Positions 1-64,000 of a stretch of 64,000 nucleotides of DNA are shown piece after piece. The translations under genes and the position numbers were made by a program. The notes below the pieces were generated by a model, which did no database searches, was not told the origin of the DNA, and worked only from the letters and a program-made list of their open reading frames with translations. Position 1 is the first letter of the stretch, and each line of letters begins with the position of its first letter. The stretch covers positions 1 to 64,000 of the forward strand of contig CACCIT010000001.1 of NCBI GenBank assembly GCA_902546145.1. Direction: 5' to 3'. The stretch is from an uncultured Pelagibacteraceae bacterium (lineage in GTDB: Bacteria; Pseudomonadota; Alphaproteobacteria; Pelagibacterales; Pelagibacteraceae).

Positions 1-363
1 ATGTTTCCCTGCTCCATCTATGGCCTCTGACAAAGCAAAACAATTTGCATCATTTTCACAAAACACTTCTTTACCTAGTGCTTTACGTAAATCATTTTGA
101 AAAGGTTTTTTTTCTAACCAACTGATGTTGGGAACGTTTTTAACTAATCCTGTTTGTGGAGAGTGAACTCCTGGATGACAAACACCGATTGGAAGCTCTT
201 GTTTAAACTCTTCTTCTAATTTTTTATGAATATCTCTTATTGCAGTAATAATTTGAGTATAATTTTTTGGGCATGCTATTCTTGATCTGTGTTTTTCTTG
301 TCCATCTTTCTCAAGTACAACACTCTCAATCTTTGTTGCACCAACGTCTATACCTACTTGCAT
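1..363 (-). CDS. ROK family sugar kinase, N-terminal part (gene runs off the left edge)
   Basis: The reading frame opens at an ATG at 363 and stays open to the window edge, giving the first 121 residues. The start MQVGIDVGATKIESV matches the ATP-binding phosphate-1 motif of ROK kinases (DxGxTK). CENDANCFALSEA near residue 105 matches the ENDAN motif that holds the catalytic Asp. ROK members phosphorylate glucose, fructose, mannose or N-acetyl-sugars, or are repressors; no N-terminal HTH precedes the kinase motif, so this is a kinase-type member. It starts 5 bases after the SDR gene and is probably last in the tctCBA-SDR transcript. The substrate cannot be told because the zinc-binding region lies outside the window. 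Confidence 0.82.
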   Translation of the reverse strand, partial: MQVGIDVGATKIESVVLEKDGQEKHRSRIACPKNYTQIITAIRDIHKKLEEEFKQELPIGVCHPGVHSPQTGLVKNVPNISWLEKKPFQNDLRKALGKEVFCENDANCFALSEAIDGAGKH

Positions 364-368
364 AATTA

Positions 369-1118
369 TTAATAAGTCGCTCTACCACCACTTAGATCGA
401 ACACTGCAGCTGTTGAGAAAGAATTTTCTTCGCTTGATAACCAAGCAACCAAAGATGCCAATTCCTCTACTTTAGCAAATTTATTTCTTGGTATTTTTGA
501 AAGCATATAATTTATATGCTCTTCAGTCATTTGATCAAAAATTCTAGTTTTTGCGGCAGCTGGAGTAACACAGTTTACTGCAATATTTTTTTGCGCAAGT
601 TCTTTACCTAAAGATTTAGTTAATCCTATCACTCCTGCTTTTGAGGTACTATAAGCGCTTGCATTTGGATTTCCTTCTTTACCTGCAATAGAGGCAATAT
701 TTACAATTCTTCCATAATCATTCTTAGCCATAAATGGAACAACTGCTTTGCAACAATAAAAGACTGCATTTAAATTTAAGTTAATAACTTTGTTCCACTC
801 TTCTATTGGGTATTCTGCAACAGTAGTGTTCATGCCTGCTACACCGGCATTATTAATAAAGATATCAATCTTACCATGTGATTTTTCAACTTCAGATAAT
901 TTTGAATTAATTGTTTCATAGTTGCTCACATCAACTATTTGATAAGTTAAATTTTCAGAATTTACTTTTTCTAATGCTTTTTTAGCTTCTCCCTCGTCGA
1001 TATCCCAAATTACTACTTTGGCACCAGACTCGATAAATCTTTCAGTAATAGCTAATCCAAAACCTTGAGCTCCACCTGTTACAATTGCTACTCTGTTGTT
1101 TAAATCAAATTTAATCAT
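369..1118 (-). CDS. Short-chain dehydrogenase/reductase (SDR, FabG-like)
   Basis: A 249-residue classical SDR of usual length. TGGAQGFG at residues 14-21 is the dinucleotide-binding glycine motif. NNAG near residue 90 and YSTSK near residue 155, with a Ser about 13 residues before it, are the structural and catalytic motifs. An Asp after beta-2 (VVIWDID) favours NAD(H) over NADP(H). It starts 2 bases after tctA, so it is co-transcribed with the TTT importer and followed by the ROK kinase. This suggests oxidation of an imported hydroxy acid or sugar rather than fatty-acid synthesis. The substrate is not recognisable. Confidence 0.88.
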   Translation of the reverse strand: MIKFDLNNRVAIVTGGAQGFGLAITERFIESGAKVVIWDIDEGEAKKALEKVNSENLTYQIVDVSNYETINSKLSEVEKSHGKIDIFINNAGVAGMNTTVAEYPIEEWNKVINLNLNAVFYCCKAVVPFMAKNDYGRIVNIASIAGKEGNPNASAYSTSKAGVIGLTKSLGKELAQKNIAVNCVTPAAAKTRIFDQMTEEHINYMLSKIPRNKFAKVEELASLVAWLSSEENSFSTAAVFDLSGGRATY

Positions 1119-1120
1119 CT

Positions 1121-2593
1121 TTATTTTTTAATTTTTTTTGCTCTTATTAAAGGAAAAGCTAAAGCAATTAAAGATAAAATAAAGAATGTTAAAGCTATTG
1201 GTCTTGTGAAAAACATTAACCAATTTCCATCAAATATAACCAGAGATTGTCTTAAGGTACCTTCAACTAACTCACCTAAAATCAAACCAATGATAACAGG
1301 AACAACTGAGAAACCGTATCTTCTCATGAAGAAACCAAGCACTCCAAAAAATAACATTATCCAAACATCAATTATAGATTGATTTAATGAATAGGTTCCA
1401 CAAACTGAAACTGCAAAAATCATTGGCCATAATATTTTATTAGGCACTAAAGTTATTCTTGCAAAAATTTTTGCACCAAAAAAACCAAATATAAAGAACA
1501 AAACATTAGCAATAAGCATTGCTCCAAATATTCCATATAAAAAATCAGGTTGCTCTCTAAATAAATCAGGTCCAGGTCTAACGCCATGTATAATCAATCC
1601 AGTTAAAATTACAGCTGTTGTTGCACTACCAGGAATTCCAAGTGCAAGTGTTGGAACCATTGCTCCACCTGTTGCTGCATTGTTTGCAGCTTCAGCTCCA
1701 GCTATACCTTCAATAGATCCTTTTCCAAATTCCTCTGGTTTTTTTGAAAATCTTTTTGCTTCTGAATATCCAATCAAAGAGGCAACTGTTCCACCTTCTG
1801 CCGGCAACACTCCAATAAATGAACCAATACCACTAGATCTTAAAATTGTTTTCCAAGTTTTTTTATAATCATCTTTACTTGGAAGTTTAATTGCTTTTAA
1901 AGCTATTCTGTTGAATACCTGATTAATTAAAGTTGATTGGGTTAACATCTCACTCATTGCAAATAAACCAACCACTACTGGTATAAAACCAATCCCTTCA
2001 GTTAACTCGTTAATTCCAAAAGTAAAACGATCAATTGATGTCATAAAATCTTTACCAACCGTTGAAATTAAAATTCCAAATGCACCTGCAATCAAATTCT
2101 TAATAGGGCTTCCTTCTCCAATTGATGCAAGCATCGTTAAACCAAAAATGGCTAAAGCAAAATATTCTGGCTGACCAAATTCATATGCAAGCTGAGCTAA
2201 TATAGGTGCAAAAAAAACAAGTATAACAACACTAAAAATACCACCAACTGTACTTGATACAGTAGCCATTCCTAAAGCTCTTCCAGCTTCTCCTTTTTGT
2301 GCCAAAGGATAACCGTCTAAACAAGTCGCTGCAGCAGCTGGGGTTCCTGGTGTATTAATTAGAACTGCAGTTATCGCACCACCATAAGTACCTGCACAAT
2401 AAATTGAAGTTAATAATACAATTGCTGACAATGGATCAAGTGTCATTGTAAAAGGTAAAATTAATGCACCCCCAGTTGTTGGACCTAAACCAGGTAACAC
2501 TCCTAAAATTAATCCAAACAATGTTCCAAAAAATAAAACTAATAATAGCTTTGAGCTAAATAAAGGAGCCATCATTAATAATAAATTATCCAT
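1121..2593 (-). CDS. tctA: Tripartite tricarboxylate transporter, large membrane subunit TctA
   Basis: A 490-residue polytopic membrane protein of the TctA family and of usual length (about 500). The glycine-rich stretches GLILGVLPGLGPTTG near residue 30 and GAMVPTLALGIPGSATTA near residue 315 are the two conserved family motifs. It forms the secondary transport channel that works with TctB and the periplasmic receptor TctC. The ATG follows the tctB stop with no spacer, so the two are translationally coupled. Family substrates are citrate, tricarballylate, aromatic acids and other carboxylates; which one applies here cannot be read from the sequence. Confidence 0.95.
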   Translation of the reverse strand: MDNLLLMMAPLFSSKLLLVLFFGTLFGLILGVLPGLGPTTGGALILPFTMTLDPLSAIVLLTSIYCAGTYGGAITAVLINTPGTPAAAATCLDGYPLAQKGEAGRALGMATVSSTVGGIFSVVILVFFAPILAQLAYEFGQPEYFALAIFGLTMLASIGEGSPIKNLIAGAFGILISTVGKDFMTSIDRFTFGINELTEGIGFIPVVVGLFAMSEMLTQSTLINQVFNRIALKAIKLPSKDDYKKTWKTILRSSGIGSFIGVLPAEGGTVASLIGYSEAKRFSKKPEEFGKGSIEGIAGAEAANNAATGGAMVPTLALGIPGSATTAVILTGLIIHGVRPGPDLFREQPDFLYGIFGAMLIANVLFFIFGFFGAKIFARITLVPNKILWPMIFAVSVCGTYSLNQSIIDVWIMLFFGVLGFFMRRYGFSVVPVIIGLILGELVEGTLRQSLVIFDGNWLMFFTRPIALTFFILSLIALAFPLIRAKKIKK

Positions 2594-3106
2594 CTAGCTA
2601 TAATAAATGTTAGTTATAATTCCAGAAGGAAATCTTAGACCTAAAATTGTTTCAAAAAAAATAAAGACAATCACTGGAAAAATAATTCCAACAAGTAATA
2701 AATAAAATATTCTTTTCTCTCCCCAGCAATAAGAAACAAAAATAGATAAAACTGAAATTGCTAAAAAGAAATCTAAAGTTTTTGAGATGATTAAAAAAAT
2801 TACAAAACTTGAAAGTGTTAAATAGAATGATTTTGGTAATTTTTTTTGAACCTTCCAAGGATTTTTTGTTGCTAAATAATATATTAATAAAGTCATAGCT
2901 ATTATTAAAACCAATAGTGCTTTTGGAAAAGTTGCAGGCTGTATTCCTCTATTTAAAATAGGAGGAACAATATCAAAAGTAAAAGTAGTGATTAATAATG
3001 CTACAGAAATAAAAATAATTACAAAAGAGACTTTAAATTCATCTCTAAAAAAAAAGGGCAAACTTTTGTTTGCCCTTTTTTGTTTTTGTACATTTTTCAT
3101 ATGCAA
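2594..3106 (-). CDS. tctB: Tripartite tricarboxylate transporter, small membrane subunit TctB
   Basis: 170 residues with about four hydrophobic segments, fitting the small TctB subunit, and lying between tctC and tctA as in most TTT operons. The N-terminal 25 residues are basic and hydrophilic; the first membrane segment begins with VSFVIIFISVALLI. ATG codons at 3106 and 3100 are both possible starts. Later standard ATG starts would delete the first membrane segment. The odd point is that codons about 9-19 (RANKSLPFF) are encoded by a perfect 14-bp terminator-like hairpin. Confidence 0.85.
   Translation of the reverse strand: MHMKNVQKQKRANKSLPFFFRDEFKVSFVIIFISVALLITTFTFDIVPPILNRGIQPATFPKALLVLIIAMTLLIYYLATKNPWKVQKKLPKSFYLTLSSFVIFLIISKTLDFFLAISVLSIFVSYCWGEKRIFYLLLVGIIFPVIVFIFFETILGLRFPSGIITNIYYS
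3050..3081 (-). terminator. Perfect intrinsic-terminator-like hairpin inside the 5' end of tctB
   Basis: Arms AAAAAAGGGCAAAC (3050-3063) and GTTTGCCCTTTTTT (3068-3081) are exact inverse complements around a 4-base loop. Read on the minus strand, the right arm ends in a T-run of about nine. It lies about 45-75 bases after the tctC stop and entirely within the predicted tctB frame. It most likely ends or attenuates transcripts after the receptor gene, lowering permease expression relative to TctC. Whether ribosomes on tctB antagonise it is inference. Confidence 0.75.
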
Positions 3107-3123
3107 ATGTACTTTTAATTATA

Positions 3124-4098
3124 TTAGTTAATGTAACCTAAAGCTTTTAGCTGAGCAGTCATTTCAGCAAGCATTTCTTCCATTTGCTTACCCCACTCGT
3201 CAGCACCAACTACACTAGTGTCATCAAGACCAATTTCTGTTAAGAAATTTTTGTAATAGTTGTGACCCATTGCTTTAAGCATTCCAGCTTCTAATTGTTT
3301 TACTCTGTCTGCTGGAGCACCTTTTTTAGTTACGAATCCTCTAACAGTAGATAAAGAAACAGGAATTCCTAATTCTTTAGCTGTTGGAGAGTCACCAATT
3401 TTAGCCATTCTTTCGTTTGCTAATACAACTGATACACAAAGTTTACCTTCGTTAATTTCAGTTAATGCTTCACCTAAGTTTAAAACACCTACATCGATAT
3501 CGCCTTTGATAAGGTTAGTTTTAATTGGTGCTACACCTTTGTAAGCAACAATAGTTGGATCTGTTAATCCACCTTTTTTAGTAAATGCAATTGCACTAAC
3601 GTCATCAATACCACCAGTGTGTGTTGTTCCATATTTTAGTGATTTTGATTTTTGCGCGCTAATGAATTTCTTAGCATCTTTAATTTCATTGTTACAGTTA
3701 ACAACAAATAATTGAGGATCGTCTGTTCCTCTTGCTAAAGGCTGCATATCACTTAATTTTACTTTAGTTTTTCCTAAAGCCATTGATACTGCGTGACCAG
3801 TAGTCCAAGTTAAAGTGTGGTTACCATCTGCAGGTAAAGACATCATGTAATCCATAGATGCTGCTCCACCACCACCTTTTTTGTTAACTAACTGCATATC
3901 TTGTTTAAGAACTCTTCTTGCTCTTAATAACATCATTCTAGTAGTAACGTCAGTTCCACCACCAAAACCAGCGTGAGTAATTGCTTGTATTGGATGTCCG
4001 TCAGCTTTTGCTGAAGTGATCATTAATGGAAGAGCTACAACAAAAAATTCAGTTACTAAAAAAGCAGCTGCTAAAAATAGTTTAAAGCTTTTTTTCAT
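3124..4098 (-). CDS. tctC: Tripartite tricarboxylate transporter receptor TctC (periplasmic)
   Basis: About 324 residues. A frame extension of 20 residues upstream exists, but the start at 4098 (MKKSFKLFLAAAFLV) is preferred: it is preceded by a GAGGGAAA ribosome-binding site and opens a clear signal peptide ending near TSAKADG. The mature part carries family features such as AITHAGFGGGTDVTTR and the fold of a Bug/TctC solute receptor. It captures a carboxylate in the periplasm and hands it to TctBA. It is first in the operon and faces a pdxA-like gene across about 160 bases of AT-rich divergent promoter DNA. Confidence 0.93.
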   Translation of the reverse strand: MKKSFKLFLAAAFLVTEFFVVALPLMITSAKADGHPIQAITHAGFGGGTDVTTRMMLLRARRVLKQDMQLVNKKGGGGAASMDYMMSLPADGNHTLTWTTGHAVSMALGKTKVKLSDMQPLARGTDDPQLFVVNCNNEIKDAKKFISAQKSKSLKYGTTHTGGIDDVSAIAFTKKGGLTDPTIVAYKGVAPIKTNLIKGDIDVGVLNLGEALTEINEGKLCVSVVLANERMAKIGDSPTAKELGIPVSLSTVRGFVTKKGAPADRVKQLEAGMLKAMGHNYYKNFLTEIGLDDTSVVGADEWGKQMEEMLAEMTAQLKALGYIN

Positions 4099-4258
4099 TA
4101 TTTCCCTCTTTAGTTTATTTAATTTATATATATAAGTTATATATAAATATATAATCACATTCAGATATAAAACGTAAAGTAAAAAGTGAAAAATATTTGT
4201 TTAGATTATATATATAATATCTATATATAGTTACATTTAGTAGTATTTAAAAAAATTA

Positions 4259-5260
4259 ATGACACAAACAAAAGCTAGTATTGCAGTTTTACTTGGTGAT
4301 CCAGCAGGAATAGGGCCTGAGCTTATTTCAAAATTATTAAGTGAAGAAATAACTAATAAAGCAAATATTGTTGTTATTGGCGAAAAACAAATTCTCGAGA
4401 GTGGAAATAATGTAACTGGCAATTCTCACCAACTTGAAGTCGTAGAAAGCTTTGATCAAATTGATTTTAATAAATCAAACAGATTTTTATTAGATATTTC
4501 AAAAGGTAAAAACCATAAATATAAAATAGCTGAACCCTCAAAAGAATCAGGTGAAAGTGTTTTGGAGGCTTTAGATTTAGCATTAACTCTTGCTAAAGAA
4601 AAAAAAATTGATGCAATCAATTTTGCTCCAATGAATAAAACAAGTTTAAAACTTGGAGGAAATACCCACTCAGATGAATTGCAATTGATGGCAGAAAAAT
4701 TAGATGTAAAAAGTTTTTGTTGTGAGTTTAATGTTATAGATAATTTTTGGACTGCAAGAGTAACCTCTCACATTCCAATTAAAGAGGTTGCACAGCACAT
4801 CACAAAAGAAAATATCTTAAAGCCTATTAAATTAATTAATGAAGTTATGGAATTGAATGGCGTAAAAAATCCTAGAATAGCTGTTCAAGCACTTAATCCA
4901 CATGCGGAATTTGGTACTGAAGAAAAAGATGAAATTATCCCAGCAATAGAGGAAGCAAAAAAACTTGGATTTAATACAGATGGTCCGTTACCGTGCGATA
5001 CATCTTTTGTGGTTGCTTATAAAAATAAAAATCATGATTGTATGGTTGGAATGTATCATGATGCACTTCAGTCTGGACTTAAAGCATTTGGTTTTGACAG
5101 AGGAGTTACAGTTCAAGGTGGGTTAACAGTTCCTGTAACAACTACTGCACATGGATCTGCATTTGCAATTGCTGGTAAAAATGAAGCAAACTTAGCTCCA
5201 ATTTTAAACTCATTTAAAATTGCATTATCAATGGCTGAAAATAAAAAGAAGTTAAGCTAA
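4259..5260 (+). CDS. PdxA-family 4-phospho-hydroxyacid dehydrogenase (PdxA2-like)
   Basis: 333 residues of the PdxA fold. GDPAGIGPE near residue 13 is the family N-terminal motif. The metal-binding histidines are present in TSHIPIKEV, ALNPHAEFG and MYHDALQSG. PdxA oxidises and decarboxylates 4-phosphohydroxy-L-threonine in vitamin B6 synthesis; PdxA2 proteins act on D-threonate or D-erythronate 4-phosphate in catabolism. The HTE motif typical of biosynthetic PdxA is replaced by NTHSDE, and the GEGG loop after NPHA is missing. Its neighbours are transport and catabolic genes, so a catabolic PdxA2-type role is favoured. No partner DUF1537 kinase is in the window. It ends 3 bases from a convergent SDR gene. 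Confidence 0.85.
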   Translation: MTQTKASIAVLLGDPAGIGPELISKLLSEEITNKANIVVIGEKQILESGNNVTGNSHQLEVVESFDQIDFNKSNRFLLDISKGKNHKYKIAEPSKESGESVLEALDLALTLAKEKKIDAINFAPMNKTSLKLGGNTHSDELQLMAEKLDVKSFCCEFNVIDNFWTARVTSHIPIKEVAQHITKENILKPIKLINEVMELNGVKNPRIAVQALNPHAEFGTEEKDEIIPAIEEAKKLGFNTDGPLPCDTSFVVAYKNKNHDCMVGMYHDALQSGLKAFGFDRGVTVQGGLTVPVTTTAHGSAFAIAGKNEANLAPILNSFKIALSMAENKKKLS

Positions 5261-5263
5261 GCC

Positions 5264-6025
5264 TTATATTAAACCAGCATCTACCGTAAAATTTTGTTTA
5301 GTGCATCCAGATGAAACATCTGATGCCAAATATAAAACCATCCTTGAAACATCCTCAGGTAATACTTGTTTTTTAAGACACTGTTTATCAAGAATTTCTT
5401 TTTTAAATTTTGGATTTAACCATAATTTTGACTGTCTTTTAGTTGCAACTGAACCAGGTGCAATGGAGTTTATTCTAATATTATGTTGTCCTAAATCTCT
5501 AGCTAAAGATTTAGTTAAACCATAAATTGCAGCTTTTGCAGTACTATATGCTGGAAACATTACGGCTCCCCTAATCCAACTAACAGAACCTAAGTTTATT
5601 ATTGATCCACCTTTATTTTTAATCATACTTTTTTTAACTGATTGAATAGCAAACAAATAGTGCTTCAAATTTATTGCCATTCTGTCATCCCAGTATTTTT
5701 CAGTAACTTCTTCAAGTGTGTGCCTTTGATCATTGGACGCATTATTTACCAAAATATCAATTGGACCTTTTTTTTTAATAATACCTTGGATAAGAGTTTT
5801 ATATTTTTTTATATTTTTAATATTACAAAATTGGAAAGTAGGTATTTTTTGTTTTTTCTTTTTAATTTTCGAAATTAATTTTTGAGCTTCTTTTTTATCT
5901 ATATCAACAAAATAAACCTCGACACCTTGTTCACAAAGATGTTCAACTATTGATGCACCAATACCTGATGCTCCACCTGAAACTAATGCGCGTTTATCTT
6001 TTAAATCAAAATATTGAACTTTCAT
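5264..6025 (-). CDS. Short-chain dehydrogenase/reductase (sugar dehydrogenase-like)
   Basis: 253 residues, classical SDR. SGGASGIG near residue 17 is the nucleotide motif. NNAS replaces NNAG near residue 91, and YSTAK near residue 159 is the catalytic Tyr-Lys pair. VDIDKKE after beta-2 suggests NAD. It is last in an iolD - Gfo/Idh/MocA - SDR transcript (18 bases after the oxidoreductase). A role as a sugar or sugar-acid dehydrogenase such as galactose/arabinose 1-dehydrogenase types is likely; the exact substrate is unknown. Confidence 0.86.
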   Translation of the reverse strand: MKVQYFDLKDKRALVSGGASGIGASIVEHLCEQGVEVYFVDIDKKEAQKLISKIKKKKQKIPTFQFCNIKNIKKYKTLIQGIIKKKGPIDILVNNASNDQRHTLEEVTEKYWDDRMAINLKHYLFAIQSVKKSMIKNKGGSIINLGSVSWIRGAVMFPAYSTAKAAIYGLTKSLARDLGQHNIRINSIAPGSVATKRQSKLWLNPKFKKEILDKQCLKKQVLPEDVSRMVLYLASDVSSGCTKQNFTVDAGLI

Positions 6026-6043
6026 TTAATTAAGAGTTTATGA

Positions 6044-7201
6044 TTAGTTTAATATTTTTTTTATTTCTTCTAAAGTAAAAGGTTTTGGTTTCTTGCAAGT
6101 TGTTTTTATTTCTTGCGGAATACCTGTTTGAGATGCTCTCATAGTTGAGTCTATTATGTCTAAAACATGCAAAGAAAGCTCACCATTACATCTATGTTCT
6201 AAATTGTTTTCAATTGCATAAGCCATCTCAGATAGACCAGCTCCTCTATAATTTGCATTTGTTGGAGATTCATTTGCTCTTGAGCTTTGACTTTTAATGT
6301 TAATTTTTCCTAAGGGCATCATGTCGGTTTTATGTTCACCCCAATTACCACCAGCAGTTACTGAAACAAAAGCAGATCCACCAAACATATTTGGATCAGG
6401 AACAATAATTGATCCTTTGTTACCATATAGCTCTATGTGGTTTCTTTGATGAGCAACCACATCAAAAGATAAAGTAATCTGTATGATGCAATCATTTTCA
6501 AATTGTATAGTTGCAAGATAAGTTGTTGGAGTTTCTACTTTAAATTTTTGACCTTTTTTTGGGCCTATCCCAATTTCTCTTTCTTCAAAAACTTTTGTAC
6601 ATCTTCCTTGTACTTGTTTTGCTGGACCAATTAAATTTACTAATGCCGTAAGATAATATGGACCCATATCTATTACGGGACCCCCTTCATTTTCAGCAAA
6701 CCAAGGTTCTGGGTTTGGATGATAAGATTGCACTCCAGGGAAAGCAAAAATAGCATTACCTAATTTAATGTCACCAATTACACCGTTATCAATGAGTTCA
6801 CGAGTTTTCTGAATGCCCCCACCCAAAAAAGTATCTGGTGCATTTCCAATATAAAGATTTTTCTCTTTAGCAAGTTCAACTAATTTTTTTCCATCTTCAA
6901 AGTTAACAGCCATAGGTTTTTCAGCATAAGAATGCTTACCATTTTCTAAAGCCATTTTTGAAACTTCAAAATGTGCACCAGGAATTGTAAGGTTTAATAT
7001 TATTTCAATCTCTTTATCTTTAAGAAGTTCTTCAACAGTTACAGCTTCAATATTGTAATGAATTGCACACTTCTTCGCTGTTTCCATGTTAATATCAGCG
7101 CATTTAACAATTCTGACATTATTGAAATACTCCTGAGCTCTAAAATAAGTTTCTGAAATATGACCACATCCTATAAGGCCTACTTTAAATACTTTGTTCA
7201 T
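6044..7201 (-). CDS. Gfo/Idh/MocA family NAD(P)-dependent oxidoreductase
   Basis: 385 residues. GLIGCGHISETYF near residue 8 is the Rossmann glycine motif, and YAEKPMAVN near residue 95 holds the family EKP lysine. The C-terminal part is the alpha/beta substrate domain with GGPVIDMGPYY, where Asp and Tyr line the active site. Such enzymes oxidise or reduce sugar and cyclitol hydroxyls. It begins 6 bases after iolD and precedes an SDR, so it probably acts on an inositol-derived or related intermediate. It is one of three members of this family in the window and is clearly distinct from the IolG at 26570. Confidence 0.88.
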   Translation of the reverse strand: MNKVFKVGLIGCGHISETYFRAQEYFNNVRIVKCADINMETAKKCAIHYNIEAVTVEELLKDKEIEIILNLTIPGAHFEVSKMALENGKHSYAEKPMAVNFEDGKKLVELAKEKNLYIGNAPDTFLGGGIQKTRELIDNGVIGDIKLGNAIFAFPGVQSYHPNPEPWFAENEGGPVIDMGPYYLTALVNLIGPAKQVQGRCTKVFEEREIGIGPKKGQKFKVETPTTYLATIQFENDCIIQITLSFDVVAHQRNHIELYGNKGSIIVPDPNMFGGSAFVSVTAGGNWGEHKTDMMPLGKINIKSQSSRANESPTNANYRGAGLSEMAYAIENNLEHRCNGELSLHVLDIIDSTMRASQTGIPQEIKTTCKKPKPFTLEEIKKILN

Positions 7202-7207
7202 AAAGGA

Positions 7208-9052
7208 TTAAATACCTTGTCTTTGTTTGCTTCTTCCTTCTTTGTAAAGTTTTAAAGCTTCTTCATTTTCTTTAGTAGTTGGAATTTCTAAAGTTGGACT
7301 ATCCCAAAAAGATGATCCTTCTACCCATTTATAAGCATGAGTTTTAATTGAAATAACATAAGTTACATCAGACGCTTTAGCTCTTTTAAATGCAGCTTCA
7401 AGATCTGAAATTGAAGTAACGTGTTCAGATTTCGCACCCATACTCTCTGCATGTTTTGCAAAATCTACATCTACTAAACCAGGAGTATTAGAACTCTTTA
7501 ATAAGTTATTATACTCTTTTCCGCCTTTGAATAATTGAAGTCGGTTTATAACTGCAAAGCCTCCATTATCACAAACAACTATGATCAATTTATTTTTTGT
7601 AATTACTGACGAATAAATATCAGTGTTATTTAATAGATAAGAACCATCGCCAACAAATGAGATCACCTCTTTATCTGGATTAGCCATCTTAATTCCTAAT
7701 GCTCCAGATATTTCATAACTCATACAACTAAAACCCCACTCTGTTTCATGGGTATTAAGTTCTCTTGGTCTCCATACTTGGATTACTTCACCTACCAAAC
7801 CTCCTGCAGCTGTAACTGCAATATCAGTTGGATCAGAATTTCTATAAATAGCACCAATTACCTGAACATAACTTGGAACTTCCTGATTAGTTGGAGCGCT
7901 CTCTTTATCTATATGTTCATTCCATGACTTAAGTTCTGTTTGAGATTTCTTATTCCAATCTTCTCCTGCTTTCCAATCACCTAAGGCTTGAGAAAGTTCA
8001 GTTAATGAAACTTTTGCATCTCCAACAACAGCTTGAGCTAAATGTTTATTAGCATCATATCTTGATACATTGATTGAAACTAGTTTGAAATTCTCATTTT
8101 CAAAGTTTGCCCATGATCCTGTTGTAAAATCAGCAAGTTTTGTACCTACAGCAATAGCAAGATCAGTTTGTTTTGCTAATGTGTTTGTATTTTTTCCACC
8201 AAGTCCTCCAATTTGACCTGCAAAATGAGAATGATCTCTCTTCATTGTTGAATAACCCATTACAGTTTGTGTAACTGGAATATTGTGTTTGATTGCAAAC
8301 TGACTTAACTCTTCCATTGCATCTGAATAAAAAACTCCCCCTCCAGATATAATGATGGGATTTTTTGAAGATTTAATTTTTTCAGCTGCCTCTTTAATTT
8401 GAAATTCATCTGGTCTAGGTCGTCTAATTGTGTGAACTTTTTCTTGAAAAAATTCTTCTGGATAATCAAAAGTTTGACCTTGGATATCTTGGCTTAAAGC
8501 AATACAAGCAGGGCCACAGTCAGCAGGATCTAACATTGTTTGAACTGCTATTGGAAATGATTGAATTATTTGTTCAGGTCTAGTGATACGATCAAAATAT
8601 CTTGTAACTGGTTTGAAAGCATCGTTTGCAGTTACACTTGGATTGTTAAAATGTTCAACTTGTTGCAATACTGGATCTGGCATTCTATTTGCATAAGTAT
8701 CACCTGGTAAAAATAAAATTGGTAATCTGTTACTCATCGCTACTGCTGCTGCAGTAACCATATTGGTTGCTCCTGGGCCAACAGATGAAGTAGCAACAAA
8801 AATTTGTTGTCTTCTTTTTGCTCTGGCATAACCTATTCCAGTTAAAGCCATATTCTGCTCATGATGGCCTCTATAAGTTGGTAATTCTTTTTGATTTTCT
8901 TCAAGTGCCTGACCTAAACACGCCACGTTTCCATGTCCAAAAATTCCAAAGACACCAGGAAAGAGTGGTTCTTTTTTGCCATTAATTAATATTTTTTGAG
9001 CAATTAAATATTTAACGATTGCATGTGCACAAGTAAGAGTGATTTTTTTCAT
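7208..9052 (-). CDS. iolD: IolD-type 3D-(3,5/4)-trihydroxycyclohexane-1,2-dione hydrolase (ThDP enzyme)
   Basis: 614 residues, close to the usual IolD length. The N-terminal Pyr domain has YRGHHEQNMAL with the catalytic Glu near residue 64. SSVGPGATN and the MPDPVLQQVEHFNNP segment are typical of IolD. The C-terminal PP domain carries SFVGDGSYLLNNTDI, the GDG...NN thiamine-diphosphate/Mg site, near residue 468. IolD opens the diketo-inositol ring to 5-deoxy-glucuronate. It leads a minus-strand operon with an oxidoreductase and an SDR. iolE and iolG lie about 17 kb away, and iolB, iolC and iolJ are not in this window. Confidence 0.9.
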   Translation of the reverse strand: MKKITLTCAHAIVKYLIAQKILINGKKEPLFPGVFGIFGHGNVACLGQALEENQKELPTYRGHHEQNMALTGIGYARAKRRQQIFVATSSVGPGATNMVTAAAVAMSNRLPILFLPGDTYANRMPDPVLQQVEHFNNPSVTANDAFKPVTRYFDRITRPEQIIQSFPIAVQTMLDPADCGPACIALSQDIQGQTFDYPEEFFQEKVHTIRRPRPDEFQIKEAAEKIKSSKNPIIISGGGVFYSDAMEELSQFAIKHNIPVTQTVMGYSTMKRDHSHFAGQIGGLGGKNTNTLAKQTDLAIAVGTKLADFTTGSWANFENENFKLVSINVSRYDANKHLAQAVVGDAKVSLTELSQALGDWKAGEDWNKKSQTELKSWNEHIDKESAPTNQEVPSYVQVIGAIYRNSDPTDIAVTAAGGLVGEVIQVWRPRELNTHETEWGFSCMSYEISGALGIKMANPDKEVISFVGDGSYLLNNTDIYSSVITKNKLIIVVCDNGGFAVINRLQLFKGGKEYNNLLKSSNTPGLVDVDFAKHAESMGAKSEHVTSISDLEAAFKRAKASDVTYVISIKTHAYKWVEGSSFWDSPTLEIPTTKENEEALKLYKEGRSKQRQGI

Positions 9053-9147
9053 AATTGGGTTTATTTTTTTTATGTATAATGTTTATATATATTTATATTT
9101 ATAAATTAAAAAACCCAACTTAGTAAACCTTAAAAAAAATAAAAATT
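9053..9147. promoter_or_regulatory. Divergent promoter region with a distant inverted repeat
   Basis: The 95 bases between iolD and the aldehyde dehydrogenase are almost pure A/T, with TATAAT-like boxes (for example TATAAT at 9075-9080). An exact 8-base inverted repeat, TTGGGTTT at 9055-9062 and AAACCCAA at 9111-9118, brackets the region. It is probably the shared promoter for both transcripts. The repeat may be a regulator site pair or chance. Confidence 0.4.
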
Positions 9148-10590
9148 ATGTATAGCAAATTTGGACAATTCATTGATGGAAAATGGCAAGAAGCAGAAAA
9201 AAAAGAGACATATGATGTAATCAACCCTGCAACTGAGGAAGTGATTGGAAAAGCATCAAAAGCATCTTCAGCAGATGTACAAAAAGCATTAAAGTCAGCT
9301 GAGAAAGGTCTTAAAGTTTGGAGTAACACTACTCCATGGCAAAGATCATATGTAATTAGAAAAATTGCAGATCTAATGAGAGAAAAAAAAGATGTTCTTG
9401 CTAAATGGTTAACACTTGAAGTTGGTAAGCCTCTTGCTGAAGGAGTTGGAGAAGTTGGTGGAGGAGCGGATATATTTGAGTGGAATGCAGAAGAAACAAA
9501 AAGAATTTACGGTCAAACAGTTCAGAGTAGATTTCCTGATACAAGAGTTCATGTTTATTATCAGCCAGTAGGAGTTGTGGCTGCTTTAATACCGTGGAAC
9601 TTTCCAATCATTTTAGCTGCAAGAAAAATTTCAACAGCACTAGCTGCAGGTTGCTCTGTAATTTGTAAACCAGATGTAATTACACCTGGTGCAGTTATGG
9701 AATTAGTTAACATTTGCAAAGAAGCAGGTGTTCCTGATGGTGTGGTTAATTTGTTATCTGGTGATCCTGCAGAAATCTCAAATGAATTATTAGAGTCTGA
9801 TATTATTAAAAAAGTATCAATTACTGGTTCAACAAGAGTTGGAAAATTAATTTTAAAGAAAGCTGCAGATAAAGTTCAAAGAGTAACAATGGAACTAAGT
9901 GGTCATTCACCATTCATAGTTTGTGAAGATGTTGATATGAATAAAGTTGCAGATATTGCGATTACTGCAAAATTCAGAAACAATGGACAAGTTTGCATTT
10001 CTCCTAACAGATTTTATATCCAAGAAAATAAAAAAGATGAATTTCTTGGAGCTTTTATGGATAGAGCAAAGAAATTAAAAATTGGAAATGGTATGGATGA
10101 AGGAACTATCTTAGGTCCTTTGACAACTGCAAAAAGATTAGAGGAAATTGAAAAACTAGTTGAGACAACAAAAAATGAAGGAGCCAATGTTTTAATGGGA
10201 GGAAAAAGACCTTCAGGTTTTAACAAAGGTTATTTTTATGAACCAACTGTTTTTGATAATGTAAAAGACGATTTTACGATTATGAGAGAAGAACCATTTG
10301 GTCCTCTTGTACCCGTTCTTACGTTTAAAACATTTGATGAAGTCATTGAAAGAGCAAACAATAACGACCTTGGTTTATGTAGTTATTTGTATACAAATAA
10401 CATGGACCAAGCGAACAGAGGTTCTGAAATGTTAGAGTCTGGTTGCGTTGCTGTTAATACTGGTGCAGTTGCTGTAGCAGAAGCTCCTTTTGGTGGTATC
10501 AAACAAACTGGTTATGGACGTGAAGGTGGATCAATGGCTATCAAAGATTATCTAAACGTTAAATACACTCACATGGCATTAAAGGTATAA
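9148..10590 (+). CDS. NAD(P)-dependent aldehyde dehydrogenase (succinate/ketoglutarate semialdehyde DH-like)
   Basis: 480 residues, the usual ALDH length. PWNFPII near residue 150 marks the cofactor pocket. SITGSTRVG is the nucleotide loop, VTMELSGHSPF has the catalytic Glu, and NNGQVCISPNRF near residue 284 has the nucleophile Cys. EEPFGPLVPV and the C-terminal FGGIKQTGYGREGG are family signatures. Closest in style to GabD and alpha-ketoglutarate-semialdehyde dehydrogenases. It is followed 2 bases later by an HpaI aldolase, so oxidation of an aldehyde released by, or feeding into, that aldolase is likely. Confidence 0.92.
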   Translation: MYSKFGQFIDGKWQEAEKKETYDVINPATEEVIGKASKASSADVQKALKSAEKGLKVWSNTTPWQRSYVIRKIADLMREKKDVLAKWLTLEVGKPLAEGVGEVGGGADIFEWNAEETKRIYGQTVQSRFPDTRVHVYYQPVGVVAALIPWNFPIILAARKISTALAAGCSVICKPDVITPGAVMELVNICKEAGVPDGVVNLLSGDPAEISNELLESDIIKKVSITGSTRVGKLILKKAADKVQRVTMELSGHSPFIVCEDVDMNKVADIAITAKFRNNGQVCISPNRFYIQENKKDEFLGAFMDRAKKLKIGNGMDEGTILGPLTTAKRLEEIEKLVETTKNEGANVLMGGKRPSGFNKGYFYEPTVFDNVKDDFTIMREEPFGPLVPVLTFKTFDEVIERANNNDLGLCSYLYTNNMDQANRGSEMLESGCVAVNTGAVAVAEAPFGGIKQTGYGREGGSMAIKDYLNVKYTHMALKV

Positions 10591-10592
10591 TA

Positions 10593-11387
10593 ATGAGAAA
10601 AAATAAAATTAAACAAATGATGAAAGACGGTAAACCCGTCATTAATGGTTGGTGCGCAATTCCAAGTACTGCATCTGCAGAAGCAATGGCACATCAAGGT
10701 TGGGACTCATTAACTATAGATATGCAGCATGGATTAGTTGATTACAGTAATGCTCTTCCAATGCTTCAAACAATATCGACAACAGATGTCACTCCACTTG
10801 CTAGAGTTAATTGGAATGAGCCAGGACAAATAATGAAAATTTTAGATGCTGGTTGTTATGGAATTGTTTGTCCAATGGTCAGTAATAGAAAAGAAGCTGA
10901 AAATTTTGTTCAAGCATGTATGTACCCACCTGATGGTTACAGAAGCTTTGGTCCTGTTAGAGGATTAATTTATGGTGGTGCAGATTATGCAGATCACGCT
11001 AATGAAGAAATTCTTAAATTAGCAATGATAGAAACTAAAGAGTCTTTAGAAAATTTAGATGAGATAATGTCTACACCGGGTGTTGATGGTATTTATATTG
11101 GGCCTGCAGACTTAAGTTTAGCAATTGGAGAAAAACCTGGCTTTGATCGAGCTGAAACTACAAAAGCTTATTCTGAAATTTTGAGAATTCTAGAACATGC
11201 AAAGAAAAATAATATTTTTGCAGGAATTCATAATGGTACAACAGAATACGCAACGAAGATGATTGAAAAAGGTTTTGATTTTGTAACGATAGCTTCTGAT
11301 TTAAGAGCTTTAAGTGCTGGCGCTAAAGCAACTGTTGATAAGATGAAAGGTTCTTTATCTAAAAAAGACGACGACGCTACTTATTAA
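10593..11387 (+). CDS. HpaI/HpcH family class II 2-keto-3-deoxy acid aldolase
   Basis: 264 residues. The fold and active site are those of HpaI-type pyruvate aldolases. DMQHG near residue 48 holds the catalytic His, PLARVNW the Arg that binds pyruvate, AMIETKES the metal Glu and YIGPADLS the metal Asp. These enzymes split 2-keto-3-deoxy sugar acids into pyruvate and an aldehyde. The gene directly follows the aldehyde dehydrogenase, a common pair in non-phosphorylative sugar-acid pathways. It ends with a 4-base overlap with a convergent PanB-like gene. Confidence 0.9.
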   Translation: MRKNKIKQMMKDGKPVINGWCAIPSTASAEAMAHQGWDSLTIDMQHGLVDYSNALPMLQTISTTDVTPLARVNWNEPGQIMKILDAGCYGIVCPMVSNRKEAENFVQACMYPPDGYRSFGPVRGLIYGGADYADHANEEILKLAMIETKESLENLDEIMSTPGVDGIYIGPADLSLAIGEKPGFDRAETTKAYSEILRILEHAKKNNIFAGIHNGTTEYATKMIEKGFDFVTIASDLRALSAGAKATVDKMKGSLSKKDDDATY

Positions 11388-12199
11388 TCAAGTTGATTTA
11401 AAAATTCTTCAAACTGATTTTTATCTAAATTAGAGGATTGTTTCTTGCTTGGAAACTTTCCAGCCATAGAATCTTTTTTAAATGCTTTAAGAGCTTTAAC
11501 TCTTTCAACCTTAATTTCATTTCTAAGTTTTAATAAATTTCCATAAGCTTTAGAGTGTCTTGGAGGATTTTCAGTATCACCACAAATATCTTCCATAAAT
11601 AAATACATCACATCTGCATTTCTTCCAGATCCTAAAGAGACAGTTACAATATCTGTTCGTTTAGAAATTTCTCCCATTACATTTTCAGGTATTACTTCAC
11701 ACTCAGCAGAAAAAGCTCCTGCATCTTCTAATCTTTTAAATTTTTGGAATAACTCATAAGCCTCATTTGCAGTTTTACCAACTGCTCGAAGTCCACCTAT
11801 CCAAGTTGATTTTCTTGGAACTAATCCTAAGTGACCCATAACAGGCACATCTTCTTTTGCTAGCATTTCTACTATGTCCATACTTCTTGGTGTCATCACT
11901 GCATCAGCACCATTTTCTAAAGCTTTAAATGCTCCACGCATAATATCATCTGCTGTAACAAATTCGTTCAAAACTAAAGCTGCGGTTAAAAAAAGATTTT
12001 TTGACCCTTCTCTAACTGGAATAATATTCTTAGCGTTAGCAATAATCATGTCAAAGCCAGCTTTTTCTGCAGCAGCAGCCTCATCAACAGTATTTGCAGT
12101 AACTTGAGTAAATTTTCTTTTACCTTTGGCTGCTTTTAAATCACCTACTGTAGTTGATCTTTTGGCTGGTTTTGCAGCCCATGTATATATATTCTTCAT
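11384..12199 (-). CDS. Divergent PanB-like (ketopantoate hydroxymethyltransferase superfamily) protein
   Basis: 271 residues. VPVMGHLGLVPRKSTWIGGL near residue 125 and the following helix match PanB, as does AECEVIPENV with the general-base-region Glu. The metal-binding Asp motif of PanB (VGDS) is IIANAKN here, and the substrate Lys/Glu motif (VKIEGG) is VMTPRS. It is therefore unlikely to make ketopantoate. It is the third gene of a DUF1907 - MarR-like - PanB-like operon, and its ATG overlaps the regulator's stop by one base. A retro-aldol or aldolase role on an acid in this catabolic island is a guess. Confidence 0.72.
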   Translation of the reverse strand: MKNIYTWAAKPAKRSTTVGDLKAAKGKRKFTQVTANTVDEAAAAEKAGFDMIIANAKNIIPVREGSKNLFLTAALVLNEFVTADDIMRGAFKALENGADAVMTPRSMDIVEMLAKEDVPVMGHLGLVPRKSTWIGGLRAVGKTANEAYELFQKFKRLEDAGAFSAECEVIPENVMGEISKRTDIVTVSLGSGRNADVMYLFMEDICGDTENPPRHSKAYGNLLKLRNEIKVERVKALKAFKKDSMAGKFPSKKQSSNLDKNQFEEFLNQLD

Positions 12200-12612
12200 T
12201 AAATACCTTTATAAAGGACGTCTCTTCGATCAATAAATTCCTCAAAAGTCTTAATAGTAACAACTGATGGTAAAATAAAAATTGATCTTTTGTCTTTTTC
12301 GTTTCTAATAATTCTAAAATAACCTTTTTTGATTGCTGTATCGATATAAACATTAGAAGTTAAATAAGATTTCTCTATAACTCTTAATAGTTCATTTTTT
12401 GTAATAGATTTATTTTTATAATAAGCAAGCATCACCATGTGCAGCATAATCCAATGTTGAGGTGTCAGAGAAAACCAATTTAATAAATCATTTGCTAACC
12501 TTCCCTCAAAATCTCCAAGTGAAATTTCAGCTAATGTAATTCTTTTTTGAGTTGATTTTGAAATTTTTTTCTGTTCTTCAAAATTTTTTGGATACTTAAA
12601 CTGTCTTTTCAT
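12199..12612 (-). CDS. MarR-like winged-helix transcriptional regulator
   Basis: 137 residues. The middle and C-terminal part looks like a winged HTH: SLTPQHWIMLHMVMLAYY, then a turn and a recognition helix around SYLTSNVYIDTAIKKG, then the beta wing RIIRNEKDKRSIFILP. The DKRS..F.LP pattern is typical of MarR-type wings. It lies between the DUF1907 and PanB-like genes and probably controls them. A 15-base palindrome lies just upstream. It could also belong to another wHTH family; no ligand domain is seen. Confidence 0.62.
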   Translation of the reverse strand: MKRQFKYPKNFEEQKKISKSTQKRITLAEISLGDFEGRLANDLLNWFSLTPQHWIMLHMVMLAYYKNKSITKNELLRVIEKSYLTSNVYIDTAIKKGYFRIIRNEKDKRSIFILPSVVTIKTFEEFIDRRDVLYKGI

Positions 12613-12624
12613 TTAAATAAACTT

Positions 12625-12639
12625 AAACTTATTAAGTTT
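12625..12639. promoter_or_regulatory. 15-bp palindrome upstream of the MarR-like gene
   Basis: AAACTT-ATT-AAGTTT is an exact 6-3-6 inverted repeat. It sits between the DUF1907 stop (12641) and the regulator start (12612). It is a candidate operator for the regulator, although AT-rich palindromes can arise by chance. Confidence 0.3.
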
Positions 12640-12640
12640 T

Positions 12641-13618
12641 CTATTCAATACTATTTTTGCTTAGTAGCTCCTTATAAATGTTATTTACTCTATGCACTTC
12701 TGAAGCTATATTAAAATATCCCTCATATTCGATTTCATCTGGTGTTACATCAAAATGATAATGACCAGCATCTTTATCATGTTCATAAGAATGAAAATGC
12801 GTATGTTCACCAGACTCTCTTAAATTCAATTCTCCTCCTGTAGGATCTCCAGTCCAAAGTACTGTATAACACTGCAATTTTGGACCAACAGGTTCATAAA
12901 ATTGAAGAAAATCTTTTACACACTTCATTTGTTTTGGATCATAGTATTCATGTTTAATATCTTTATAATCTGGTTGAACATGCGATCTTACTTTTCCTTC
13001 TAAAATTCTAAACACACCTGCGATAGCAACATGTTCATTTTCTTTAAGATTTAAATTATTTGATAATGAAGACCTCATTGCTTGCGGAAGTGAACCTTGA
13101 TTACCTGATCTTCCTTTGATTTTTATTTTAATTACTTTTCCTTGTTTACCATCTGTATAATAAATATTTCCAAGTCCACCGTGTTTTCGTGCGCTATATT
13201 TTTCAACAATACATTTTTTATCAGGACTTACTCTTGCAATTATAGATCTAGACTCGTCAGTAATTAAATTTTCATTAATTACTAATTCTCCGCAGTGACC
13301 ATCTAAACACGACATTGCACCAGATCCTGCACCTAAAGCATAAGATTTTTCTGATCCAATCATTTTAGAAATTTCTTGGTAATCAAATTCAGCACCGATA
13401 AAATTAGGATCATGCATGTATGGCTCACCACCAACATCAATGATTTTTTGATTGCCGCTTATCCCTTCAGATGGACAATCCCATTCACGAAGATTAGGAC
13501 AGTCTACAACTTCTACTTCAACATTTTTAAAATTTTCCGAAAGTCCTTTTTTTAATGCATTCGCTATATCTTTAAGTGAATGATTTGTGAAAGTTCCTTT
13601 TTCTATTTTTAATTGCAT
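12641..13618 (-). CDS. DUF1907 / C11orf54 (PTD012)-like metal-dependent protein
   Basis: 325 residues. The protein resembles the human C11orf54 (PTD012) family along its length. GAGSGAMSCLDGHCGELVIN near residue 97 is a conserved block. Near residues 270-285 the motif HTHFHSYEHDKDAGHYHFD provides the HxH...H set that binds zinc in that family, followed by TPDEIEYEGYF. The human protein has ester hydrolase activity in vitro, but the physiological reaction is not settled to my knowledge. It leads the operon with the MarR-like and PanB-like genes and faces a PanE-like gene, suggesting a step in a carboxylate pathway. Confidence 0.75.
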   Translation of the reverse strand: MQLKIEKGTFTNHSLKDIANALKKGLSENFKNVEVEVVDCPNLREWDCPSEGISGNQKIIDVGGEPYMHDPNFIGAEFDYQEISKMIGSEKSYALGAGSGAMSCLDGHCGELVINENLITDESRSIIARVSPDKKCIVEKYSARKHGGLGNIYYTDGKQGKVIKIKIKGRSGNQGSLPQAMRSSLSNNLNLKENEHVAIAGVFRILEGKVRSHVQPDYKDIKHEYYDPKQMKCVKDFLQFYEPVGPKLQCYTVLWTGDPTGGELNLRESGEHTHFHSYEHDKDAGHYHFDVTPDEIEYEGYFNIASEVHRVNNIYKELLSKNSIE

Positions 13619-13705
13619 GATGTTAATAAGCTATAATTTATTTTGCATATTGTCTATAGATAATATATATAATTTCTATACATAAATAATTTTAAAAAGG
13701 TAACG

Positions 13706-14650
13706 ATGATAAATAAAGATTTAAAAGTAGCCGTACTAGGCGCAGGTGCTATGGGCTGCCTGTTTGGAGGATTGCTAGCTGAAAAAGGTTTAAATGTAAC
13801 TTTAATTGACGTTTGGAAAGAACATGTCGATGCAATTAATAAAGATGGTTTGAAAATGGATGGTCACGGTGGTGATCGTATAATTAAAGTTAATGCTACT
13901 TCAGATCCATCATCGTTAGATAAAATGGATGCAGTGATTGTTATGTGTAAAGCAACTGCATTAGAACCAGCTTTAAATAGTATTAAAAATATTATTGGTG
14001 AAAAAACAGTTTTCATGTCTTTTCAAAATGGAATTGGTCATGAAGCAATAATTCAAAGTATTGTTGGAAATGAAAAAGTAATCGGTGGAACAACAACACA
14101 AGCTTCTAATATTTTGGGACCAGGTCATATAATGAACCATGGCGCATTGCCTTCATGGATTGGTGAATATGAAGGAGGTATAACAGAAAGAATTACAGAA
14201 ATAGCTGATACTTTTACTGCACATAATTTAGAAATGATTGCAGCTGAAGATGTTAAAAAAAGAAAATGGATGAAGCTTTTTGCTCTAACAGCAATTGGTC
14301 CTCTTTCAGCTATATTTGATCTACATCACACCGATCTTTACGTAAATAATAAGGCTAATGATGTTTCAAGAGGGCTTGGTAAAGAAATCATTTTAGAGAC
14401 AAGAGAAGTAGCACTTGCTGATGGAGTTAATGTTTCTGAAGATGAGTGTCTATTTATGTTCAATAAAATTGTAGATTCTATGCAAACTAACAAATCTTCA
14501 ATGGCTTTTGATGTTCAGTACAAAAGAAAAACAGAAATTGATTTTATAAGTGGTGCTGTTTCTAAAATTGGAAAAAAACATGGAGTAAAAACGCCTTTAA
14601 ATGACCTGATGTATAAAATGATTAAGGTTAAAGAAGGTATGTATAGTTAA
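13706..14650 (+). CDS. PanE/ApbA-like 2-ketoacid (ketopantoate) reductase family protein
   Basis: 314 residues. LGAGAMGCLFGGLLAE near residue 10 is the NADP-binding motif of the ketopantoate reductase family, and VMCKATALEPAL and SFQNGIGHE are family blocks. The C-terminal helical domain has KWMKLFALTAIGPLSAI, where PanE normally has a Lys followed by conserved Asn residues; the Lys is kept and the Asn residues are lost. TEIDFISGAV keeps the substrate-binding Glu. It probably reduces or oxidises a branched 2-keto/2-hydroxy acid rather than ketopantoate. The next gene's ATG overlaps its stop (TAATG). Confidence 0.8.
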   Translation: MINKDLKVAVLGAGAMGCLFGGLLAEKGLNVTLIDVWKEHVDAINKDGLKMDGHGGDRIIKVNATSDPSSLDKMDAVIVMCKATALEPALNSIKNIIGEKTVFMSFQNGIGHEAIIQSIVGNEKVIGGTTTQASNILGPGHIMNHGALPSWIGEYEGGITERITEIADTFTAHNLEMIAAEDVKKRKWMKLFALTAIGPLSAIFDLHHTDLYVNNKANDVSRGLGKEIILETREVALADGVNVSEDECLFMFNKIVDSMQTNKSSMAFDVQYKRKTEIDFISGAVSKIGKKHGVKTPLNDLMYKMIKVKEGMYS

Positions 14651-15519
14651 TGCTTAAAATAAATCGATTAAAAAAAATTAAAAGTAATTTTCCTGTACTA
14701 GTTGGAGACAAAGTTGTTGAGAAAAATACTTGCAATTTATTAATTGATGAAATTAGTAAATCTAAAGCTTTTGACGACATGATTATGGGTGGTCGAAGTA
14801 GAATTAATAAAGGCTCAAAAAATTTTAATAACTATATTAAATCTTCAAATAATTCTGCAAAACTCTTCAAACTTTTTAATAGCAAAGCATTTTATAAAAA
14901 AATTGAAACTCTTTTTTCTAAAAATTTTAAAGATGGATCTTGGACAAACACTCACAAACCAAAAATATTTAATCAAAAGAAATTTACTATTAAAAAGAAA
15001 TTAAATTCGAGTGAGTTAAAAAAACTATTAGGAAATAATTATACTAACCCAAAAGTTAATTTAGATATTGATTTTTCGGTTTCTAAAGGAGGATACAGAT
15101 TGCGTCCCCATAGAGATGATATTACCAGATTGTATAATTTCTTAATTTATCTAACAGATATCCCAAAAAAAAATGGAGGATCGCTTACAATCTATAGAAA
15201 AAAATCTAAGAAAAATTTGAGAAAAAGTTTCAGAAGGTTTCCAAAAATGAGTGAATTAGAAGTGGTCAAAGCTTTCACACCAAAGAAAGGAACTGTGGTA
15301 TTTTTTCAATCAACACCAAATTCTTATCATGGAGTTAAGCGTTTTATAGAAAAAAACTGTCCAAAAAGATTTTTTATTTATGGAAGTTATGCACTCAATA
15401 AACCTGTTATTTGGAATTTTAAAGGAACAGCTTACTATCCACATATCATCAATACTAAGAAAAAAATGTTAACTTCTTTTCATGATGCAAATTATTTAAC
15501 AATTGCTCCTAAGAATTGA
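14650..15519 (+). CDS. Fe(II)/2-oxoglutarate-dependent oxygenase family protein
   Basis: 289 residues, strongly basic. PHRDD places the HxD iron ligands at about His154 and Asp156. NSYHGVKRF gives the distal His at about residue 227, and KRFFIYGSY about 15 residues later supplies the Arg expected to bind 2-oxoglutarate. Between them, LYNFLIYLTDIPKKNGGSL is the usual core of prolyl-hydroxylase-like enzymes. It is translationally coupled to the PanE-like gene and followed by a PhyH-type oxygenase. The substrate is unknown. Confidence 0.78.
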   Translation: MLKINRLKKIKSNFPVLVGDKVVEKNTCNLLIDEISKSKAFDDMIMGGRSRINKGSKNFNNYIKSSNNSAKLFKLFNSKAFYKKIETLFSKNFKDGSWTNTHKPKIFNQKKFTIKKKLNSSELKKLLGNNYTNPKVNLDIDFSVSKGGYRLRPHRDDITRLYNFLIYLTDIPKKNGGSLTIYRKKSKKNLRKSFRRFPKMSELEVVKAFTPKKGTVVFFQSTPNSYHGVKRFIEKNCPKRFFIYGSYALNKPVIWNFKGTAYYPHIINTKKKMLTSFHDANYLTIAPKN

Positions 15520-15550
15520 TATTATTAAAAAATGCTACTAGGTTCAATTA

Positions 15551-16534
15551 ATGTCAAATAATCTTCAAAAAAAATTACTTGAACAAGGATATTTGAGAGT
15601 AAAAAATGTTCTTAACTATCAAAGAGATTTAAAGCCAATCCTTAATGACATGGAATTTGTAATGGATTGCTTAATCCAAAAATTTGCGAAAAAAAAGGAT
15701 GTAAAAAAAGTTCTTAATTTAGATTTTAAAAAAAAATATTCTTATATATCAAAATTAAAAATTGATGATTTAGATCAATATTTTAATACTAGATTGCCAA
15801 GAGACCATGTCAAGAAAGATAGCGATTATTTTGCTACTCAGTCTTTATGGAATTTAATCACAAATAAAAATATTTTAGATGTTGTTGAAAAAATTTTAGG
15901 AAAAGAAATTATGTCTAATCCAGTGCAAAATACTAGAATTAAACAACCTGAAAAAAAATTACCAAAAGGGTCAATTTTAGATGGTTTAAGTGGAAGAACA
16001 CCTTGGCATCAGGATGCTGCTGTTCTTAATTCTAAAGGACAAAAATTAACGGATATGGTTACTGTATGGATACCTTTTACAAAAACTACAAAAAAGAATG
16101 GGTGCATGATTACTGTCAAAAAAATTAATAAAATGGGATTATTAAATCATATTGCTGGTTATAGGGGCCAAGTAGAAATTAAAGACAGTAAATTACTAGA
16201 TAAAATGGAACATATTCATTTAGAGGCAGATGTTGGGGATGTAATTCTTTTACACAAACATTCAATTCATTGTTCTCTGCCTAACAGATCAAATGATTTT
16301 AGAATAAGTGCAGACCTTAGATATAACGTAGCTGGCCAACCTTCTGGAAGAGATCCGCTACCAAATTTCTATGTAAGAAGTAAAAACAAAAAAAATCTCA
16401 AAATTCAGAATTTTAAACAATGGTTAGCTCTTTGGGAAAAAGCAAAAGAAAAATGTATTCCACGTAAATATGCTTTTAAATATCCTTTACCAACGTTTAA
16501 GAATAGTAAAAGAGATCTTTCAAAATTATTATAA
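15551..16534 (+). CDS. Phytanoyl-CoA dioxygenase (PhyH) family oxygenase
   Basis: 327 residues. TPWHQDAAVL gives iron ligands at about His153 and Asp155. DMVTVWIPFTKTTKKNGCM is the PhyH core, HSIHCSLPNRS contains the distal His at about residue 240, and the Arg of FRISADLRYN is placed to bind 2-oxoglutarate. PhyH members hydroxylate small molecules including CoA esters, ectoine and natural-product intermediates. The gene sits 31 bases after another oxygenase and 12 before a DMT transporter, so the three may act on one imported or exported compound. Confidence 0.82.
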   Translation: MSNNLQKKLLEQGYLRVKNVLNYQRDLKPILNDMEFVMDCLIQKFAKKKDVKKVLNLDFKKKYSYISKLKIDDLDQYFNTRLPRDHVKKDSDYFATQSLWNLITNKNILDVVEKILGKEIMSNPVQNTRIKQPEKKLPKGSILDGLSGRTPWHQDAAVLNSKGQKLTDMVTVWIPFTKTTKKNGCMITVKKINKMGLLNHIAGYRGQVEIKDSKLLDKMEHIHLEADVGDVILLHKHSIHCSLPNRSNDFRISADLRYNVAGQPSGRDPLPNFYVRSKNKKNLKIQNFKQWLALWEKAKEKCIPRKYAFKYPLPTFKNSKRDLSKLL

Positions 16535-16546
16535 AAAAATTAACAA

Positions 16547-17467
16547 ATGAATTCAGTAACTACCCGTGTCTACTCGGTAGACTTTTTTTTAGCAATTCTT
16601 GGCTATTCCTTATTTGTTATCATGGACTCTATAGCAAAAGAATTGACAAATTATTATCATGTAACACAAATAATATTTATTAATTCTTTATCGGCACTAC
16701 TGCCAATTTTACTTTACACTCAAGTTAGAAATTCTTGGAAAAAAATTAAGACTAAAAACTTTTTTGTACATTTGGTTAGAGCAATAACTTTAATAATTTC
16801 AATGGGATTATTTTTTCTTTGTATAAATAAACTTCCGTTGACAACCATGTATAGTATCATCTTCTTTACACCCTTTGTATTAACAATTGGATCAGTAATT
16901 TTTCTAAAAGAAAAAGTAAGTTGGAGAAGATATACGGCAATATTAGTAGGTTTTATTGGAACAATAATTGCAATCGATCCTTTTGGAAAAGAAATAAATA
17001 ACTATGTGTTATTGGCATTATTAATACCTATTTTTTCTTCAGTAGGTCATTTGTTGGTTAAAAAATATGGTCAATCAGAGAGTGTGTATTCATTTTTAAT
17101 AATTGGAAAGTTAATTTTAATTGTTATTTCAGGTGTGATTACATTTGAGCTTTATATTCCAATGACTAAAACAGATTTTTTTTTAAATTTTAATGCAGGT
17201 TTATTAAGAGGAATGGGAATGATTTTTATTATAAACTCGGCTCGTCATCTGCCTGCTTCAATATTTGCAAATACACAATATGTTCAATTATTAATTGGTG
17301 CATTGATCGGTTTTTATATTTTTAATGAAATCCCTACTTGGAATATTTATTTAGGAAATGTTTTTATAATTGGTGCTGGAATTTATATTGTTTTAAGAGA
17401 GATAAAACTTTCTAGAAATATTGTTTCAAATTCAATAAGACCAACAACAATTTCAATAAAAAAGTAA
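16547..17467 (+). CDS. EamA/DMT-superfamily transporter
   Basis: 306 residues, about ten hydrophobic segments in two repeated halves, the pattern of EamA permeases. The first half contains MDSIAKELTNYYH and the end of it FLKEKVSWRRY; the second half ends with FNEIPTWNIYLGNVFIIGAGI, the equivalent repeat motif. Members move metabolites such as amino acids or nucleotide sugars across the inner membrane. It follows the two oxygenases closely, so the cargo may be their substrate or product. Confidence 0.85.
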   Translation: MNSVTTRVYSVDFFLAILGYSLFVIMDSIAKELTNYYHVTQIIFINSLSALLPILLYTQVRNSWKKIKTKNFFVHLVRAITLIISMGLFFLCINKLPLTTMYSIIFFTPFVLTIGSVIFLKEKVSWRRYTAILVGFIGTIIAIDPFGKEINNYVLLALLIPIFSSVGHLLVKKYGQSESVYSFLIIGKLILIVISGVITFELYIPMTKTDFFLNFNAGLLRGMGMIFIINSARHLPASIFANTQYVQLLIGALIGFYIFNEIPTWNIYLGNVFIIGAGIYIVLREIKLSRNIVSNSIRPTTISIKK

Positions 17468-17504
17468 GTTATTCAATTTAAGTTAAAAATATATATAAAT
17501 AAGT

Positions 17505-18428
17505 ATGGCTAAAATCTTAATAACAGAGTTTATTAACCAAGGTAGTTTGAACGATCTAAACAGTAGTTTTGAAATCAAATTTGATGAAAAGCTTTGGGAA
17601 AAAAAGGATGAGCTTAAAGAAATTATTAAAGATTATGATGGTTTAATTGTCAGAAATAAAACTCAAGTAAATAAAGATATTTTATCTAACGCTAATAATT
17701 TAAAATTTATAGGAAGATTGGGTGTTGGTTTAGACAACATTGATACTGAATTTTGTAAAACCAAAAATATCCATGTCCAACCTGCAACTGGTATGAATGC
17801 AGACTCTGTAGCTGAATATGTGATTTCATCTTCTATGTCTTTAATAAAAAAAATTCCTATGTTTCATCATGGAACAGTCAAAGGTGATTGGCCTAGAACA
17901 ACCATTAAATCTGCTGAAATAAATGAAAAGTGTATTGGAATAGTAGGTTTTGGTACCATCGGCAGAAAGGTTGCGGACTTTAGTTTGAAAAATGGTCTAA
18001 ATGTTTTGGCTTACGACCCTTACATTAAAAAATTAGATGATAATAAAAAAAATTATAAATTATCTTCATTAGAAGATGTATTTAAAAATGCAGATATTAT
18101 TTCTTTACACTTACCATTAACAGAAGAGACTAAAAATTTAATCAACAAGTCTTCATTCTCTAAAATGCAAAAACAGCCAATAATAATTAATACTTCTAGA
18201 GGTAGTGTTGTGAATGAGAACGATCTTATAGATGCTTATAATCAAAATATAATTTCAGGATTTGCATTAGATGTGTTTGAAAATGAACCTATTAAAAAAG
18301 ATTTATACGAAAGAATAACATCTGAAATGAATTGTATTTTAACTCCTCATATTTCAGGTGTGACAACAGAGTCAAATATAAGAGTTAGTAATTTTATAGT
18401 TAAAAAGGCGATAGATTTTTTTAAGTAA
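17505..18428 (+). CDS. D-isomer-specific 2-hydroxyacid dehydrogenase (NAD-dependent)
   Basis: 307 residues. GIVGFGTIGRKVADF near residue 146 is the NAD motif. NTSRGSVVNENDL carries the catalytic Arg, DVFENEP the Glu and LTPHISG the catalytic His. RLGVGLDNIDTEF and ATGMNADSVAEYV resemble phosphoglycerate, sulfolactate and similar dehydrogenases; the exact substrate cannot be set. It has no ACT domain, unlike many SerA proteins. It is last on this plus-strand run and overlaps a convergent Gfo/Idh/MocA gene by 8 bases. Confidence 0.88.
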   Translation: MAKILITEFINQGSLNDLNSSFEIKFDEKLWEKKDELKEIIKDYDGLIVRNKTQVNKDILSNANNLKFIGRLGVGLDNIDTEFCKTKNIHVQPATGMNADSVAEYVISSSMSLIKKIPMFHHGTVKGDWPRTTIKSAEINEKCIGIVGFGTIGRKVADFSLKNGLNVLAYDPYIKKLDDNKKNYKLSSLEDVFKNADIISLHLPLTEETKNLINKSSFSKMQKQPIIINTSRGSVVNENDLIDAYNQNIISGFALDVFENEPIKKDLYERITSEMNCILTPHISGVTTESNIRVSNFIVKKAIDFFK

Positions 18429-19503
18429 TTATCTCGTTTAGCTTTACTACTCTTCCAAGTTTAATTGATGTCTCAGCAGCTTCTCCAACAGCAACTGCAA
18501 TTAATCCATCTTTCAAAGATACCTCTGGCTTTAATTTATTTTTTACTGCATTTATAAAGGCTAAATGTTCATAATAAGTTGAACCATGATGATGTCCTGC
18601 TTCAAGTATTTTTGGATCTACACTAATACTTTCTTGTTTAATTTTTCCATCTCTCATACCAATTCTTACATCAGAAGTAGTTTTTCCAGAATCGTTTGAA
18701 GGAACTGAAGTTTCAATTTTACCGATATTTCCTGTTGCGGTTAACTCTTCTTGCATTTCAGAATTTTCAGCAAACATACAAAGCTCAAGCATACTTCTTG
18801 AGCCGTTCTCAAAATTAACAATTACGTAAGCATTATCAATAATATCTGGTTTTTTCCCATCATATTCCTCATCTAAATGATTTACATCTTGTCCCCCGCT
18901 CGCATAAACACTTACGGGCTCACTCTTAACAATAAAACGCATCAAATCAAAAAAATGACAGCACTTTTCAACTAAAGTTCCTCCAGTATTTTTTTCAAAT
19001 CTGTTCCAATCATTTACTTTTTTTAAAAAAGGAAACCTGTGTTCTCTTATTGTTAATGTTTTTAGGTCACCAATTGTTTTGTTGTGAATTTCTTTAATAA
19101 ATTTTGAAACAGGAGGCATGTACCTATATTCCATTGCAGTCCAAAATACTGATGGGTAATCTTTAGTAAGTTTTTCTATTTCTAAACAATCTTTTGTCTT
19201 AGTACACAAAGGTTTTTCAACCAATATGTGTTTCTCAGTTTGAATTACATCTTTTAAAATTTGAATATGAGTAAAATTAGGAGATGAGATTATATATACA
19301 TCGACTAAATTTTCTTTAATCAAATCTTGATGATTTTTAAAGCAAACAACTTCTGATTTAAGTAATTCTTGGCACTGTTTCAAAGACTCTTCGTGAGGAT
19401 CTGAAAGAGCAACTACTTCAGCTTCGTCTATCAAAGATAAATTTAAAATATGTTCTCGAGCCATCGTGCCAGCTCCAATTATTCCATATTTAATTTTTTC
19501 CAT
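18421..19503 (-). CDS. Gfo/Idh/MocA family oxidoreductase
   Basis: 360 residues. YGIIGAGTMAREHIL at the N-terminus is the Rossmann motif, and HILVEKPLCTKT near residue 90 is the EKP motif. GGTLVEKCCHFFDLMRFI matches the G-x-D/E...H..D active-site block of the family. It probably oxidises a sugar or cyclitol. It runs convergent to the hydroxyacid dehydrogenase and its start lies 31 bases from the peroxidase stop, so it could be read through from the peroxidase gene. No specific substrate is suggested. Confidence 0.86.
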   Translation of the reverse strand: MEKIKYGIIGAGTMAREHILNLSLIDEAEVVALSDPHEESLKQCQELLKSEVVCFKNHQDLIKENLVDVYIISSPNFTHIQILKDVIQTEKHILVEKPLCTKTKDCLEIEKLTKDYPSVFWTAMEYRYMPPVSKFIKEIHNKTIGDLKTLTIREHRFPFLKKVNDWNRFEKNTGGTLVEKCCHFFDLMRFIVKSEPVSVYASGGQDVNHLDEEYDGKKPDIIDNAYVIVNFENGSRSMLELCMFAENSEMQEELTATGNIGKIETSVPSNDSGKTTSDVRIGMRDGKIKQESISVDPKILEAGHHHGSTYYEHLAFINAVKNKLKPEVSLKDGLIAVAVGEAAETSIKLGRVVKLNEIIT

Positions 19504-19534
19504 ATTTATTATCTATCAGTTTAATTAAATAAAT

Positions 19535-20872
19535 TTAATCAATTGTTAATCCACTTGGTACTTTTTCTGGTTTACCGAGTGGTCTTTGATTTCCACTTTT
19601 TCCAGTTAGAGATTGTAAAAAAGAGACTAATTGATCAATTTCTTTTTCACTTAAATCTATTGGCTTGATGTCTATACTTGAAATAATTCTATCCTGTTCT
19701 CTTTTGTCAGAAAAAGTCACAAAATCTATTTGTTCTAACCATGGAGCCTTTGGTAAATTTGCATATTGAGGTTTCCAATTTTTATTCATAGTTACTGGAT
19801 TTAAATGATGTTTAATTATGCCCTTAAGTGTTGGATAAGCACCATTATGACCATAAGGTGCCGTTAAAGAAACATTTCTTAGAGCGGGTGTTTTAAATTT
19901 ATACATGTCATCCACATCATCTGTTTCAACCATTCTTCCAACATCACGTGCATAAGGATCGAAAGGTCTGGTTCTGCCCGGTCCAAATTGTGGAATACCT
20001 ATTGAATGAAATTTTTGATCAGATAATAAAGACCCTGAATGACATGAACTACAATTAGCTTTGCCATAAAATAAATTCATACCTGCAATCTGATTTGAAT
20101 TTAAAGCTGATTTATTTCCATTTAAATATTCATCAAATGGAGAATCAAAAGATGTCCATTCATGAATTTCAAAAGCTGCAATTGAGTTTACTATATGTGT
20201 AATATTTATGTCTAAAGCATTATCCACATCATCAAAAGCATGTTTAAACATCTCAACATATTCAGGAACTCCTCTTATTCTATGAGCAATTACTGGCCAG
20301 ACTCTATCAATTCTCATGCTGTCTTTACCAACTTTTGAAACCAATCCTATAATTTCATTTTCACCTGGATTGCCAGCCATTTCGAATTGTCTTGTCATTG
20401 GAAATAAAGCTTGTACCGCCACTATATTATCAAGACCTTTTGGAAGCAGTTCTTGTGCTGGAGTATTAAAACCATTTCCAAATATATCAGATTTAGTCAC
20501 TCTACCATCGTGAAGTAGTGTTGTAATATCTTTAAATCCTAAATTCCATAATGCCAAAGCGTTTCTTGGAATACGTTTTTTGATTTTATCATCCCCTGAT
20601 CCAGCTGTTCTTTCTAATCCAATACCGTGTCCACCTTCACCAATTCCTAATGAAAGTCCATCAGACCCTCCTAGATCATGGCTATGACAAGTTGCACAAG
20701 CAATATTACGATTGGCAGATAAAATTTTATCATGAAATAAAAGTCTTCCTATTTTAACCTTTTCCATATCAACTTTATGAAAATCATTAACTGTTAAAGG
20801 TTTTGGTAATTCAATTGAATATGTTTTGTTTGCTGAAATTAAAAATGGAATTATAAATATTAATATTTTTAT
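19535..20872 (-). CDS. Secreted di-haem cytochrome c peroxidase / MauG family protein (start uncertain)
   Basis: Two haem sites, CATCH and CSSCH, lie in the order and spacing of MauG/CcpA proteins. KIGRLLFHDKILSANRNIAC precedes the first, and FKTPALRNVSLTAPYGHNG after the second carries a typical distal block. Upstream is a secretion signal, KILIFIIPFLISANKTYS, but no in-frame ATG, GTG or TTG opens it closely. The coordinate given uses ATA at 20872. A TTG near 20968 or a longer start would overlap the divergent Sel1 gene. The first about 140 residues of the longest open frame are antisense to that gene and look spurious. Role: peroxide reduction or oxidation of a periplasmic partner. Confidence 0.75.
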   Translation of the reverse strand: MKILIFIIPFLISANKTYSIELPKPLTVNDFHKVDMEKVKIGRLLFHDKILSANRNIACATCHSHDLGGSDGLSLGIGEGGHGIGLERTAGSGDDKIKKRIPRNALALWNLGFKDITTLLHDGRVTKSDIFGNGFNTPAQELLPKGLDNIVAVQALFPMTRQFEMAGNPGENEIIGLVSKVGKDSMRIDRVWPVIAHRIRGVPEYVEMFKHAFDDVDNALDINITHIVNSIAAFEIHEWTSFDSPFDEYLNGNKSALNSNQIAGMNLFYGKANCSSCHSGSLLSDQKFHSIGIPQFGPGRTRPFDPYARDVGRMVETDDVDDMYKFKTPALRNVSLTAPYGHNGAYPTLKGIIKHHLNPVTMNKNWKPQYANLPKAPWLEQIDFVTFSDKREQDRIISSIDIKPIDLSEKEIDQLVSFLQSLTGKSGNQRPLGKPEKVPSGLTID

Positions 20873-21343
20873 ATGTTGAGATACTTTTTTATAATTTTTT
20901 TTATTCCATCTATAGTTTTTGCAGAAATTGAAAATGCTAGAGATTTGATGGAAGCTGGAAAATTTCAAGAGGCTATGGAAGAGCTGATGCCAGCTGCTAG
21001 ATCTGGGAACGCTGATGCTGAAGAACTTATTGGAATAATGTATGCAATGGGTCTTGGAGTTGAGCAAGACGATGTTAGAGCTTTTGAATGGTATCTTAGA
21101 TCTTCGATGAAAGGTCATCCCGGTGCTCAATCGGGTGTTGGATGGTATTATGAAATCGGTAGAGGACTTCCTGCTCCTGATCTTGTTAGAGCTTACATGT
21201 GGTATGGTTTGTCTGCTATTGGAGGTGATCCTGATGCTGCGATTTCTCAAGAAGAAGTTATTAAAAAAATGACTCCTGAACAAATTGAAAAAGCACATAT
21301 ACTTATCAAAGATTACAAAGCTTGGATTTATCCGTTTAGGTAA
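20873..21343 (+). CDS. Secreted Sel1-like (TPR-type) repeat protein
   Basis: 156 residues. MLRYFFIIFFIPSIVFAE is a signal peptide. The rest is Sel1-like repeats of about 36 residues: AAR-SGNADAEELIGIMYAMGLGV, then VRAFEWYLRSSMKGHPGAQSG, then VRAYMWYGLSAIGGDPDA. Such proteins mediate protein-protein contacts in the periplasm. Its start abuts the apparent start of the divergent di-haem peroxidase, so the two probably share a promoter or one initiates inside the other. The function is unknown. Confidence 0.82.
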   Translation: MLRYFFIIFFIPSIVFAEIENARDLMEAGKFQEAMEELMPAARSGNADAEELIGIMYAMGLGVEQDDVRAFEWYLRSSMKGHPGAQSGVGWYYEIGRGLPAPDLVRAYMWYGLSAIGGDPDAAISQEEVIKKMTPEQIEKAHILIKDYKAWIYPFR

Positions 21344-21370
21344 TGAGGCGAATAATTAAATCCGCCCCAT
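21343..21370 (-). terminator. Possible weak hairpin between convergent genes
   Basis: ATGAGGCG (21343-21350) and CGCCCCAT (21363-21370) can pair as an 8-bp stem with one G-U on the minus-strand transcript. It lies between the Sel1 gene and dctP. There is no clear U-run, so termination is doubtful. Confidence 0.25.
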
Positions 21371-21383
21371 CATTAAATTAAGA

Positions 21384-22436
21384 TTATAAGTCTTTGTCGT
21401 ACGCACTTGATGCTTTTTTCTCAGCATCAGCAACTGCGCTTGTTAAAGCGTCAAAGATTTGTCCGCCACCTTTAACATTTGACTTAAACCAATCATAAAC
21501 TGGACTAGCAGCTTTTTTGAAGCTAGCTTTTTGTGCTGGAGTTGGAACATATAAATCTCCACCACCTGCTACAAAGTCTTCATATGCTTTGATTGATTTT
21601 CTTTTTGGAGATGCAAATGTTGCTTGTTGCAATGCATAAAATCCATCCGTAATAACTTTCTTAAGTTCTTTTGGCATAGATTGATATTTTGCATTGTTCA
21701 TCCACCAAAGTGCTCCCATGTATGCATGGCCGTCTAAAGTAACATATTTTAGACCTGCATCTGGAAACTTCATGTTCATAATGTCAGTTATTCCATTTTT
21801 AGAACCTTCAACTACACCTGTTTGAAAAGATGTAAATAATTCTGGCCATGGAATAGGAGTTGGTGATGCACCTAAAGCTCTTACAAGCTCTTGAGGTAAG
21901 TCAGCTACAACAGTTCTGATTTTTAGACCTTTCATGTCTGATGGTTCTGCAACTCTTCTTTTAGTGTTAGCAAAATTTCTCCATCCACCAGTGTTTCCAA
22001 TAGTCATTAATCTTATTGTATCGCCTGAATCTTTAAGAGCCATTTGTCTCATAGTTCTTACAAAATCACCTTGCATAACATCTTCAGCAATTCTGTCGTC
22101 TGCCATTAGATATGGTAAATCTAAAACTTGAACGTATGGGAATACACCAGCTGCTCCTCCAGAAGTAGAAATGTAAACGTCGATGCTTCCATCAGAAACA
22201 CCTTGTAAACATTCTGCTCCTTTAGAACATAACTGTGTACCTACGAAAAGTTCTACAGATATTTTTCCGTTTGATGCTGCTTCTACATAGTTTTTAAATA
22301 CTACTGCACCATCATAGTCTTCATCTTGATCATTAGAGTTCATTGTCATTCTTAAATTGTAATCAGCAGCTGAAACAGAAGCTGTAAAACTAATTAAGAA
22401 TAATAATGAAAAAAATGATTTAATTAATTTACTCAT
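21384..22436 (-). CDS. dctP: TRAP transporter solute-binding protein, DctP family
   Basis: 350 residues with a signal peptide ending at ASVSAADY. The mature protein has the DctP fold; GLKIRTVVADLPQELVRALG contains the conserved Arg that binds the substrate carboxylate, and MKFPDAGLKYVTLDGHAYM is the conserved C-lobe block. It binds a carboxylate or sugar acid in the periplasm for DctQM. Unusually, it is downstream of dctQ-dctM rather than first, and is separated from dctM by 86 bases holding a palindrome and a GAGGGAAAA ribosome-binding site, so it likely has its own promoter. Confidence 0.92.
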   Translation of the reverse strand: MSKLIKSFFSLLFLISFTASVSAADYNLRMTMNSNDQDEDYDGAVVFKNYVEAASNGKISVELFVGTQLCSKGAECLQGVSDGSIDVYISTSGGAAGVFPYVQVLDLPYLMADDRIAEDVMQGDFVRTMRQMALKDSGDTIRLMTIGNTGGWRNFANTKRRVAEPSDMKGLKIRTVVADLPQELVRALGASPTPIPWPELFTSFQTGVVEGSKNGITDIMNMKFPDAGLKYVTLDGHAYMGALWWMNNAKYQSMPKELKKVITDGFYALQQATFASPKRKSIKAYEDFVAGGGDLYVPTPAQKASFKKAASPVYDWFKSNVKGGGQIFDALTSAVADAEKKASSAYDKDL

Positions 22437-22464
22437 TGTTTTTTCCCTCTCTTTAAATATATAT

Positions 22465-22487
22465 TTAAGTATAGAAACTATACCTAA
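22465..22487. promoter_or_regulatory. Palindromic operator candidate before dctP
   Basis: The half-sites TTAAGTATAG and CTATACCTAA flank AAA and match at 9 of 10 positions as an inverted repeat; the inner GTATAG-AAA-CTATAC is exact. It lies about 30-50 bases before the dctP start, the right place for a regulator site. The regulator is unknown. Confidence 0.5.
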
Positions 22488-22522
22488 ATTGAACCTCTGT
22501 GTCTATTATCTAAAAATTAAAA

Positions 22523-23812
22523 TTATTTTGCAAAACCCGTAAGTAAAGGAATGGTCATTGAGATTGACGGGAAGTAAGTAATTAAAAATATTACAATTGC
22601 TTCTACTGCTAAAAATGGCAATATTGCTTTTGATATAGTTTCAACTCTTTCACCAGAAACTGAGGATGCAACAAATAAAACTAAACCCATTGGTGGTGTT
22701 GCTAAACCAACAGTTAAATTAACTGACATAATAATTGCAAAATGAACTGGATGTACACCTAATTCTACAAACACTGGTCCAAGTATTGGTCCTAAAATAA
22801 TTATTGCAGGACCAGCATCTAAAAACATTCCAACAACAAATAGTAAAATATTAATAAGAAATAATAAAATATAAGGATTATCAGTTAATCCCAAAACAAA
22901 TTCAGCAAGATATTCTGGTGCATGAGATAAACTAACAACTGTTTTAAAAGCCATTGCAGCACCAACCAAAAGTAATACTACAGATGAAACCATTGCAGCT
23001 TTTGTCATAACCTTTGGTACGTCTTTCCACTCTAAAGATTTTAAAACAAATAAACCAATAAACATTGCGTAAGCAGCTGCAACTGCAGATGCTTCAGTTG
23101 GAGTAAAAATTCCTCCAAGTATACCTCCTAGAATTATAACAGGAGTCATTAATGGGAAAAAAGCTTTCAAAGAAGCTTTTCCTCTTTGTCTCCATGTTGT
23201 CTTTTTTGTTACGGCAGGAAAATTATATCTTTTAGCCATAAACTTGATTGTAACCATCAAACTAACACCAACTAAAATTCCAGGAATAATACCTGCTAGG
23301 AATAAAGCAGCTACGCTCTCTCCCATAACGTATGCATAAATAATCATTATTCCTGAAGGTGGAATGATTGGACCAATTACTGAACTCGCTGCGGTAATTG
23401 CTGCTGAAAATTTTTTTGTATACCCTTGCTTCTCCATTGCAGGAATTAACATTGAACCAATTGCAGAAGTATCTGCAACTGCAGATCCAGATAAGCCAGC
23501 AAAGAGCATTGAAGTTAAGACGTTAACATGTGCCAAACCACCTTTTAAATGCCCCATCATCGCCTGGCTAAATTCTACTAATCTTTGAGTAATTCCCCCC
23601 CTATTCATTAGCTCACCAGCTAACATAAAAAAAGGAATTGCCATTAAAGGAAAGCTATCAATACCATTGTAAATATTTCTATAAAGCATTGCTCCATCTC
23701 TAGATTGATCATTCAGCCAAAGTAAAATTCCAGGAGCAGCCAACAATCCAAAAAATACTGGTAATCCAATTAACAAAAATAATAAAAATAAAGGGAGAAA
23801 CCAAATCAACAT
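22523..23812 (-). CDS. dctM: TRAP transporter large permease, DctM family
   Basis: 429 residues, the usual length, with about twelve hydrophobic segments. AIPFFMLAGELMNRGGIT near residue 55, the GSAVADTSAIGS block and FTPTEASAVAAAYA near residue 240 are DctM hallmarks. It forms the sodium-driven channel of the importer. Its start overlaps the dctQ stop by one base, so the two permease genes are coupled. Confidence 0.94.
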   Translation of the reverse strand: MLIWFLPLFLLFLLIGLPVFFGLLAAPGILLWLNDQSRDGAMLYRNIYNGIDSFPLMAIPFFMLAGELMNRGGITQRLVEFSQAMMGHLKGGLAHVNVLTSMLFAGLSGSAVADTSAIGSMLIPAMEKQGYTKKFSAAITAASSVIGPIIPPSGIMIIYAYVMGESVAALFLAGIIPGILVGVSLMVTIKFMAKRYNFPAVTKKTTWRQRGKASLKAFFPLMTPVIILGGILGGIFTPTEASAVAAAYAMFIGLFVLKSLEWKDVPKVMTKAAMVSSVVLLLVGAAMAFKTVVSLSHAPEYLAEFVLGLTDNPYILLFLINILLFVVGMFLDAGPAIIILGPILGPVFVELGVHPVHFAIIMSVNLTVGLATPPMGLVLFVASSVSGERVETISKAILPFLAVEAIVIFLITYFPSISMTIPLLTGFAK

Positions 23813-24408
23813 TATTGTGTCTCCAATTTTTGTTTATCTAAATCTTCAGGTAATTCTAATTTTGTAAAATTACTTAAAAAATTTCTTAAAATTAACTCTA
23901 TGTTTACTGAAATCAAAAAAACAATTCCAACAGGTAACGACATATACATCCAGGCTAATTTTATTGGCTCTGCTTTGCCGCCAATTAAATTAAATGGAAT
24001 TTTGATTGAAGCTGAATTAAATATCCATCCAGCATTAATGTGTTTCAAACCTAATTCAAGTCCAATGATCAAAACAAATAAAGATATGATCAATAAAAAT
24101 AAGGTTAAAAAAGTTGATATGATTTTAGGTAAAAATCTTTCCAGCATATCAATTGAGACAAAACCACCCCACCTATAAGCTGAGGGAGCTATTAACCCTG
24201 TCATCCATAGCATTAAAAATCTCGCAACTTCATCAGGCCAAGGTAATGCGTTGTTGAGAACATATCTAAAAAAAACCTGGATCATAATTACGACAACCAT
24301 TAAAAAAATTGCGATCCATGCAAATTGTCTTCCAATTCTTAGAAAAAAAGTATTTATCGTTTCAAGAAAGTTAAAAATGTAAAGTAGAGTTTTTATAGTT
24401 AAATTCAC
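23812..24408 (-). CDS. dctQ: TRAP transporter small permease, DctQ family
   Basis: 198 residues, four hydrophobic segments. FRYVLNNALPWPDEVARFLMLW near residue 55 is the signature of DctQ. It is the small membrane subunit that helps the receptor dock on DctM. It is first in the dctQ-dctM-dctP order on the minus strand. The charged tail after the last membrane segment is unremarkable. Confidence 0.92.
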   Translation of the reverse strand: MNLTIKTLLYIFNFLETINTFFLRIGRQFAWIAIFLMVVVIMIQVFFRYVLNNALPWPDEVARFLMLWMTGLIAPSAYRWGGFVSIDMLERFLPKIISTFLTLFLLIISLFVLIIGLELGLKHINAGWIFNSASIKIPFNLIGGKAEPIKLAWMYMSLPVGIVFLISVNIELILRNFLSNFTKLELPEDLDKQKLETQ

Positions 24409-24520
24409 AACTAAATTTATTTTAATAAGAAAATAATTACAACTTTTTAAAAAACTATTTTACATTGTTAGATATTTTTCGTATTAGAAAAGCCTTCAAC
24501 AGAAAAGCTTAAATAAAATT

Positions 24521-25486
24521 ATGAGTAATAAAAAGAAAATTCTAATTATACAAAAAGTTCATGATAAAGGCATGGAATTAATTAATAACCATCCAGATTT
24601 TGATGTAGAGGTAACAGACGATGTTTCAGTAGAAAACTTAAAGGCTAAAATAAAAGATTGTGATGGTGCTTCAATAAGAATAGCAAAACTACCAGGTGAG
24701 GTAATTAACGAAGCCAAAAATCTTAAAATAATATCTAGACATGGAGTTGGCTACGATAATATTGATTTAAAAACAGCTAAAGAAAGAGATATCAAAATTG
24801 CTATTACAGCTAATGCAAATGCAGTTACAGTTGCAGAACATGTTATGTTTGTCTTGCTAAATATTGCAAAAAGAAGAGAGCTTTATCATACAACGGTTAA
24901 AGAAGGTAATTTTAAGGATAGAAATAAATTACCCAAGACTATTGAAGTATGGAAAAAAAATTTCCTAATTATGGGATTTGGTAGAATCGGTAAAGCACTT
25001 ATTAAAAGATGTTTAGGATTTGAAATGAATGTATTCGTTTATGATCCATTTGTAGATAAAAATACAATAGAGAAGCTTGGTGGAAAAAAAGTTGATAATC
25101 TTGAAGAAGCAGTAAAAACAATGGATGTAATATCTTTACATATGCCTTTAACAGAAAAAACAGAAAATCTTATTAATTATGATTTACTTAAAACGATGAA
25201 GAAAAACTGCATCATCATCAATGCTGCAAGAGGTGGAATTATTCATGAGGAAGATCTTGATAAGGCTTTAAATGAAGATTTAATATTTGGAGCAGGAATT
25301 GATGTATTTAAACAAGAACCACCAGAAAATGATAATCCTCTTTTAAAGAATGAAAAAGTTTATTTAAGTCCACATACAGCAGCATTTACTGATGAATGTA
25401 TGACAAGAATGGGTGTAGAAACAATTCAAAATATAATTGATTATTTCGGTGATACATTGGAAAAATCAAAAATTGTAAGACTGTAG
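24521..25486 (+). CDS. D-isomer-specific 2-hydroxyacid dehydrogenase (NAD-dependent)
   Basis: 321 residues. LIMGFGRIGKALIKR near residue 150 is the NAD motif, INAARGGIIHEEDL gives the catalytic Arg, DVFKQEPP the Glu and LSPHTAAFT the catalytic His. The sequence is clearly different from the one at 17505, so it is not a recent duplicate. It stands alone on the plus strand between a TRAP importer and iolE, and may oxidise a hydroxy acid brought in by the TRAP system. Phosphoglycerate dehydrogenase without an ACT domain is an alternative. Confidence 0.88.
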   Translation: MSNKKKILIIQKVHDKGMELINNHPDFDVEVTDDVSVENLKAKIKDCDGASIRIAKLPGEVINEAKNLKIISRHGVGYDNIDLKTAKERDIKIAITANANAVTVAEHVMFVLLNIAKRRELYHTTVKEGNFKDRNKLPKTIEVWKKNFLIMGFGRIGKALIKRCLGFEMNVFVYDPFVDKNTIEKLGGKKVDNLEEAVKTMDVISLHMPLTEKTENLINYDLLKTMKKNCIIINAARGGIIHEEDLDKALNEDLIFGAGIDVFKQEPPENDNPLLKNEKVYLSPHTAAFTDECMTRMGVETIQNIIDYFGDTLEKSKIVRL

Positions 25487-25528
25487 CAAGAAATTAATCT
25501 TAAAGTTTAAGTTTATTTTTATTGAAAG

Positions 25529-26431
25529 TTAATTTTTATAAATCTCAATACCACTAAGATTTAAAGTTTCAGTTAAATACTTGTAACCTATTTTTGCATA
25601 TTCAAATGGATTTGCTTTTACAGGATCTTGTTCTGCCTCCACTACTAACCATCCAGAATAATTTTTTTCTTTCAGTACATCAAATAAAGGCTTGTAATCA
25701 ATACATCCATCACCTGGAACTGTAAATGCACCCTCTAAAAATGCTCCTCTAAAACTTAAGTCTTCTTTTAGAGATTTTTCTAAAACATTTTTTCTAATGT
25801 CTTTACAATGCATATGAATTAATCTTTCGCTAAAATCGTTTAATATTTTTAACGAGTCTCCTTGAGCAAACAACATATGACCAGTATCCAATGTAAGTTT
25901 TACACTATCATTAGTGTTTTCAAGTAATCTTACTGTATCTTCTTCTGTCTCTATTACAGTTCCCATATGATGGTGATAAGCAAGCGGCATACCTTCGTCT
26001 TCAAGATATTTTCCCATTTCTGAAATTTTTTCATAATATTTTTTAGACTCTTCCAGATCCATTTGGGGTCTTGTAGATAATTTTCGATTTGGATCTCCTT
26101 GAATTGAGCCAGAAACTTCAGCAAAAACCATACATGGTGAATTACAATCTTTAAAAAGTTTTAACTGATCTTGAATTAGATTTTTTTCTTCATCGACACT
26201 ATTTGTTCTTAAATTAGCTCCATACCAACCTGAGCATAGATTAAGATTAAATTCGGTAAGTTTTGGAATTAATTCTTCTGATTTTTTTGGAAATTTACCA
26301 CCAGATTCAATTCCAATAAATCCTGCCTGACTAGCTTCAGACAAACATTGTTCTAAAGGAGTATCACCACCCAATTCAGGCATATCATCATTACTCCATG
26401 CAATTGGTGCTATTCCTAATTTTACTGACAT
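25529..26431 (-). CDS. iolE: IolE-like 2-keto-myo-inositol (inosose) dehydratase
   Basis: 300 residues, TIM-barrel sugar phosphate isomerase/epimerase superfamily. The N-terminus GIAPIAWSNDDMPELGG and the C-terminal WLVVEAEQDPVKANPFEYAK are typical of IolE. LAYHHHMGT, LTLDTGHMLF and HMHCKDIR carry the metal and substrate His, Asp and Glu positions. IolE removes water from 2-keto-myo-inositol to give the diketone that IolD opens. It is transcribed away from iolG across a 138-base region with two matching palindromes, supporting a shared regulator. Confidence 0.9.
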   Translation of the reverse strand: MSVKLGIAPIAWSNDDMPELGGDTPLEQCLSEASQAGFIGIESGGKFPKKSEELIPKLTEFNLNLCSGWYGANLRTNSVDEEKNLIQDQLKLFKDCNSPCMVFAEVSGSIQGDPNRKLSTRPQMDLEESKKYYEKISEMGKYLEDEGMPLAYHHHMGTVIETEEDTVRLLENTNDSVKLTLDTGHMLFAQGDSLKILNDFSERLIHMHCKDIRKNVLEKSLKEDLSFRGAFLEGAFTVPGDGCIDYKPLFDVLKEKNYSGWLVVEAEQDPVKANPFEYAKIGYKYLTETLNLSGIEIYKN

Positions 26432-26468
26432 ATTAATTATTTAAAAAGTTAAATTTATTTTTAAATTA

Positions 26469-26485
26469 TGATGTTTTGTGCATCA
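26469..26485. promoter_or_regulatory. Palindromic operator candidate 1 between iolE and iolG
   Basis: TGATGTTTTGTGCATCA has TGATG and CATCA arms around 7 bases. A second copy of the same arrangement lies 36 bases further on. It is probably a regulator site in the divergent iolE/iolG promoter. Confidence 0.5.
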
Positions 26486-26504
26486 AGAAAATTATAATTT
26501 AATT

Positions 26505-26521
26505 TGATGTTTAATTCATCA
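26505..26521. promoter_or_regulatory. Palindromic operator candidate 2 between iolE and iolG
   Basis: TGATGTTTAATTCATCA again has TGATG and CATCA arms with a 7-base spacer. Identical arms and spacing to the copy at 26469 argue that both are bound by one protein, possibly the LacI-type regulator at 29348, whose own promoter also carries TGATG/CATCA elements. Confidence 0.5.
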
Positions 26522-26569
26522 TTTAAAAATGTTTCTTGATTTTATTTTTTAATTCTGTTCTATATTCTT

Positions 26570-27571
26570 ATGCTTAACTTTTCTTTAATGGGAGCAGGAC
26601 GAATTGGAAAAATGCATGCTAAATTTATTGCAGCACATCCGAATGCAAAATTAAAATATATATATGATGTTAACTCAGAATTTGCTAAAGAAGTATCAAA
26701 ATCAACAGGATGTTCAATTGCATCTTCACCTGAGGAAGCAATAAATTCAGATGATGTAGATGCAGTTCTTATCGCTTCAGCCACACCAACACACACTCAA
26801 TTTATCACAATGGCAGCAAAAGCAGGAAAAGCAATTTTCTGTGAAAAGCCAATTGATTTAGATATCAATAAAGTAAATAAATGCATGGAAAATATAAAGG
26901 GAACAAACGTTCCTATTCAAATCGGCTTTAATAGAAGATTTGATGCAAGTCATGCAAAAGCTCAACAAGCAAGAGTAAAAAAAGAAATTGGTGAATTAGA
27001 AATGATTGTTATTACAAGTAGAGATCCTGAACCCCCAGGGATTGACTATCTAAAAGCTGCAGGAGGATTTTTTAGAGATACAACCATACATGATTTCGAT
27101 TTAACTAGATTTATTTTAGGGGATGATCCTGTAGTTCAGATATCTGCATTTGGAGGTGCTTTGTTTGATAAAAATTCACAGAAAGAAAAAGATCTAGATA
27201 CAGCAATGTTTATTCTAAAATCAAAAAAAGGAGTTTTAATCCATATTAATAACTCTCGAAGAGCAGTTTATGGATATGACCAAAGAGTAGAAGTTTTTGG
27301 AAGTAAAGGTATGGTAATTTCAAACAATCAAACCCCAACTTCTTTAGAAAGATACACAAGTACATCTACAAATGAAAAAGAACCCATACATTTCTTTTTT
27401 ATTGAAAGATATGAGCAAGCTTACAGAGATCAATTTAATGAGTTTGTAAAATGTGTTGAAGATAAAACAAAACCATTAGTAGGATTTGAAGATGGGAGAA
27501 ACGCTTTAATAATAGCTAATGCAGCATATGATTCATTTGAAAGTGGCAAAGTTGTAGATATAAAATTCTAA
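26570..27571 (+). CDS. iolG: Inositol 2-dehydrogenase (IolG), Gfo/Idh/MocA family
   Basis: 333 residues, the usual IolG length. LMGAGRIGKMHAKFI is the NAD motif and IFCEKPIDLD near residue 95 the catalytic-Lys block. IQIGFNRRFD, SRDPEPPGIDYL, GGFFRDTTIHDFDLTRFILG and NSRRAVYGYDQRVEVFGSKG are characteristic of IolG. It oxidises myo-inositol to 2-keto-myo-inositol. It is followed after one base by ABC transporter genes, so uptake and first oxidation are one operon. Confidence 0.93.
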   Translation: MLNFSLMGAGRIGKMHAKFIAAHPNAKLKYIYDVNSEFAKEVSKSTGCSIASSPEEAINSDDVDAVLIASATPTHTQFITMAAKAGKAIFCEKPIDLDINKVNKCMENIKGTNVPIQIGFNRRFDASHAKAQQARVKKEIGELEMIVITSRDPEPPGIDYLKAAGGFFRDTTIHDFDLTRFILGDDPVVQISAFGGALFDKNSQKEKDLDTAMFILKSKKGVLIHINNSRRAVYGYDQRVEVFGSKGMVISNNQTPTSLERYTSTSTNEKEPIHFFFIERYEQAYRDQFNEFVKCVEDKTKPLVGFEDGRNALIIANAAYDSFESGKVVDIKF

Positions 27572-27572
27572 A

Positions 27573-28313
27573 ATGAGCATTCTTTCTTTAAATAATATAG
27601 AAAAAAATTTTGGAGCTATTCAGGCTTTAACAGGGGTTAGTTTTGATATTAAAGAAGCTGAAACTGTAGGATTAATGGGTGATAATGGAGCGGGTAAATC
27701 TACACTACTAAAAATTATAGCTGGTAATTTTAAACCTTCAAATGGTGAAATAAAGTTTGAAAATAATACTGTATCATTTGAAAAACCAATAGATGCAAGA
27801 AAATCTGGTATTGAGGTAGTTTATCAAGACTTAGCTCTTTGTAATCATTTGACTGCAGCATCTAATGTTTTTTTAGGTAGAGAGATACAAAAGGGTATTT
27901 GGCCATTTAAGTATTTGGATTATCCTGCAATGTTTAAAAAATCCTCTGAATTATTTGAGGAACTTAAATCCGAAACTCGACCAAAAGATTTAGTTATGCA
28001 AATGTCTGGTGGACAAAGACAGGCTGTGGCTATTGCAAGGACAAGACTTACAAATCCTAAATTAGTTTTAATGGATGAACCAACAGCAGCAATTAGTGTT
28101 AGACAGGTTGCTGAAGTATTAGATATTATAAAAAGATTAAAAGATCAAGGAATAGCTGTGATGTTAATTAGTCACAGAATGCCAGATATATTTGAAGTAT
28201 GCGACAAGCTAGTAGTATTAAGACGAGGTGAAAAAGTTTGTGAAAAAAATATAAAAGACTCTTCTACAGAAGAAGCTACAGGCTTAATTACAGGAGCAAT
28301 AGATAGAGTATGA
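27573..28313 (+). CDS. ABC sugar transporter, ATP-binding protein
   Basis: 246 residues, a single nucleotide-binding domain. GDNGAGKST is Walker A, MSGGQRQAVAIAR the ABC signature, LVLMDEPTAA Walker B and LISHRM the switch His. It belongs to the ribose/fructose/inositol (CUT2) class; unlike RbsA it is half length, as in FrcA-type systems, so it should act as a homodimer. It overlaps the permease gene by 4 bases (ATGA). Confidence 0.92.
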   Translation: MSILSLNNIEKNFGAIQALTGVSFDIKEAETVGLMGDNGAGKSTLLKIIAGNFKPSNGEIKFENNTVSFEKPIDARKSGIEVVYQDLALCNHLTAASNVFLGREIQKGIWPFKYLDYPAMFKKSSELFEELKSETRPKDLVMQMSGGQRQAVAIARTRLTNPKLVLMDEPTAAISVRQVAEVLDIIKRLKDQGIAVMLISHRMPDIFEVCDKLVVLRRGEKVCEKNIKDSSTEEATGLITGAIDRV

Positions 28314-29347
28314 GTTCAGTAAAATTTAATCAGGAAATAATCTCTAAGACTGAAAAAAATTTATTACAAAAACTTGTTTCTGAACAATCTTTTTGGGTAA
28401 CAATAGCTTTATTTGGGATTTGTTTTATTATGTTTTTTGTAGAAGATGCTTTTTCTAGCAAAGATAATCTTTTTAATATTACACGAAACTTTTCTTTCAT
28501 CGGAATAATGGCAATTGGAATGACATTTGTGATTATTACTGCTGGGATAGATTTGTCTGTAGGGTCAATAATGGGTGTTACAGGAGTTATATGTGGTTTA
28601 TTTTTGGATGCTCAATTTTTACCTGAATGGTATTCCAAAGCCTCATATTTTGAAGGAGTTTATGTTTGGGTGTCAATAATTTTAGCTTTACTTGCTGGTA
28701 CATTAATTGGTGCAGTAAATGGATATCTAATTGCTTATGTTAAACTTTCTCCTTTTGTAGTCACTTTAGGAATGATGGCTGCTGCAAGAAGTTTAGCTTT
28801 AGTAGTCTCAAACAATAAAATGTTTTACGAATTTGGACCTAAAGATGAAATGTTTTATGAAATTGGAGGAGGTTCAATGCTAGGTCTTGCTAACGCAACT
28901 TGGTTATTAATATTTCTTACGATAGTTATGGGTTTAGTATTGAAATATACCTCATATGGCAAACATGTTTTTGCAGTTGGTAGTAATAAAAAAGCTGCTG
29001 AATTATCTGGAATTAACACGAGATGGATTGAAATGTCAGTTTACATGATCAGTGGACTATTTGCGGCAATTTCTGCTGTTATGATAGTTGGATGGATGGG
29101 CTCTGTAACTAATGCTTTAGGTTATACTTATGAATTAAGAGTTATTGCAGCAACAGTTATTGGTGGTGCTAACTTAATGGGTGGTGTTGGTGGTACTTTT
29201 GGGGCATTTATTGGTGCTGCATTAATGGAAACAATTAGAAACAGCCTTCTAATGGCTGGAATTGACCCTTACTGGCAAGGAACGTTTTTAGGAATATTTA
29301 TCGTAGGTGCGGTTTGGTTGGAAAAAGTTAAAAATAAGAAGAATTAA
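28310..29347 (+). CDS. ABC sugar transporter, permease protein (RbsC/FrcC type)
   Basis: 345 residues with about ten hydrophobic segments. IITAGIDLSVGSIMGVTG near residue 75 and the EAA-like loop AAELSGINTRWIEMSVY near residue 228 are hallmarks of CUT2 permeases. VIGGANLMGGVGGTFGAFIGA is the conserved C-terminal block. It forms the membrane channel with the ATPase before it. The gene ends one base before the convergent lacI-type gene. Confidence 0.93.
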   Translation: MSSVKFNQEIISKTEKNLLQKLVSEQSFWVTIALFGICFIMFFVEDAFSSKDNLFNITRNFSFIGIMAIGMTFVIITAGIDLSVGSIMGVTGVICGLFLDAQFLPEWYSKASYFEGVYVWVSIILALLAGTLIGAVNGYLIAYVKLSPFVVTLGMMAAARSLALVVSNNKMFYEFGPKDEMFYEIGGGSMLGLANATWLLIFLTIVMGLVLKYTSYGKHVFAVGSNKKAAELSGINTRWIEMSVYMISGLFAAISAVMIVGWMGSVTNALGYTYELRVIAATVIGGANLMGGVGGTFGAFIGAALMETIRNSLLMAGIDPYWQGTFLGIFIVGAVWLEKVKNKKN

Positions 29348-30367
29348 TTAATAAACTTTTTTATCCATACAATTATATTTGTTGAAAATTAATATATCTG
29401 AAAAAAAAGAATTTTGATTATCTGAATTTTTCTCAAAATCTAAAATTTTATCAAATGCAACTTTAATTTCTAATTCAACATCATGGCCTATAACAAAATC
29501 CATTTTATTATTTTCTAAAAGATCTCTAGAATTTTTATTTAGTTCATGACCTACAAATACAATATGATCTTTTACATTCATTTCACTAATTGCTTTTGCG
29601 ACACCTAAATTTCCTCCAGCAATATTATAAATTCCTAACGGTGGTCCATTTTCTTTAATATATTTTTTAACATATTTGTAACTTTGCTCCGATGTATCTA
29701 AATTAAAAACACTTTCTTTGATTTTAAGATTTGGAAATTCTGATCTTAATACTTTTCTAAAACCTAGCTCTCTTTCCTGTTGACACCTGTATGGCATACT
29801 CATGACCATCAAAATTGAACCTGATCTTTTCCCAACATTTTTTCCAATTATATTTGCAGCAGTAGATCCAGCATTAGATTGATTATTACCTATATAAGCT
29901 GATCTGCTCGAATTTGGAAAATCAGTGGTTAATGTAATTACAGGTTTTCCTTCACTTGCAATTTTACTTAGCTCGTTATTTATATTTTGATCCTCCTGTG
30001 AAACTATAATCACTGCATCAAACTTTGAAATTTCTTTTAAAATTTTTACAAATTGACTAGGTTTAAATTCCTTTGCAGGAATAAAATATTTTATCAGATT
30101 AAACTTATAAATTTTATTATTAATATTATCTAAACTCTCCTCAAGAGTCTTGTTGTACGAAGGTCCTGATTGACAACAAATTAAAATATTTTTAGTTTGA
30201 TTTTTATTATTTCCGTTTTGAAGGTTATTTAAAATTTTTAAGATTTTATCTTTAGTTTTTTTACTCACCCCTTTTCTGTTATTTAAAACTCTATCTACAG
30301 TCGCTGTACCATACCCTGACTCATCAGAAATTTTCTTTATAGAGACATTTTTCCAATGATTTTTCAT
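29348..30367 (-). CDS. LacI-family transcriptional regulator
   Basis: 339 residues. The N-terminal HTH, SIKKISDESGYGTATVDRVLNN followed by a hinge helix with RKGVSKKTKDKILK, is that of LacI proteins. The rest is a periplasmic-binding-protein-like ligand domain, with ICCQSGPSYNKTL at its start. It lies between the permease gene and the solute-binding-protein gene, facing the latter. It most likely represses the sugar importer and the iol genes until inositol or a related sugar appears. Confidence 0.9.
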   Translation of the reverse strand: MKNHWKNVSIKKISDESGYGTATVDRVLNNRKGVSKKTKDKILKILNNLQNGNNKNQTKNILICCQSGPSYNKTLEESLDNINNKIYKFNLIKYFIPAKEFKPSQFVKILKEISKFDAVIIVSQEDQNINNELSKIASEGKPVITLTTDFPNSSRSAYIGNNQSNAGSTAANIIGKNVGKRSGSILMVMSMPYRCQQERELGFRKVLRSEFPNLKIKESVFNLDTSEQSYKYVKKYIKENGPPLGIYNIAGGNLGVAKAISEMNVKDHIVFVGHELNKNSRDLLENNKMDFVIGHDVELEIKVAFDKILDFEKNSDNQNSFFSDILIFNKYNCMDKKVY

Positions 30368-30378
30368 GCAAACATGGT

Positions 30379-30437
30379 ATCATTTAATGATGTAAAATCA
30401 ATCATTTGATGTATCACTTTTTAGTTGTATTACATCA
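30379..30437. promoter_or_regulatory. Operator cluster between the LacI gene and the sugar-binding-protein gene
   Basis: ATCATTTAATGAT (30379-30391) is an exact palindrome around a central T. A related ATCATTTGATG starts at 30401, 22 bases on, and a half site ATCATTTTAC at 30434, 33 bases on. These spacings put the sites on the same face of the helix. The first lies 12 bases from the regulator start, fitting autoregulation. Confidence 0.5.
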
Positions 30438-30509
30438 TTTTACTTGAAACTAAGACTCATTCTAAATAGTATTTGTTTAATAAATTAACTAACTAATAGA
30501 GAGAGAAAT

Positions 30510-31514
30510 ATGAGAAAAACAATAATTGCAATGTTAGCATTTATTTTTGTATCAATTTCTGGAATTTCATATGCAGCTGATAAAGTTTTTGCATTAGTTC
30601 CAAAAGCTATGAACAACCCGTTTTTTGATTTGGCGAGAGATGGTTGTAAAGTTGCTGAGAAAGAAATTGGTGGGATAGAATGTTTATACATTGGACCTGG
30701 AGAGCATACTGAGCAAGAACAAGTTCAAATTGTTCAAGATTTAATAGCTAAAGGTGTTGATGGAATTGCTGTTGCATCTTCTAACGCAGCTGCAATGGCA
30801 AAAGCTGTTAAAGGAACAGATATTCCAATCATTACTTGGGACTCAGATCTTTTAACTAAAGATGCTGGTTTAAGAGCAGCTTATGTTGGAACAAAAAACT
30901 ATGACATTGGTGTATACCTTGCACAAATCGTTATGATGTTAAAACCTAACGGTGGTGAAATTTGTATACAATCTGGTGGTGCTGCAGCTGCAAACCACAA
31001 TGAAAGAATGTCAGGTATAAGAGATACTATTGCTGGAAGAGCAGACTCAGGAACTTATCCTAGTGCAGCTCTTAAAGGTGAAAATGGATGGACTGAAGCT
31101 AGCGGATGTCCTTTGTACACGAATGACGATTTCCCTCTTTCTGTACAGCAAATGGAAGACATCTTTGCTAAACATCCAAACCTAACAGCATTTGTACCAA
31201 CTGGTGGTTTTCCTCAATTCGTATCTAAAGCTTTCAGAAGAGTTACTGAAAAGCATGCAGATAGAATTAGTTCTATGAAAACTGCAGTAGTAATTGCAGA
31301 TACTCTTCCTATGCAAATGGAAGATTTAGATGCTGGAAGAACTCATGGTCAAGTAGGTCAACAGCCATATATGATGGGCTACAAAGCTATGTATGTTCTT
31401 AAAGACATAGTAGATGGTAAAGCATTAAAATTTGATAATCCATCGCTTAAAGCAATCTATACAGGTCTTGATGTTTGTATGAAGCCAAACATTGGATCTT
31501 GTATTGCAGGATAA
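30510..31514 (+). CDS. ABC sugar transporter, periplasmic binding protein (RbsB/inositol-binding type)
   Basis: 334 residues with a signal peptide ending at GISYAAD. FALVPKAMNNPFFDLARDG is the typical start of a Peripla_BP_4 (RbsB-like) receptor. DLIAKGVDGIAVASSNAAAM and IITWDSDLL follow the family order. Its partners are the ATPase and permease encoded at 27573-29347, from which it is separated by the divergent regulator. Context with iolG and iolE suggests myo-inositol as ligand, but fucose or another sugar is possible because fucose-type genes follow. Confidence 0.92.
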   Translation: MRKTIIAMLAFIFVSISGISYAADKVFALVPKAMNNPFFDLARDGCKVAEKEIGGIECLYIGPGEHTEQEQVQIVQDLIAKGVDGIAVASSNAAAMAKAVKGTDIPIITWDSDLLTKDAGLRAAYVGTKNYDIGVYLAQIVMMLKPNGGEICIQSGGAAAANHNERMSGIRDTIAGRADSGTYPSAALKGENGWTEASGCPLYTNDDFPLSVQQMEDIFAKHPNLTAFVPTGGFPQFVSKAFRRVTEKHADRISSMKTAVVIADTLPMQMEDLDAGRTHGQVGQQPYMMGYKAMYVLKDIVDGKALKFDNPSLKAIYTGLDVCMKPNIGSCIAG

Positions 31515-31535
31515 AATCATTATTCTTCTTAAATT

Positions 31536-31568
31536 ACTAAGCCCAATTTTATATTGGGCTTAGTTTTA
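31536..31568 (+). terminator. Intrinsic terminator after the sugar-binding-protein gene
   Basis: ACTAAGCCCAAT (31536-31547) and ATTGGGCTTAGT (31553-31564) form an exact 12-bp stem with a 5-base loop, followed by TTTTAT. It lies 22 bases after the stop codon. It probably isolates or attenuates the receptor message relative to the SDR gene that starts at 31588. Confidence 0.85.
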
Positions 31569-31587
31569 TAAAATACTTAAAATTAAA

Positions 31588-32442
31588 ATGTCCAATAAAT
31601 ATATAACTGAACAATCTAACCAATTTAAAAATAAAATAATAATTGTAACAGGAAGTACTCAAGGTAGTGGAGCTGAGACTGCAAAATTGCTAGCAAGCAG
31701 AGGTGCCAAAGGAATAACTATCTGTGGAAGAAATAATGAAAAAGGAAACAAGGTAAAATCTGAAATAGATAGCATGGGTGCAGAATGCTTATACGTTCAA
31801 GCAGATTTAGAAAAACTTGAAGATTGTAAAAAAATAGTTTCTGAGACTGATAAAAAATTCAATACTGTAGATAGTTTTATTAATGTTGCTGCTTTTACAG
31901 AAAGAGGAACGATCTTAAGCACAACAGAGGAAAATTATGACAAAAATTTTAATGTAAATGTAAAAGCTCCTCTTTTTATGATGCAAGACGTTATAAAAAT
32001 AATGATTAGAGATAAAAAAAAAGGAACTATTGCTCATATTTTATCAATGGCTGGATATAGTGGTATGCCTTTCTTAACTGCTTACAGCTCTTCTAAAGCA
32101 GCATTAGCTATAATGATTAAAAATGTTGCAAATTCAGTATCTGGGCACCAAATAAGAGTGAATGGTGTAAATTTAGGTTGGACAGATACACCAGCAGAAA
32201 CAGTAATTCAAAAAAAATTTCATAATGCTGATGATGACTGGTTAAAAAAAGCTGAAGCCAAAGTTCCATTTAAAAGATTAAACAAACCTTTAGATGTTGC
32301 TAAGATCTTAGCTTTCTTGTGCTCAGATGAGTCGGGTATTATGACTGGAAGTATTGTTGATTTTGATCAAACAGTTGCAGGATGGCATTCTTATTCAGCA
32401 TATGACACTAAGATTTTAGATGAAAGCATTTTGGGAGAGTGA
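31588..32442 (+). CDS. Short-chain dehydrogenase/reductase
   Basis: 284 residues, slightly longer than a minimal SDR. VTGSTQGSGAETAKLLA is the nucleotide motif, and CGRNN after beta-2 suggests possible NADP use. NVAAFT replaces the usual NNAG, while YSSSKAAL near residue 171 is the catalytic Tyr-Lys pair. It heads a set with a lactonase and an aldo/keto reductase, so oxidation of a sugar acid such as 2-keto-3-deoxy-fuconate is a reasonable guess. Confidence in the substrate is low. Confidence 0.86.
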   Translation: MSNKYITEQSNQFKNKIIIVTGSTQGSGAETAKLLASRGAKGITICGRNNEKGNKVKSEIDSMGAECLYVQADLEKLEDCKKIVSETDKKFNTVDSFINVAAFTERGTILSTTEENYDKNFNVNVKAPLFMMQDVIKIMIRDKKKGTIAHILSMAGYSGMPFLTAYSSSKAALAIMIKNVANSVSGHQIRVNGVNLGWTDTPAETVIQKKFHNADDDWLKKAEAKVPFKRLNKPLDVAKILAFLCSDESGIMTGSIVDFDQTVAGWHSYSAYDTKILDESILGE

Positions 32443-32461
32443 ACCTAATTTATAATAACTT

Positions 32462-33304
32462 ATGAAAGTTATTGATTCACATCAACATTTTTGGGATCCT
32501 TCAAGGGGTGATTATCATTGGATGCCAAAAGACAATCAAATATTAAATCGAAAATATGAAGTTAAAGATTTAATTCAAGTTTCTGAGTCAATAGATTTAT
32601 ACAAAACTGTTTTAGTTCAAGCTGCAGCAACTAATGCAGAAACTGAATATATGTTAAATATTGCTGAAGGTTCTGATTTAGTTTGTGGAGTTATTGGTTG
32701 GGTAAATTTTGAAGACCAAAATCAATTAGAACAATTAAAAATTTTCTCAAAACATCCTAAATTTCTTGGAGTAAGACCTATGATACAAGATATTCCAGAT
32801 GAAAATTGGGTTTTAAATAAAAATTTTGATACTTTTTTTAAAAATATAATTAATTTAGATTTAAGCTTTGATGCACTAGGATTTCCAGTGCACTTAGAAA
32901 ATTTTTACAAAATTGCTACAAAATATCCTTCTCTAAGATTTATCATAGATCATTTAATGAAACCAAAAATCTGTAATAATAAACAAGAAGAATTTATTCA
33001 TTGGCAAAAAGGTATGAACAAATTATCTAAGCTAGAAAATGTATATTGTAAATTTTCTGGAATGGTCACAGAAGCCTGCGAAAATTGGACTGAGCAAGAT
33101 CTAAAACCATATGTAGATGAGATATTAAATCTATTTACTGATAAAAAAATTTTGTGGGGATCTGATTGGCCTGTCTGTAACTTAAGAACAAATTATTCAG
33201 GATGGTATAATGCAGCAACAAATTTACTTAAAGAATTAAGTATAGATGAAAAACAAAACATCTTTTATAATAATGCAAAAAAGTTTTATAAACTCAAAAC
33301 ATAA
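32462..33304 (+). CDS. Amidohydrolase-2 family lactonase (L-fuconolactonase-like)
   Basis: 280 residues. DSHQHFWDP at the N-terminus provides the HxH metal ligands. GVRPMIQDIPDENW, FPVHLENF, FIIDHLMKP and the C-terminal ILWGSDWPV match the L-fuconolactonase / 2-pyrone-4,6-dicarboxylate lactonase group (COG3618). These open sugar lactones to the acid. It is followed 3 bases later by an aldose dehydrogenase-type protein that would make such a lactone. Assignment to fucose rather than another lactone is inference. Confidence 0.85.
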   Translation: MKVIDSHQHFWDPSRGDYHWMPKDNQILNRKYEVKDLIQVSESIDLYKTVLVQAAATNAETEYMLNIAEGSDLVCGVIGWVNFEDQNQLEQLKIFSKHPKFLGVRPMIQDIPDENWVLNKNFDTFFKNIINLDLSFDALGFPVHLENFYKIATKYPSLRFIIDHLMKPKICNNKQEEFIHWQKGMNKLSKLENVYCKFSGMVTEACENWTEQDLKPYVDEILNLFTDKKILWGSDWPVCNLRTNYSGWYNAATNLLKELSIDEKQNIFYNNAKKFYKLKT

Positions 33305-33307
33305 TTT

Positions 33308-34270
33308 ATGAAAAAAAATAAAATCAAAGATACTGGCGTTGAAGTCACTGAATTGAGTTTTGGAACCTCCTCTTTAGGGAGTATGCCAGATACTTACGGT
33401 TATGAAGTACCTGAACAAAGAGCTCAGGAAACACTAAAAAGATTTTTTCAAGGTCCTGTAAATATGCTTGATACATCAAGAAATTACGCAATGGGAGAAA
33501 GTGAAAAAAGAATTGGTATGGCAATAAAAGAAAATGGTGGGTGGCCAGAAAAATTTGTCTTATCAACTAAAATCGATAGAAATATGGATACATTGGTTCT
33601 TGATAAAAAAAGAACAAGGGAGTCTGTTGAAGAAAGTTTAAAAGCTTTAAACGTTGATTCTGTTGACGTTTTATTTCTTCATGACCCAGAATACGTAAAA
33701 GATATAAATGACGTAACTAAAAAAGATGGGGCATTGGATGAACTGTTTAAAATTAAAGAAGAAGGTTTAGCAAAAGCAGTTGGTTTAGCTATGGGAAGAA
33801 TAGATATTATGTTCCCTATCTTAAGAAAGTGGGACTTTGATGTCATAATAAATCACAACAGATACACTTTGTTAAATAGAGAAGCAGATGAAATGTACAG
33901 TTATGCTCATAGTAAAAATATATCTATTTTCAACGCTGCCCCTTACGCGGGTGGTGTTTTGGCAAAAGGTCCAAGTAATTTTAAAAAAATAACTTACCAG
34001 GATGCTACTGAAGAAAAACTTGCACCTGCTAGAGAAATAGAAAAAGTTTGTAAGAAATATAATGTTGAAATGGGTGCTGCAGCTTTACAATTTTCTATGA
34101 AAGATAAAAGAATAACATCTACTATTTGTGGTGTTACTAGTGTTCAGAGTATTGAGAAAAATATTTCATGGGCTAAAACAGATATTCCAGAGGAATTTTG
34201 GAATGAAGTTTTAAAATTACCTTACTCAACTAAAGATCCAGAGTCTGAGAGGACATACACTCCTGGTTAA
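33308..34270 (+). CDS. Aldo/keto reductase, D-threo-aldose (L-fucose) 1-dehydrogenase-like
   Basis: 320 residues. NMLDTSRNYAMGESEKRIG carries the catalytic Asp and Tyr, STKIDR the Lys and FLHDPEYV the His of aldo/keto reductases. The arrangement and start (TGVEVTELSFGTSSLG) resemble D-threo-aldose 1-dehydrogenase, which oxidises L-fucose and related sugars to lactones. The neighbouring lactonase and SDR would complete the next steps. An early sugar dehydratase for that route is not seen in the window. Confidence 0.87.
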   Translation: MKKNKIKDTGVEVTELSFGTSSLGSMPDTYGYEVPEQRAQETLKRFFQGPVNMLDTSRNYAMGESEKRIGMAIKENGGWPEKFVLSTKIDRNMDTLVLDKKRTRESVEESLKALNVDSVDVLFLHDPEYVKDINDVTKKDGALDELFKIKEEGLAKAVGLAMGRIDIMFPILRKWDFDVIINHNRYTLLNREADEMYSYAHSKNISIFNAAPYAGGVLAKGPSNFKKITYQDATEEKLAPAREIEKVCKKYNVEMGAAALQFSMKDKRITSTICGVTSVQSIEKNISWAKTDIPEEFWNEVLKLPYSTKDPESERTYTPG

Positions 34271-34340
34271 ATCATTAAATCTCAGCATCATTTAAAATTT
34301 GACTCATAGATTAATTAAGAAATAATACTCTATATATTAT

Positions 34341-35333
34341 ATGAATATTCTTAAAGATACCTTTGGTCGAAAATTTCCATACATAAGATTGTCAATATCT
34401 GATGTGTGTAATTTTAAATGTGGCTACTGTTTACCTAATGGTTATAAAATCGATAAAAGTGACAACAGAACCTTTATCACAAAAGAAGAAATTGGAAGAC
34501 TTGCAAAAGCTTTATCAGAATTAGGTGTATCTAAAATAAGATTAACTGGAGGAGAACCTACAGTTAGAAAAGATTTTTTGGATATAATTAAAATAATTAA
34601 AAAAAATTCAGGTATTAAAAAAACTGTAATGACTACTAATGGATATCACTTAAATAGAATTGCAGAAGATTTAAATAAGAGTGGTCTTGATGGTATAAAT
34701 ATAAGTATTGATAGTCTTAATCCAAAGACTTTTAGAAAAATTACTGGACATGATAGATTAAATGAAATTTTAGAAGGAATTAAAAAATTACAAAAGCTAA
34801 ATTTTAAAAATATTAAAGTTAATGCAGTTCTTCTTAAAGGAGTTAATGATAAAGAAGAGGATTTTAAAAGTTGGGCTAATTTTATAAAAAATAATCAAAT
34901 TGATTTTAGATATATAGAATTAATGCAAACTGGAGATAATTTAGATTATTTTAATCAATATCATGTGTCTGCAAATAAATTTACAGATTATTTAAATAAT
35001 AATAATTGGGTAATTCAAACATTTGGAAAAGATGCTGGTCCCTCCAAAAATTATATAAATCCTGAATACAAAGGAAAATTTGGTGTTATTGCGCCCTACT
35101 CAAAAGATTTTTGTAAGAGTTGTAATAGACTAAGAATAACTGCCAAAGGTGATTTAAGATTGTGTTTATTTGGAAATACTGGAATAAATATTAGACACTT
35201 GATGCAAAGAGATGACCAAACTGAAGAACTGAAAGATTTAATTTTGAAACAATTAAATTATAAAAAAGAGTCTCACTATTTAGAAATAGGAGAAACAGGA
35301 TTAACAAAAAATCTATCAACAACAGGTGGATAA
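34341..35333 (+). CDS. moaA: GTP 3',8-cyclase MoaA (molybdenum cofactor synthesis)
   Basis: 330 residues, a radical SAM enzyme. CNFKCGYC near residue 23 binds the SAM iron-sulfur cluster. A second cluster is bound by CKSCNRL and the Cys in LRLCLFG near residues 255-275. The C-terminus ends in GG, as needed for activity. It converts GTP to 3',8-cyclo-7,8-dihydro-GTP, the first step to molybdopterin. It leads a compact moaA-C-D-E-msrP-msrQ operon. Confidence 0.97.
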   Translation: MNILKDTFGRKFPYIRLSISDVCNFKCGYCLPNGYKIDKSDNRTFITKEEIGRLAKALSELGVSKIRLTGGEPTVRKDFLDIIKIIKKNSGIKKTVMTTNGYHLNRIAEDLNKSGLDGINISIDSLNPKTFRKITGHDRLNEILEGIKKLQKLNFKNIKVNAVLLKGVNDKEEDFKSWANFIKNNQIDFRYIELMQTGDNLDYFNQYHVSANKFTDYLNNNNWVIQTFGKDAGPSKNYINPEYKGKFGVIAPYSKDFCKSCNRLRITAKGDLRLCLFGNTGINIRHLMQRDDQTEELKDLILKQLNYKKESHYLEIGETGLTKNLSTTGG

Positions 35334-35334
35334 G

Positions 35335-35880
35335 ATGAAAAATTTAAAAATTGCAACTAATAACGATTTAAAAAACTGGGCAAAAGAAATTTTTGAAAAA
35401 AATTCATTTAAAATGATTGATGTTTCTGAAAAAAAAGAAACATTCCGTAGAGCTTTGGCATCAGGAAAAATTTATGTTGGCAAAGAGGTGTTTGAACTTA
35501 TTAAAAGTAAAAAGATGCCTAAGGGTGATCCAATTACTTTAGCAGAAGTTTCGGCAGTATTAGGTGTTAAAAAAACAAGTGAATTAATACCTTTGTGTCA
35601 CCCTCTTCCAATAGATCATACAGCTACTAAAATCATAATGAATGAAGAAGATAGTTCACTAGAAGTATACTGTGTGGTTTCCACTTATGCCAAAACAGGT
35701 GTAGAGATGGAAGCAATAATGGGTGTAAATGCAGCTCTGATTACAATTTACGATTTAAGCAAAATTGTAAATCCTCATTTAAAAATAGATAATGTAAAAT
35801 TATTAATTAAAGAAGGAGGAAAAACTGGATTATGGAAAAATCCAGATGGACTTCCGAACTTTTTAAAAGATTTTTTCTAA
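35335..35880 (+). CDS. moaC: Cyclic pyranopterin monophosphate synthase MoaC
   Basis: 181 residues from the ATG at 35335, which follows AGGTGG at a good distance; a GTG at 35326 is an alternative that overlaps the moaA stop. SVVSTYAKTGVEMEA-type and LCHPLPIDH blocks are the MoaC substrate-pocket motifs. It turns the MoaA product into cyclic pyranopterin monophosphate. It has an about 20-residue N-terminal extension of unknown purpose before the MIDVSEK start of the family core. Confidence 0.95.
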   Translation: MKNLKIATNNDLKNWAKEIFEKNSFKMIDVSEKKETFRRALASGKIYVGKEVFELIKSKKMPKGDPITLAEVSAVLGVKKTSELIPLCHPLPIDHTATKIIMNEEDSSLEVYCVVSTYAKTGVEMEAIMGVNAALITIYDLSKIVNPHLKIDNVKLLIKEGGKTGLWKNPDGLPNFLKDFF

Positions 35881-35885
35881 ACTTT

Positions 35886-36155
35886 ATGAAAGTTAAAATT
35901 GAGTTGTTTGGAGCTGCAAGAGATTTTAATGACCAAAATTTATTAGAACTAGATCTAGGTCAAAAGACAACAATCAAGGATATAAGAAATAAAATAATTC
36001 AATATGTAGATCAGAAATTTAATGGAAATGAAAATTATATAAAAATCATTAACTCTTCAGCTTTTTGTTCAGAAAAAAATAATATTGTTAGCGACAATTA
36101 TAAAATCACAAATAATGAAAAAATTGGTATTATTCCCCCAATTGGAGGAGGTTAA
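35886..36155 (+). CDS. moaD: Molybdopterin synthase small subunit MoaD
   Basis: 89 residues. Of two possible starts, the ATG at 35886 gives MKVKIELFGAARDF, the normal MoaD beginning, so the longer frame overlapping moaC is rejected. The ubiquitin-like fold ends in IIPPIGGG, where the last two glycines accept sulfur. It lies 5 bases after moaC and its stop overlaps the moaE start (TAATG). Confidence 0.93.
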   Translation: MKVKIELFGAARDFNDQNLLELDLGQKTTIKDIRNKIIQYVDQKFNGNENYIKIINSSAFCSEKNNIVSDNYKITNNEKIGIIPPIGGG

Positions 36156-36607
36156 TGCTTCATACTGACATTGTAGATAGTAAAGTTAAAAAATTATCAT
36201 TAATTGATGCTGAAAAATTTATAGCATCTAATGATTTTGGAGCTTCATTAATTTTTAGTGGGACAGTTCGTAATCAAAATAATAATAAAAGTGTTTTAGG
36301 TATTACATATGACAGTCATGATACTTTGGTAATAAAAAGTTTTGAAGAAATTTATAGTGAGGCTGAAGAAAAACTAAATATAAAGAATAAGAGTGTTTTT
36401 ATTGAACATGCTAAAGGTTACTTAAATTTAGGTGAAATTAGTATTATTATAGCAGTTGCATGCAAACATAGAGATGAAGCTTATGTATTATCAAGATATA
36501 TAATAGAAGAAATAAAAAAAAGGTCTCCTATATGGAAAAAAGAACATTATACAAATAATCAAAGTGATTGGTTAAAAGGAAATCCTATTATTCATGAAAA
36601 AAATTAA
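36155..36607 (+). CDS. moaE: Molybdopterin synthase catalytic subunit MoaE
   Basis: 150 residues. SLIFSGTVRNQNNNKSV and the C-terminal RSPIWKKEHY, with the catalytic Lys region, are MoaE motifs. With MoaD it inserts the dithiolene sulfurs into cyclic pyranopterin monophosphate. The end overlaps the msrP start by 14 bases, pointing to tight coupling with the enzyme that uses the cofactor. Confidence 0.94.
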   Translation: MLHTDIVDSKVKKLSLIDAEKFIASNDFGASLIFSGTVRNQNNNKSVLGITYDSHDTLVIKSFEEIYSEAEEKLNIKNKSVFIEHAKGYLNLGEISIIIAVACKHRDEAYVLSRYIIEEIKKRSPIWKKEHYTNNQSDWLKGNPIIHEKN

Positions 36608-37499
36608 ATACTCAGAAATTACACCAGAGAAAATTTATAAAAATAGAAGATCATTTATTAAATCTCTTGGGTATGGTGCAAGTTCTTTAGCGGTAGCTTC
36701 AATTCCTTTTGCAAGTCAAACTCAAGCTGATGATAGAAATGAACTTACAAGTTTTAAAGATATAACAACTTATAATAATTATTATGAGTTTGGTACTTCA
36801 AAGAGTGATCCTTATGTTAATTCACAAAATTTTAAAACATCACCATGGACAATAAGTATTGAAGGGGAAGTTGAAAAACCTATCAAAATTTCTATGGAAG
36901 AAATAACTGAGACATTTGTCTCTGAGGAAAGAATATACAGATTAAGATGTGTGGAAGGATGGTCAATGGTTATTCCATGGATGGGTTTTTCGCTAAGTAA
37001 ATTATTGTCTAAAGTAAACCCAACTAGCAAAGCAAAGTATGTTGAGTTTGAAAGTGTTTATGATCCTGAGCAAATGAAAGGTCAAAGATATCCAGTTTTG
37101 AACTGGCCTTATAAAGAAGGATTAAGAATAGATGAAGCAATGCATCCTTTAACTACGGTTGTAACAGGTTTGTATGGTAAAAAGCTTCCAAATCAAAATG
37201 GAGCACCTCTGAGAATATTTATCCCTTGGAAGTATGGTTTCAAGAGTGCAAAAGCAATTGTTAAGATTAAATTTGTAGAAAAAATGCCGACTTCTTCATG
37301 GATGTGGGCATCTCCACGAGAATATGGATTTTACTCTAATGTTAATCCTAATGTAGATCATCCTAGATGGTCTCAAGCAACAGAAAGAATAATTGGTAAA
37401 GATATTTGGGTGCCAAGAGTAAAAACGCTTATGTTTAATGGTTACGGAGATGAAGTTGCAAATTTATATACAGGGATGGATCTAAAAAAATATTTTTAA
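36594..37499 (+). CDS. msrP: Protein-methionine-sulfoxide reductase catalytic subunit MsrP (YedY)
   Basis: 301 residues, sulfite-oxidase fold. A twin-arginine signal NRRSFIKSLG at residues 17-26 is followed by a hydrophobic stretch and a cut near SQTQADD. YRLRCVEGWSMVIPW holds the Cys that binds molybdenum. KMPTSSWMWASPREYGFYSNVNP is typical of YedY. It repairs oxidised methionines on periplasmic proteins using Mo-molybdopterin without nucleotide, and receives electrons from MsrQ, encoded with a one-base overlap. Confidence 0.96.
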   Translation: MKKIKYSEITPEKIYKNRRSFIKSLGYGASSLAVASIPFASQTQADDRNELTSFKDITTYNNYYEFGTSKSDPYVNSQNFKTSPWTISIEGEVEKPIKISMEEITETFVSEERIYRLRCVEGWSMVIPWMGFSLSKLLSKVNPTSKAKYVEFESVYDPEQMKGQRYPVLNWPYKEGLRIDEAMHPLTTVVTGLYGKKLPNQNGAPLRIFIPWKYGFKSAKAIVKIKFVEKMPTSSWMWASPREYGFYSNVNPNVDHPRWSQATERIIGKDIWVPRVKTLMFNGYGDEVANLYTGMDLKKYF

Positions 37500-38083
37500 T
37501 GAGAAAATATTTTAAACCAGGTGTATTTATTTTAAGCACAATTCCGTTTTTAATAATTTTTTATAAAATATACTTCAATAAACTTGGGCCAGAACCTGTA
37601 AAAGAAATTACTCATTTTACTGGAGAGTGGACTTTAATATTTATCTGTCTAACATTAAGTATGACACCACTTAAAAGGCTAACTAATTTAAATATTTGGA
37701 TAAGTTTTAGAAGAATGTTGGGATTGTTTGTATTTTTTTATGCATCTCTTCACCTGCTTACTTACATAGGTATAGATTATAGATTTAATTTACAGCCAAT
37801 AATTGATGATGTTCTGAAAAAAAAATATATCTTTATTGGATTTGCAGCATGGGTATTACTGCTTCCATTGGCAATTACATCTTCTCAAATGATGATGAAG
37901 TTATTAAAAAATAATTGGAAAAAATTACACAGATTAATTTACGTAATAGCGATATTTGGAGCTCTTCATTATATATGGTTATCTAAAACAATTTTTTTTA
38001 GACCACTAGTATATTTGGTAATAATACTTGTTTTACTTGCTTTAAGAATTAAAATTAAAAATAGGAACGTAAATTATGGATGA
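37499..38083 (+). CDS. msrQ: MsrQ (YedZ) haem-binding membrane subunit
   Basis: 194 residues, about six membrane segments of the ferric-reductase-like family. TGEWTLIFICLTLSMTPLKRL and FRRMLGLFVFFYASLHLLTY carry conserved positions, with His in SLHLL and KLHRLIY and ALHYIW expected to ligate b-type haem. It passes quinol electrons to MsrP in the periplasm. It overlaps the next gene by 8 bases. Confidence 0.94.
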   Translation: MRKYFKPGVFILSTIPFLIIFYKIYFNKLGPEPVKEITHFTGEWTLIFICLTLSMTPLKRLTNLNIWISFRRMLGLFVFFYASLHLLTYIGIDYRFNLQPIIDDVLKKKYIFIGFAAWVLLLPLAITSSQMMMKLLKNNWKKLHRLIYVIAIFGALHYIWLSKTIFFRPLVYLVIILVLLALRIKIKNRNVNYG

Positions 38084-38321
38084 TAATCTAAAAAAAGAAA
38101 TTCAATCAGCTACACTTGAAAGATTAATGAGACATTTAAATGAAAGAAAAGATGTTCAAAACATTGATTTAATGAATTTAGCTGGATTTTGCAGAAATTG
38201 TTTGTCTAGATGGTATAGAGAAGAAGCTGAAAAAAAAGGAGTAGAAATATCAGATCCTGATGCAAGACAGCATATTTATGGAATGCCCTACTCTGAATGG
38301 AAAGAAAAATACCAGAAGTAA
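38076..38321 (+). CDS. DUF1244 family small protein
   Basis: 81 residues, complete. RLMRHLNERKDVQNIDLMN, FCRNCLSRWYREEA and DPDARQHIYGMPYSEWK match the conserved alphaproteobacterial DUF1244 family. The two cysteines in CRNC are conserved in that motif. The function is unknown. It overlaps msrQ by 8 bases, but this may only reflect genome compactness. Confidence 0.88.
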   Translation: MDDNLKKEIQSATLERLMRHLNERKDVQNIDLMNLAGFCRNCLSRWYREEAEKKGVEISDPDARQHIYGMPYSEWKEKYQK

Positions 38322-38342
38322 CTTTCTATTCAATTCTAGTTA

Positions 38343-38759
38343 ATGTTTGCTTATTTAAGTCTATTTATTGTTTCATTTTTAGCTGCAACAATACTTCCTT
38401 TTTCATCTGAGGCTATATTAGCAACTTATCTATTATCAGAAACTTATAACAAATTTTTGTTAATATTTTTTGTAAGTTTTGGAAATATTTTAGGATCTAT
38501 CTTCAATTGGTTTCTAGGAATTTATTTCTTGAAATTTCAAGATAAAAAATGGTTTCCTTTTACTAACACACAAATTGATAGATCATCCAGGTGGTTTAAA
38601 AAGTATGGTAAATGGTCTTTGTTATTTGCGTGGGTGCCAATTATTGGTAATCCAATTACTTTTATTGCTGGAACGATGAGAATTAAATTTTTAATTTTTT
38701 TATCACTTGTGAGTTTTGGAAAAATAATGAGGTATTTTGTTATTTCTCTTTTAGTCTAG
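38343..38759 (+). CDS. YqaA-type membrane protein (VTT/DedA-like)
   Basis: 138 residues, about four hydrophobic segments. FSSEAILATYLL near residue 20, GNILGSIFNWFLG and FAWVPIIGNPITFIAGTMR are the conserved features of YqaA, a small relative of DedA proteins thought to act as lipid scramblases or transporters. The exact role is unknown. Its 3' end overlaps the convergent moaB by 20 bases. Confidence 0.84.
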   Translation: MFAYLSLFIVSFLAATILPFSSEAILATYLLSETYNKFLLIFFVSFGNILGSIFNWFLGIYFLKFQDKKWFPFTNTQIDRSSRWFKKYGKWSLLFAWVPIIGNPITFIAGTMRIKFLIFLSLVSFGKIMRYFVISLLV

Positions 38760-39240
38760 GAAATAATTCAACAAAATTACAAGGTTTGTGATTAATATCT
38801 AATTGATGTTTAAGAATACCATCCCAAGCATCTGTCACTCCTCCTGAGGATCCTGGTAAAGCAAATATGTATTTGCCATTTGATAGAACTGCGCAAGCTC
38901 TAGATTGAATTGATGACGTACCAACTGTTTTTAAACTAATAGTCCTAAATACTTCACCAAATCCTGGAATATGTTTATCTGCTATTTCATCAACAGCCTC
39001 AGGTGTAATATCTCTTCCAGTTAAACCTGTTCCACCAGTTGTAATGATAACATCAATATCTTTATGATTAGTCCAATCTTTTAAAATTTTAACTATATCT
39101 GCTTTATTATCTTTACAAATTTTTCTATCAATTAATTGATGATTGGCCTCTTTAATTTTTTCAACCAAGATGGTACCAGATTTATCGTTATCAATTGTTC
39201 TTGTATCTGTTACAGTTAGTAAAGCTATATTTACAATCAT
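38740..39240 (-). CDS. moaB: Molybdenum cofactor protein MoaB (MogA/MoaB family)
   Basis: 166 residues. LLTVTDTRTIDNDKSG at the start, IITTGGTGLTGRDITPEA near residue 65 and FALPGSSGGVTDAW near residue 130 are motifs of the molybdopterin-binding MogA/MoaB fold. It likely adenylates molybdopterin, the step before molybdenum insertion, in organisms that lack MogA. It is on the opposite strand from the moaACDE operon, close to its end. Confidence 0.93.
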   Translation of the reverse strand: MIVNIALLTVTDTRTIDNDKSGTILVEKIKEANHQLIDRKICKDNKADIVKILKDWTNHKDIDVIITTGGTGLTGRDITPEAVDEIADKHIPGFGEVFRTISLKTVGTSSIQSRACAVLSNGKYIFALPGSSGGVTDAWDGILKHQLDINHKPCNFVELFPRLKEK

Positions 39241-39255
39241 AAATAAATTTTTTTA

Positions 39256-40002
39256 ATGATTATACTTACAATATTTTTTTTTATAACTGCAATATTATAT
39301 TCAAGTATAGGATTTGGTGGTGGCTCTACTTATCTTGCTTTACTTTTAATTTGGGATCTTCCTTACTATATTTTTCCAATTTTAGCTTTGATTTGTAATA
39401 TTATTGTAGTCTCTGGAAATTCTATAAATTTTTTAAAATCAAAGAATATTAATTTTAATTTACTTTACCCTTATTTAATTGGTTCTATACCTTTTGCTTT
39501 TATCGGAGCATCTATCTCAATTGACAAAAATTTATTTGAGATTTTACTTTTCTTCATTTTAATATTAGCTGGAATTTTTTTACTTATTGAAAGCAAATCT
39601 TTTAACAAACAAGAAATTGTTATTAAAAAAGTACCTTTAGTTTTATCAATATTAATAGGATCAATAATTGGTTTTATATCTGGCTTGGTTGGAATTGGTG
39701 GTGGGATATTTTTAAGTCCTATATTATTTTTGATGAAAGCAGGGCTTCCAAAACATATAACAAGTACCGCATCCTTGTTTATTTTAGTAAATTCAATATT
39801 TGGTATAGGTGGACAATTAACAAAGGAAATAGTCTTCAATGAATTTTTAAATTACTGGCCACTATTTATTGCTGTCTTAATTGGTGGTCAAATTGGAAGT
39901 TTTTTAAATATAAAATTCCTATCTAACAAAATATTAGCTCTGATGACTGCATTCTTAGTAATTTTTGTTGCTATAAGGATGGGCATAACACTTATAGCAT
40001 AA
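39256..40002 (+). CDS. TSUP-family (TauE/SafE) membrane transporter
   Basis: 248 residues, about eight membrane segments in two halves. SSIGFGGGSTYLALLL near residue 15 and GLVGIGGGIFLSPILFL near residue 140 are the paired glycine motifs of TauE/SafE. Family members export sulfite, sulfoacetate or other sulfur organics. Placement next to moaB and msrPQ is suggestive of sulfur chemistry, but the substrate is unproven. It is divergent from moaB. Confidence 0.9.
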   Translation: MIILTIFFFITAILYSSIGFGGGSTYLALLLIWDLPYYIFPILALICNIIVVSGNSINFLKSKNINFNLLYPYLIGSIPFAFIGASISIDKNLFEILLFFILILAGIFLLIESKSFNKQEIVIKKVPLVLSILIGSIIGFISGLVGIGGGIFLSPILFLMKAGLPKHITSTASLFILVNSIFGIGGQLTKEIVFNEFLNYWPLFIAVLIGGQIGSFLNIKFLSNKILALMTAFLVIFVAIRMGITLIA

Positions 40003-40038
40003 GTTGAATTAATTATTTTTTGATATATTTAATCTCTC

Positions 40039-40629
40039 ATGAAAAATTTTAAACCATTTGGGCCTTCAATAGGAAAATCTAAAATTTCTAAAAAATTTTT
40101 AGAAAAAATTAACAAGGAAGTTGATACAAAAATCTTCTCAAAATCAAATGATTATAGCCCAAAACTAGCAAGTCAAATTAGAAAAGAAGTTCAAATTTCT
40201 AAAAGTTTTATAAAAAAAAATTTGGAAAAAGAATTAAAAAAAAATATTAAAATTTTTCTAACCAAAGAAAATATTAAAAAAATTAAAGAAATTAAAATTT
40301 TAAACCTATGGGTCGTTAGCCAATACAAAAATGAGTATAATCCTATACATTATCATGAAGGAGACTTATCGGGTGTTGGTTATTTGAAAATTCCAAAACA
40401 TATGACAAAAAATAAAAATGTTAAAAATAAAAAAATAAAAACCAATGGTACGATTGATTTTATTAATGGGCAAAAAGCTTTTCTTTCAAAAAGTATTTTT
40501 AATTTGATACCAAAAACAGGCGATCTTTTAATATTTCCCAATTACTTAATGCATACAGCCTACCCATTTAATATTGAGGAAGAAAGAAGATCATTTTCTT
40601 TCAATGCTAAAATAATTTTTAATAAATAA
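40039..40629 (+). CDS. 2OG-Fe(II) oxygenase superfamily protein
   Basis: 196 residues. NPIHYHEGDLSGVGYLKIP near residue 108 supplies an HxH/HxE-type iron site at the usual place, NGTIDFINGQ is the conserved turn, and TGDLLIFPNYLMHTAYPF gives the distal His, with Arg in EERRSFSFNA for 2-oxoglutarate. This pattern is that of the putative 2OG-Fe(II) oxygenases common in marine bacteria and phages. The N-terminal 90 residues are Lys-rich and unlike anything I recognise. Substrate unknown. Confidence 0.75.
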   Translation: MKNFKPFGPSIGKSKISKKFLEKINKEVDTKIFSKSNDYSPKLASQIRKEVQISKSFIKKNLEKELKKNIKIFLTKENIKKIKEIKILNLWVVSQYKNEYNPIHYHEGDLSGVGYLKIPKHMTKNKNVKNKKIKTNGTIDFINGQKAFLSKSIFNLIPKTGDLLIFPNYLMHTAYPFNIEEERRSFSFNAKIIFNK

Positions 40630-40660
40630 TTTACAAATTTTAATAATATTATATAAATCT

Positions 40661-40708
40661 AATTGCCGATTTGATCCTATTGCGGGCATAAACTGCTAAA
40701 ATGGAAAT
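40661..40708 (+). promoter_or_regulatory. SAM-II-type riboswitch aptamer
   Basis: TGCC (40664-40667) pairs with GGCA (40685-40688) as P1. The loop GATTTGATCCTATTGC and the 3' strand ATAAACTGCTAAAATGG closely follow the SAM-II core (compare GAUUUAACCGUAUUGC and GAUAAAUGUAGCUAAAAAGG). UCC in the loop can pair with GGA at 40703-40705 as the pseudoknot. It lies about 85 bases before a homocysteine methyltransferase gene, a known SAM-II setting. Covariance search is needed for certainty. Confidence 0.75.
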
Positions 40709-40726
40709 TCCCAATAGATCTAATTA

Positions 40727-40790
40727 GCAAGGTGGTTGAACTATATTGTGCACCTGCATTTCGCTTAAGCACTAAAAAAGTGAGGATAAA
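40727..40790 (+). promoter_or_regulatory. SAM-V-type riboswitch aptamer overlapping the ribosome-binding site
   Basis: AGGTG (40730-40734) pairs with CACCT (40751-40755), extendable by GC/GC around a bulged A. The loop ACTATATTGTG and the 3' segment CTTAAGCACTAAAAAAGTG resemble SAM-V cores (UAAG..CU-A-run-G). The pseudoknot strand AGTG is joined to GAGG at 40782-40785, the ribosome-binding site of the methyltransferase, so SAM binding would block translation. Tandem SAM-II/SAM-V leaders have been described in Pelagibacter. Confidence 0.72.
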
Positions 40791-41696
40791 ATGAATAAGG
40801 ATTTTTTTAAAACAACAAAAATTTTAGATGGTGGAATGGGTCAAGAATTATTGGCCAGAGGTATGGAACCTAAAGGAACTTTGTGGAGTGCAAATGCTTT
40901 AATTGAGGAAAAATACCACGACTTAATACTTAATATTCATAATGATTTTATTAAATCGGGAGCTGATGTAATTGTAACTACAACTTTTACAACAAGAAGA
41001 AAAAGATTGAGAGAAAATGGAATAGAAGATCAATTTAAATTCTTAAATCAGAAAGCCTGTGAAATTGCAAAAAAAGCTAAATTAAATAATCCACATATTA
41101 AGATTGCAGGAGGACTCCCGCCTCAAGATTTGACATATGAAGAAGACAAAAGAAGTGAAAAAGAAATTACAAAAGATCATTTGGAATTAGCAGAAATACT
41201 AAACCCTTCAGTAGATTTTTTCTACTTTGATGTATGGAGCAGTATCAAAGAAATTAGATGTGGAATAGAAGCTATTAAAAAATTTAATAAACCATACTTA
41301 GTTGGGGTTCATATTTCTGAAGGAAACTCTTTACCAAGTGGAGAAAAAATTTCTACAATTAATTCAATAGTTACCGAAAATTGCTTAGGAGTAATTCTAG
41401 CATGTGTTTCACCTGAAAATTATGAGAATAATTTAGATGAAATTCAAAAACTTAAAGTTCCATTTGGTTTCAAATTAAACGGATTTATCACAACTAAACC
41501 AAAAGGTGGTTATACTTCTCAGTATAAAGAAAATGATGGATCGAACCCCAATAGTTTTTTAGGTCAAAGAAAAGATTTAGATCCTGAAAAAATATCAATT
41601 TTTGCAAAAAAATTTAAAGAAAATGGAGCCACTATTCTTGGAGGATGTTGTGAAACTCGGCCTTCACATATAGAGGCAATAAAAAACACTATTTAA
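40791..41696 (+). CDS. bhmT: Homocysteine S-methyltransferase family protein (betaine-homocysteine methyltransferase type)
   Basis: 301 residues, Zn-dependent homocysteine methyltransferase fold. LDGGMGQELLARG at the start, the first Zn Cys in ILACVSPENY near residue 204 and GGCCETRPSHI near the C-terminus supply the cysteine ligands. It makes methionine from homocysteine with a methyl donor, probably glycine betaine, as in SAR11; S-methylmethionine is an alternative. It sits behind the tandem SAM-type leader, so high SAM should shut it off. Confidence 0.88.
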   Translation: MNKDFFKTTKILDGGMGQELLARGMEPKGTLWSANALIEEKYHDLILNIHNDFIKSGADVIVTTTFTTRRKRLRENGIEDQFKFLNQKACEIAKKAKLNNPHIKIAGGLPPQDLTYEEDKRSEKEITKDHLELAEILNPSVDFFYFDVWSSIKEIRCGIEAIKKFNKPYLVGVHISEGNSLPSGEKISTINSIVTENCLGVILACVSPENYENNLDEIQKLKVPFGFKLNGFITTKPKGGYTSQYKENDGSNPNSFLGQRKDLDPEKISIFAKKFKENGATILGGCCETRPSHIEAIKNTI

Positions 41697-42570
41697 ATTT
41701 TGTACCTTTTCTTACAAAATAGATACCTGTAGCAACTGCTATCAATGAAATTATAACTTTCGTTGTTATTAATTCTTTTAAAAAGATATAACTTAAAATA
41801 GTACCAAATATTGGAATTAAATAAGATACTTGAGATTGAAAAATTAAACCATTGTTAATTAAAATTCTAAATCTCAATAACCAAGCAATTCCAGTGGATA
41901 CCAACCCAAGATAAATAACCGAAATAGTAGAATCTAATCTTGGAACAGTTTTCCAAGGTTGTTCAATGAAACATACTAAAGGTAATAATATAATAGTAGC
42001 CCAAATCAAAATTGAACTGGTTACATTTTCATTTTTTTTCTTACTTATTTTTAAAGTTAAAAGACCTCCAATTACATAACAAGTAGCACCTAACAAAATT
42101 AATAATGCTGAAGTAAAGTTATTTTCATTAATTAATAAATTATCTGAAAATAAATAAACTATTCCTGAAAATCCAATTAGAACTCCTGTTGTTCTAATTA
42201 AATTAAATTTTTCATTTTTGGTGTAAAAATGTCCCAATACTACTGAGCTAAGTGAAGTTGATGACATTAAAATTGCTGCTAAGTTACTTTGAACAGATTT
42301 AACTCCATATGCTATTAAAAAAAAAGGAGCTACTAAATTTATAAGTCCAATAATCGCAAACCAGTACCAATCTTTTGAAAATGCCTCAATTTTAATTTGT
42401 TTGTAAAAGCAAAGTAGTAAAACTGGAATTGAACCAAAAAAAACTCTTAGAAATGCAATCGTAACAGGTCCAAACGAATAGGTTGCTATTTTAATATTAA
42501 AAAAAGCTGATGCCCAAATCAATGCTAGCAAAGTTAATAAACTATAATCAATTAGTTTTGGTTCTCTCAT
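41689..42570 (-). CDS. EamA/DMT-superfamily transporter
   Basis: 293 residues, ten hydrophobic segments in two related halves. ALIWASAFFNIKIA near residue 15 and TGIAWLLRFRILINNG in the second half match EamA permeases. It lies downstream of and overlaps by 4 bases the YbaK-type gene, and ends with an 8-base overlap with the methyltransferase gene. The substrate is unknown. Confidence 0.86.
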   Translation of the reverse strand: MREPKLIDYSLLTLLALIWASAFFNIKIATYSFGPVTIAFLRVFFGSIPVLLLCFYKQIKIEAFSKDWYWFAIIGLINLVAPFFLIAYGVKSVQSNLAAILMSSTSLSSVVLGHFYTKNEKFNLIRTTGVLIGFSGIVYLFSDNLLINENNFTSALLILLGATCYVIGGLLTLKISKKKNENVTSSILIWATIILLPLVCFIEQPWKTVPRLDSTISVIYLGLVSTGIAWLLRFRILINNGLIFQSQVSYLIPIFGTILSYIFLKELITTKVIISLIAVATGIYFVRKGTKFK

Positions 42571-43049
42571 TCAGTAATATCCTCTGGTGTTCCGTTTGTT
42601 ATTTCAATTAACTTATTATAATTTATTTTGAAAACAGCATTTGGATGTCCAGCTGCTCCAAATATATCTGGGAATCTCTCAAGATTTTTATCAATAAAGA
42701 TTTTACATCGCTTCAAGTGCCCTACTGGAGACACTCCACCAATTGTATATCCAGTATTTTCTTTAACTGCCTCAGGAGATGCCATAGACACGTCTTTTTC
42801 ATTAAGAATTTTTTTTAACTTAATTAATGAGCAACGCTTGTCTCCAGATACCAAACCTAATATATGATTGTCTCCTACCCTAAAAAGTAAACTTTTAACA
42901 ATAGCACCAACGTTGCAACCTAAAGCTGTAGCAGCATCATTGGCAGTTCTTGCTGTTTTTTCTAAGACGATAACATTTAAATTTTGATCGAATGTTTTAA
43001 GAGCTTTTTCTGCCCTTTTTACCGGTTCTTTATTTAGTATTGATTCCAT
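42567..43049 (-). CDS. YbaK/EbsC-family aminoacyl-tRNA deacylase (Cys-tRNA(Pro) type)
   Basis: 160 residues. ARTANDAATALGCNVGAIVKSLLF with the conserved Lys, VSGDKRCSLIKLKK and TGYTIGGVSPVGH are the family blocks; GGVSP is the substrate-binding loop. These proteins remove mischarged amino acids from tRNA. Divergent from glnA across 140 bases. Confidence 0.88.
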   Translation of the reverse strand: MESILNKEPVKRAEKALKTFDQNLNVIVLEKTARTANDAATALGCNVGAIVKSLLFRVGDNHILGLVSGDKRCSLIKLKKILNEKDVSMASPEAVKENTGYTIGGVSPVGHLKRCKIFIDKNLERFPDIFGAAGHPNAVFKINYNKLIEITNGTPEDITE

Positions 43050-43078
43050 TGAATTTATTAAATTCCTTAATTTGATTG

Positions 43079-43093
43079 AGTAGATACACTACT
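43079..43093. promoter_or_regulatory. Small inverted repeat in the glnA / ybaK promoter region
   Basis: AGTAG-ATACA-CTACT is an exact 5-5-5 inverted repeat about 100 bases before glnA. It could be a regulator site for nitrogen control. No sigma-54 promoter was recognised nearby. The evidence is weak. Confidence 0.25.
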
Positions 43094-43189
43094 TATGTAA
43101 AAAATGCATAGGTGTTATTTATTAAATAAGCATTATTTTTTAACTTTTTTTTGTTAATTAGGCTCCATCTAAATTACATAGGAGACAAA

Positions 43190-44596
43190 ATGAGTGCAGA
43201 AAACGTTTTAAAATATATTAAAGAAAAAGAAGCAGAATTCGTAGATTTAAGATTTACTGATCCAAGAGGAAAACTTCAACATTTAACTATGGATGCATCA
43301 GTAGTAGATGCCGACATGCTTAATGAGGGAGTGTTTTTTGATGGTTCATCTATTGCTGGATGGAAAGCAATTAACGAATCTGACATGATTTTAAAACCTG
43401 ATACTGCAAGAATGTTCATGGATCCTTTCACGTCTCATAATACTGTAGTTTTGTTCTGTGATATTTTAGATGCAATCAAAAAAGATCCTTACGAAAGAGA
43501 TCCAAGAGGAGTTGCAAAAAAAGCAGAGGAATATTTAAAAGCATCAGGTATTGGTGATAAAGCGTTTTTTGGACCAGAGCCAGAATTTTTTGTTTTTGAT
43601 GATGTAAGAATTAAAAATGACATGAATGAAAGTGGATTTAAAATTGACAGTAAAGAAGGTCCATATAATTCAGGTAAAGAATATGAAAATGGTAATATGG
43701 GACATAGACCTCAAATCAAAGGAGGTTATTTTCCTGTGCCACCTGTAGATAGTGAACAAGATATGCGTGGTGAATATTTAAAAAACTTAAAAGAAGTTGG
43801 TATCAAAGTTGAAAAACACCACCATGAAGTTGCTCCAAGTCAACATGAACTTGGTATGTATTTTGGAACTTTGGTTGACCAAGCAGATAATGTTCAACTT
43901 TATAAATATGTAGTTCAAATGGTAACTCATTCATTTGGAAAAACTGCAACCTTCATGCCAAAACCAGTTGCGGGTGATAATGGTTCAGGTATGCATATTC
44001 ACCAATCTATTTGGAAAGGTGATACCCCTGTATTTTCAGGTGAAGCATATGCAGGACTTTCAGAAACTGCATTACACTATATTGGTGGAATTTTAAAACA
44101 TGCTAAAGCGATTAATGCTTTTGCTAACTCTACAACAAATAGTTACAAAAGATTAATCCCTGGTTTTGAAGCTCCAGTATTATTAGCTTACTCTGCAAGA
44201 AACAGATCGGCATCATGTAGAATTCCAATTACTTTAAGTAAAAAAGGTGCAAGATGTGAAATTAGATTTCCAGATGCAGCAGGTAATCCTTACCTAACAT
44301 TTGCAGCAATGCTAATGGCTGGTATTGATGGAATTAAAAACAAAATACATCCAGGTGAGTCTTTTGATAAAGATTTATATGAATTGCCACCGGAAGAAGT
44401 AAAAGCTATACCAACTGTTTGTGGATCTTTAAGAGAAGCAATGGAAAGTTTGGATAAAGATAGAGAGTTTTTAACTCAAGGTGGTGTATTTACTGACGAC
44501 CAAATCGATGCTTATATAGCTCTTAAGTTTGAGGAAATTCATAAATTTGAACACGCACCTCATCCTGTAGAGTTTGAGATGTATTACAGTAGTTAA
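43190..44596 (+). CDS. glnA: Type I glutamine synthetase
   Basis: 468 residues from the ATG at 43190, which has an AGGAGAC ribosome-binding site; the frame extends 13 codons further without one. [45 protein letters not shown] and [10 protein letters not shown] are the catalytic-site blocks. DLYELPPEE carries the Tyr adenylylated by GlnE in type I enzymes. It assimilates ammonium as glutamine. Stand-alone gene; no glnB or ntr genes are adjacent. Confidence 0.97.
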
Positions 44597-44603
44597 TATT
44601 TAA

Positions 44604-44774
44604 TTACTGTTTGGTTGTTGCAATTGTATCTTTGTTAATACCTTTTTTAACAACGTAATCTTGAGTACCGTTTGCACCGGTCTCAACTTCTTTACGTAAA
44701 TCTTTAAAGAATGTTCTTTCTTTGATTGTATCTTTTAGGTTTTTAACTAGATTTTTAAATTCAAATTTGTTCAT
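44604..44774 (-). CDS. Small protein of unknown function (56 residues)
   Basis: An ATG at 44774 opens a 56-codon frame ending with TAA at 44604, filling almost all of the gap between glnA and the SUF operon. The product begins MNKFEFKNLVKNLKDTIKER and ends in a KGINKDTIATTKQ tail; it is charged, with no signal peptide or membrane segment. Codon use resembles neighbouring genes. I do not recognise a family. It is convergent with glnA, and no gene overlaps it in another frame. Confidence 0.55.
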   Translation of the reverse strand: MNKFEFKNLVKNLKDTIKERTFFKDLRKEVETGANGTQDYVVKKGINKDTIATTKQ

Positions 44775-44846
44775 ACATAAATGTATATACTAGGTATGCA
44801 TGTGACGCAATACTGATATGCATTATATGGGAATATTCTACTTTTG

Positions 44847-45179
44847 CTAGATTTTAAAGGATTCTCCGCAACCACATCTCTCTGTTTCGTTGGGATTATT
44901 GAAAACAAACGAAGAAGATAGCTCTTCTTTTTTATAATCCATTTCTGTTCCAAGCAAATACATAATAGCTGCAGAATCAACAAATACTTTTACACCTTTT
45001 TCCTCAATGACTTCATCATTTGGATTTACTTCTTTGGTATACTCCATTACGTAAGACATACCAGCACAACCTCCTGATTTAACTGAAACTCTTACACCTA
45101 AAGAATCTTTTTCTGCATTAGACATAATTTCTTTAATTCTTTCTGCAGCATTATCACTTAATTTAATAATTGGATTCAT
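44847..45179 (-). CDS. sufA: A-type iron-sulfur carrier (SufA/IscA family)
   Basis: 110 residues. VKSGGCAGMSYVM near residue 38 and the C-terminal ERCGCGESF supply the three conserved Cys. It receives Fe-S clusters from the SufBCD scaffold and delivers them to target enzymes. It is last in the iscR-suf operon; the start overlaps the sufT stop by one base. Confidence 0.93.
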   Translation of the reverse strand: MNPIIKLSDNAAERIKEIMSNAEKDSLGVRVSVKSGGCAGMSYVMEYTKEVNPNDEVIEEKGVKVFVDSAAIMYLLGTEMDYKKEELSSSFVFNNPNETERCGCGESFKI

Positions 45180-45478
45180 TATAAATTTAACTCCAGTTTT
45201 GCAGCTTCTGACATCATATCTTTATTCCAAGGTGGGTCCCAAACTAATTCAAGATCAACATCCTCAATACCATCAACTTGCATTGCACCATCTTTAACTT
45301 CTTTAGGTAAACTTTCAGCAACTGGACAATTAGGAGTGGTCAAAGTCATTTTAATTTTTGCAAATTTATCATCCTCAACTTTAATATCATAAATCAAACC
45401 TAGTTCATAAATATTTACTGGTAACTCAGGATCATAAATTTTTCTAATTTCTTCAATAATTTGATCTTTTTTCGACAT
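45179..45478 (-). CDS. sufT: SUF system protein SufT (DUF59/MIP18 family)
   Basis: 99 residues. DPELPVNIYELGLIY near residue 16 is the DUF59 hallmark, and TLTTPNCPVAESLP has the conserved Cys region. WDPPWNKDMMSEAAKLELNL closes the protein in the usual way. Members assist maturation of iron-sulfur proteins. Located between sufU and sufA. Confidence 0.92.
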   Translation of the reverse strand: MSKKDQIIEEIRKIYDPELPVNIYELGLIYDIKVEDDKFAKIKMTLTTPNCPVAESLPKEVKDGAMQVDGIEDVDLELVWDPPWNKDMMSEAAKLELNL

Positions 45479-45480
45479 AA

Positions 45481-45945
45481 TTAATTTTCTGTTTTAACCT
45501 CATCAGTTTTATTATCAAAAGCTGAGACTAGTGTATGCCAAGATAGTGTGGCACACTTTACTCTCATTGGATATTGTTTTACTCCAGATAAACACATTAG
45601 TTTTGTTTTTTCATCTTCTTTAAGATTTTCTGATTTAAGCTCAGGATTTTCTTTAATCATACCCAAAAAATCTTCAACAATTTCTTTTGCTTCATTTTCA
45701 TTTTTGCCTTTAATTAAATCAGTCATTATTGATGCAGAAGCCATAGAAATTGCACAACCACTTCCTTCAAATGAAATATCCTCTACAATTCTTTGTCCAT
45801 TTAATTTTAAATAGACATGGACGTTATCACCACACAGTGGATTGTTACCTTTGGCATCTTTATTAAAATCTTCTGTCTTACGAAGATTTCTTGGATTTTT
45901 TCCATGCTCTAAAATTATTTCTTGATATAATTCTTTTAAATTCAT
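45481..45945 (-). CDS. sufU: SufU/IscU-like iron-sulfur assembly protein
   Basis: 154 residues. NPLCGDN, GSGCAISMAS and RVKCATLSWH provide the three Cys and an Asp of the IscU fold. The insert of about 20 residues before the third Cys (LSGVKQYPMR) marks it as SufU type, which acts as a zinc-dependent sulfur acceptor for SufS in some bacteria. No sufE is seen in the operon, consistent with this role. Its start overlaps sufS by 4 bases. Confidence 0.92.
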   Translation of the reverse strand: MNLKELYQEIILEHGKNPRNLRKTEDFNKDAKGNNPLCGDNVHVYLKLNGQRIVEDISFEGSGCAISMASASIMTDLIKGKNENEAKEIVEDFLGMIKENPELKSENLKEDEKTKLMCLSGVKQYPMRVKCATLSWHTLVSAFDNKTDEVKTEN

Positions 45946-47162
45946 TTTAAGTTAAATATTTTCTTACAGTTATTTATTGCATCATTAAGTTTATCTAAAT
46001 CTTCTTTGGTATTATATATTCCAACGGAAGCTCGTGCACTCGCTGGTATATTAAGTTTGTCATGTAAAATTTGACAGCAATGATGACCAGCTCTTATTGC
46101 AACTCCGTCTTCATCTAAAATTGTTGCGATGTCATGAGGATGCACACCTTCTAAAGTGAAAGACAAAACTCCACCTTTATTTTTTGGATTTCCAATTAAT
46201 TTTACTGAATTATTTTTTTTTAATAATTCTTGGCCATACTCAACTAATTCTGCTTCATGTTTCATAACATTTTCAATACCTACGCTCTCCAGAAATTTAA
46301 TTGATTGATCAAAAGCAATAACTTGCGCTGTAGCCATAGTTCCAGCTTCATATTTATTAGGTAAATCACCATAGGTAATTCTATCTTTTTTAACCTCTCT
46401 AATCATTCCACCACCGCCTTGGTAAGGAGGAAGTTCATCCAACCACTTTTTCTTACCATAAAGAACCCCTAATCCTGTAGGGCCATACATTTTATGACAA
46501 GAAATTGCATAAAAATCACAATCTAAGTCTTGCATATCTAGCTTTAAATGAGGAGCTCCTTGGCAGCCATCTACGACAACTATTATTCCTTTTGAATGTG
46601 CTAAATCAGTAATTTCTTTTACTGGTAATATTGCTCCAGTCACATTTGATAAATGAGTAATTGAAATAACTTTTGTATTAGGAGTAATTTTCTTTTCAAT
46701 TTCTTCTAGTGTAATTTCTCCTTCTTCATTTATTTCTGCAAAATTAATTTTTATATTTTTAGATTTTCTTAAAAAATGCCAAGGTACATAATTTGAATGA
46801 TGTTCTAATTCGGTAATTAATATTTCATCACCTTCGTTTAAATGATTTTGACCCAATGTATTAGCAACAAGGTTTAATGCTTCGGTAGCACCTTTAGTAA
46901 ATACTATTTCATTTTTATCTTTAGCATTAATATATTTTTGAATAGATGTTCTTGTATTTTCATATAAATTTGTTGCAGCAACTGCAAGATAGTGAACGCT
47001 TCTACCAACATTAGAAAATTGTTTGGTATAAAATTCATTAATTCTATCTACCACTACTTTTGGTTTTTGTGATGAATTTGCACTATCCAAATAAACCAAA
47101 TCATTATTTTTGATTTTCTCATCAAATATTGGAAATTCTTTTTTAACTTGATCTATGTTCAT
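45942..47162 (-). CDS. sufS: Cysteine desulfurase SufS
   Basis: 406 residues, group II PLP enzyme. AISCHKMYGPTGLGVLYGK near residue 225 holds the PLP Lys. RAGHHCCQ near residue 358 holds the catalytic Cys that carries the persulfide. ITELEHHSNYVPW is the typical PLP-stacking His region. It supplies sulfur for cluster assembly. Overlaps sufD and sufU by 4 bases at either end. Confidence 0.96.
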   Translation of the reverse strand: MNIDQVKKEFPIFDEKIKNNDLVYLDSANSSQKPKVVVDRINEFYTKQFSNVGRSVHYLAVAATNLYENTRTSIQKYINAKDKNEIVFTKGATEALNLVANTLGQNHLNEGDEILITELEHHSNYVPWHFLRKSKNIKINFAEINEEGEITLEEIEKKITPNTKVISITHLSNVTGAILPVKEITDLAHSKGIIVVVDGCQGAPHLKLDMQDLDCDFYAISCHKMYGPTGLGVLYGKKKWLDELPPYQGGGGMIREVKKDRITYGDLPNKYEAGTMATAQVIAFDQSIKFLESVGIENVMKHEAELVEYGQELLKKNNSVKLIGNPKNKGGVLSFTLEGVHPHDIATILDEDGVAIRAGHHCCQILHDKLNIPASARASVGIYNTKEDLDKLNDAINNCKKIFNLK

Positions 47163-48397
47163 ACATTTATACCTGATAATTTTTTAACTAGTTTTTTTAC
47201 ATCTTCATTAGAAATTTTTTCAATTACCTCGTTAAGAAAACCATTTGTTAATAATTTTTTTGATTCTGAATAACTGAGACCTCTAGACATTAAATAAAAA
47301 ATTGAATTTTCATCAATATTTCCTGATGTGGATCCATGTGAACATTTAACATCGTCTGCATATATTTCTAATTCTGGTTTCGCATTAAATTCAACACTTT
47401 CATTTAACAATAAGGCTCTACTTAATTGGTATCCGTCTGTTTTTTGTGCTTCAGGGCTTACGAAAATTTTACCTTGATAAATTCCTTTTGATTTATCATT
47501 CAATACACTTTTAATTAATTGATAACTTTTACAATTTTCTTTTTTATGGTTAATCACAGTCTTTATTTCGTGATGTTTTTCATTTTCTAAATTGATAATT
47601 CCATTTAATGAAATAGAACCATATTCATCATCGAGATTACAATTGATATCTTGTTTTATAAATTTAGAACCTTCTGATAAAATAAAATATTCTAAATGAC
47701 TATTTTTAGATAAATTAATGTCTTTGTTTAAATACTTTATATTTTCTGAAGTATTTGGATCTAGACTATAATTTTTTAAAATTGAATTCTCTCCAATCTT
47801 AATTTTTTGTCTAAAATTAATGAAATTTTTTTCAGAATTTTCATTTAAAAAACTAACTACGCACAATGAACTGTCATCTTCTAAATTAATATCTACTCTA
47901 GAATTAATTGCAGAAGATTTTAAACCATCACTTAAATAATTAAATAAAATCAATGGTTTTTTAACATTGTAACCTTTTTTAATAGTAATTTTTGAAACAC
48001 TAGTAAGAAATGCTGAATTCAAATTTAAAAGAGTATTTTGATTAATAGTATCATCTAAGTCTAAATTCTGATCGACTAAGATTTTATCTTTGGCTTCGTA
48101 TTTAAAATCAAAATCATATAATTTTCCATCAACAAAACTTATTTTATTATGTTCAAAATTTAGTGGAAAATCTTTTTCTTCAAAAATTTTTTTTTGATCA
48201 ACAATAAAGTTTAAATTGTCAAAATTTTTTGAAATAATTTGATTTATATCTGAAAATTTCCAATCCTCATTTCTTTTATTTGGTAAGCCTTTTTCAAAAT
48301 AATTATTAAAATTTTCTTGTTTAATTTTTTTCTGACTATCAGAAAAATTATTTAGACTAATAATTTTATCAAAATTTAATTTAAGTTCATTTTGCAT
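47159..48397 (-). CDS. sufD: Fe-S assembly protein SufD
   Basis: 412 residues. The N-terminal part is divergent and Asn/Lys-rich; the C-terminal beta-helix has YADDVKCSHGSTSG and MSRGLSYSESKKLLTNGF, the SufB/SufD signature block. It forms the SufBCD scaffold with SufB and SufC. It overlaps sufC by one base. The N-terminal half shows no family features by eye. Confidence 0.92.
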   Translation of the reverse strand: MQNELKLNFDKIISLNNFSDSQKKIKQENFNNYFEKGLPNKRNEDWKFSDINQIISKNFDNLNFIVDQKKIFEEKDFPLNFEHNKISFVDGKLYDFDFKYEAKDKILVDQNLDLDDTINQNTLLNLNSAFLTSVSKITIKKGYNVKKPLILFNYLSDGLKSSAINSRVDINLEDDSSLCVVSFLNENSEKNFINFRQKIKIGENSILKNYSLDPNTSENIKYLNKDINLSKNSHLEYFILSEGSKFIKQDINCNLDDEYGSISLNGIINLENEKHHEIKTVINHKKENCKSYQLIKSVLNDKSKGIYQGKIFVSPEAQKTDGYQLSRALLLNESVEFNAKPELEIYADDVKCSHGSTSGNIDENSIFYLMSRGLSYSESKKLLTNGFLNEVIEKISNEDVKKLVKKLSGINV

Positions 48398-49131
48398 TAA
48401 TTAAAATCCTCATAACCTACTTTTTCTAATTCTTTTGCTAATTCAAAATCACCTGATTTAATAATTTGTCCATTTTTAAGAACATGAACAAAATCAGGTT
48501 TGATATAATCTAACAATCTTTGATAATGAGTTATTATTAAAAAAGAATTGTTTTTATTTCTTAGTGAATTAACTCCTTCTGAAACTATCCTTAAAGCATC
48601 TATATCTAATCCTGAATCTGTTTCATCTAGAATTGATAATTTTGGATTTAAGATAGACATTTGTAAAATTTCATTTTTTTTCTTTTCTCCTCCTGAAAAT
48701 CCAACATTAAGTTGTCGGTTTAAAATTTTTTCATCAAATTTGAGTTCTGCAGATTTTTCTTTTATTAATTTTAAAAATTCAATTGCATCTAGCTCTTTTT
48801 CGCCTCTAGCTTTTTTAATTGCGTTTATTGACGTTTTTAAAAAAGTATTTGTGTTAACACCTGGTATTTCCATTGGATATTGGAACGCTAAAAAAATTCC
48901 TTTATGAGCTCTTTCTTCAGTTTCTAATTCTAATAAGTTTTCTCCATCAAATGTAACTTTACCATTTATTTCGTAACCTTTTTTGCCAGACAAAATATTT
49001 GATAATGTGCTTTTTCCAGATCCATTTGGACCCATAATTGCATGAACTTCTCCTGGTTTAATATCTAAATTTAAACCTTTTAATATTTCTTTTTCATCAA
49101 TCTTTGCTTTAAGATTTTCTATTGATAACAT
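48397..49131 (-). CDS. sufC: Fe-S assembly ATPase SufC
   Basis: 244 residues, an ABC ATPase without membrane partners. GPNGSGKST is Walker A, GFSGGEKKKNEILQM the signature and LSILDETDSGLDIDAL Walker B with the D-loop typical of SufC. ATP binding reshapes SufBCD during cluster assembly. It starts directly after sufB. Confidence 0.96.
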   Translation of the reverse strand: MLSIENLKAKIDEKEILKGLNLDIKPGEVHAIMGPNGSGKSTLSNILSGKKGYEINGKVTFDGENLLELETEERAHKGIFLAFQYPMEIPGVNTNTFLKTSINAIKKARGEKELDAIEFLKLIKEKSAELKFDEKILNRQLNVGFSGGEKKKNEILQMSILNPKLSILDETDSGLDIDALRIVSEGVNSLRNKNNSFLIITHYQRLLDYIKPDFVHVLKNGQIIKSGDFELAKELEKVGYEDFN

Positions 49132-50574
49132 CTATCCAACACTCCCCTCTAAACTAATACCCACAAGTTTTTGTGCTTCTACTGCAAATTCCATTGGTAG
49201 CTGCTGCAGAACTTCTTTACAAAAACCGTTTACAATTAAACTAACTGCCTCTTCTTGATTTAATCCTCTTTGATTACAGTAATATAGTTGTTCATCACTA
49301 ATTTTTGATGTTGTTGCTTCATGTTCTATATTTGATTTAAGATTTTTGTTCTTGATGTAAGGAATTGTGTGAGCTCCACATTTGTTGCCCATTAATAAAG
49401 AGTCACATTGGGTAAAGTTTCTAGAATTATCAGCTTTTGAAGATATATCTACTAATCCCCTGTACATCATATCTGATTTACCTGCTGAAATTCCTTTTGA
49501 AATTATTTTACTTTTTGTGTTTTTTCCTAAGTGTATCATTTTAGTTCCAGTGTCAGCTTTTTGATGATTGTTTGTAATTGCTATAGAATAAAACTCACCT
49601 ACAGAATTATCACCTTTCAAAATGCAACTTGGATATTTCCAAGTAATTGCTGAACCAGTTTCTACTTGGGTCCAAGAAATTTTAGAATTTATACCTTTGC
49701 ATAATCCTCTTTTAGTAACAAAATTATAAATACCGCCCTTCCCATCCTTATCTCCTGGATACCAATTTTGAACTGTTGAATATTTTATTTCTGCATCGTC
49801 AAGAGCAATTAATTCAACATTAGCTGCATGCAATTGATTTTCATCTCTCATTGGAGCTGTACATCCCTCTAGGTAGCTTACATAACTTCCTTTATCAGCT
49901 ATGATTAATGTTCTTTCAAATTGTCCTGTTTCTGATGCATTGATCCTAAAGTAGGTAGACAATTCCATAGGACATTTAACATTTTCTGGAATGTATACAA
50001 ATGAGCCATCAGTAAAGACTGCAGAATTAAGAGTTGCAAAAAAATGATCAGTTGTAGGAATAACTGATCCAAGATATTTTTTAACTAATTCAGGATGTTT
50101 TTGAATAGCTTCTGACATCGAGCAAAATATAATTCCTTGCTTAGTAAGTTCTTCTTTAAAAGTAGTTGCAACAGAAACAGAGTCGAAAACTGCATCCACA
50201 GCAATACCATTTAATCTTGCTTGCTCTTGAAGGGGAATTCCTAATTTTTTATAAGTCTCTAATAATTTAGGATCAAGATCATCTAAACTTTTTGGTTTAT
50301 CTTTCATGCTTTTGGGAGCTGAGTAGTAGTAAAGATCCTGATAATCTATTTTAGGATATTTTGGTTTCTGCCAATCAGGCTCTTTTAGTTGTTTAAATCT
50401 TTCAAAAGCTTTTAATCTAAAATCTAACATCCATTGAGGCTCTTTTTTAATATTGGAAATAAATTTTATTACATCCTCATTTAAACCCTTAGGTGCTTTT
50501 GTATTTTCTATATCTGTTGAAAAACCATATTTGTAATCTTTCAAACTATCTATTTCTTTCTGCCTACTATCCAT
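49132..50574 (-). CDS. sufB: Fe-S assembly scaffold protein SufB
   Basis: 480 residues, the usual length. [37 protein letters not shown] and [16 protein letters not shown] are SufB blocks. It is the main scaffold on which the cluster is assembled, and keeps the Cys in LEGC needed for sulfur uptake. It follows iscR by one base and precedes sufC with no gap. Confidence 0.96.
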
Positions 50575-50575
50575 A

Positions 50576-51001
50576 CTATACTCTGTTCTCTTTATTATTT
50601 TTTAATAAGTCGTTTAAGCTTTTATTTTCAAAGAAAGTATTAATATGAACCTCAAGTTCATCCCATAGATTGTGTGTAATACATTTCGTAGCTTTACCGT
50701 TACAACCTTTTTTAGATTCTTTTTTACACTGAACAGTCTTAACTTTCTCATCTACTGCATTGAAAATATTTGTAAGTTTTATTTCACTAGGGTCTTTTGA
50801 TAAAATGTAACCTCCTTGATTACCTCTAATACTTTTCACAATTTGATTTTTTTTAAGTTTTGAAAATATTTGCTCTAAAAAGTCTAATGAAATTCCTTGT
50901 CTTAAAGAAATGTCTCTCAATGATACAGGGTTGATATTATCAAACCTTGCTAAATCAACTAATGCCATTACGGCATATCTTCCCTTTGATGTTAGTTTCA
51001 T
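50576..51001 (-). CDS. iscR: Rrf2-family iron-sulfur regulator IscR
   Basis: 141 residues. [18 protein letters not shown] and [19 protein letters not shown] form the Rrf2 winged helix. The cluster site [21 protein letters not shown] has Cys spaced as in IscR (C-x7-C-x6-C-x2-H). It senses cell Fe-S status and controls the suf operon that it heads. An IscR-type operator lies 30 bases upstream. Confidence 0.93.
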
Positions 51002-51030
51002 TTTTACCCTTAAAATGTGGCTTTTTATAC

Positions 51031-51056
51031 ATACCCGACTAAAATGGTCAAGTTAA
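51031..51056. promoter_or_regulatory. IscR-type operator (Fe-S box) upstream of iscR
   Basis: ATACCCGACT followed by AAAATGGTCAAGTTAA fits the type 1 IscR consensus (ATAssyGACT rwww yAGTC rrsTAT), with only small changes. It sits at positions -30 to -55 from the iscR start and also about 80 bases from the divergent hydrolase gene. It supports autoregulation of the suf operon by IscR. A weaker similar stretch lies at about 51069-51084. Confidence 0.72.
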
Positions 51057-51137
51057 TAAAGTAAAAAAAGACTACCATTTTGTCGCTCAGTTGTGATAAA
51101 CGTACATTTTTTTTGAGAACAATAATCAATTGCATAT

Positions 51138-51794
51138 ATGGATAATAAAATTTTAGAAATTTTTATACCTGGACCTGCTGGTAGATTAGAAGCGAAATAT
51201 TATAAAAGTAAAAAAAATACTTCTCCTATTGCATTAGTCCTACAGCCTCATCCGCAGTATGGGGGAACCATGAACAATAAAGTAGTTGTAGATACATTTC
51301 ATACATTCATGGAAAATGATTTTTCAGTTTGCAGAGTAAACTTCAGAGGAGTTGGAAAAAGTGATGGAGAATTTGATAATGGTCAAGGTGAACTGGCAGA
51401 TGCTGCAGCAGCACTAGATTGGTTGGAAAGAGAAAATTTTGATAATTCGCAATGTTGGGTTTCTGGATTTTCTTTTGGTTCTTTGATTGCAATGCAGCTG
51501 CTTATGAGAAGACCGGAAATAAATAGATTTATAGCCATATCTCCACAACCTAATGTCTATGATTTTTCTTTTTTATCTCCATGTCCTACATCTGGGATGG
51601 TTGTTTATGGAAAAAAAGATGAGTTGGTGCCAGTAGAATATATTACTGAATTGGATAAAAGATTAAGCGCTCAAAAAGGTATCAAAGTTGAATTTCAAAC
51701 AATAACAGAAGCAAATCATTTCTTTTCTAAAACTGATGACGCTTTAACAAAAACTTTGGATAAATATATAAAAAAAGAAACAGCTTTATATTAA
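51138..51794 (+). CDS. Alpha/beta hydrolase (COG2945 type)
   Basis: 218 residues. PHPQYGGTMNNKVV near residue 35, NFRGVGKSDGEFDNGQGE and the nucleophile elbow VSGFSFGS near residue 115 identify the COG2945-type hydrolases. YGKKDELVPVE and EANHFF place the Asp and His of the triad. The substrate is unknown. Divergent from iscR and convergent with anmK, overlapping it by 4 bases. Confidence 0.87.
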   Translation: MDNKILEIFIPGPAGRLEAKYYKSKKNTSPIALVLQPHPQYGGTMNNKVVVDTFHTFMENDFSVCRVNFRGVGKSDGEFDNGQGELADAAAALDWLERENFDNSQCWVSGFSFGSLIAMQLLMRRPEINRFIAISPQPNVYDFSFLSPCPTSGMVVYGKKDELVPVEYITELDKRLSAQKGIKVEFQTITEANHFFSKTDDALTKTLDKYIKKETALY

Positions 51795-52936
51795 TAATTA
51801 TTTACTAGTTTGCCTCCATTGACTGGGGCATTACATCTTGTCGTACTTGGAAAAGAGATTGGTAAATTTAATTTAGATCTGATTGCTAAATAAGCAAACG
51901 CTTGGGACTCGATATAATCTCCATTCAGTTGAAAATTATCTATCACATCAAAATTATTCTTATTTAAATTTGAATTTCTAATAATTGATTCAATCAAAAA
52001 TTTGTTCTTTCGACCTCCACCACAAAATATATATTTGTTAGAATTATTTTTATTTAAAAATTTGATTCCTTCTGCAATCAAATATGCTGTAAATTCTGTA
52101 ATTGTTGAACACCCGTCTTCTAAAGATAAACCTCTTGCAAAAGATATATCAAATTCTTTTACATCAAGTGATTTTGAATATGTCTCAATTTTGAAATTAT
52201 CTATTGCTTGATTTAGAATTAATTGATCAATTTTTCCAGATTTTGCAATCTTACCATCTTCATCAAAGGTTAAATTTGAATTATTCCTGATCCATTCATC
52301 TATTAAACAATTACCTGGGCCAATATCATAAGCAATTAAATCATTTTCTATATTATTGGAAATATCATTTATTATTGTAGCATTGGATATTCCTCCAATG
52401 TTAACAATGCAAATAGGTTGAGCTGAATTATCTTTTTCTTTATTTAAAAAATTATTAACTAATAATCTGTGGTAAATTGGTGTTAGAGGTGCTCCTTGAC
52501 CATTGTTATCAATATCTGATTGTCTAAAATCGTAAATTACTGGTTTTTTTAATAATTGAGATAACAAATTGCCATCACCTAGTTGTTTAGTAATTTTAAT
52601 TTGTGGGTTATGGAAAATCGTTTGACCATGAAAACCTATAAGATCAATTTCTATTTCATTTTTTAATACTATTTTGCTGATCTTTTCAGCATGAAAAATA
52701 GTTAAAGCTTTCTCCAAATCACTCAATTCCTTAGAATATTTTGTCAAATCTTCATTACTTTTAATTTTGTCTCTTAAGGTTGATAATTGCCTATAGAGAT
52801 CAATATCGTACTCAAAGTATTGATCAAAAATTAGTTCTACCTCATCATATCCGTCAGATTTAATTATTGAAACATCGACTCCATCCATAGATGTGCCACT
52901 CATTAAGCCCATAGCTGAAAATAATTTTTTTTTCAT
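51791..52936 (-). CDS. anmK: Anhydro-N-acetylmuramic acid kinase AnmK
   Basis: 381 residues. MGLMSGTSMDGVDVS at the start is the family ATP motif. IGFHGQTIFHNP, FRQSDIDNNGQGAPLTP and NIGGISNAT follow in order, and DIGPGNCLIDEW is the conserved phosphate-binding site. It phosphorylates and opens anhydro-MurNAc from cell-wall turnover to MurNAc-6-phosphate. It is divergent from tyrS. Confidence 0.95.
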   Translation of the reverse strand: MKKKLFSAMGLMSGTSMDGVDVSIIKSDGYDEVELIFDQYFEYDIDLYRQLSTLRDKIKSNEDLTKYSKELSDLEKALTIFHAEKISKIVLKNEIEIDLIGFHGQTIFHNPQIKITKQLGDGNLLSQLLKKPVIYDFRQSDIDNNGQGAPLTPIYHRLLVNNFLNKEKDNSAQPICIVNIGGISNATIINDISNNIENDLIAYDIGPGNCLIDEWIRNNSNLTFDEDGKIAKSGKIDQLILNQAIDNFKIETYSKSLDVKEFDISFARGLSLEDGCSTITEFTAYLIAEGIKFLNKNNSNKYIFCGGGRKNKFLIESIIRNSNLNKNNFDVIDNFQLNGDYIESQAFAYLAIRSKLNLPISFPSTTRCNAPVNGGKLVNNY

Positions 52937-52981
52937 TGATATTATTTTTAAAAAAAATTTGTATATAGTAACTATAGTCTT

Positions 52982-54211
52982 ATGAATAAATTTTTAAAAG
53001 AATTTAAAGATAGAGGATATTTCTATCAATGTACTAGTGAAGCTGACTTATCTAATTTATTAGATAAAGAAAAAATTAAAGCTTATATAGGATTTGATTG
53101 CACTGCTGAAAGTTTGCATGTTGGTAGTTTGTTGCAAATCATGTGTTTGAGATTGTTACAAAAAAATGGTCACCGACCAATAGTATTATTGGGAGGTGGA
53201 ACAACAAGAATAGGTGATCCCTCAGGAAAAGATAAAACAAGAAAAATTTTAGATGAAAATGAAATTGAAAAAAATATTAAAAATATTCAAAATATCTTAA
53301 AAAAATTTCTAGACAGTGACGATCCAAAAACTTCACCTATTTATGTCAATAATTATACCTGGCTCAAAGATTTAAATTATATTTCTTTTCTAAGAGATAT
53401 AGGAAAACATTTTACCATTAATAGAATGCTTACATTTGATAGTGTAAAGTTAAGATTAGAAAGAGAACAATCACTTAGTTATATGGAATTTAATTACATG
53501 ATACTCCAAGCCTATGATTTTTTAGAATTAAATAAAAAAGAAAATTGTGTTCTACAAATAGGTGGTTCTGATCAATGGGGAAACATTGTAAATGGTGTTG
53601 AACTTATTAAGAGATATTCTAATAACCAAACATATGGATTAACAACACCATTAATTACTTTAGCCACAGGTGCAAAAATGGGAAAGACTGAAAATGGTGC
53701 TATTTGGTTAGACGAAAAATATTTATCAGCTTATGACTACTGGCAATTTTGGAGAAATGTTGATGACCGGGATGTAATTAAATTTTTAAAAATGTTTACT
53801 GATATTGATATAAGCGAAATCAATGCTTTAGAGAAAAAAAATATTAATGAATTAAAAATATTGTTAGCAAACAAAGCCACAGCTATGTTACATGGAGAAG
53901 ATGCTGCTCAAAATTCTGAACAAGCTGCAAAAGAAGCATTTTCTGGAAATTCTTTGGGCTCTAACTTACCAAGTGTTAAAATTGAAACAAAACAATTAGA
54001 AAATAATGTCAATATAATTGATTTAATAATTTTATCTAAAGCAGAAAATTCAAAAAGTGAGATAAGAAGATTAATTAAGGGTAAAGCTATTAAGATTAAT
54101 GATGCTGTAGTTCCAGATGAAAAATTTATTATTAATCAGGAGCTATTCACAGAGAATTATTTAAAGCTTTCTATAGGTAAAAAAAGGCACATTAAAATTG
54201 AATTAAGTTAG
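52982..54211 (+). CDS. tyrS: Tyrosyl-tRNA synthetase
   Basis: 409 residues, class I. AYIGFDCTAESLHVGSLLQ contains the HIGH-like motif HVGS. The tyrosine pocket follows in FNYMILQAYDF and IGGSDQWGN. KMGKTENG is the KMSKS-like loop. An S4 RNA-binding domain occupies the C-terminal 60 residues. It charges tRNA(Tyr). It ends with a 4-base overlap with the convergent AsmA-like gene. Confidence 0.97.
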   Translation: MNKFLKEFKDRGYFYQCTSEADLSNLLDKEKIKAYIGFDCTAESLHVGSLLQIMCLRLLQKNGHRPIVLLGGGTTRIGDPSGKDKTRKILDENEIEKNIKNIQNILKKFLDSDDPKTSPIYVNNYTWLKDLNYISFLRDIGKHFTINRMLTFDSVKLRLEREQSLSYMEFNYMILQAYDFLELNKKENCVLQIGGSDQWGNIVNGVELIKRYSNNQTYGLTTPLITLATGAKMGKTENGAIWLDEKYLSAYDYWQFWRNVDDRDVIKFLKMFTDIDISEINALEKKNINELKILLANKATAMLHGEDAAQNSEQAAKEAFSGNSLGSNLPSVKIETKQLENNVNIIDLIILSKAENSKSEIRRLIKGKAIKINDAVVPDEKFIINQELFTENYLKLSIGKKRHIKIELS

Positions 54212-55044
54212 TTTCTTTTAATTTTTTCAAGAGTTCTAGTTATAAATCTTGGAGTTAATGTTTTTATTGGGTTTACTGAAGTTTCAAGATCTTTTGGAGG
54301 TCCTTTTATTTTAAAACTTACCCCAAAAACACCCTCTCCTGTTTTATCACCAACTAAAATTTTACCTAATAATGGAATTTTACTTATTGTGTTATTTATA
54401 GTTGTTGCTGGCACCAAAGTCCCTCTCAGACTTACCAATTTTTCTTCTTCCACATAACCACTCATTAATATCGAAATAGCTGGGCCAATTGCATAAAGTT
54501 CATCTATTGTCATAAGATTTTTTTGGTTATTGAATTTCATTTCAAACTCATCAAATCTTATTCCTTCTCCAGTTAAAATATCAGTAATTCCTTGTAGGGA
54601 AGCTAGTGTTAGAAGTTTTGTTAATGCTGGGACCTCTTTTAACTTAAAGTCATAAATTTTAAGATTTGATACTGATTTTTCATTTTTTTTTGTTGATATG
54701 AAATCTAAGTCGCCTTCATCAAATCCTTTTATAAATTTATATCTTTTCACCAAAGGTTTTGCTTTAGATGAATAAAGTTTAGTTATTTTTTCACCGTTGT
54801 TCTTTGTTTCAATAGAAAAAACTATGTTTTTATTATTTTCAAAATTTGCAGATAAATTTGTATCTACAACTTCATTATCTTTAATAAAAATTAACCCTTG
54901 TAAATTTTTAACAAAATAAATTTCATCTATATAAACTTCATTCAGATTTATTTTTAAATTAAAATTGTTCTTAAAAATTTTATTTTCTTTTTCTTTTTTA
55001 CTTTCAAGTAAATTTGTTACTATAGAATTAGCATTCAAGAACAA
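54208..55044 (-). CDS. AsmA/YhdP-like protein, C-terminal fragment (downstream of a frameshift)
   Basis: A TTG at 55044 is the first nominal start, but the frame is open to 55194 with coding-like sequence (KIKINNLILDKDYLIDRF) and no ATG, so this is almost certainly the 3' part of the gene beginning at 56828. It includes the AsmA C-terminal region: LKEVPALTKLLTLASLQGI, then TGEGIRFDEFEMKF and GVFGVSFKIKGPPKDLETSVNP. Such proteins bridge the envelope in lipid transport. The joined protein would be about 873 residues. Confidence 0.75.
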   Translation of the reverse strand: MFLNANSIVTNLLESKKEKENKIFKNNFNLKINLNEVYIDEIYFVKNLQGLIFIKDNEVVDTNLSANFENNKNIVFSIETKNNGEKITKLYSSKAKPLVKRYKFIKGFDEGDLDFISTKKNEKSVSNLKIYDFKLKEVPALTKLLTLASLQGITDILTGEGIRFDEFEMKFNNQKNLMTIDELYAIGPAISILMSGYVEEEKLVSLRGTLVPATTINNTISKIPLLGKILVGDKTGEGVFGVSFKIKGPPKDLETSVNPIKTLTPRFITRTLEKIKRN

Positions 55045-55169
55045 TCCATTTAATTTATAATCGTTTTGTTTTTGTCTTTGAATAATAAATTGATTATCTT
55101 TATTCTCAGTATCAATATAATCAAAATCAATTTTATCAAATCTATCTATTAAATAATCTTTATCTAATA

Positions 55170-56828
55170 TTAAATTATTGATCTTAATTTTATACTAATA
55201 CTTTCAAAATTTAAATTTTTTGAACTTTTTAATATTCCAGCAACTGATAAATTTGTTATTTCATTTATATTTTTCTTATAATTTAAATTTTTAATTTCAA
55301 AATCTGTTTGATTTAAAATTAATTTTAAATCAAAATTGGTTTTTTCTTTATCATTGAGAACAAAGTAATTTATTTCATCATAGTTTTTATCAATTTTTAT
55401 ATTTCCATTACCTGAAAAAGTTAATGAACCATTTTTATATTTGATATTGATTTTATGATTTTGAAGGTTGAGAAATTTTTTTGTAGATGGGAAAAATTGT
55501 TTTAAGAATTCTTGATTTTTTAAATCAACACTTTTTAAATTAATGTCAGATATGAATTCAAAATCCTTATCATTTTTGTTATAAAAATATTTAAAATAAT
55601 CAAAATCTTTATTAAGTTTTACTTTACCTTCACCTTTAAGGGTAAAATCTTTGTTTTTATACTTTAAATTTATTTTATGATTTTCAATATTTATTTGATC
55701 CTTAATAAGTGGAAAATATTCTTGGATAATTTTTTGATTTTTTAATGTTCCATTTTTAATATTTAAATTAGTTTCAAATTCAATATCATTTTGCTCTCTT
55801 TTAAAAGTATATTCAATTTTATTTGTTTTATTATCTAACTTAAATTCACCTACACCATTAGCTATAAGAGCTTTGTTTTCATAAATTAATTTTAATTTAT
55901 GATTATCTAATAAGATTTCACTATTTTGATTTAAAAAATAATTTGGAATTAAATTATTATCATAAATAACTTTTTTAAAATTTATATCAGAGTCTATTTT
56001 TAAATTAGTAAATTTAAATTTATTAGTTATTTCAAAATTAAAAATATTCTCAGAACTAAACTTGGTATTTTTTAAATTAAAGTTATTTAAATTTAAATTT
56101 AATATATTTATTAAATTATCAGATAAAACTGCCTCAGAGTTTTGAATTTTACCTTCAACGTAATGATTATTATTCTTTTTGTTAACTTTTAATAATTTAG
56201 ATGAAAAATCAATTTGATCTGATGCAAATTTAATATCTTTAAATAAATATTTGTCTTTTTCTATATTAAATAAAAAATTAATATTATTAAAATCTAGTCC
56301 ATTAAAAAATTTAAATTTTCCATCTTTCAATAATCCTTTGATTTTGTAATCATTTTTAATTTTTCCATTTTGATCTAAGTTAAGATTTAAATCTAAAATT
56401 ACATGTCCTTTTTTAATGAAAGTTTCCAAAATTAACAATTCTGGTTTGTTACTTGTGGCTCTTATAAATTTTACAAAATCCTTTAATAATATTGACTTTG
56501 TTGCCACCTCAAAATTAGAGGAAACTAATTTATTTTTAAGAATAGAATCAAGTGATACTTGAGTTTTTATATATTCGAGCTCAAGTGGTCTATTTGCATA
56601 ATATATTTTTGCACCAATAGTTTTTGCATTTATTTTAAGTTTAAGTGGATCAAGAATTAATTTTACTTTTTTCAAAGATACATCCAAATTATTATTACTT
56701 TGAACAACTGTGTCTTTTATCTGCTGATTAAATTTGTCGGTTTCTATTCCAACAATGCTTAAATAAAATATTAGTGATATTAAAAATCCTAGAAATAATA
56801 AAAAGTATTTAAAAATGTTTATTTTCAT
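55170..56828 (-). CDS. AsmA/YhdP-like inner-membrane anchored protein, N-terminal fragment
   Basis: 552 residues. One N-terminal membrane segment, IFKYFLLFLGFLISLIFYL, is followed by beta-rich repeats with recurring ENHKINLKYKNKDFT-type units near residues 310-480. This resembles AsmA/YhdP bridges between the membranes. The frame ends abruptly at IKLRSII while coding-like sequence continues in another frame, so the gene is broken by one base at about 55188-55191. It starts 4 bases inside prfB's end and shares its transcript. Confidence 0.8.
   Translation of the reverse strand: MKINIFKYFLLFLGFLISLIFYLSIVGIETDKFNQQIKDTVVQSNNNLDVSLKKVKLILDPLKLKINAKTIGAKIYYANRPLELEYIKTQVSLDSILKNKLVSSNFEVATKSILLKDFVKFIRATSNKPELLILETFIKKGHVILDLNLNLDQNGKIKNDYKIKGLLKDGKFKFFNGLDFNNINFLFNIEKDKYLFKDIKFASDQIDFSSKLLKVNKKNNNHYVEGKIQNSEAVLSDNLINILNLNLNNFNLKNTKFSSENIFNFEITNKFKFTNLKIDSDINFKKVIYDNNLIPNYFLNQNSEILLDNHKLKLIYENKALIANGVGEFKLDNKTNKIEYTFKREQNDIEFETNLNIKNGTLKNQKIIQEYFPLIKDQINIENHKINLKYKNKDFTLKGEGKVKLNKDFDYFKYFYNKNDKDFEFISDINLKSVDLKNQEFLKQFFPSTKKFLNLQNHKINIKYKNGSLTFSGNGNIKIDKNYDEINYFVLNDKEKTNFDLKLILNQTDFEIKNLNYKKNINEITNLSVAGILKSSKNLNFESISIKLRSII
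55188..55191 (-). other. Probable one-base frameshift in an A-run of the AsmA-like gene
   Basis: On the coding strand the sequence AGTATAAAATTAAGATC holds four A bases. One more A would join the 56828 frame (ISIK) to the downstream frame (KIKINN) and remove the stop at 55170. A missing base in a homopolymer could be a sequencing or assembly error, a true mutation, or transcriptional slippage. Confidence 0.7.
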
Positions 56829-57920
56829 TTAATTTTGTAAAGAGATTGTTCTAAAAAATCATCTAATTCTCCATCAAGAATTTTATCTGGACTTGTGCTT
56901 TCAAAATTTGTTCTGTTATCTTTTACCAATCTATAAGGTTGCAAAACATATGATCTTATTTGATGCCCCCAACCAATTTCTGACTTACTGTTTTCTGTAC
57001 TTTGGTTCTCCTCTTCTCTTTTTTTAATTTCAAAATCGTACAATCTTGCTTTTAACATATTCATACAAGTTTCTTTATTTTTATGTTGTGATCTTTCATT
57101 TTGACATTGGACTACTATTTTCGATGGAATGTGAGTAATTCTTACAGCACTATCAGTTGTATTTACATGCTGTCCACCAGCACCACTTGATCTATAAGTA
57201 TCTATTCTCAAATCTTTCTCTAAAATCTCAACATTTATATTTTCATCCACTACTGGGTAAATCCAGACACTTGCAAAACTTGTGTGCCTTCTTGCTCCTG
57301 AGTCAAATGGAGAAATTCTAACCAGACGATGAATGCCTGATTCTTTTTTCAACCAACCAAATACATAATCACCTTCAATTTTTATTGTTGCAGATTTAAT
57401 ACCAGCTTCATCTCCTTTGTGCTCACTAATTAAATTTGATGTAAAACTTTTTTTATCAGACCATTTCAAATACATCCTTCTCAACATATCTGCCCAATCT
57501 TGACTTTCAGTGCCTCCAGCACCTGCATGTATTTCTATATAGCAATCTAATGAATCTGCTTCGTCTGATAAAAAACATTTGATTTCGTTTTTTTTTACTT
57601 CTTTTTTTAAATCTTTAATATTTTGCAATGTTTCTTCCTGAACTGCTAAATTATTTTCCTCTAAAGCAAGCTCATTCAAATCATCAAAATCATTTAATTT
57701 TTGGATAGACTGATTTAAAGAATTTACTAAATCTTCGTAGAGTTTTTTCTCTTTTATAACTTTTTTTGAATTATCTTTATCTTGCCAAAAATTGGCATCC
57801 AACATTTGAGAATTTAATTTTTCAAGTTTTGTGTAAATTTTATTGTTTTCAAAGATACTCCTTAATTCTTTGATTAATTTTATTAATTTCTTCTTTGAAA
57901 TTTTGGTAATTGTTATCCAT
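56825..57920 (-). CDS. prfB: Peptide chain release factor 2, with programmed +1 frameshift
   Basis: The start at 57920 opens MDNNYQNFKEEINKINQRIK and runs to an in-frame TGA after 23 codons (57849-57851). The second part, in the +1 frame from 57848-57850, gives ENNKIYTKLEKLNSQMLDANFW and on to 56825. RISPFDSG near the middle is the RF2 SPF recognition motif, and SSGAGGQHVNTT holds the GGQ catalytic loop. Its ATG overlaps the mrcA stop by one base. A call from 57805 alone would miss the N-terminus. Confidence 0.95.
57849..57863 (-). promoter_or_regulatory. RF2 programmed frameshift site
   Basis: On the coding strand AAGGAGTATCTTTGA has a Shine-Dalgarno-like AAGGAG three bases before CTT and the stop TGA. 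This is the arrangement of the bacterial prfB shift (AGGGGG-TAT-CTT-TGA). Low RF2 gives pausing at TGA and a slip from CTT to TTT, raising RF2 synthesis. Confidence 0.95.
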
Positions 57921-60256
57921 TAGTAAAACTTTAATATGTTTTTTATATCCATTCTATCAGAATTTGAATAAAGAACTTTGCCATCTACAACATTTTTCTT
58001 TTTAAAAACCTCAATTATTGTATTTTTGGATGTAAATTTAGCTTTCTGCCCTGTTGAGGGATCCACAACCATCATAATTGTATCTTTTGCAGCTTTAAAT
58101 GGTCTAGCCTCAGACTTTTTAACAGAATTTTTTATAAAATTTTTAAATATAGGTAGAGCCGTTTTTGATCCTGTTTCAAATTTACCAAGTGGTGTTGGAC
58201 TATCCATTCCTACATAAACACCTACTAAAAAGTTTGATGTAAAACCAATGAACCAAGTATCAGTATTATTATTCGTTGTTCCAGTTTTTCCTGCTATATT
58301 TAATTGTAAATCTCTTAATTTTTTTGCGGTTCCTCTTTGAACCACCCCTTCAAGTATTGACGTCATTTGATATGCAGTTTCTTCAGAAAAAATTTGTGTA
58401 AATTTATTTTTTAACTCAGGATAATCGCCACTAAGATAGGATATTGAATCACAATTTACACAAGATCTCTTATCATTATTATAAATAGTATTTCCCTCAC
58501 TATCTTGAATCCTGTCAATTAAAACAGGTTCAACAAGTTTTCCTCCATTAACAAAAACAGAATAAGCAGATGTAAGCTGCAACAAAGTAGTTTCAGCAGA
58601 ACCTAAGGAAATTGACAAAAGTTCCTCAGGATTTTCATAAATTGAAAGTTTTTTTGAATAGTTAATAATTTTATCTAACCCTAAATCTTGAGCTATTCTA
58701 ACTGTCATTAGATTTCTTGATTTCTCCAATCCAGTTCTGATTGTAGATGGACCATAAAATTTTTTTCCATAATTTTCTGGTTTCCATAACTTTAAATCGT
58801 CTCCTTGATCTAAAACTAAAGGTGCATCCAAAACTAATGATGTAGGTGTATAATTATTTTCTAAAGCAATAGCATAAACGAATGGTTTAAATGCAGATCC
58901 TGGTTGTCTTTTTGCTTGTGTTGCGCGATTAAACTCACTTTTTTTAAAACTAAAACCACCATTAAGAGCCAAAACTCTTCCTGTATAAGGATCCATTACA
59001 ACAATTCCTCCATTTATTTTTGGCAATTGTTGTAAACTATACTTTTTATCTTTTATTTGTTTCACATAAATTATGTCACCAATTTTTAATAATTGGTTAA
59101 ACTCTTTTTTTGTCCATGAAATATCTTTATATTCAATAACACCATCATCTTTATCAATCGTTTCTACAATTGCTGAAAATTTATTTAATTTTTTTACAAT
59201 TGCTAATTTCCAATTAATTGATTTTTCAAGTTTGTATTTATCTAAATCTTTGTACCAATTTGAATTGTAAGGTTTGTTAATTAGTGCTCCCCTCCAACCT
59301 TTTCTCTGATCATAAGAAATTAATCCAGATCTTAGAGAATTAGTTGCTATTTTTTGTAAATCTAAATCTATTGGAGTATTAATATTTAGACCTTGTTTAT
59401 AAACTTTGTCGTAAGTCAAACTTTCTATGACATTTTTTCTAACATCTTCAATGTAGTATTGCGCATCCTCTAAGTATATTTTTTGTTTTTTCTTTAATTT
59501 AATTTCTTGATTGCTTAATTTTTCTAACCATTCAGATGTAATATAATTATTTTCATATAAATTTTTTAAAACTAAATTTCTTCTAAATTTTGCTAAATCT
59601 TTATCTTTATAAGGATTGTATTTACTAGGCGCTTTAGGCAAAGCAGCTAACAACGCAGCTTCTGAATAATTAAGTTCCCTTATAGATTTATCAAAATATT
59701 CCAAACTTGCAGCAGCTACACCATAGGCTCCGCTACCAAGATAGATTTGATTTAAATAAAGTTCTAGTATTCTTTCTTTCGATAACGCTCTCTCAATTCT
59801 AAATGCTAAAATTGCTTCTTTTATCTTTCTATTTAGACTTACTTCATTTGTTAATAGAAAATTTTTTGCTACTTGTTGAGTAATAGTTGATGCACCTTCT
59901 AGTCTTTTAGAGGTGATTATATTCGAAATATTATTTATAATTGCTCTTAGAACACCTTTTGCATCTACACCAGGATGAGAGAAGAAATTTTTATCTTCTG
60001 CAGATAAAAATGAGTTAATTACATTTTTTGGTATAGCATTGTACGGAACAAAAACTCTTTTTTCTTTTGAAAAATCTGCAACCAATTCTCCGTTTCTTGA
60101 ATAAACTTTGCTTGAAACTGGTGGCTTATAACTCTTTAAAAATTTATAATCTGGAATATCGTTAGAGTATTTCCATAAAATACTAAATATTAAAATACCC
60201 AATAATATTAAAATAGTAGAAGAAAATAAAAGAATATTTTTAAATAATTTACTCAT
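57920..60256 (-). CDS. mrcA: Class A penicillin-binding protein 1A (glycosyltransferase/transpeptidase)
   Basis: 778 residues. One N-terminal membrane segment, then the GT51 domain with FLSAEDKNFFSHPGVD, GASTITQQVAKNFLL and RKIKEAILAFRIE. The transpeptidase domain has RQPGSAFKPFVYA (SxxK), KSRNLMTVRIA (SxN) and GKTGTTNNNTD (KTG). It polymerises and crosslinks peptidoglycan. It faces the RNase E gene and is followed by prfB with a one-base stop/start overlap. Confidence 0.96.
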   Translation of the reverse strand: MSKLFKNILLFSSTILILLGILIFSILWKYSNDIPDYKFLKSYKPPVSSKVYSRNGELVADFSKEKRVFVPYNAIPKNVINSFLSAEDKNFFSHPGVDAKGVLRAIINNISNIITSKRLEGASTITQQVAKNFLLTNEVSLNRKIKEAILAFRIERALSKERILELYLNQIYLGSGAYGVAAASLEYFDKSIRELNYSEAALLAALPKAPSKYNPYKDKDLAKFRRNLVLKNLYENNYITSEWLEKLSNQEIKLKKKQKIYLEDAQYYIEDVRKNVIESLTYDKVYKQGLNINTPIDLDLQKIATNSLRSGLISYDQRKGWRGALINKPYNSNWYKDLDKYKLEKSINWKLAIVKKLNKFSAIVETIDKDDGVIEYKDISWTKKEFNQLLKIGDIIYVKQIKDKKYSLQQLPKINGGIVVMDPYTGRVLALNGGFSFKKSEFNRATQAKRQPGSAFKPFVYAIALENNYTPTSLVLDAPLVLDQGDDLKLWKPENYGKKFYGPSTIRTGLEKSRNLMTVRIAQDLGLDKIINYSKKLSIYENPEELLSISLGSAETTLLQLTSAYSVFVNGGKLVEPVLIDRIQDSEGNTIYNNDKRSCVNCDSISYLSGDYPELKNKFTQIFSEETAYQMTSILEGVVQRGTAKKLRDLQLNIAGKTGTTNNNTDTWFIGFTSNFLVGVYVGMDSPTPLGKFETGSKTALPIFKNFIKNSVKKSEARPFKAAKDTIMMVVDPSTGQKAKFTSKNTIIEVFKKKNVVDGKVLYSNSDRMDIKNILKFY

Positions 60257-60356
60257 TTTATTTCCATTATATCTTGGAATTTGTTAAAGATAAGGCATCA
60301 GAGATAAACAAAATTTATTACTAAAAAAAATTAATGAACTTAACAATAAACATATT

Positions 60357-62165
60357 ATGGAAAAAAATTTATATATTGATGCATCGCATCCAAATGAAAC
60401 TAGAGTTGTACTTAAATCAGGCGACAATATTGAAGACTACGAGTACGAAGGTTTAAAAAACAATTTAATAAAAAATAATATATATTTAGGTAAGGTAAGT
60501 AGAATTGAACCTTCGCTCCAAGCGGCCTTTGTTGACTTTGGAAGAGAAAGACATGGATTTTTATCCTTTAATGATATTCAGTCAGATTATTATCAAATAC
60601 CAACAGCTGATCTCGAAAAAATAAAAGAAGAAGAAGAAAAAGCTAGAGAAGAACTTTCAAAGCAAGTTGAGGCAAAAGAAGAAGAAAATATTGCTGAGGG
60701 CAAACTTGAAATAGATGATCCAATAGAGGAAAAAGTTGAAGATGTTGAATCTGATAAAGAGGAAGTAGAGGCTAAAGAAAATTTAGATTCAGAAGAAAAA
60801 ACTGAAAAAAAACCTGAAAAAAGATTCAAATTTAAAAGATACAAAATTCAAGAAGTCATTAAACCCAATCAAGTAATTCTTGTCCAAGTCATTAAAGACG
60901 AAAGAGGTCAAAAAGGTGCTGCGCTAAGCACATTTATTTCAATCGCTGGAAAATACATAGTTTTGATGCCTAACACACCTAAAGGTGGTGGAATTTCTAG
61001 AAAAATATTTAATCCTGCTGATAGAAAAAAAATTAGAACAATTTTAAATGAAATTGAAATTCCTAAAGAGATGGGTTTAATTGTAAGAACAGCAGGTAGC
61101 AACAAAACAAAAAATGAAATCAATAGTGACTTAACAACTCTTATTAATACTTGGGGACAGATAAAAGATAACGCAATTAATTCTATAGCTCCATCTTTAA
61201 TTCATCAAGAAAGTGAAATAATTAAAAGAACTTTAAGAGATATGTACGATGATAGTACTAACCAAATTATTGTTGAGGGAAATGAAGGTTATAAAAAAGC
61301 CCAATCTTTTATGAAAACAATGATGCCATCAAGTGTAAAAAAAGTTAAAAAATATAGAGGAAGAACACCACTATTTATTGAGGAAAATATTGAACAAAAA
61401 TTAAATCAAATTTTTGACTCTGAAATTAAACTTAAATCTGGAGGATACTTGGTGATTAATCCTACAGAAGCGCTTGTATCAATTGATATTAACTCAGGCA
61501 GCTCTATTAAAGGTAAAAATGTTGAGAGCACAGCGTTAGACACAAATATTGAAGCTGCAGAAGAAATTGCAAGACAAATAAAAATAAGAGATTTATCAGG
61601 ATTAATAATTATAGACTTCATTGATATGCTTAGTTACGGCAACCGACGTTTAGTAGAGAGAAAGCTTAAGGAAAAATGTAGATCAGATAGAGCACGAATT
61701 CAAATTGGAAGAATAAGTAATTTTGGTCTCTTAGAAATGTCTAGGCAAAGATTGAGAGAAAGTGCTGTTAAATGGAAGGTGACTTTAACAGACGAGTCTT
61801 TTGCTCAAAAACTATTAAAAATTGTCGAATTGAAGGCTGTAATTAATAAAGCAAAATTTGTTGAAGTAAAAGTATGTGAAAAAATTTCAGATTTTCTAAA
61901 AGAAAACTTTGTTAACGATTTAACTTACTTTGAAAAAAAGAACAAAATGACAATTGATATCATCAGTGACAACTCTCTGATAATTCCAGAATATATTATC
62001 AACGTTCAGAACAAATCTAAAAAAACTATTGAACTTGTTGAGCATTATGAAAAATTAAAAAACTTAGAAACCCAAAATAAAGAAGATAAAATTTCTCAAA
62101 AAAAAGAAGTTAAAAAAATAAAAAAAAATTATAAAAAAAAGAAATATTATAAAAAAACTAAATAA
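60357..62165 (+). CDS. rne: Ribonuclease E/G family endoribonuclease
   Basis: 602 residues. The S1 domain has AAFVDFGRERHGFLSF and, after an about 80-residue acidic Glu-rich insert, resumes with VILVQVIKDERGQKGAALS. VSIDINSGSS and IIIDFIDM carry the two catalytic Asp. RARIQIGRISNFGLLEMSRQR is the conserved C-terminal core block. The CPxCxG zinc-link that usually follows is not visible. The C-terminal region is short and ends in a Lys-rich tail rather than a long scaffold. Initiates mRNA decay and rRNA processing. Confidence 0.93.
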   Translation: MEKNLYIDASHPNETRVVLKSGDNIEDYEYEGLKNNLIKNNIYLGKVSRIEPSLQAAFVDFGRERHGFLSFNDIQSDYYQIPTADLEKIKEEEEKAREELSKQVEAKEEENIAEGKLEIDDPIEEKVEDVESDKEEVEAKENLDSEEKTEKKPEKRFKFKRYKIQEVIKPNQVILVQVIKDERGQKGAALSTFISIAGKYIVLMPNTPKGGGISRKIFNPADRKKIRTILNEIEIPKEMGLIVRTAGSNKTKNEINSDLTTLINTWGQIKDNAINSIAPSLIHQESEIIKRTLRDMYDDSTNQIIVEGNEGYKKAQSFMKTMMPSSVKKVKKYRGRTPLFIEENIEQKLNQIFDSEIKLKSGGYLVINPTEALVSIDINSGSSIKGKNVESTALDTNIEAAEEIARQIKIRDLSGLIIIDFIDMLSYGNRRLVERKLKEKCRSDRARIQIGRISNFGLLEMSRQRLRESAVKWKVTLTDESFAQKLLKIVELKAVINKAKFVEVKVCEKISDFLKENFVNDLTYFEKKNKMTIDIISDNSLIIPEYIINVQNKSKKTIELVEHYEKLKNLETQNKEDKISQKKEVKKIKKNYKKKKYYKKTK

Positions 62166-62931
62166 TACCTTTTAGTGGAGAAGAGGGGTTTCCCATTAAG
62201 GTTTTATCTATTCTTCCTGAATTGTATGATTGTCTTCCAGCAATAACAGCATTTTTAAATGCAAGAGCCATATCAAATGGTTTTTTTGCTTTCGCAATTG
62301 CTGTGTTTACCAATACTCCATCACAACCAAGTTCCATTGCAATTGTAGCATCAGAAGCTTGTCCAAGACCCGCATCAATAATTAATGGAAGTTTTGTTTG
62401 CTTCCTGATTATTTGAATATTAATTTTATTTTGTATTCCTAAACCTGATCCAATTGGTGCTGCTAGTGGCATTATCGCAGCAGCTCCAACATTTTCTAAT
62501 CTTTTTGCCATTAATGGATCATCGTTACAATAAACCATAACTTTAAATCCCTCTTTGGTGAGAACTTCAGTAGATTCTAAAGTTTCAATCATATCAGGAA
62601 ATAAATTTTCCTTATCTCCTAAAACTTCTAATTTAACTAATTTCCACCCACCTATTTCTCTTGCTAACCTCAAAGTTCTAAGGGCTTCTTTAGAATTAAA
62701 ACAACCTGCTGTATTAGGTAAATAGGTAATCTTTTTTGGATCTATATAATCCATTAACAAGGGTTTGTTTTTATCAGAAATATTTACTCTTCTAACTGCA
62801 ACAGTTACGATCTCTGCTCCTGACAATTTGATAGCTTTGGCACATTCAGACATCGTTTTATACTTTCCAGTGCCAACAATTAATCTAGATTTAAATTTTT
62901 TTTTAGCAATGATGAGATTATCTTTTTTCAT
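62158..62931 (-). CDS. thiG: Thiazole synthase ThiG
   Basis: 257 residues, TIM barrel. SRLIVGTGKYKTMSE at the start, VKLEVLGDKENLFPD with the active Lys, and IIDAGLGQASDATIAMELG and GVLVNTAIAKAKKP for the phosphate site match ThiG. It builds the thiazole of vitamin B1 from deoxyxylulose phosphate, glycine or tyrosine-derived imine and ThiS-COSH. It follows thiS by one base and overlaps the convergent rne by 8 bases. Confidence 0.96.
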   Translation of the reverse strand: MKKDNLIIAKKKFKSRLIVGTGKYKTMSECAKAIKLSGAEIVTVAVRRVNISDKNKPLLMDYIDPKKITYLPNTAGCFNSKEALRTLRLAREIGGWKLVKLEVLGDKENLFPDMIETLESTEVLTKEGFKVMVYCNDDPLMAKRLENVGAAAIMPLAAPIGSGLGIQNKINIQIIRKQTKLPLIIDAGLGQASDATIAMELGCDGVLVNTAIAKAKKPFDMALAFKNAVIAGRQSYNSGRIDKTLMGNPSSPLKGII

Positions 62932-62932
62932 G

Positions 62933-63142
62933 TTACCCTCCTCCTATAAAATGAACAATCTCAATTTTGTCGTTTTGATTTAATTTAATTTTGTTAACAT
63001 TTTTTTTATCTATTATTTCTTCATTAAGTTCAATTGCTACTTTTTTCATAGGAATTTTAAGGTGTTTTATTAAATCTGAAAGTTTATATGTTTCAGAAAT
63101 TGATCTGTTTTTACCATTTACTTTGATTTTTATTTTTTTCAT
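62933..63142 (-). CDS. thiS: Sulfur carrier protein ThiS
   Basis: 69 residues, ubiquitin-like. KIKVNGKNRSI at the start and the C-terminal IEIVHFIGGG, whose final Gly-Gly is thiocarboxylated, match ThiS. It brings sulfur to ThiG. No thiF, thiO or thiH is adjacent. It is divergent from aroQ across 16 bases. Confidence 0.92.
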   Translation of the reverse strand: MKKIKIKVNGKNRSISETYKLSDLIKHLKIPMKKVAIELNEEIIDKKNVNKIKLNQNDKIEIVHFIGGG

Positions 63143-63158
63143 CGTATATAAAAGCTGA

Positions 63159-63599
63159 ATGAATAATAAAATAATTATTATTAACGGTCCAAATCTTAAT
63201 CTATTAGGTGAAAGAGAACAATCACAATATGGATCAGGTAACTATGAACAACTTAAAGAAAATTGTTTAAAAAAATCAAAAGAAATTGGGCTTGACTGTG
63301 AATTTATCCAATCAAATTTGGAGGGAGATTTAGTAAATACAATTCAAGATGCACGTAAAAATTATGATGGAATGATTCTAAATGCTGCTGCATTTACACA
63401 TACTTCAGTTGCAATAAGAGATGCTCTTGAATTGTTCAAGAAACCAATAATTGAAATGCATATATCAAACATATATAAAAGAGAGGAATTTAGACATAAA
63501 TCACTTATTAGTGGAGTTGCAACAGGTGGGATTTTTGGATTAGGCACTGAGGGATATATTTTGGCCATAATTTCATTACAAAAGCTTTTACAAAAATGA
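63159..63599 (+). CDS. aroQ: Type II 3-dehydroquinate dehydratase AroQ
   Basis: 146 residues. IINGPNLNLLGEREQSQYG has the catalytic Tyr/Arg loop, ILNAAAFTHTSVAIRDAL the catalytic His region and MHISNIYKREEFRHKS the second His. It makes 3-dehydroshikimate in aromatic amino acid synthesis. Its stop overlaps the accB start (ATGA), the common aroQ-accB pairing. Confidence 0.96.
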   Translation: MNNKIIIINGPNLNLLGEREQSQYGSGNYEQLKENCLKKSKEIGLDCEFIQSNLEGDLVNTIQDARKNYDGMILNAAAFTHTSVAIRDALELFKKPIIEMHISNIYKREEFRHKSLISGVATGGIFGLGTEGYILAIISLQKLLQK

Positions 63600-64000
63600 A
63601 AATAGATAAAAACATAATCAAAGAACTTAGTAATTATTTAGATGAGTTTAATTTAACTGAAATAGAAATTACTGAAAAAGATACTAAAATTAAAGTTTCA
63701 AAAAATAACGTATCAATTAGCAACCAAACAATTCCAGCAACTGTAAACAATACAAATTTAACTGCTACTTCCCAATCTGCTGAAAGCGTTAAATCTGGTA
63801 CAGAAATTACTTCTCCAATAATTGGAACTGCTTATCATGCGCCAGAACCGGGGGCAAAAAAATTTGTTGAAGTTGGTAAAAAAATTAAAAAAGGTGACAC
63901 AATAATGATTGTTGAAGCAATGAAGACTATGAATCACGTCCCTTCTACTCATGATGGTGTTGTAAAAGAGATTTGTGTTGATGATGGTCAGCCAGTTGAG
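63596..64000 (+). CDS. accB: Acetyl-CoA carboxylase biotin carboxyl carrier protein, N-terminal part (cut by window edge)
   Basis: The first 135 residues are present. MKIDKNIIKELSNYLDEFNLTEIEI is the usual AccB start, followed by an Ala/Thr/Asn linker and the biotinyl domain: ITSPIIGTAYHAPEP, then VEAMKTMNHV with the Lys that is biotinylated. Only the final residues are missing. It carries carboxybiotin in fatty acid synthesis; accC usually follows. Confidence 0.95.
   Translation, partial: MKIDKNIIKELSNYLDEFNLTEIEITEKDTKIKVSKNNVSISNQTIPATVNNTNLTATSQSAESVKSGTEITSPIIGTAYHAPEPGAKKFVEVGKKIKKGDTIMIVEAMKTMNHVPSTHDGVVKEICVDDGQPVE

Follow-up and report, generated by a model that had tools for sequence, protein, structure and literature searches.

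Binding-protein transporters are central to the biology of the SAR11 clade, whose genomes have next to no intergenic space, and the means by which such a genome makes more receptor than permease is a question on which the locus described here bears. The window (the whole stretch of DNA analysed, i.e. the first 64 000 nucleotides of contig CACCIT010000001.1 from an uncultured Pelagibacteraceae bacterium) encodes a tctCBA operon, and the original prediction had placed a strong intrinsic terminator within the first codons of tctB. What, then, does a terminator-type hairpin do inside the coding sequence of a permease gene?

All three genes lie on the minus strand in the order tctC-hairpin-tctB-tctA, with the receptor gene before the hairpin (hereafter P2) and the translocator genes after it. 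The substrate-binding receptor is encoded by tctC (3124..4098; PF03401 TctC, E 1e-18), whose ATG at 4098 is preceded by AGAGGGA and whose stop codon occupies 3126-3124, and the small and large membrane subunits are encoded by tctB (2594..3100; PF07331 TctB, E 1.6e-10) and, downstream in the same operon, tctA (1121..2593; PF01970 TctA, E 6.2e-160). TctB belongs to PF07331 with 41.7 bits (curated cut-off 29.1), the match beginning at residue 28 of the TTG-started open reading frame, and it is the N-terminal extension of around 18 codons that carries P2. As read from their ORFs, the genes on either side of the operon encode two short-chain dehydrogenases, a PdxA-like protein and a Gfo/Idh/MocA-like protein (ORFs 369-1118, 4259-5260, 5264-6025 and 6044-7201), and given these neighbours the substrate of the transporter may be a sugar acid or similar compound.

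P2 (3050..3081, minus strand) reads AAAAAAGGGCAAAC-AAAA-GTTTGCCCTTTTTT from 3081 to 3050, followed by TTT, and forms 14 uninterrupted pairs (five of them G-C) closed by a loop of 4 nt. A U-tract of nine U's (3047..3055) lies directly after CCC, its first six U's also being able to pair with the A-run of the P2 5' arm. The fold of this region (91 nt) reached −27.3 kcal/mol with a z-score of −6.6, and none of 200 shuffles was as good; the plus strand also folds here, as the repeat is inverted. The perfect 14-bp stem with a long U-run inside the tctB frame was therefore correctly predicted, as was the encoded peptide, QKRANKSLPFF. P2 starts at nt +20 of the tctB ORF, 19 nt past the AUG and 42 nt past the tctC stop, occupies codons 7–17 and, together with the U-tract (3081-3047), covers codons 7–18. 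A G+C-containing stem directly before a U-tract is the mark of an intrinsic terminator, and P2 has it, although it lies wholly within the tctB coding sequence and not between genes as terminators of the type described in PMC9045158 do. P2 had the highest pair number among the 10 terminator-like sites listed for positions 1-20000 of the window; this number of sites, obtained with a lax definition, is near chance (8.8 expected), so that P2 is notable for its stem and not for the count.

A protein search with TctB across 399 genomes of the source genus gave a match in 131. The alignment used below has 115 rows (the window plus 114 genomes of its genus, one row per genome), each match having been fetched, showing at least 50% identity and running from residue 1; the lowest identity was 62%, and the TctB of the window has relatives at 97–98% identity, which suggest that its source is a Pelagibacter. 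Left out were L119 (in which tctB is frameshifted further downstream and the hairpin is present by eye), the partial matches with N-terminal residues in G062, G148 and G330, and matches that lacked the N-terminus or fell below 50%. The hairpin was found in frame in all 115 rows, with folding energies of −16.0 to −24.3 kcal/mol (median −19.5), and tctB stayed open for at least 150 codons in 114 of them, the remaining row ending at a contig end. The T-run directly after CCC was nine long in 91 rows, eight in 20, six in three and three in one, i.e. eight or nine T's were retained in 111/115. Loop insertions of 3 nt in L008 and L100 keep the frame, and L118 has a re-made 13-bp stem with just three T's after CCC. 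The genome collection also held 72 named loci (titles Pelagibacteraceae, Pelagibacterales or Ca. Pelagibacter) that overlap the 115 rows and contribute 24 new start regions, 71 of the 72 being open through the hairpin. In one named single-cell genome (L216:1988-2053) the 5' arm is longer by a single A and the tctB frame is broken, a homopolymer error and a real lesion being indistinguishable in this case.

The same rows correct the start codon. The original prediction had tctB begin at 3106, which is a TTG, and an in-frame upstream TTG occurs in just 29 of the 115 rows, whereas the ATG at 3100 (3098..3100), 23 nt after the tctC stop, is present in every one. As judged from sequence, tctB thus starts at this conserved ATG and not at 3106, with MKNVQKQKRANKSLPFF as its predicted N-terminus. 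Later starts were rejected: codons 2–45 contain no in-frame ATG in any of the 115 rows, the TTG at codon 14 (112 rows) or 15 (two rows) falls within the hairpin itself, and neither the TTG at codon 26 (4/115) nor the GTG at codon 45 (15/115) is conserved. No Shine-Dalgarno-like sequence could be read upstream of the ATG. The start codon, the Pfam match and the family C genes described below together indicate that the frame of this tctB (family A) runs on through the P2 hairpin.

A second inverted repeat, absent from the original prediction, sits between the tctC stop codon and P2. This element, P1 (3088..3112, minus strand; GTACATTT-loop-AAATGTAC), holds the tctB ATG in its loop and is proposed from its fold and its conservation. 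GTACAT upstream of the start and ATGTAC at +7 are present in 115/115 rows at variable spacing; GTACAT lies anywhere between 10 and 18 nt from the ATG, which rules out a DNA operator of fixed spacing. The five outer pairs are invariant in the 88 distinct rows while the inner pairs are not maintained, an invariance that cannot by itself prove pairing. Val4 is encoded by GTA in 114/114 cases (33% elsewhere), and codon 5 always has C as its first base while its residue varies. The P1 pattern occurs once in the 898 kb of the source genome that were covered. A covariance model of P1 plus P2 (R1), run with stricter filters, scored at least 67 bits in 63/247 genomes of the order, all of the same genus; the next best score in the order was 44.6 bits, with weak matches in other genera. 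A dispersed element was discarded, as this site is the sole strong R1 match in the source genome (103.9 bits); the next scores were 40.3 bits for its opposite strand and 38.0 bits elsewhere. A known RNA family was likewise discarded: the Rfam matches listed were all below their gathering scores and fell on the generic terminator part, the best of them being MicX (E 0.00022; 30.5 bits against a cut-off of 75).

Is the conserved object the RNA or the peptide that it encodes? As the rows are related and not independent, the figures that follow are effect sizes rather than probabilities. Across the 88 distinct rows P2 was paired in 98.8% of cells, and four pairs had changes on both sides. Out of 500 shuffles none reached the covariation score or the count of double-changed cells, and three had as many double-changed pairs; further pair types were unremarkable (86/500). 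When the partners were slid, no more than 63.6% of cells were paired and the score rose no higher than 0.048, as against 0.060 for P2 itself. The four co-varying pairs require 3, 3, 4 and 6 changes on a tree from which the hairpin codons had been left out, counts that include wobble states and L118. Compensation runs across codons: AGG-GCA..CCC-TTT is replaced by GGG-ACA..TCC-CTT in 17/114 rows, which alters residues encoded by both arms (R-A..P-F to G-T..S-L, i.e. R>G, A>T, P>S and F>L). Conservation in related genomes had been suggested as a check on both the hairpin and the N-terminal residues; the hairpin is kept in 115/115 rows, and some of the residues change along with the compensating pairs.

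Synonymous differences per codon pair amounted to 0.015 in codons 7–17, compared with 0.22 in codons 19–30, 0.35 in codons 31–60 and 0.29 in codons 61–168, so that synonymous change in the hairpin codons was 15–24 times below that in the rest of tctB, and in codons 14–18 it was 0.0006 against a nonsynonymous value of 0.13. Rare codons are frozen, e.g. CCC for Pro15 (96/96; 7% elsewhere in the gene) and TTG for Leu14 (113/113; 10%), with Asn11 being AAC in 96% (22% elsewhere in the gene) and the U-tract Phe codons 16–18 being TTT in 318/318 (87% elsewhere in the gene). With L118 excluded, the 11 wobble cells were all G.U on the RNA of tctCBA sense and none was A.C, and the eight other mismatches were all at the outermost pair. 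Strict conservation, co-variation, the sense-strand wobble bias and the synonymously frozen U-tract together show that the P2 RNA hairpin itself is under selection in the sense direction; conservation of the U's is in part conservation of the stem, given that six of the nine can pair with the A-run. This selection on the RNA bears out the expectation of a terminator-type hairpin predicted to lower tctBA relative to tctC, and makes P2 a natural example of codons and residues being fixed by the structure of the RNA rather than by the function of the protein.

Other tctB genes of the genus show further arrangements. When 121 genomes of the genus were searched with PF07331, 50 gave a match, and 30 loci were fetched. 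Family B (24 loci, 18 distinct start regions) carries a terminator-like stem, AGAGCAGTGA..TCACTGCTCT or a variant, followed by a U-tract; its only usable start is a GTG inside the 5' arm, and the first membrane segment begins in the codons of the 3' arm and U-tract. By eye, the sequence of this hairpin is unrelated to that of family A. Co-variation in family B is thin, with one pair changed on both sides, a number matched in 470/500 shuffles, and a covariation score that was equalled when the partners were slid by two columns. Several family B rows (L124-L153) carry another small hairpin immediately behind the tctC stop, approximately 15–50 nt before the GTG; its arms vary from row to row but still pair (e.g. 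AATCC/GGATT, AACC/GGTT), giving a two-hairpin layout. In family C (L011, L012, L014, L128, L132 and L136, of the same genus) an intergenic hairpin precedes tctB, whose start corresponds to family A codon 18; these tctC/tctB junctions have strong hairpins (e.g. GGGGG/CCCCC) with no U-run and are possibly RNA barriers rather than terminators. The single family D locus (L135) has a GCGCCC/GGGCGC hairpin with no clear U-run in an N-terminal extension, 30–75 nt upstream of the Pfam match. Two loci were left out of the families, L141 because the frame read was not TctB and L151 as an intergenic hairpin of another type. In other Alphaproteobacteria, five of 25 tctB loci from a longer match list had a hairpin under a laxer −8 rule and two (L301 and L302) at −10, neither of the latter with an unbroken U-run.

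We consider it likely that P2 is an internal, and probably partial, intrinsic terminator of tctCBA, which would leave tctC mRNA abundant and tctBA mRNA low. Polymerase that has passed tctC would meet P2 and its U-tract 42 nt beyond the stop codon, where many transcripts would end; the terminated tctC mRNA would be abundant and protected at its 3' end, and a minority of transcripts would read through into tctBA, giving an excess of receptor over permease. Its position inside the permease gene would follow from a tctB start codon that precedes P2, and the approximately 18 extra TctB residues would be whatever peptide P2 encodes. For termination, its partial efficiency and the receptor excess this reading draws on precedent. 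According to the available text of PMC9045158, ABC importers of cellulolytic Clostridia have internal terminators after their binding-protein genes, demonstrated by Northern blot and reporters, with stem-loops terminating 20.7–96.1% of transcription. As with P2, the hairpin stands just behind the binding-protein gene, and partial termination (predicted in our case) sets the ratio of receptor to permease; the energies are also comparable (−10 to −38 kcal/mol in that report vs −16 to −24 in the P2 rows). The clostridial terminators described there are intergenic (in regions of > 50 bp), follow a 5' binding-protein gene and belong to ABC systems, whereas P2 is a predicted terminator within the coding sequence of a permease, its operon encodes an alphaproteobacterial tripartite tricarboxylate transporter, and selection acts on the coding RNA. 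A natural premature 3' end with a predicted hairpin lies 148 nt into potB of Borrelia burgdorferi, a permease gene in the operon of a binding-protein transporter (PMC10319736); unlike in tctCBA, that system is, in the text available, spermidine-responsive, with the receptor gene last and the cause of the 3' end unsettled.

Within the same clade, structured RNA candidates of 'Ca. Pelagibacter ubique' (PMC2704228, as far as its accessible text describes them) include motifs made of serial hairpins, in one of which the first stem is invariant, as well as a U-tailed hairpin near transporter genes. That study screened intergenic regions, so that an ORF-internal hairpin lies outside its scope, and neither 'tct' nor 'tricarboxylate' occurs in its main text. 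More generally, terminators in coding sequences would escape screens of intergenic regions. The arrangement is unreported in the literature covered, much of it in partial text and with few subscription journals, on terminators (in SAR11, inside coding sequences, in stoichiometry and at start codons), on tricarboxylate transporters and on non-stop mRNA. Internal terminators behind binding-protein genes are known, and what would be new is the placement inside the permease coding sequence.

Could termination at P2 be conditional? An unlikely alternative is a regulated attenuator, in which a protein, small RNA or ligand bound to P1 chooses between termination at P2 and read-through. The GTAC core of P1 and its neighbours, invariant across the 88 distinct rows with no compensatory change, together with the fixed GTA of Val4 and the C-first codon 5, would allow sequence-specific recognition. 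The P1 arms, however, are not complementary to P2 and no antiterminator was visible by reading or folding, and the single occurrence of the P1 pattern in the source genome and the lack of an Rfam family at its gathering score also speak against it.

Slightly less likely again is that P2 acts as a stable 3' barrier, the polycistronic mRNA being cut downstream and exonucleases halting at P2, which would give the tctC part a longer life than tctBA. This too would lead to receptor excess, and the strong family C junctions without a U-run are of the kind that such a barrier would use; L118, in which a 13-bp stem is kept with three T's, also speaks for a barrier, fitting one as well as it fits a terminator. 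The U-tract would nevertheless be unneeded for a barrier alone, and it is as frozen as the stem, both in its TTT codons and in the length of its T-run, which favours termination at P2.

The original prediction had also allowed that ribosomes starting tctB might disrupt the hairpin. The overlap of hairpin and ORF makes such melting, and hence read-through, physically conceivable, and attenuators of the pyrBI type do act via close coupling (PMC4824070). The E. coli construct described in the accessible part of that paper nevertheless retained most of its efficiency with a terminator 30 bp behind the AUG, translation costing only about 10%, and terminators > 30 bp beyond an upstream stop codon were maximally efficient; at 19 and 42 nt, respectively, P2 would be expected to terminate efficiently with little control by ribosomes. 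With no Shine-Dalgarno-like sequence and a strongly folded start region (rank 2/422, see below) also arguing against fast initiation, we regard ribosome-linked control as improbable. Least credible of all is a hairpin that is a mere by-product of protein conservation or that has its role in antisense transcription. The symmetry of the repeat and its A-run, which would give a U-rich tail on the other strand, speak for it, but nonsynonymous change exceeds synonymous change in the P2 arms and wobble pairs are G.U on the sense RNA in 11/11 cases.

Termination at P2 would have a further consequence, in that the terminated tctC mRNA would carry the tctB start without a stop codon. The plasmid W48 of PMC4824070, with a terminator 30 bp inside its second ORF, has nearly the same geometry; in the text available it is an artificial construct that uses lambda tR2 and lacks start-codon masking. 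A stop-less mRNA was made from it, and the upstream reporter was halved until the start was silenced, which suggests that a stop-less tctC mRNA would be costly and that there would be reason to hide its start. The tctB start may thus be masked on the terminated mRNA, by the P1 loop in family A and by pairing of the GTG within the stem in family B, a proposal that we put forward tentatively, as somewhat less probable than not. It is also possible that translation of tctB on the read-through mRNA is coupled to ribosomes leaving tctC. If it terminates as proposed, P2 offers a test case from nature for the fate in the cell of terminated mRNAs with a start codon and no stop; tmRNA was present in all three genomes searched (the source genome, G106 and G022). 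That the streamlined SAR11 genomes more generally place receptor/permease terminators in the first codons of permease genes, with base pairing dictating the N-terminal peptide and a hairpin masking the start from ribosomes on the stop-less mRNA, and that two tctB families have come to this by way of unrelated sequences, is more doubtful still.

The genomic background was taken from a relative, G106, with terminator-like hairpins defined by a stem of at least 8 pairs, an energy of −10 kcal/mol or lower and at least 6 T in 9, and with genes called by a simple ORF rule. Over 800 kb this gave 59 hairpins, of which 43 were intergenic, 12 interior to genes, one at a gene end and three at gene starts. 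The last comprise the family A tctB, the family B tctB and a doubtful site in a dehydrogenase gene (loop of 24), in agreement with the earlier remark that a hairpin overlapping coding sequence is unusual. Twelve of the intergenic hairpins lay between co-directional genes < 150 nt apart, and in 7/12 the upstream gene encoded a binding protein by Pfam; internal terminators behind receptor genes may thus be common in SAR11. Five binding-protein/permease junctions (two TRAP DctP/DctQ and three ABC) had strong intergenic terminator-like hairpins, and two more binding-protein genes had such a hairpin before other genes (RbsD, TerC); examples of these sites are L279:241-321, L169:356-432, L165:7190-7257, L164:13892-14007 and L173:9989-10065.

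By folding energy, the two tctB start regions ranked second and third of 422 in 400 kb of G106. The most strongly folded of the 422 (−33.5 kcal/mol) is that of G106:C1:308631-309936, an odd ORF prediction that may be spurious and overlie an RNA gene. Within co-directional runs of the same genome, terminator-like hairpins also followed a bacteriorhodopsin-like (proteorhodopsin-type) gene (L265:5205-5312) and an ammonium transporter gene (L170:10876-11109).
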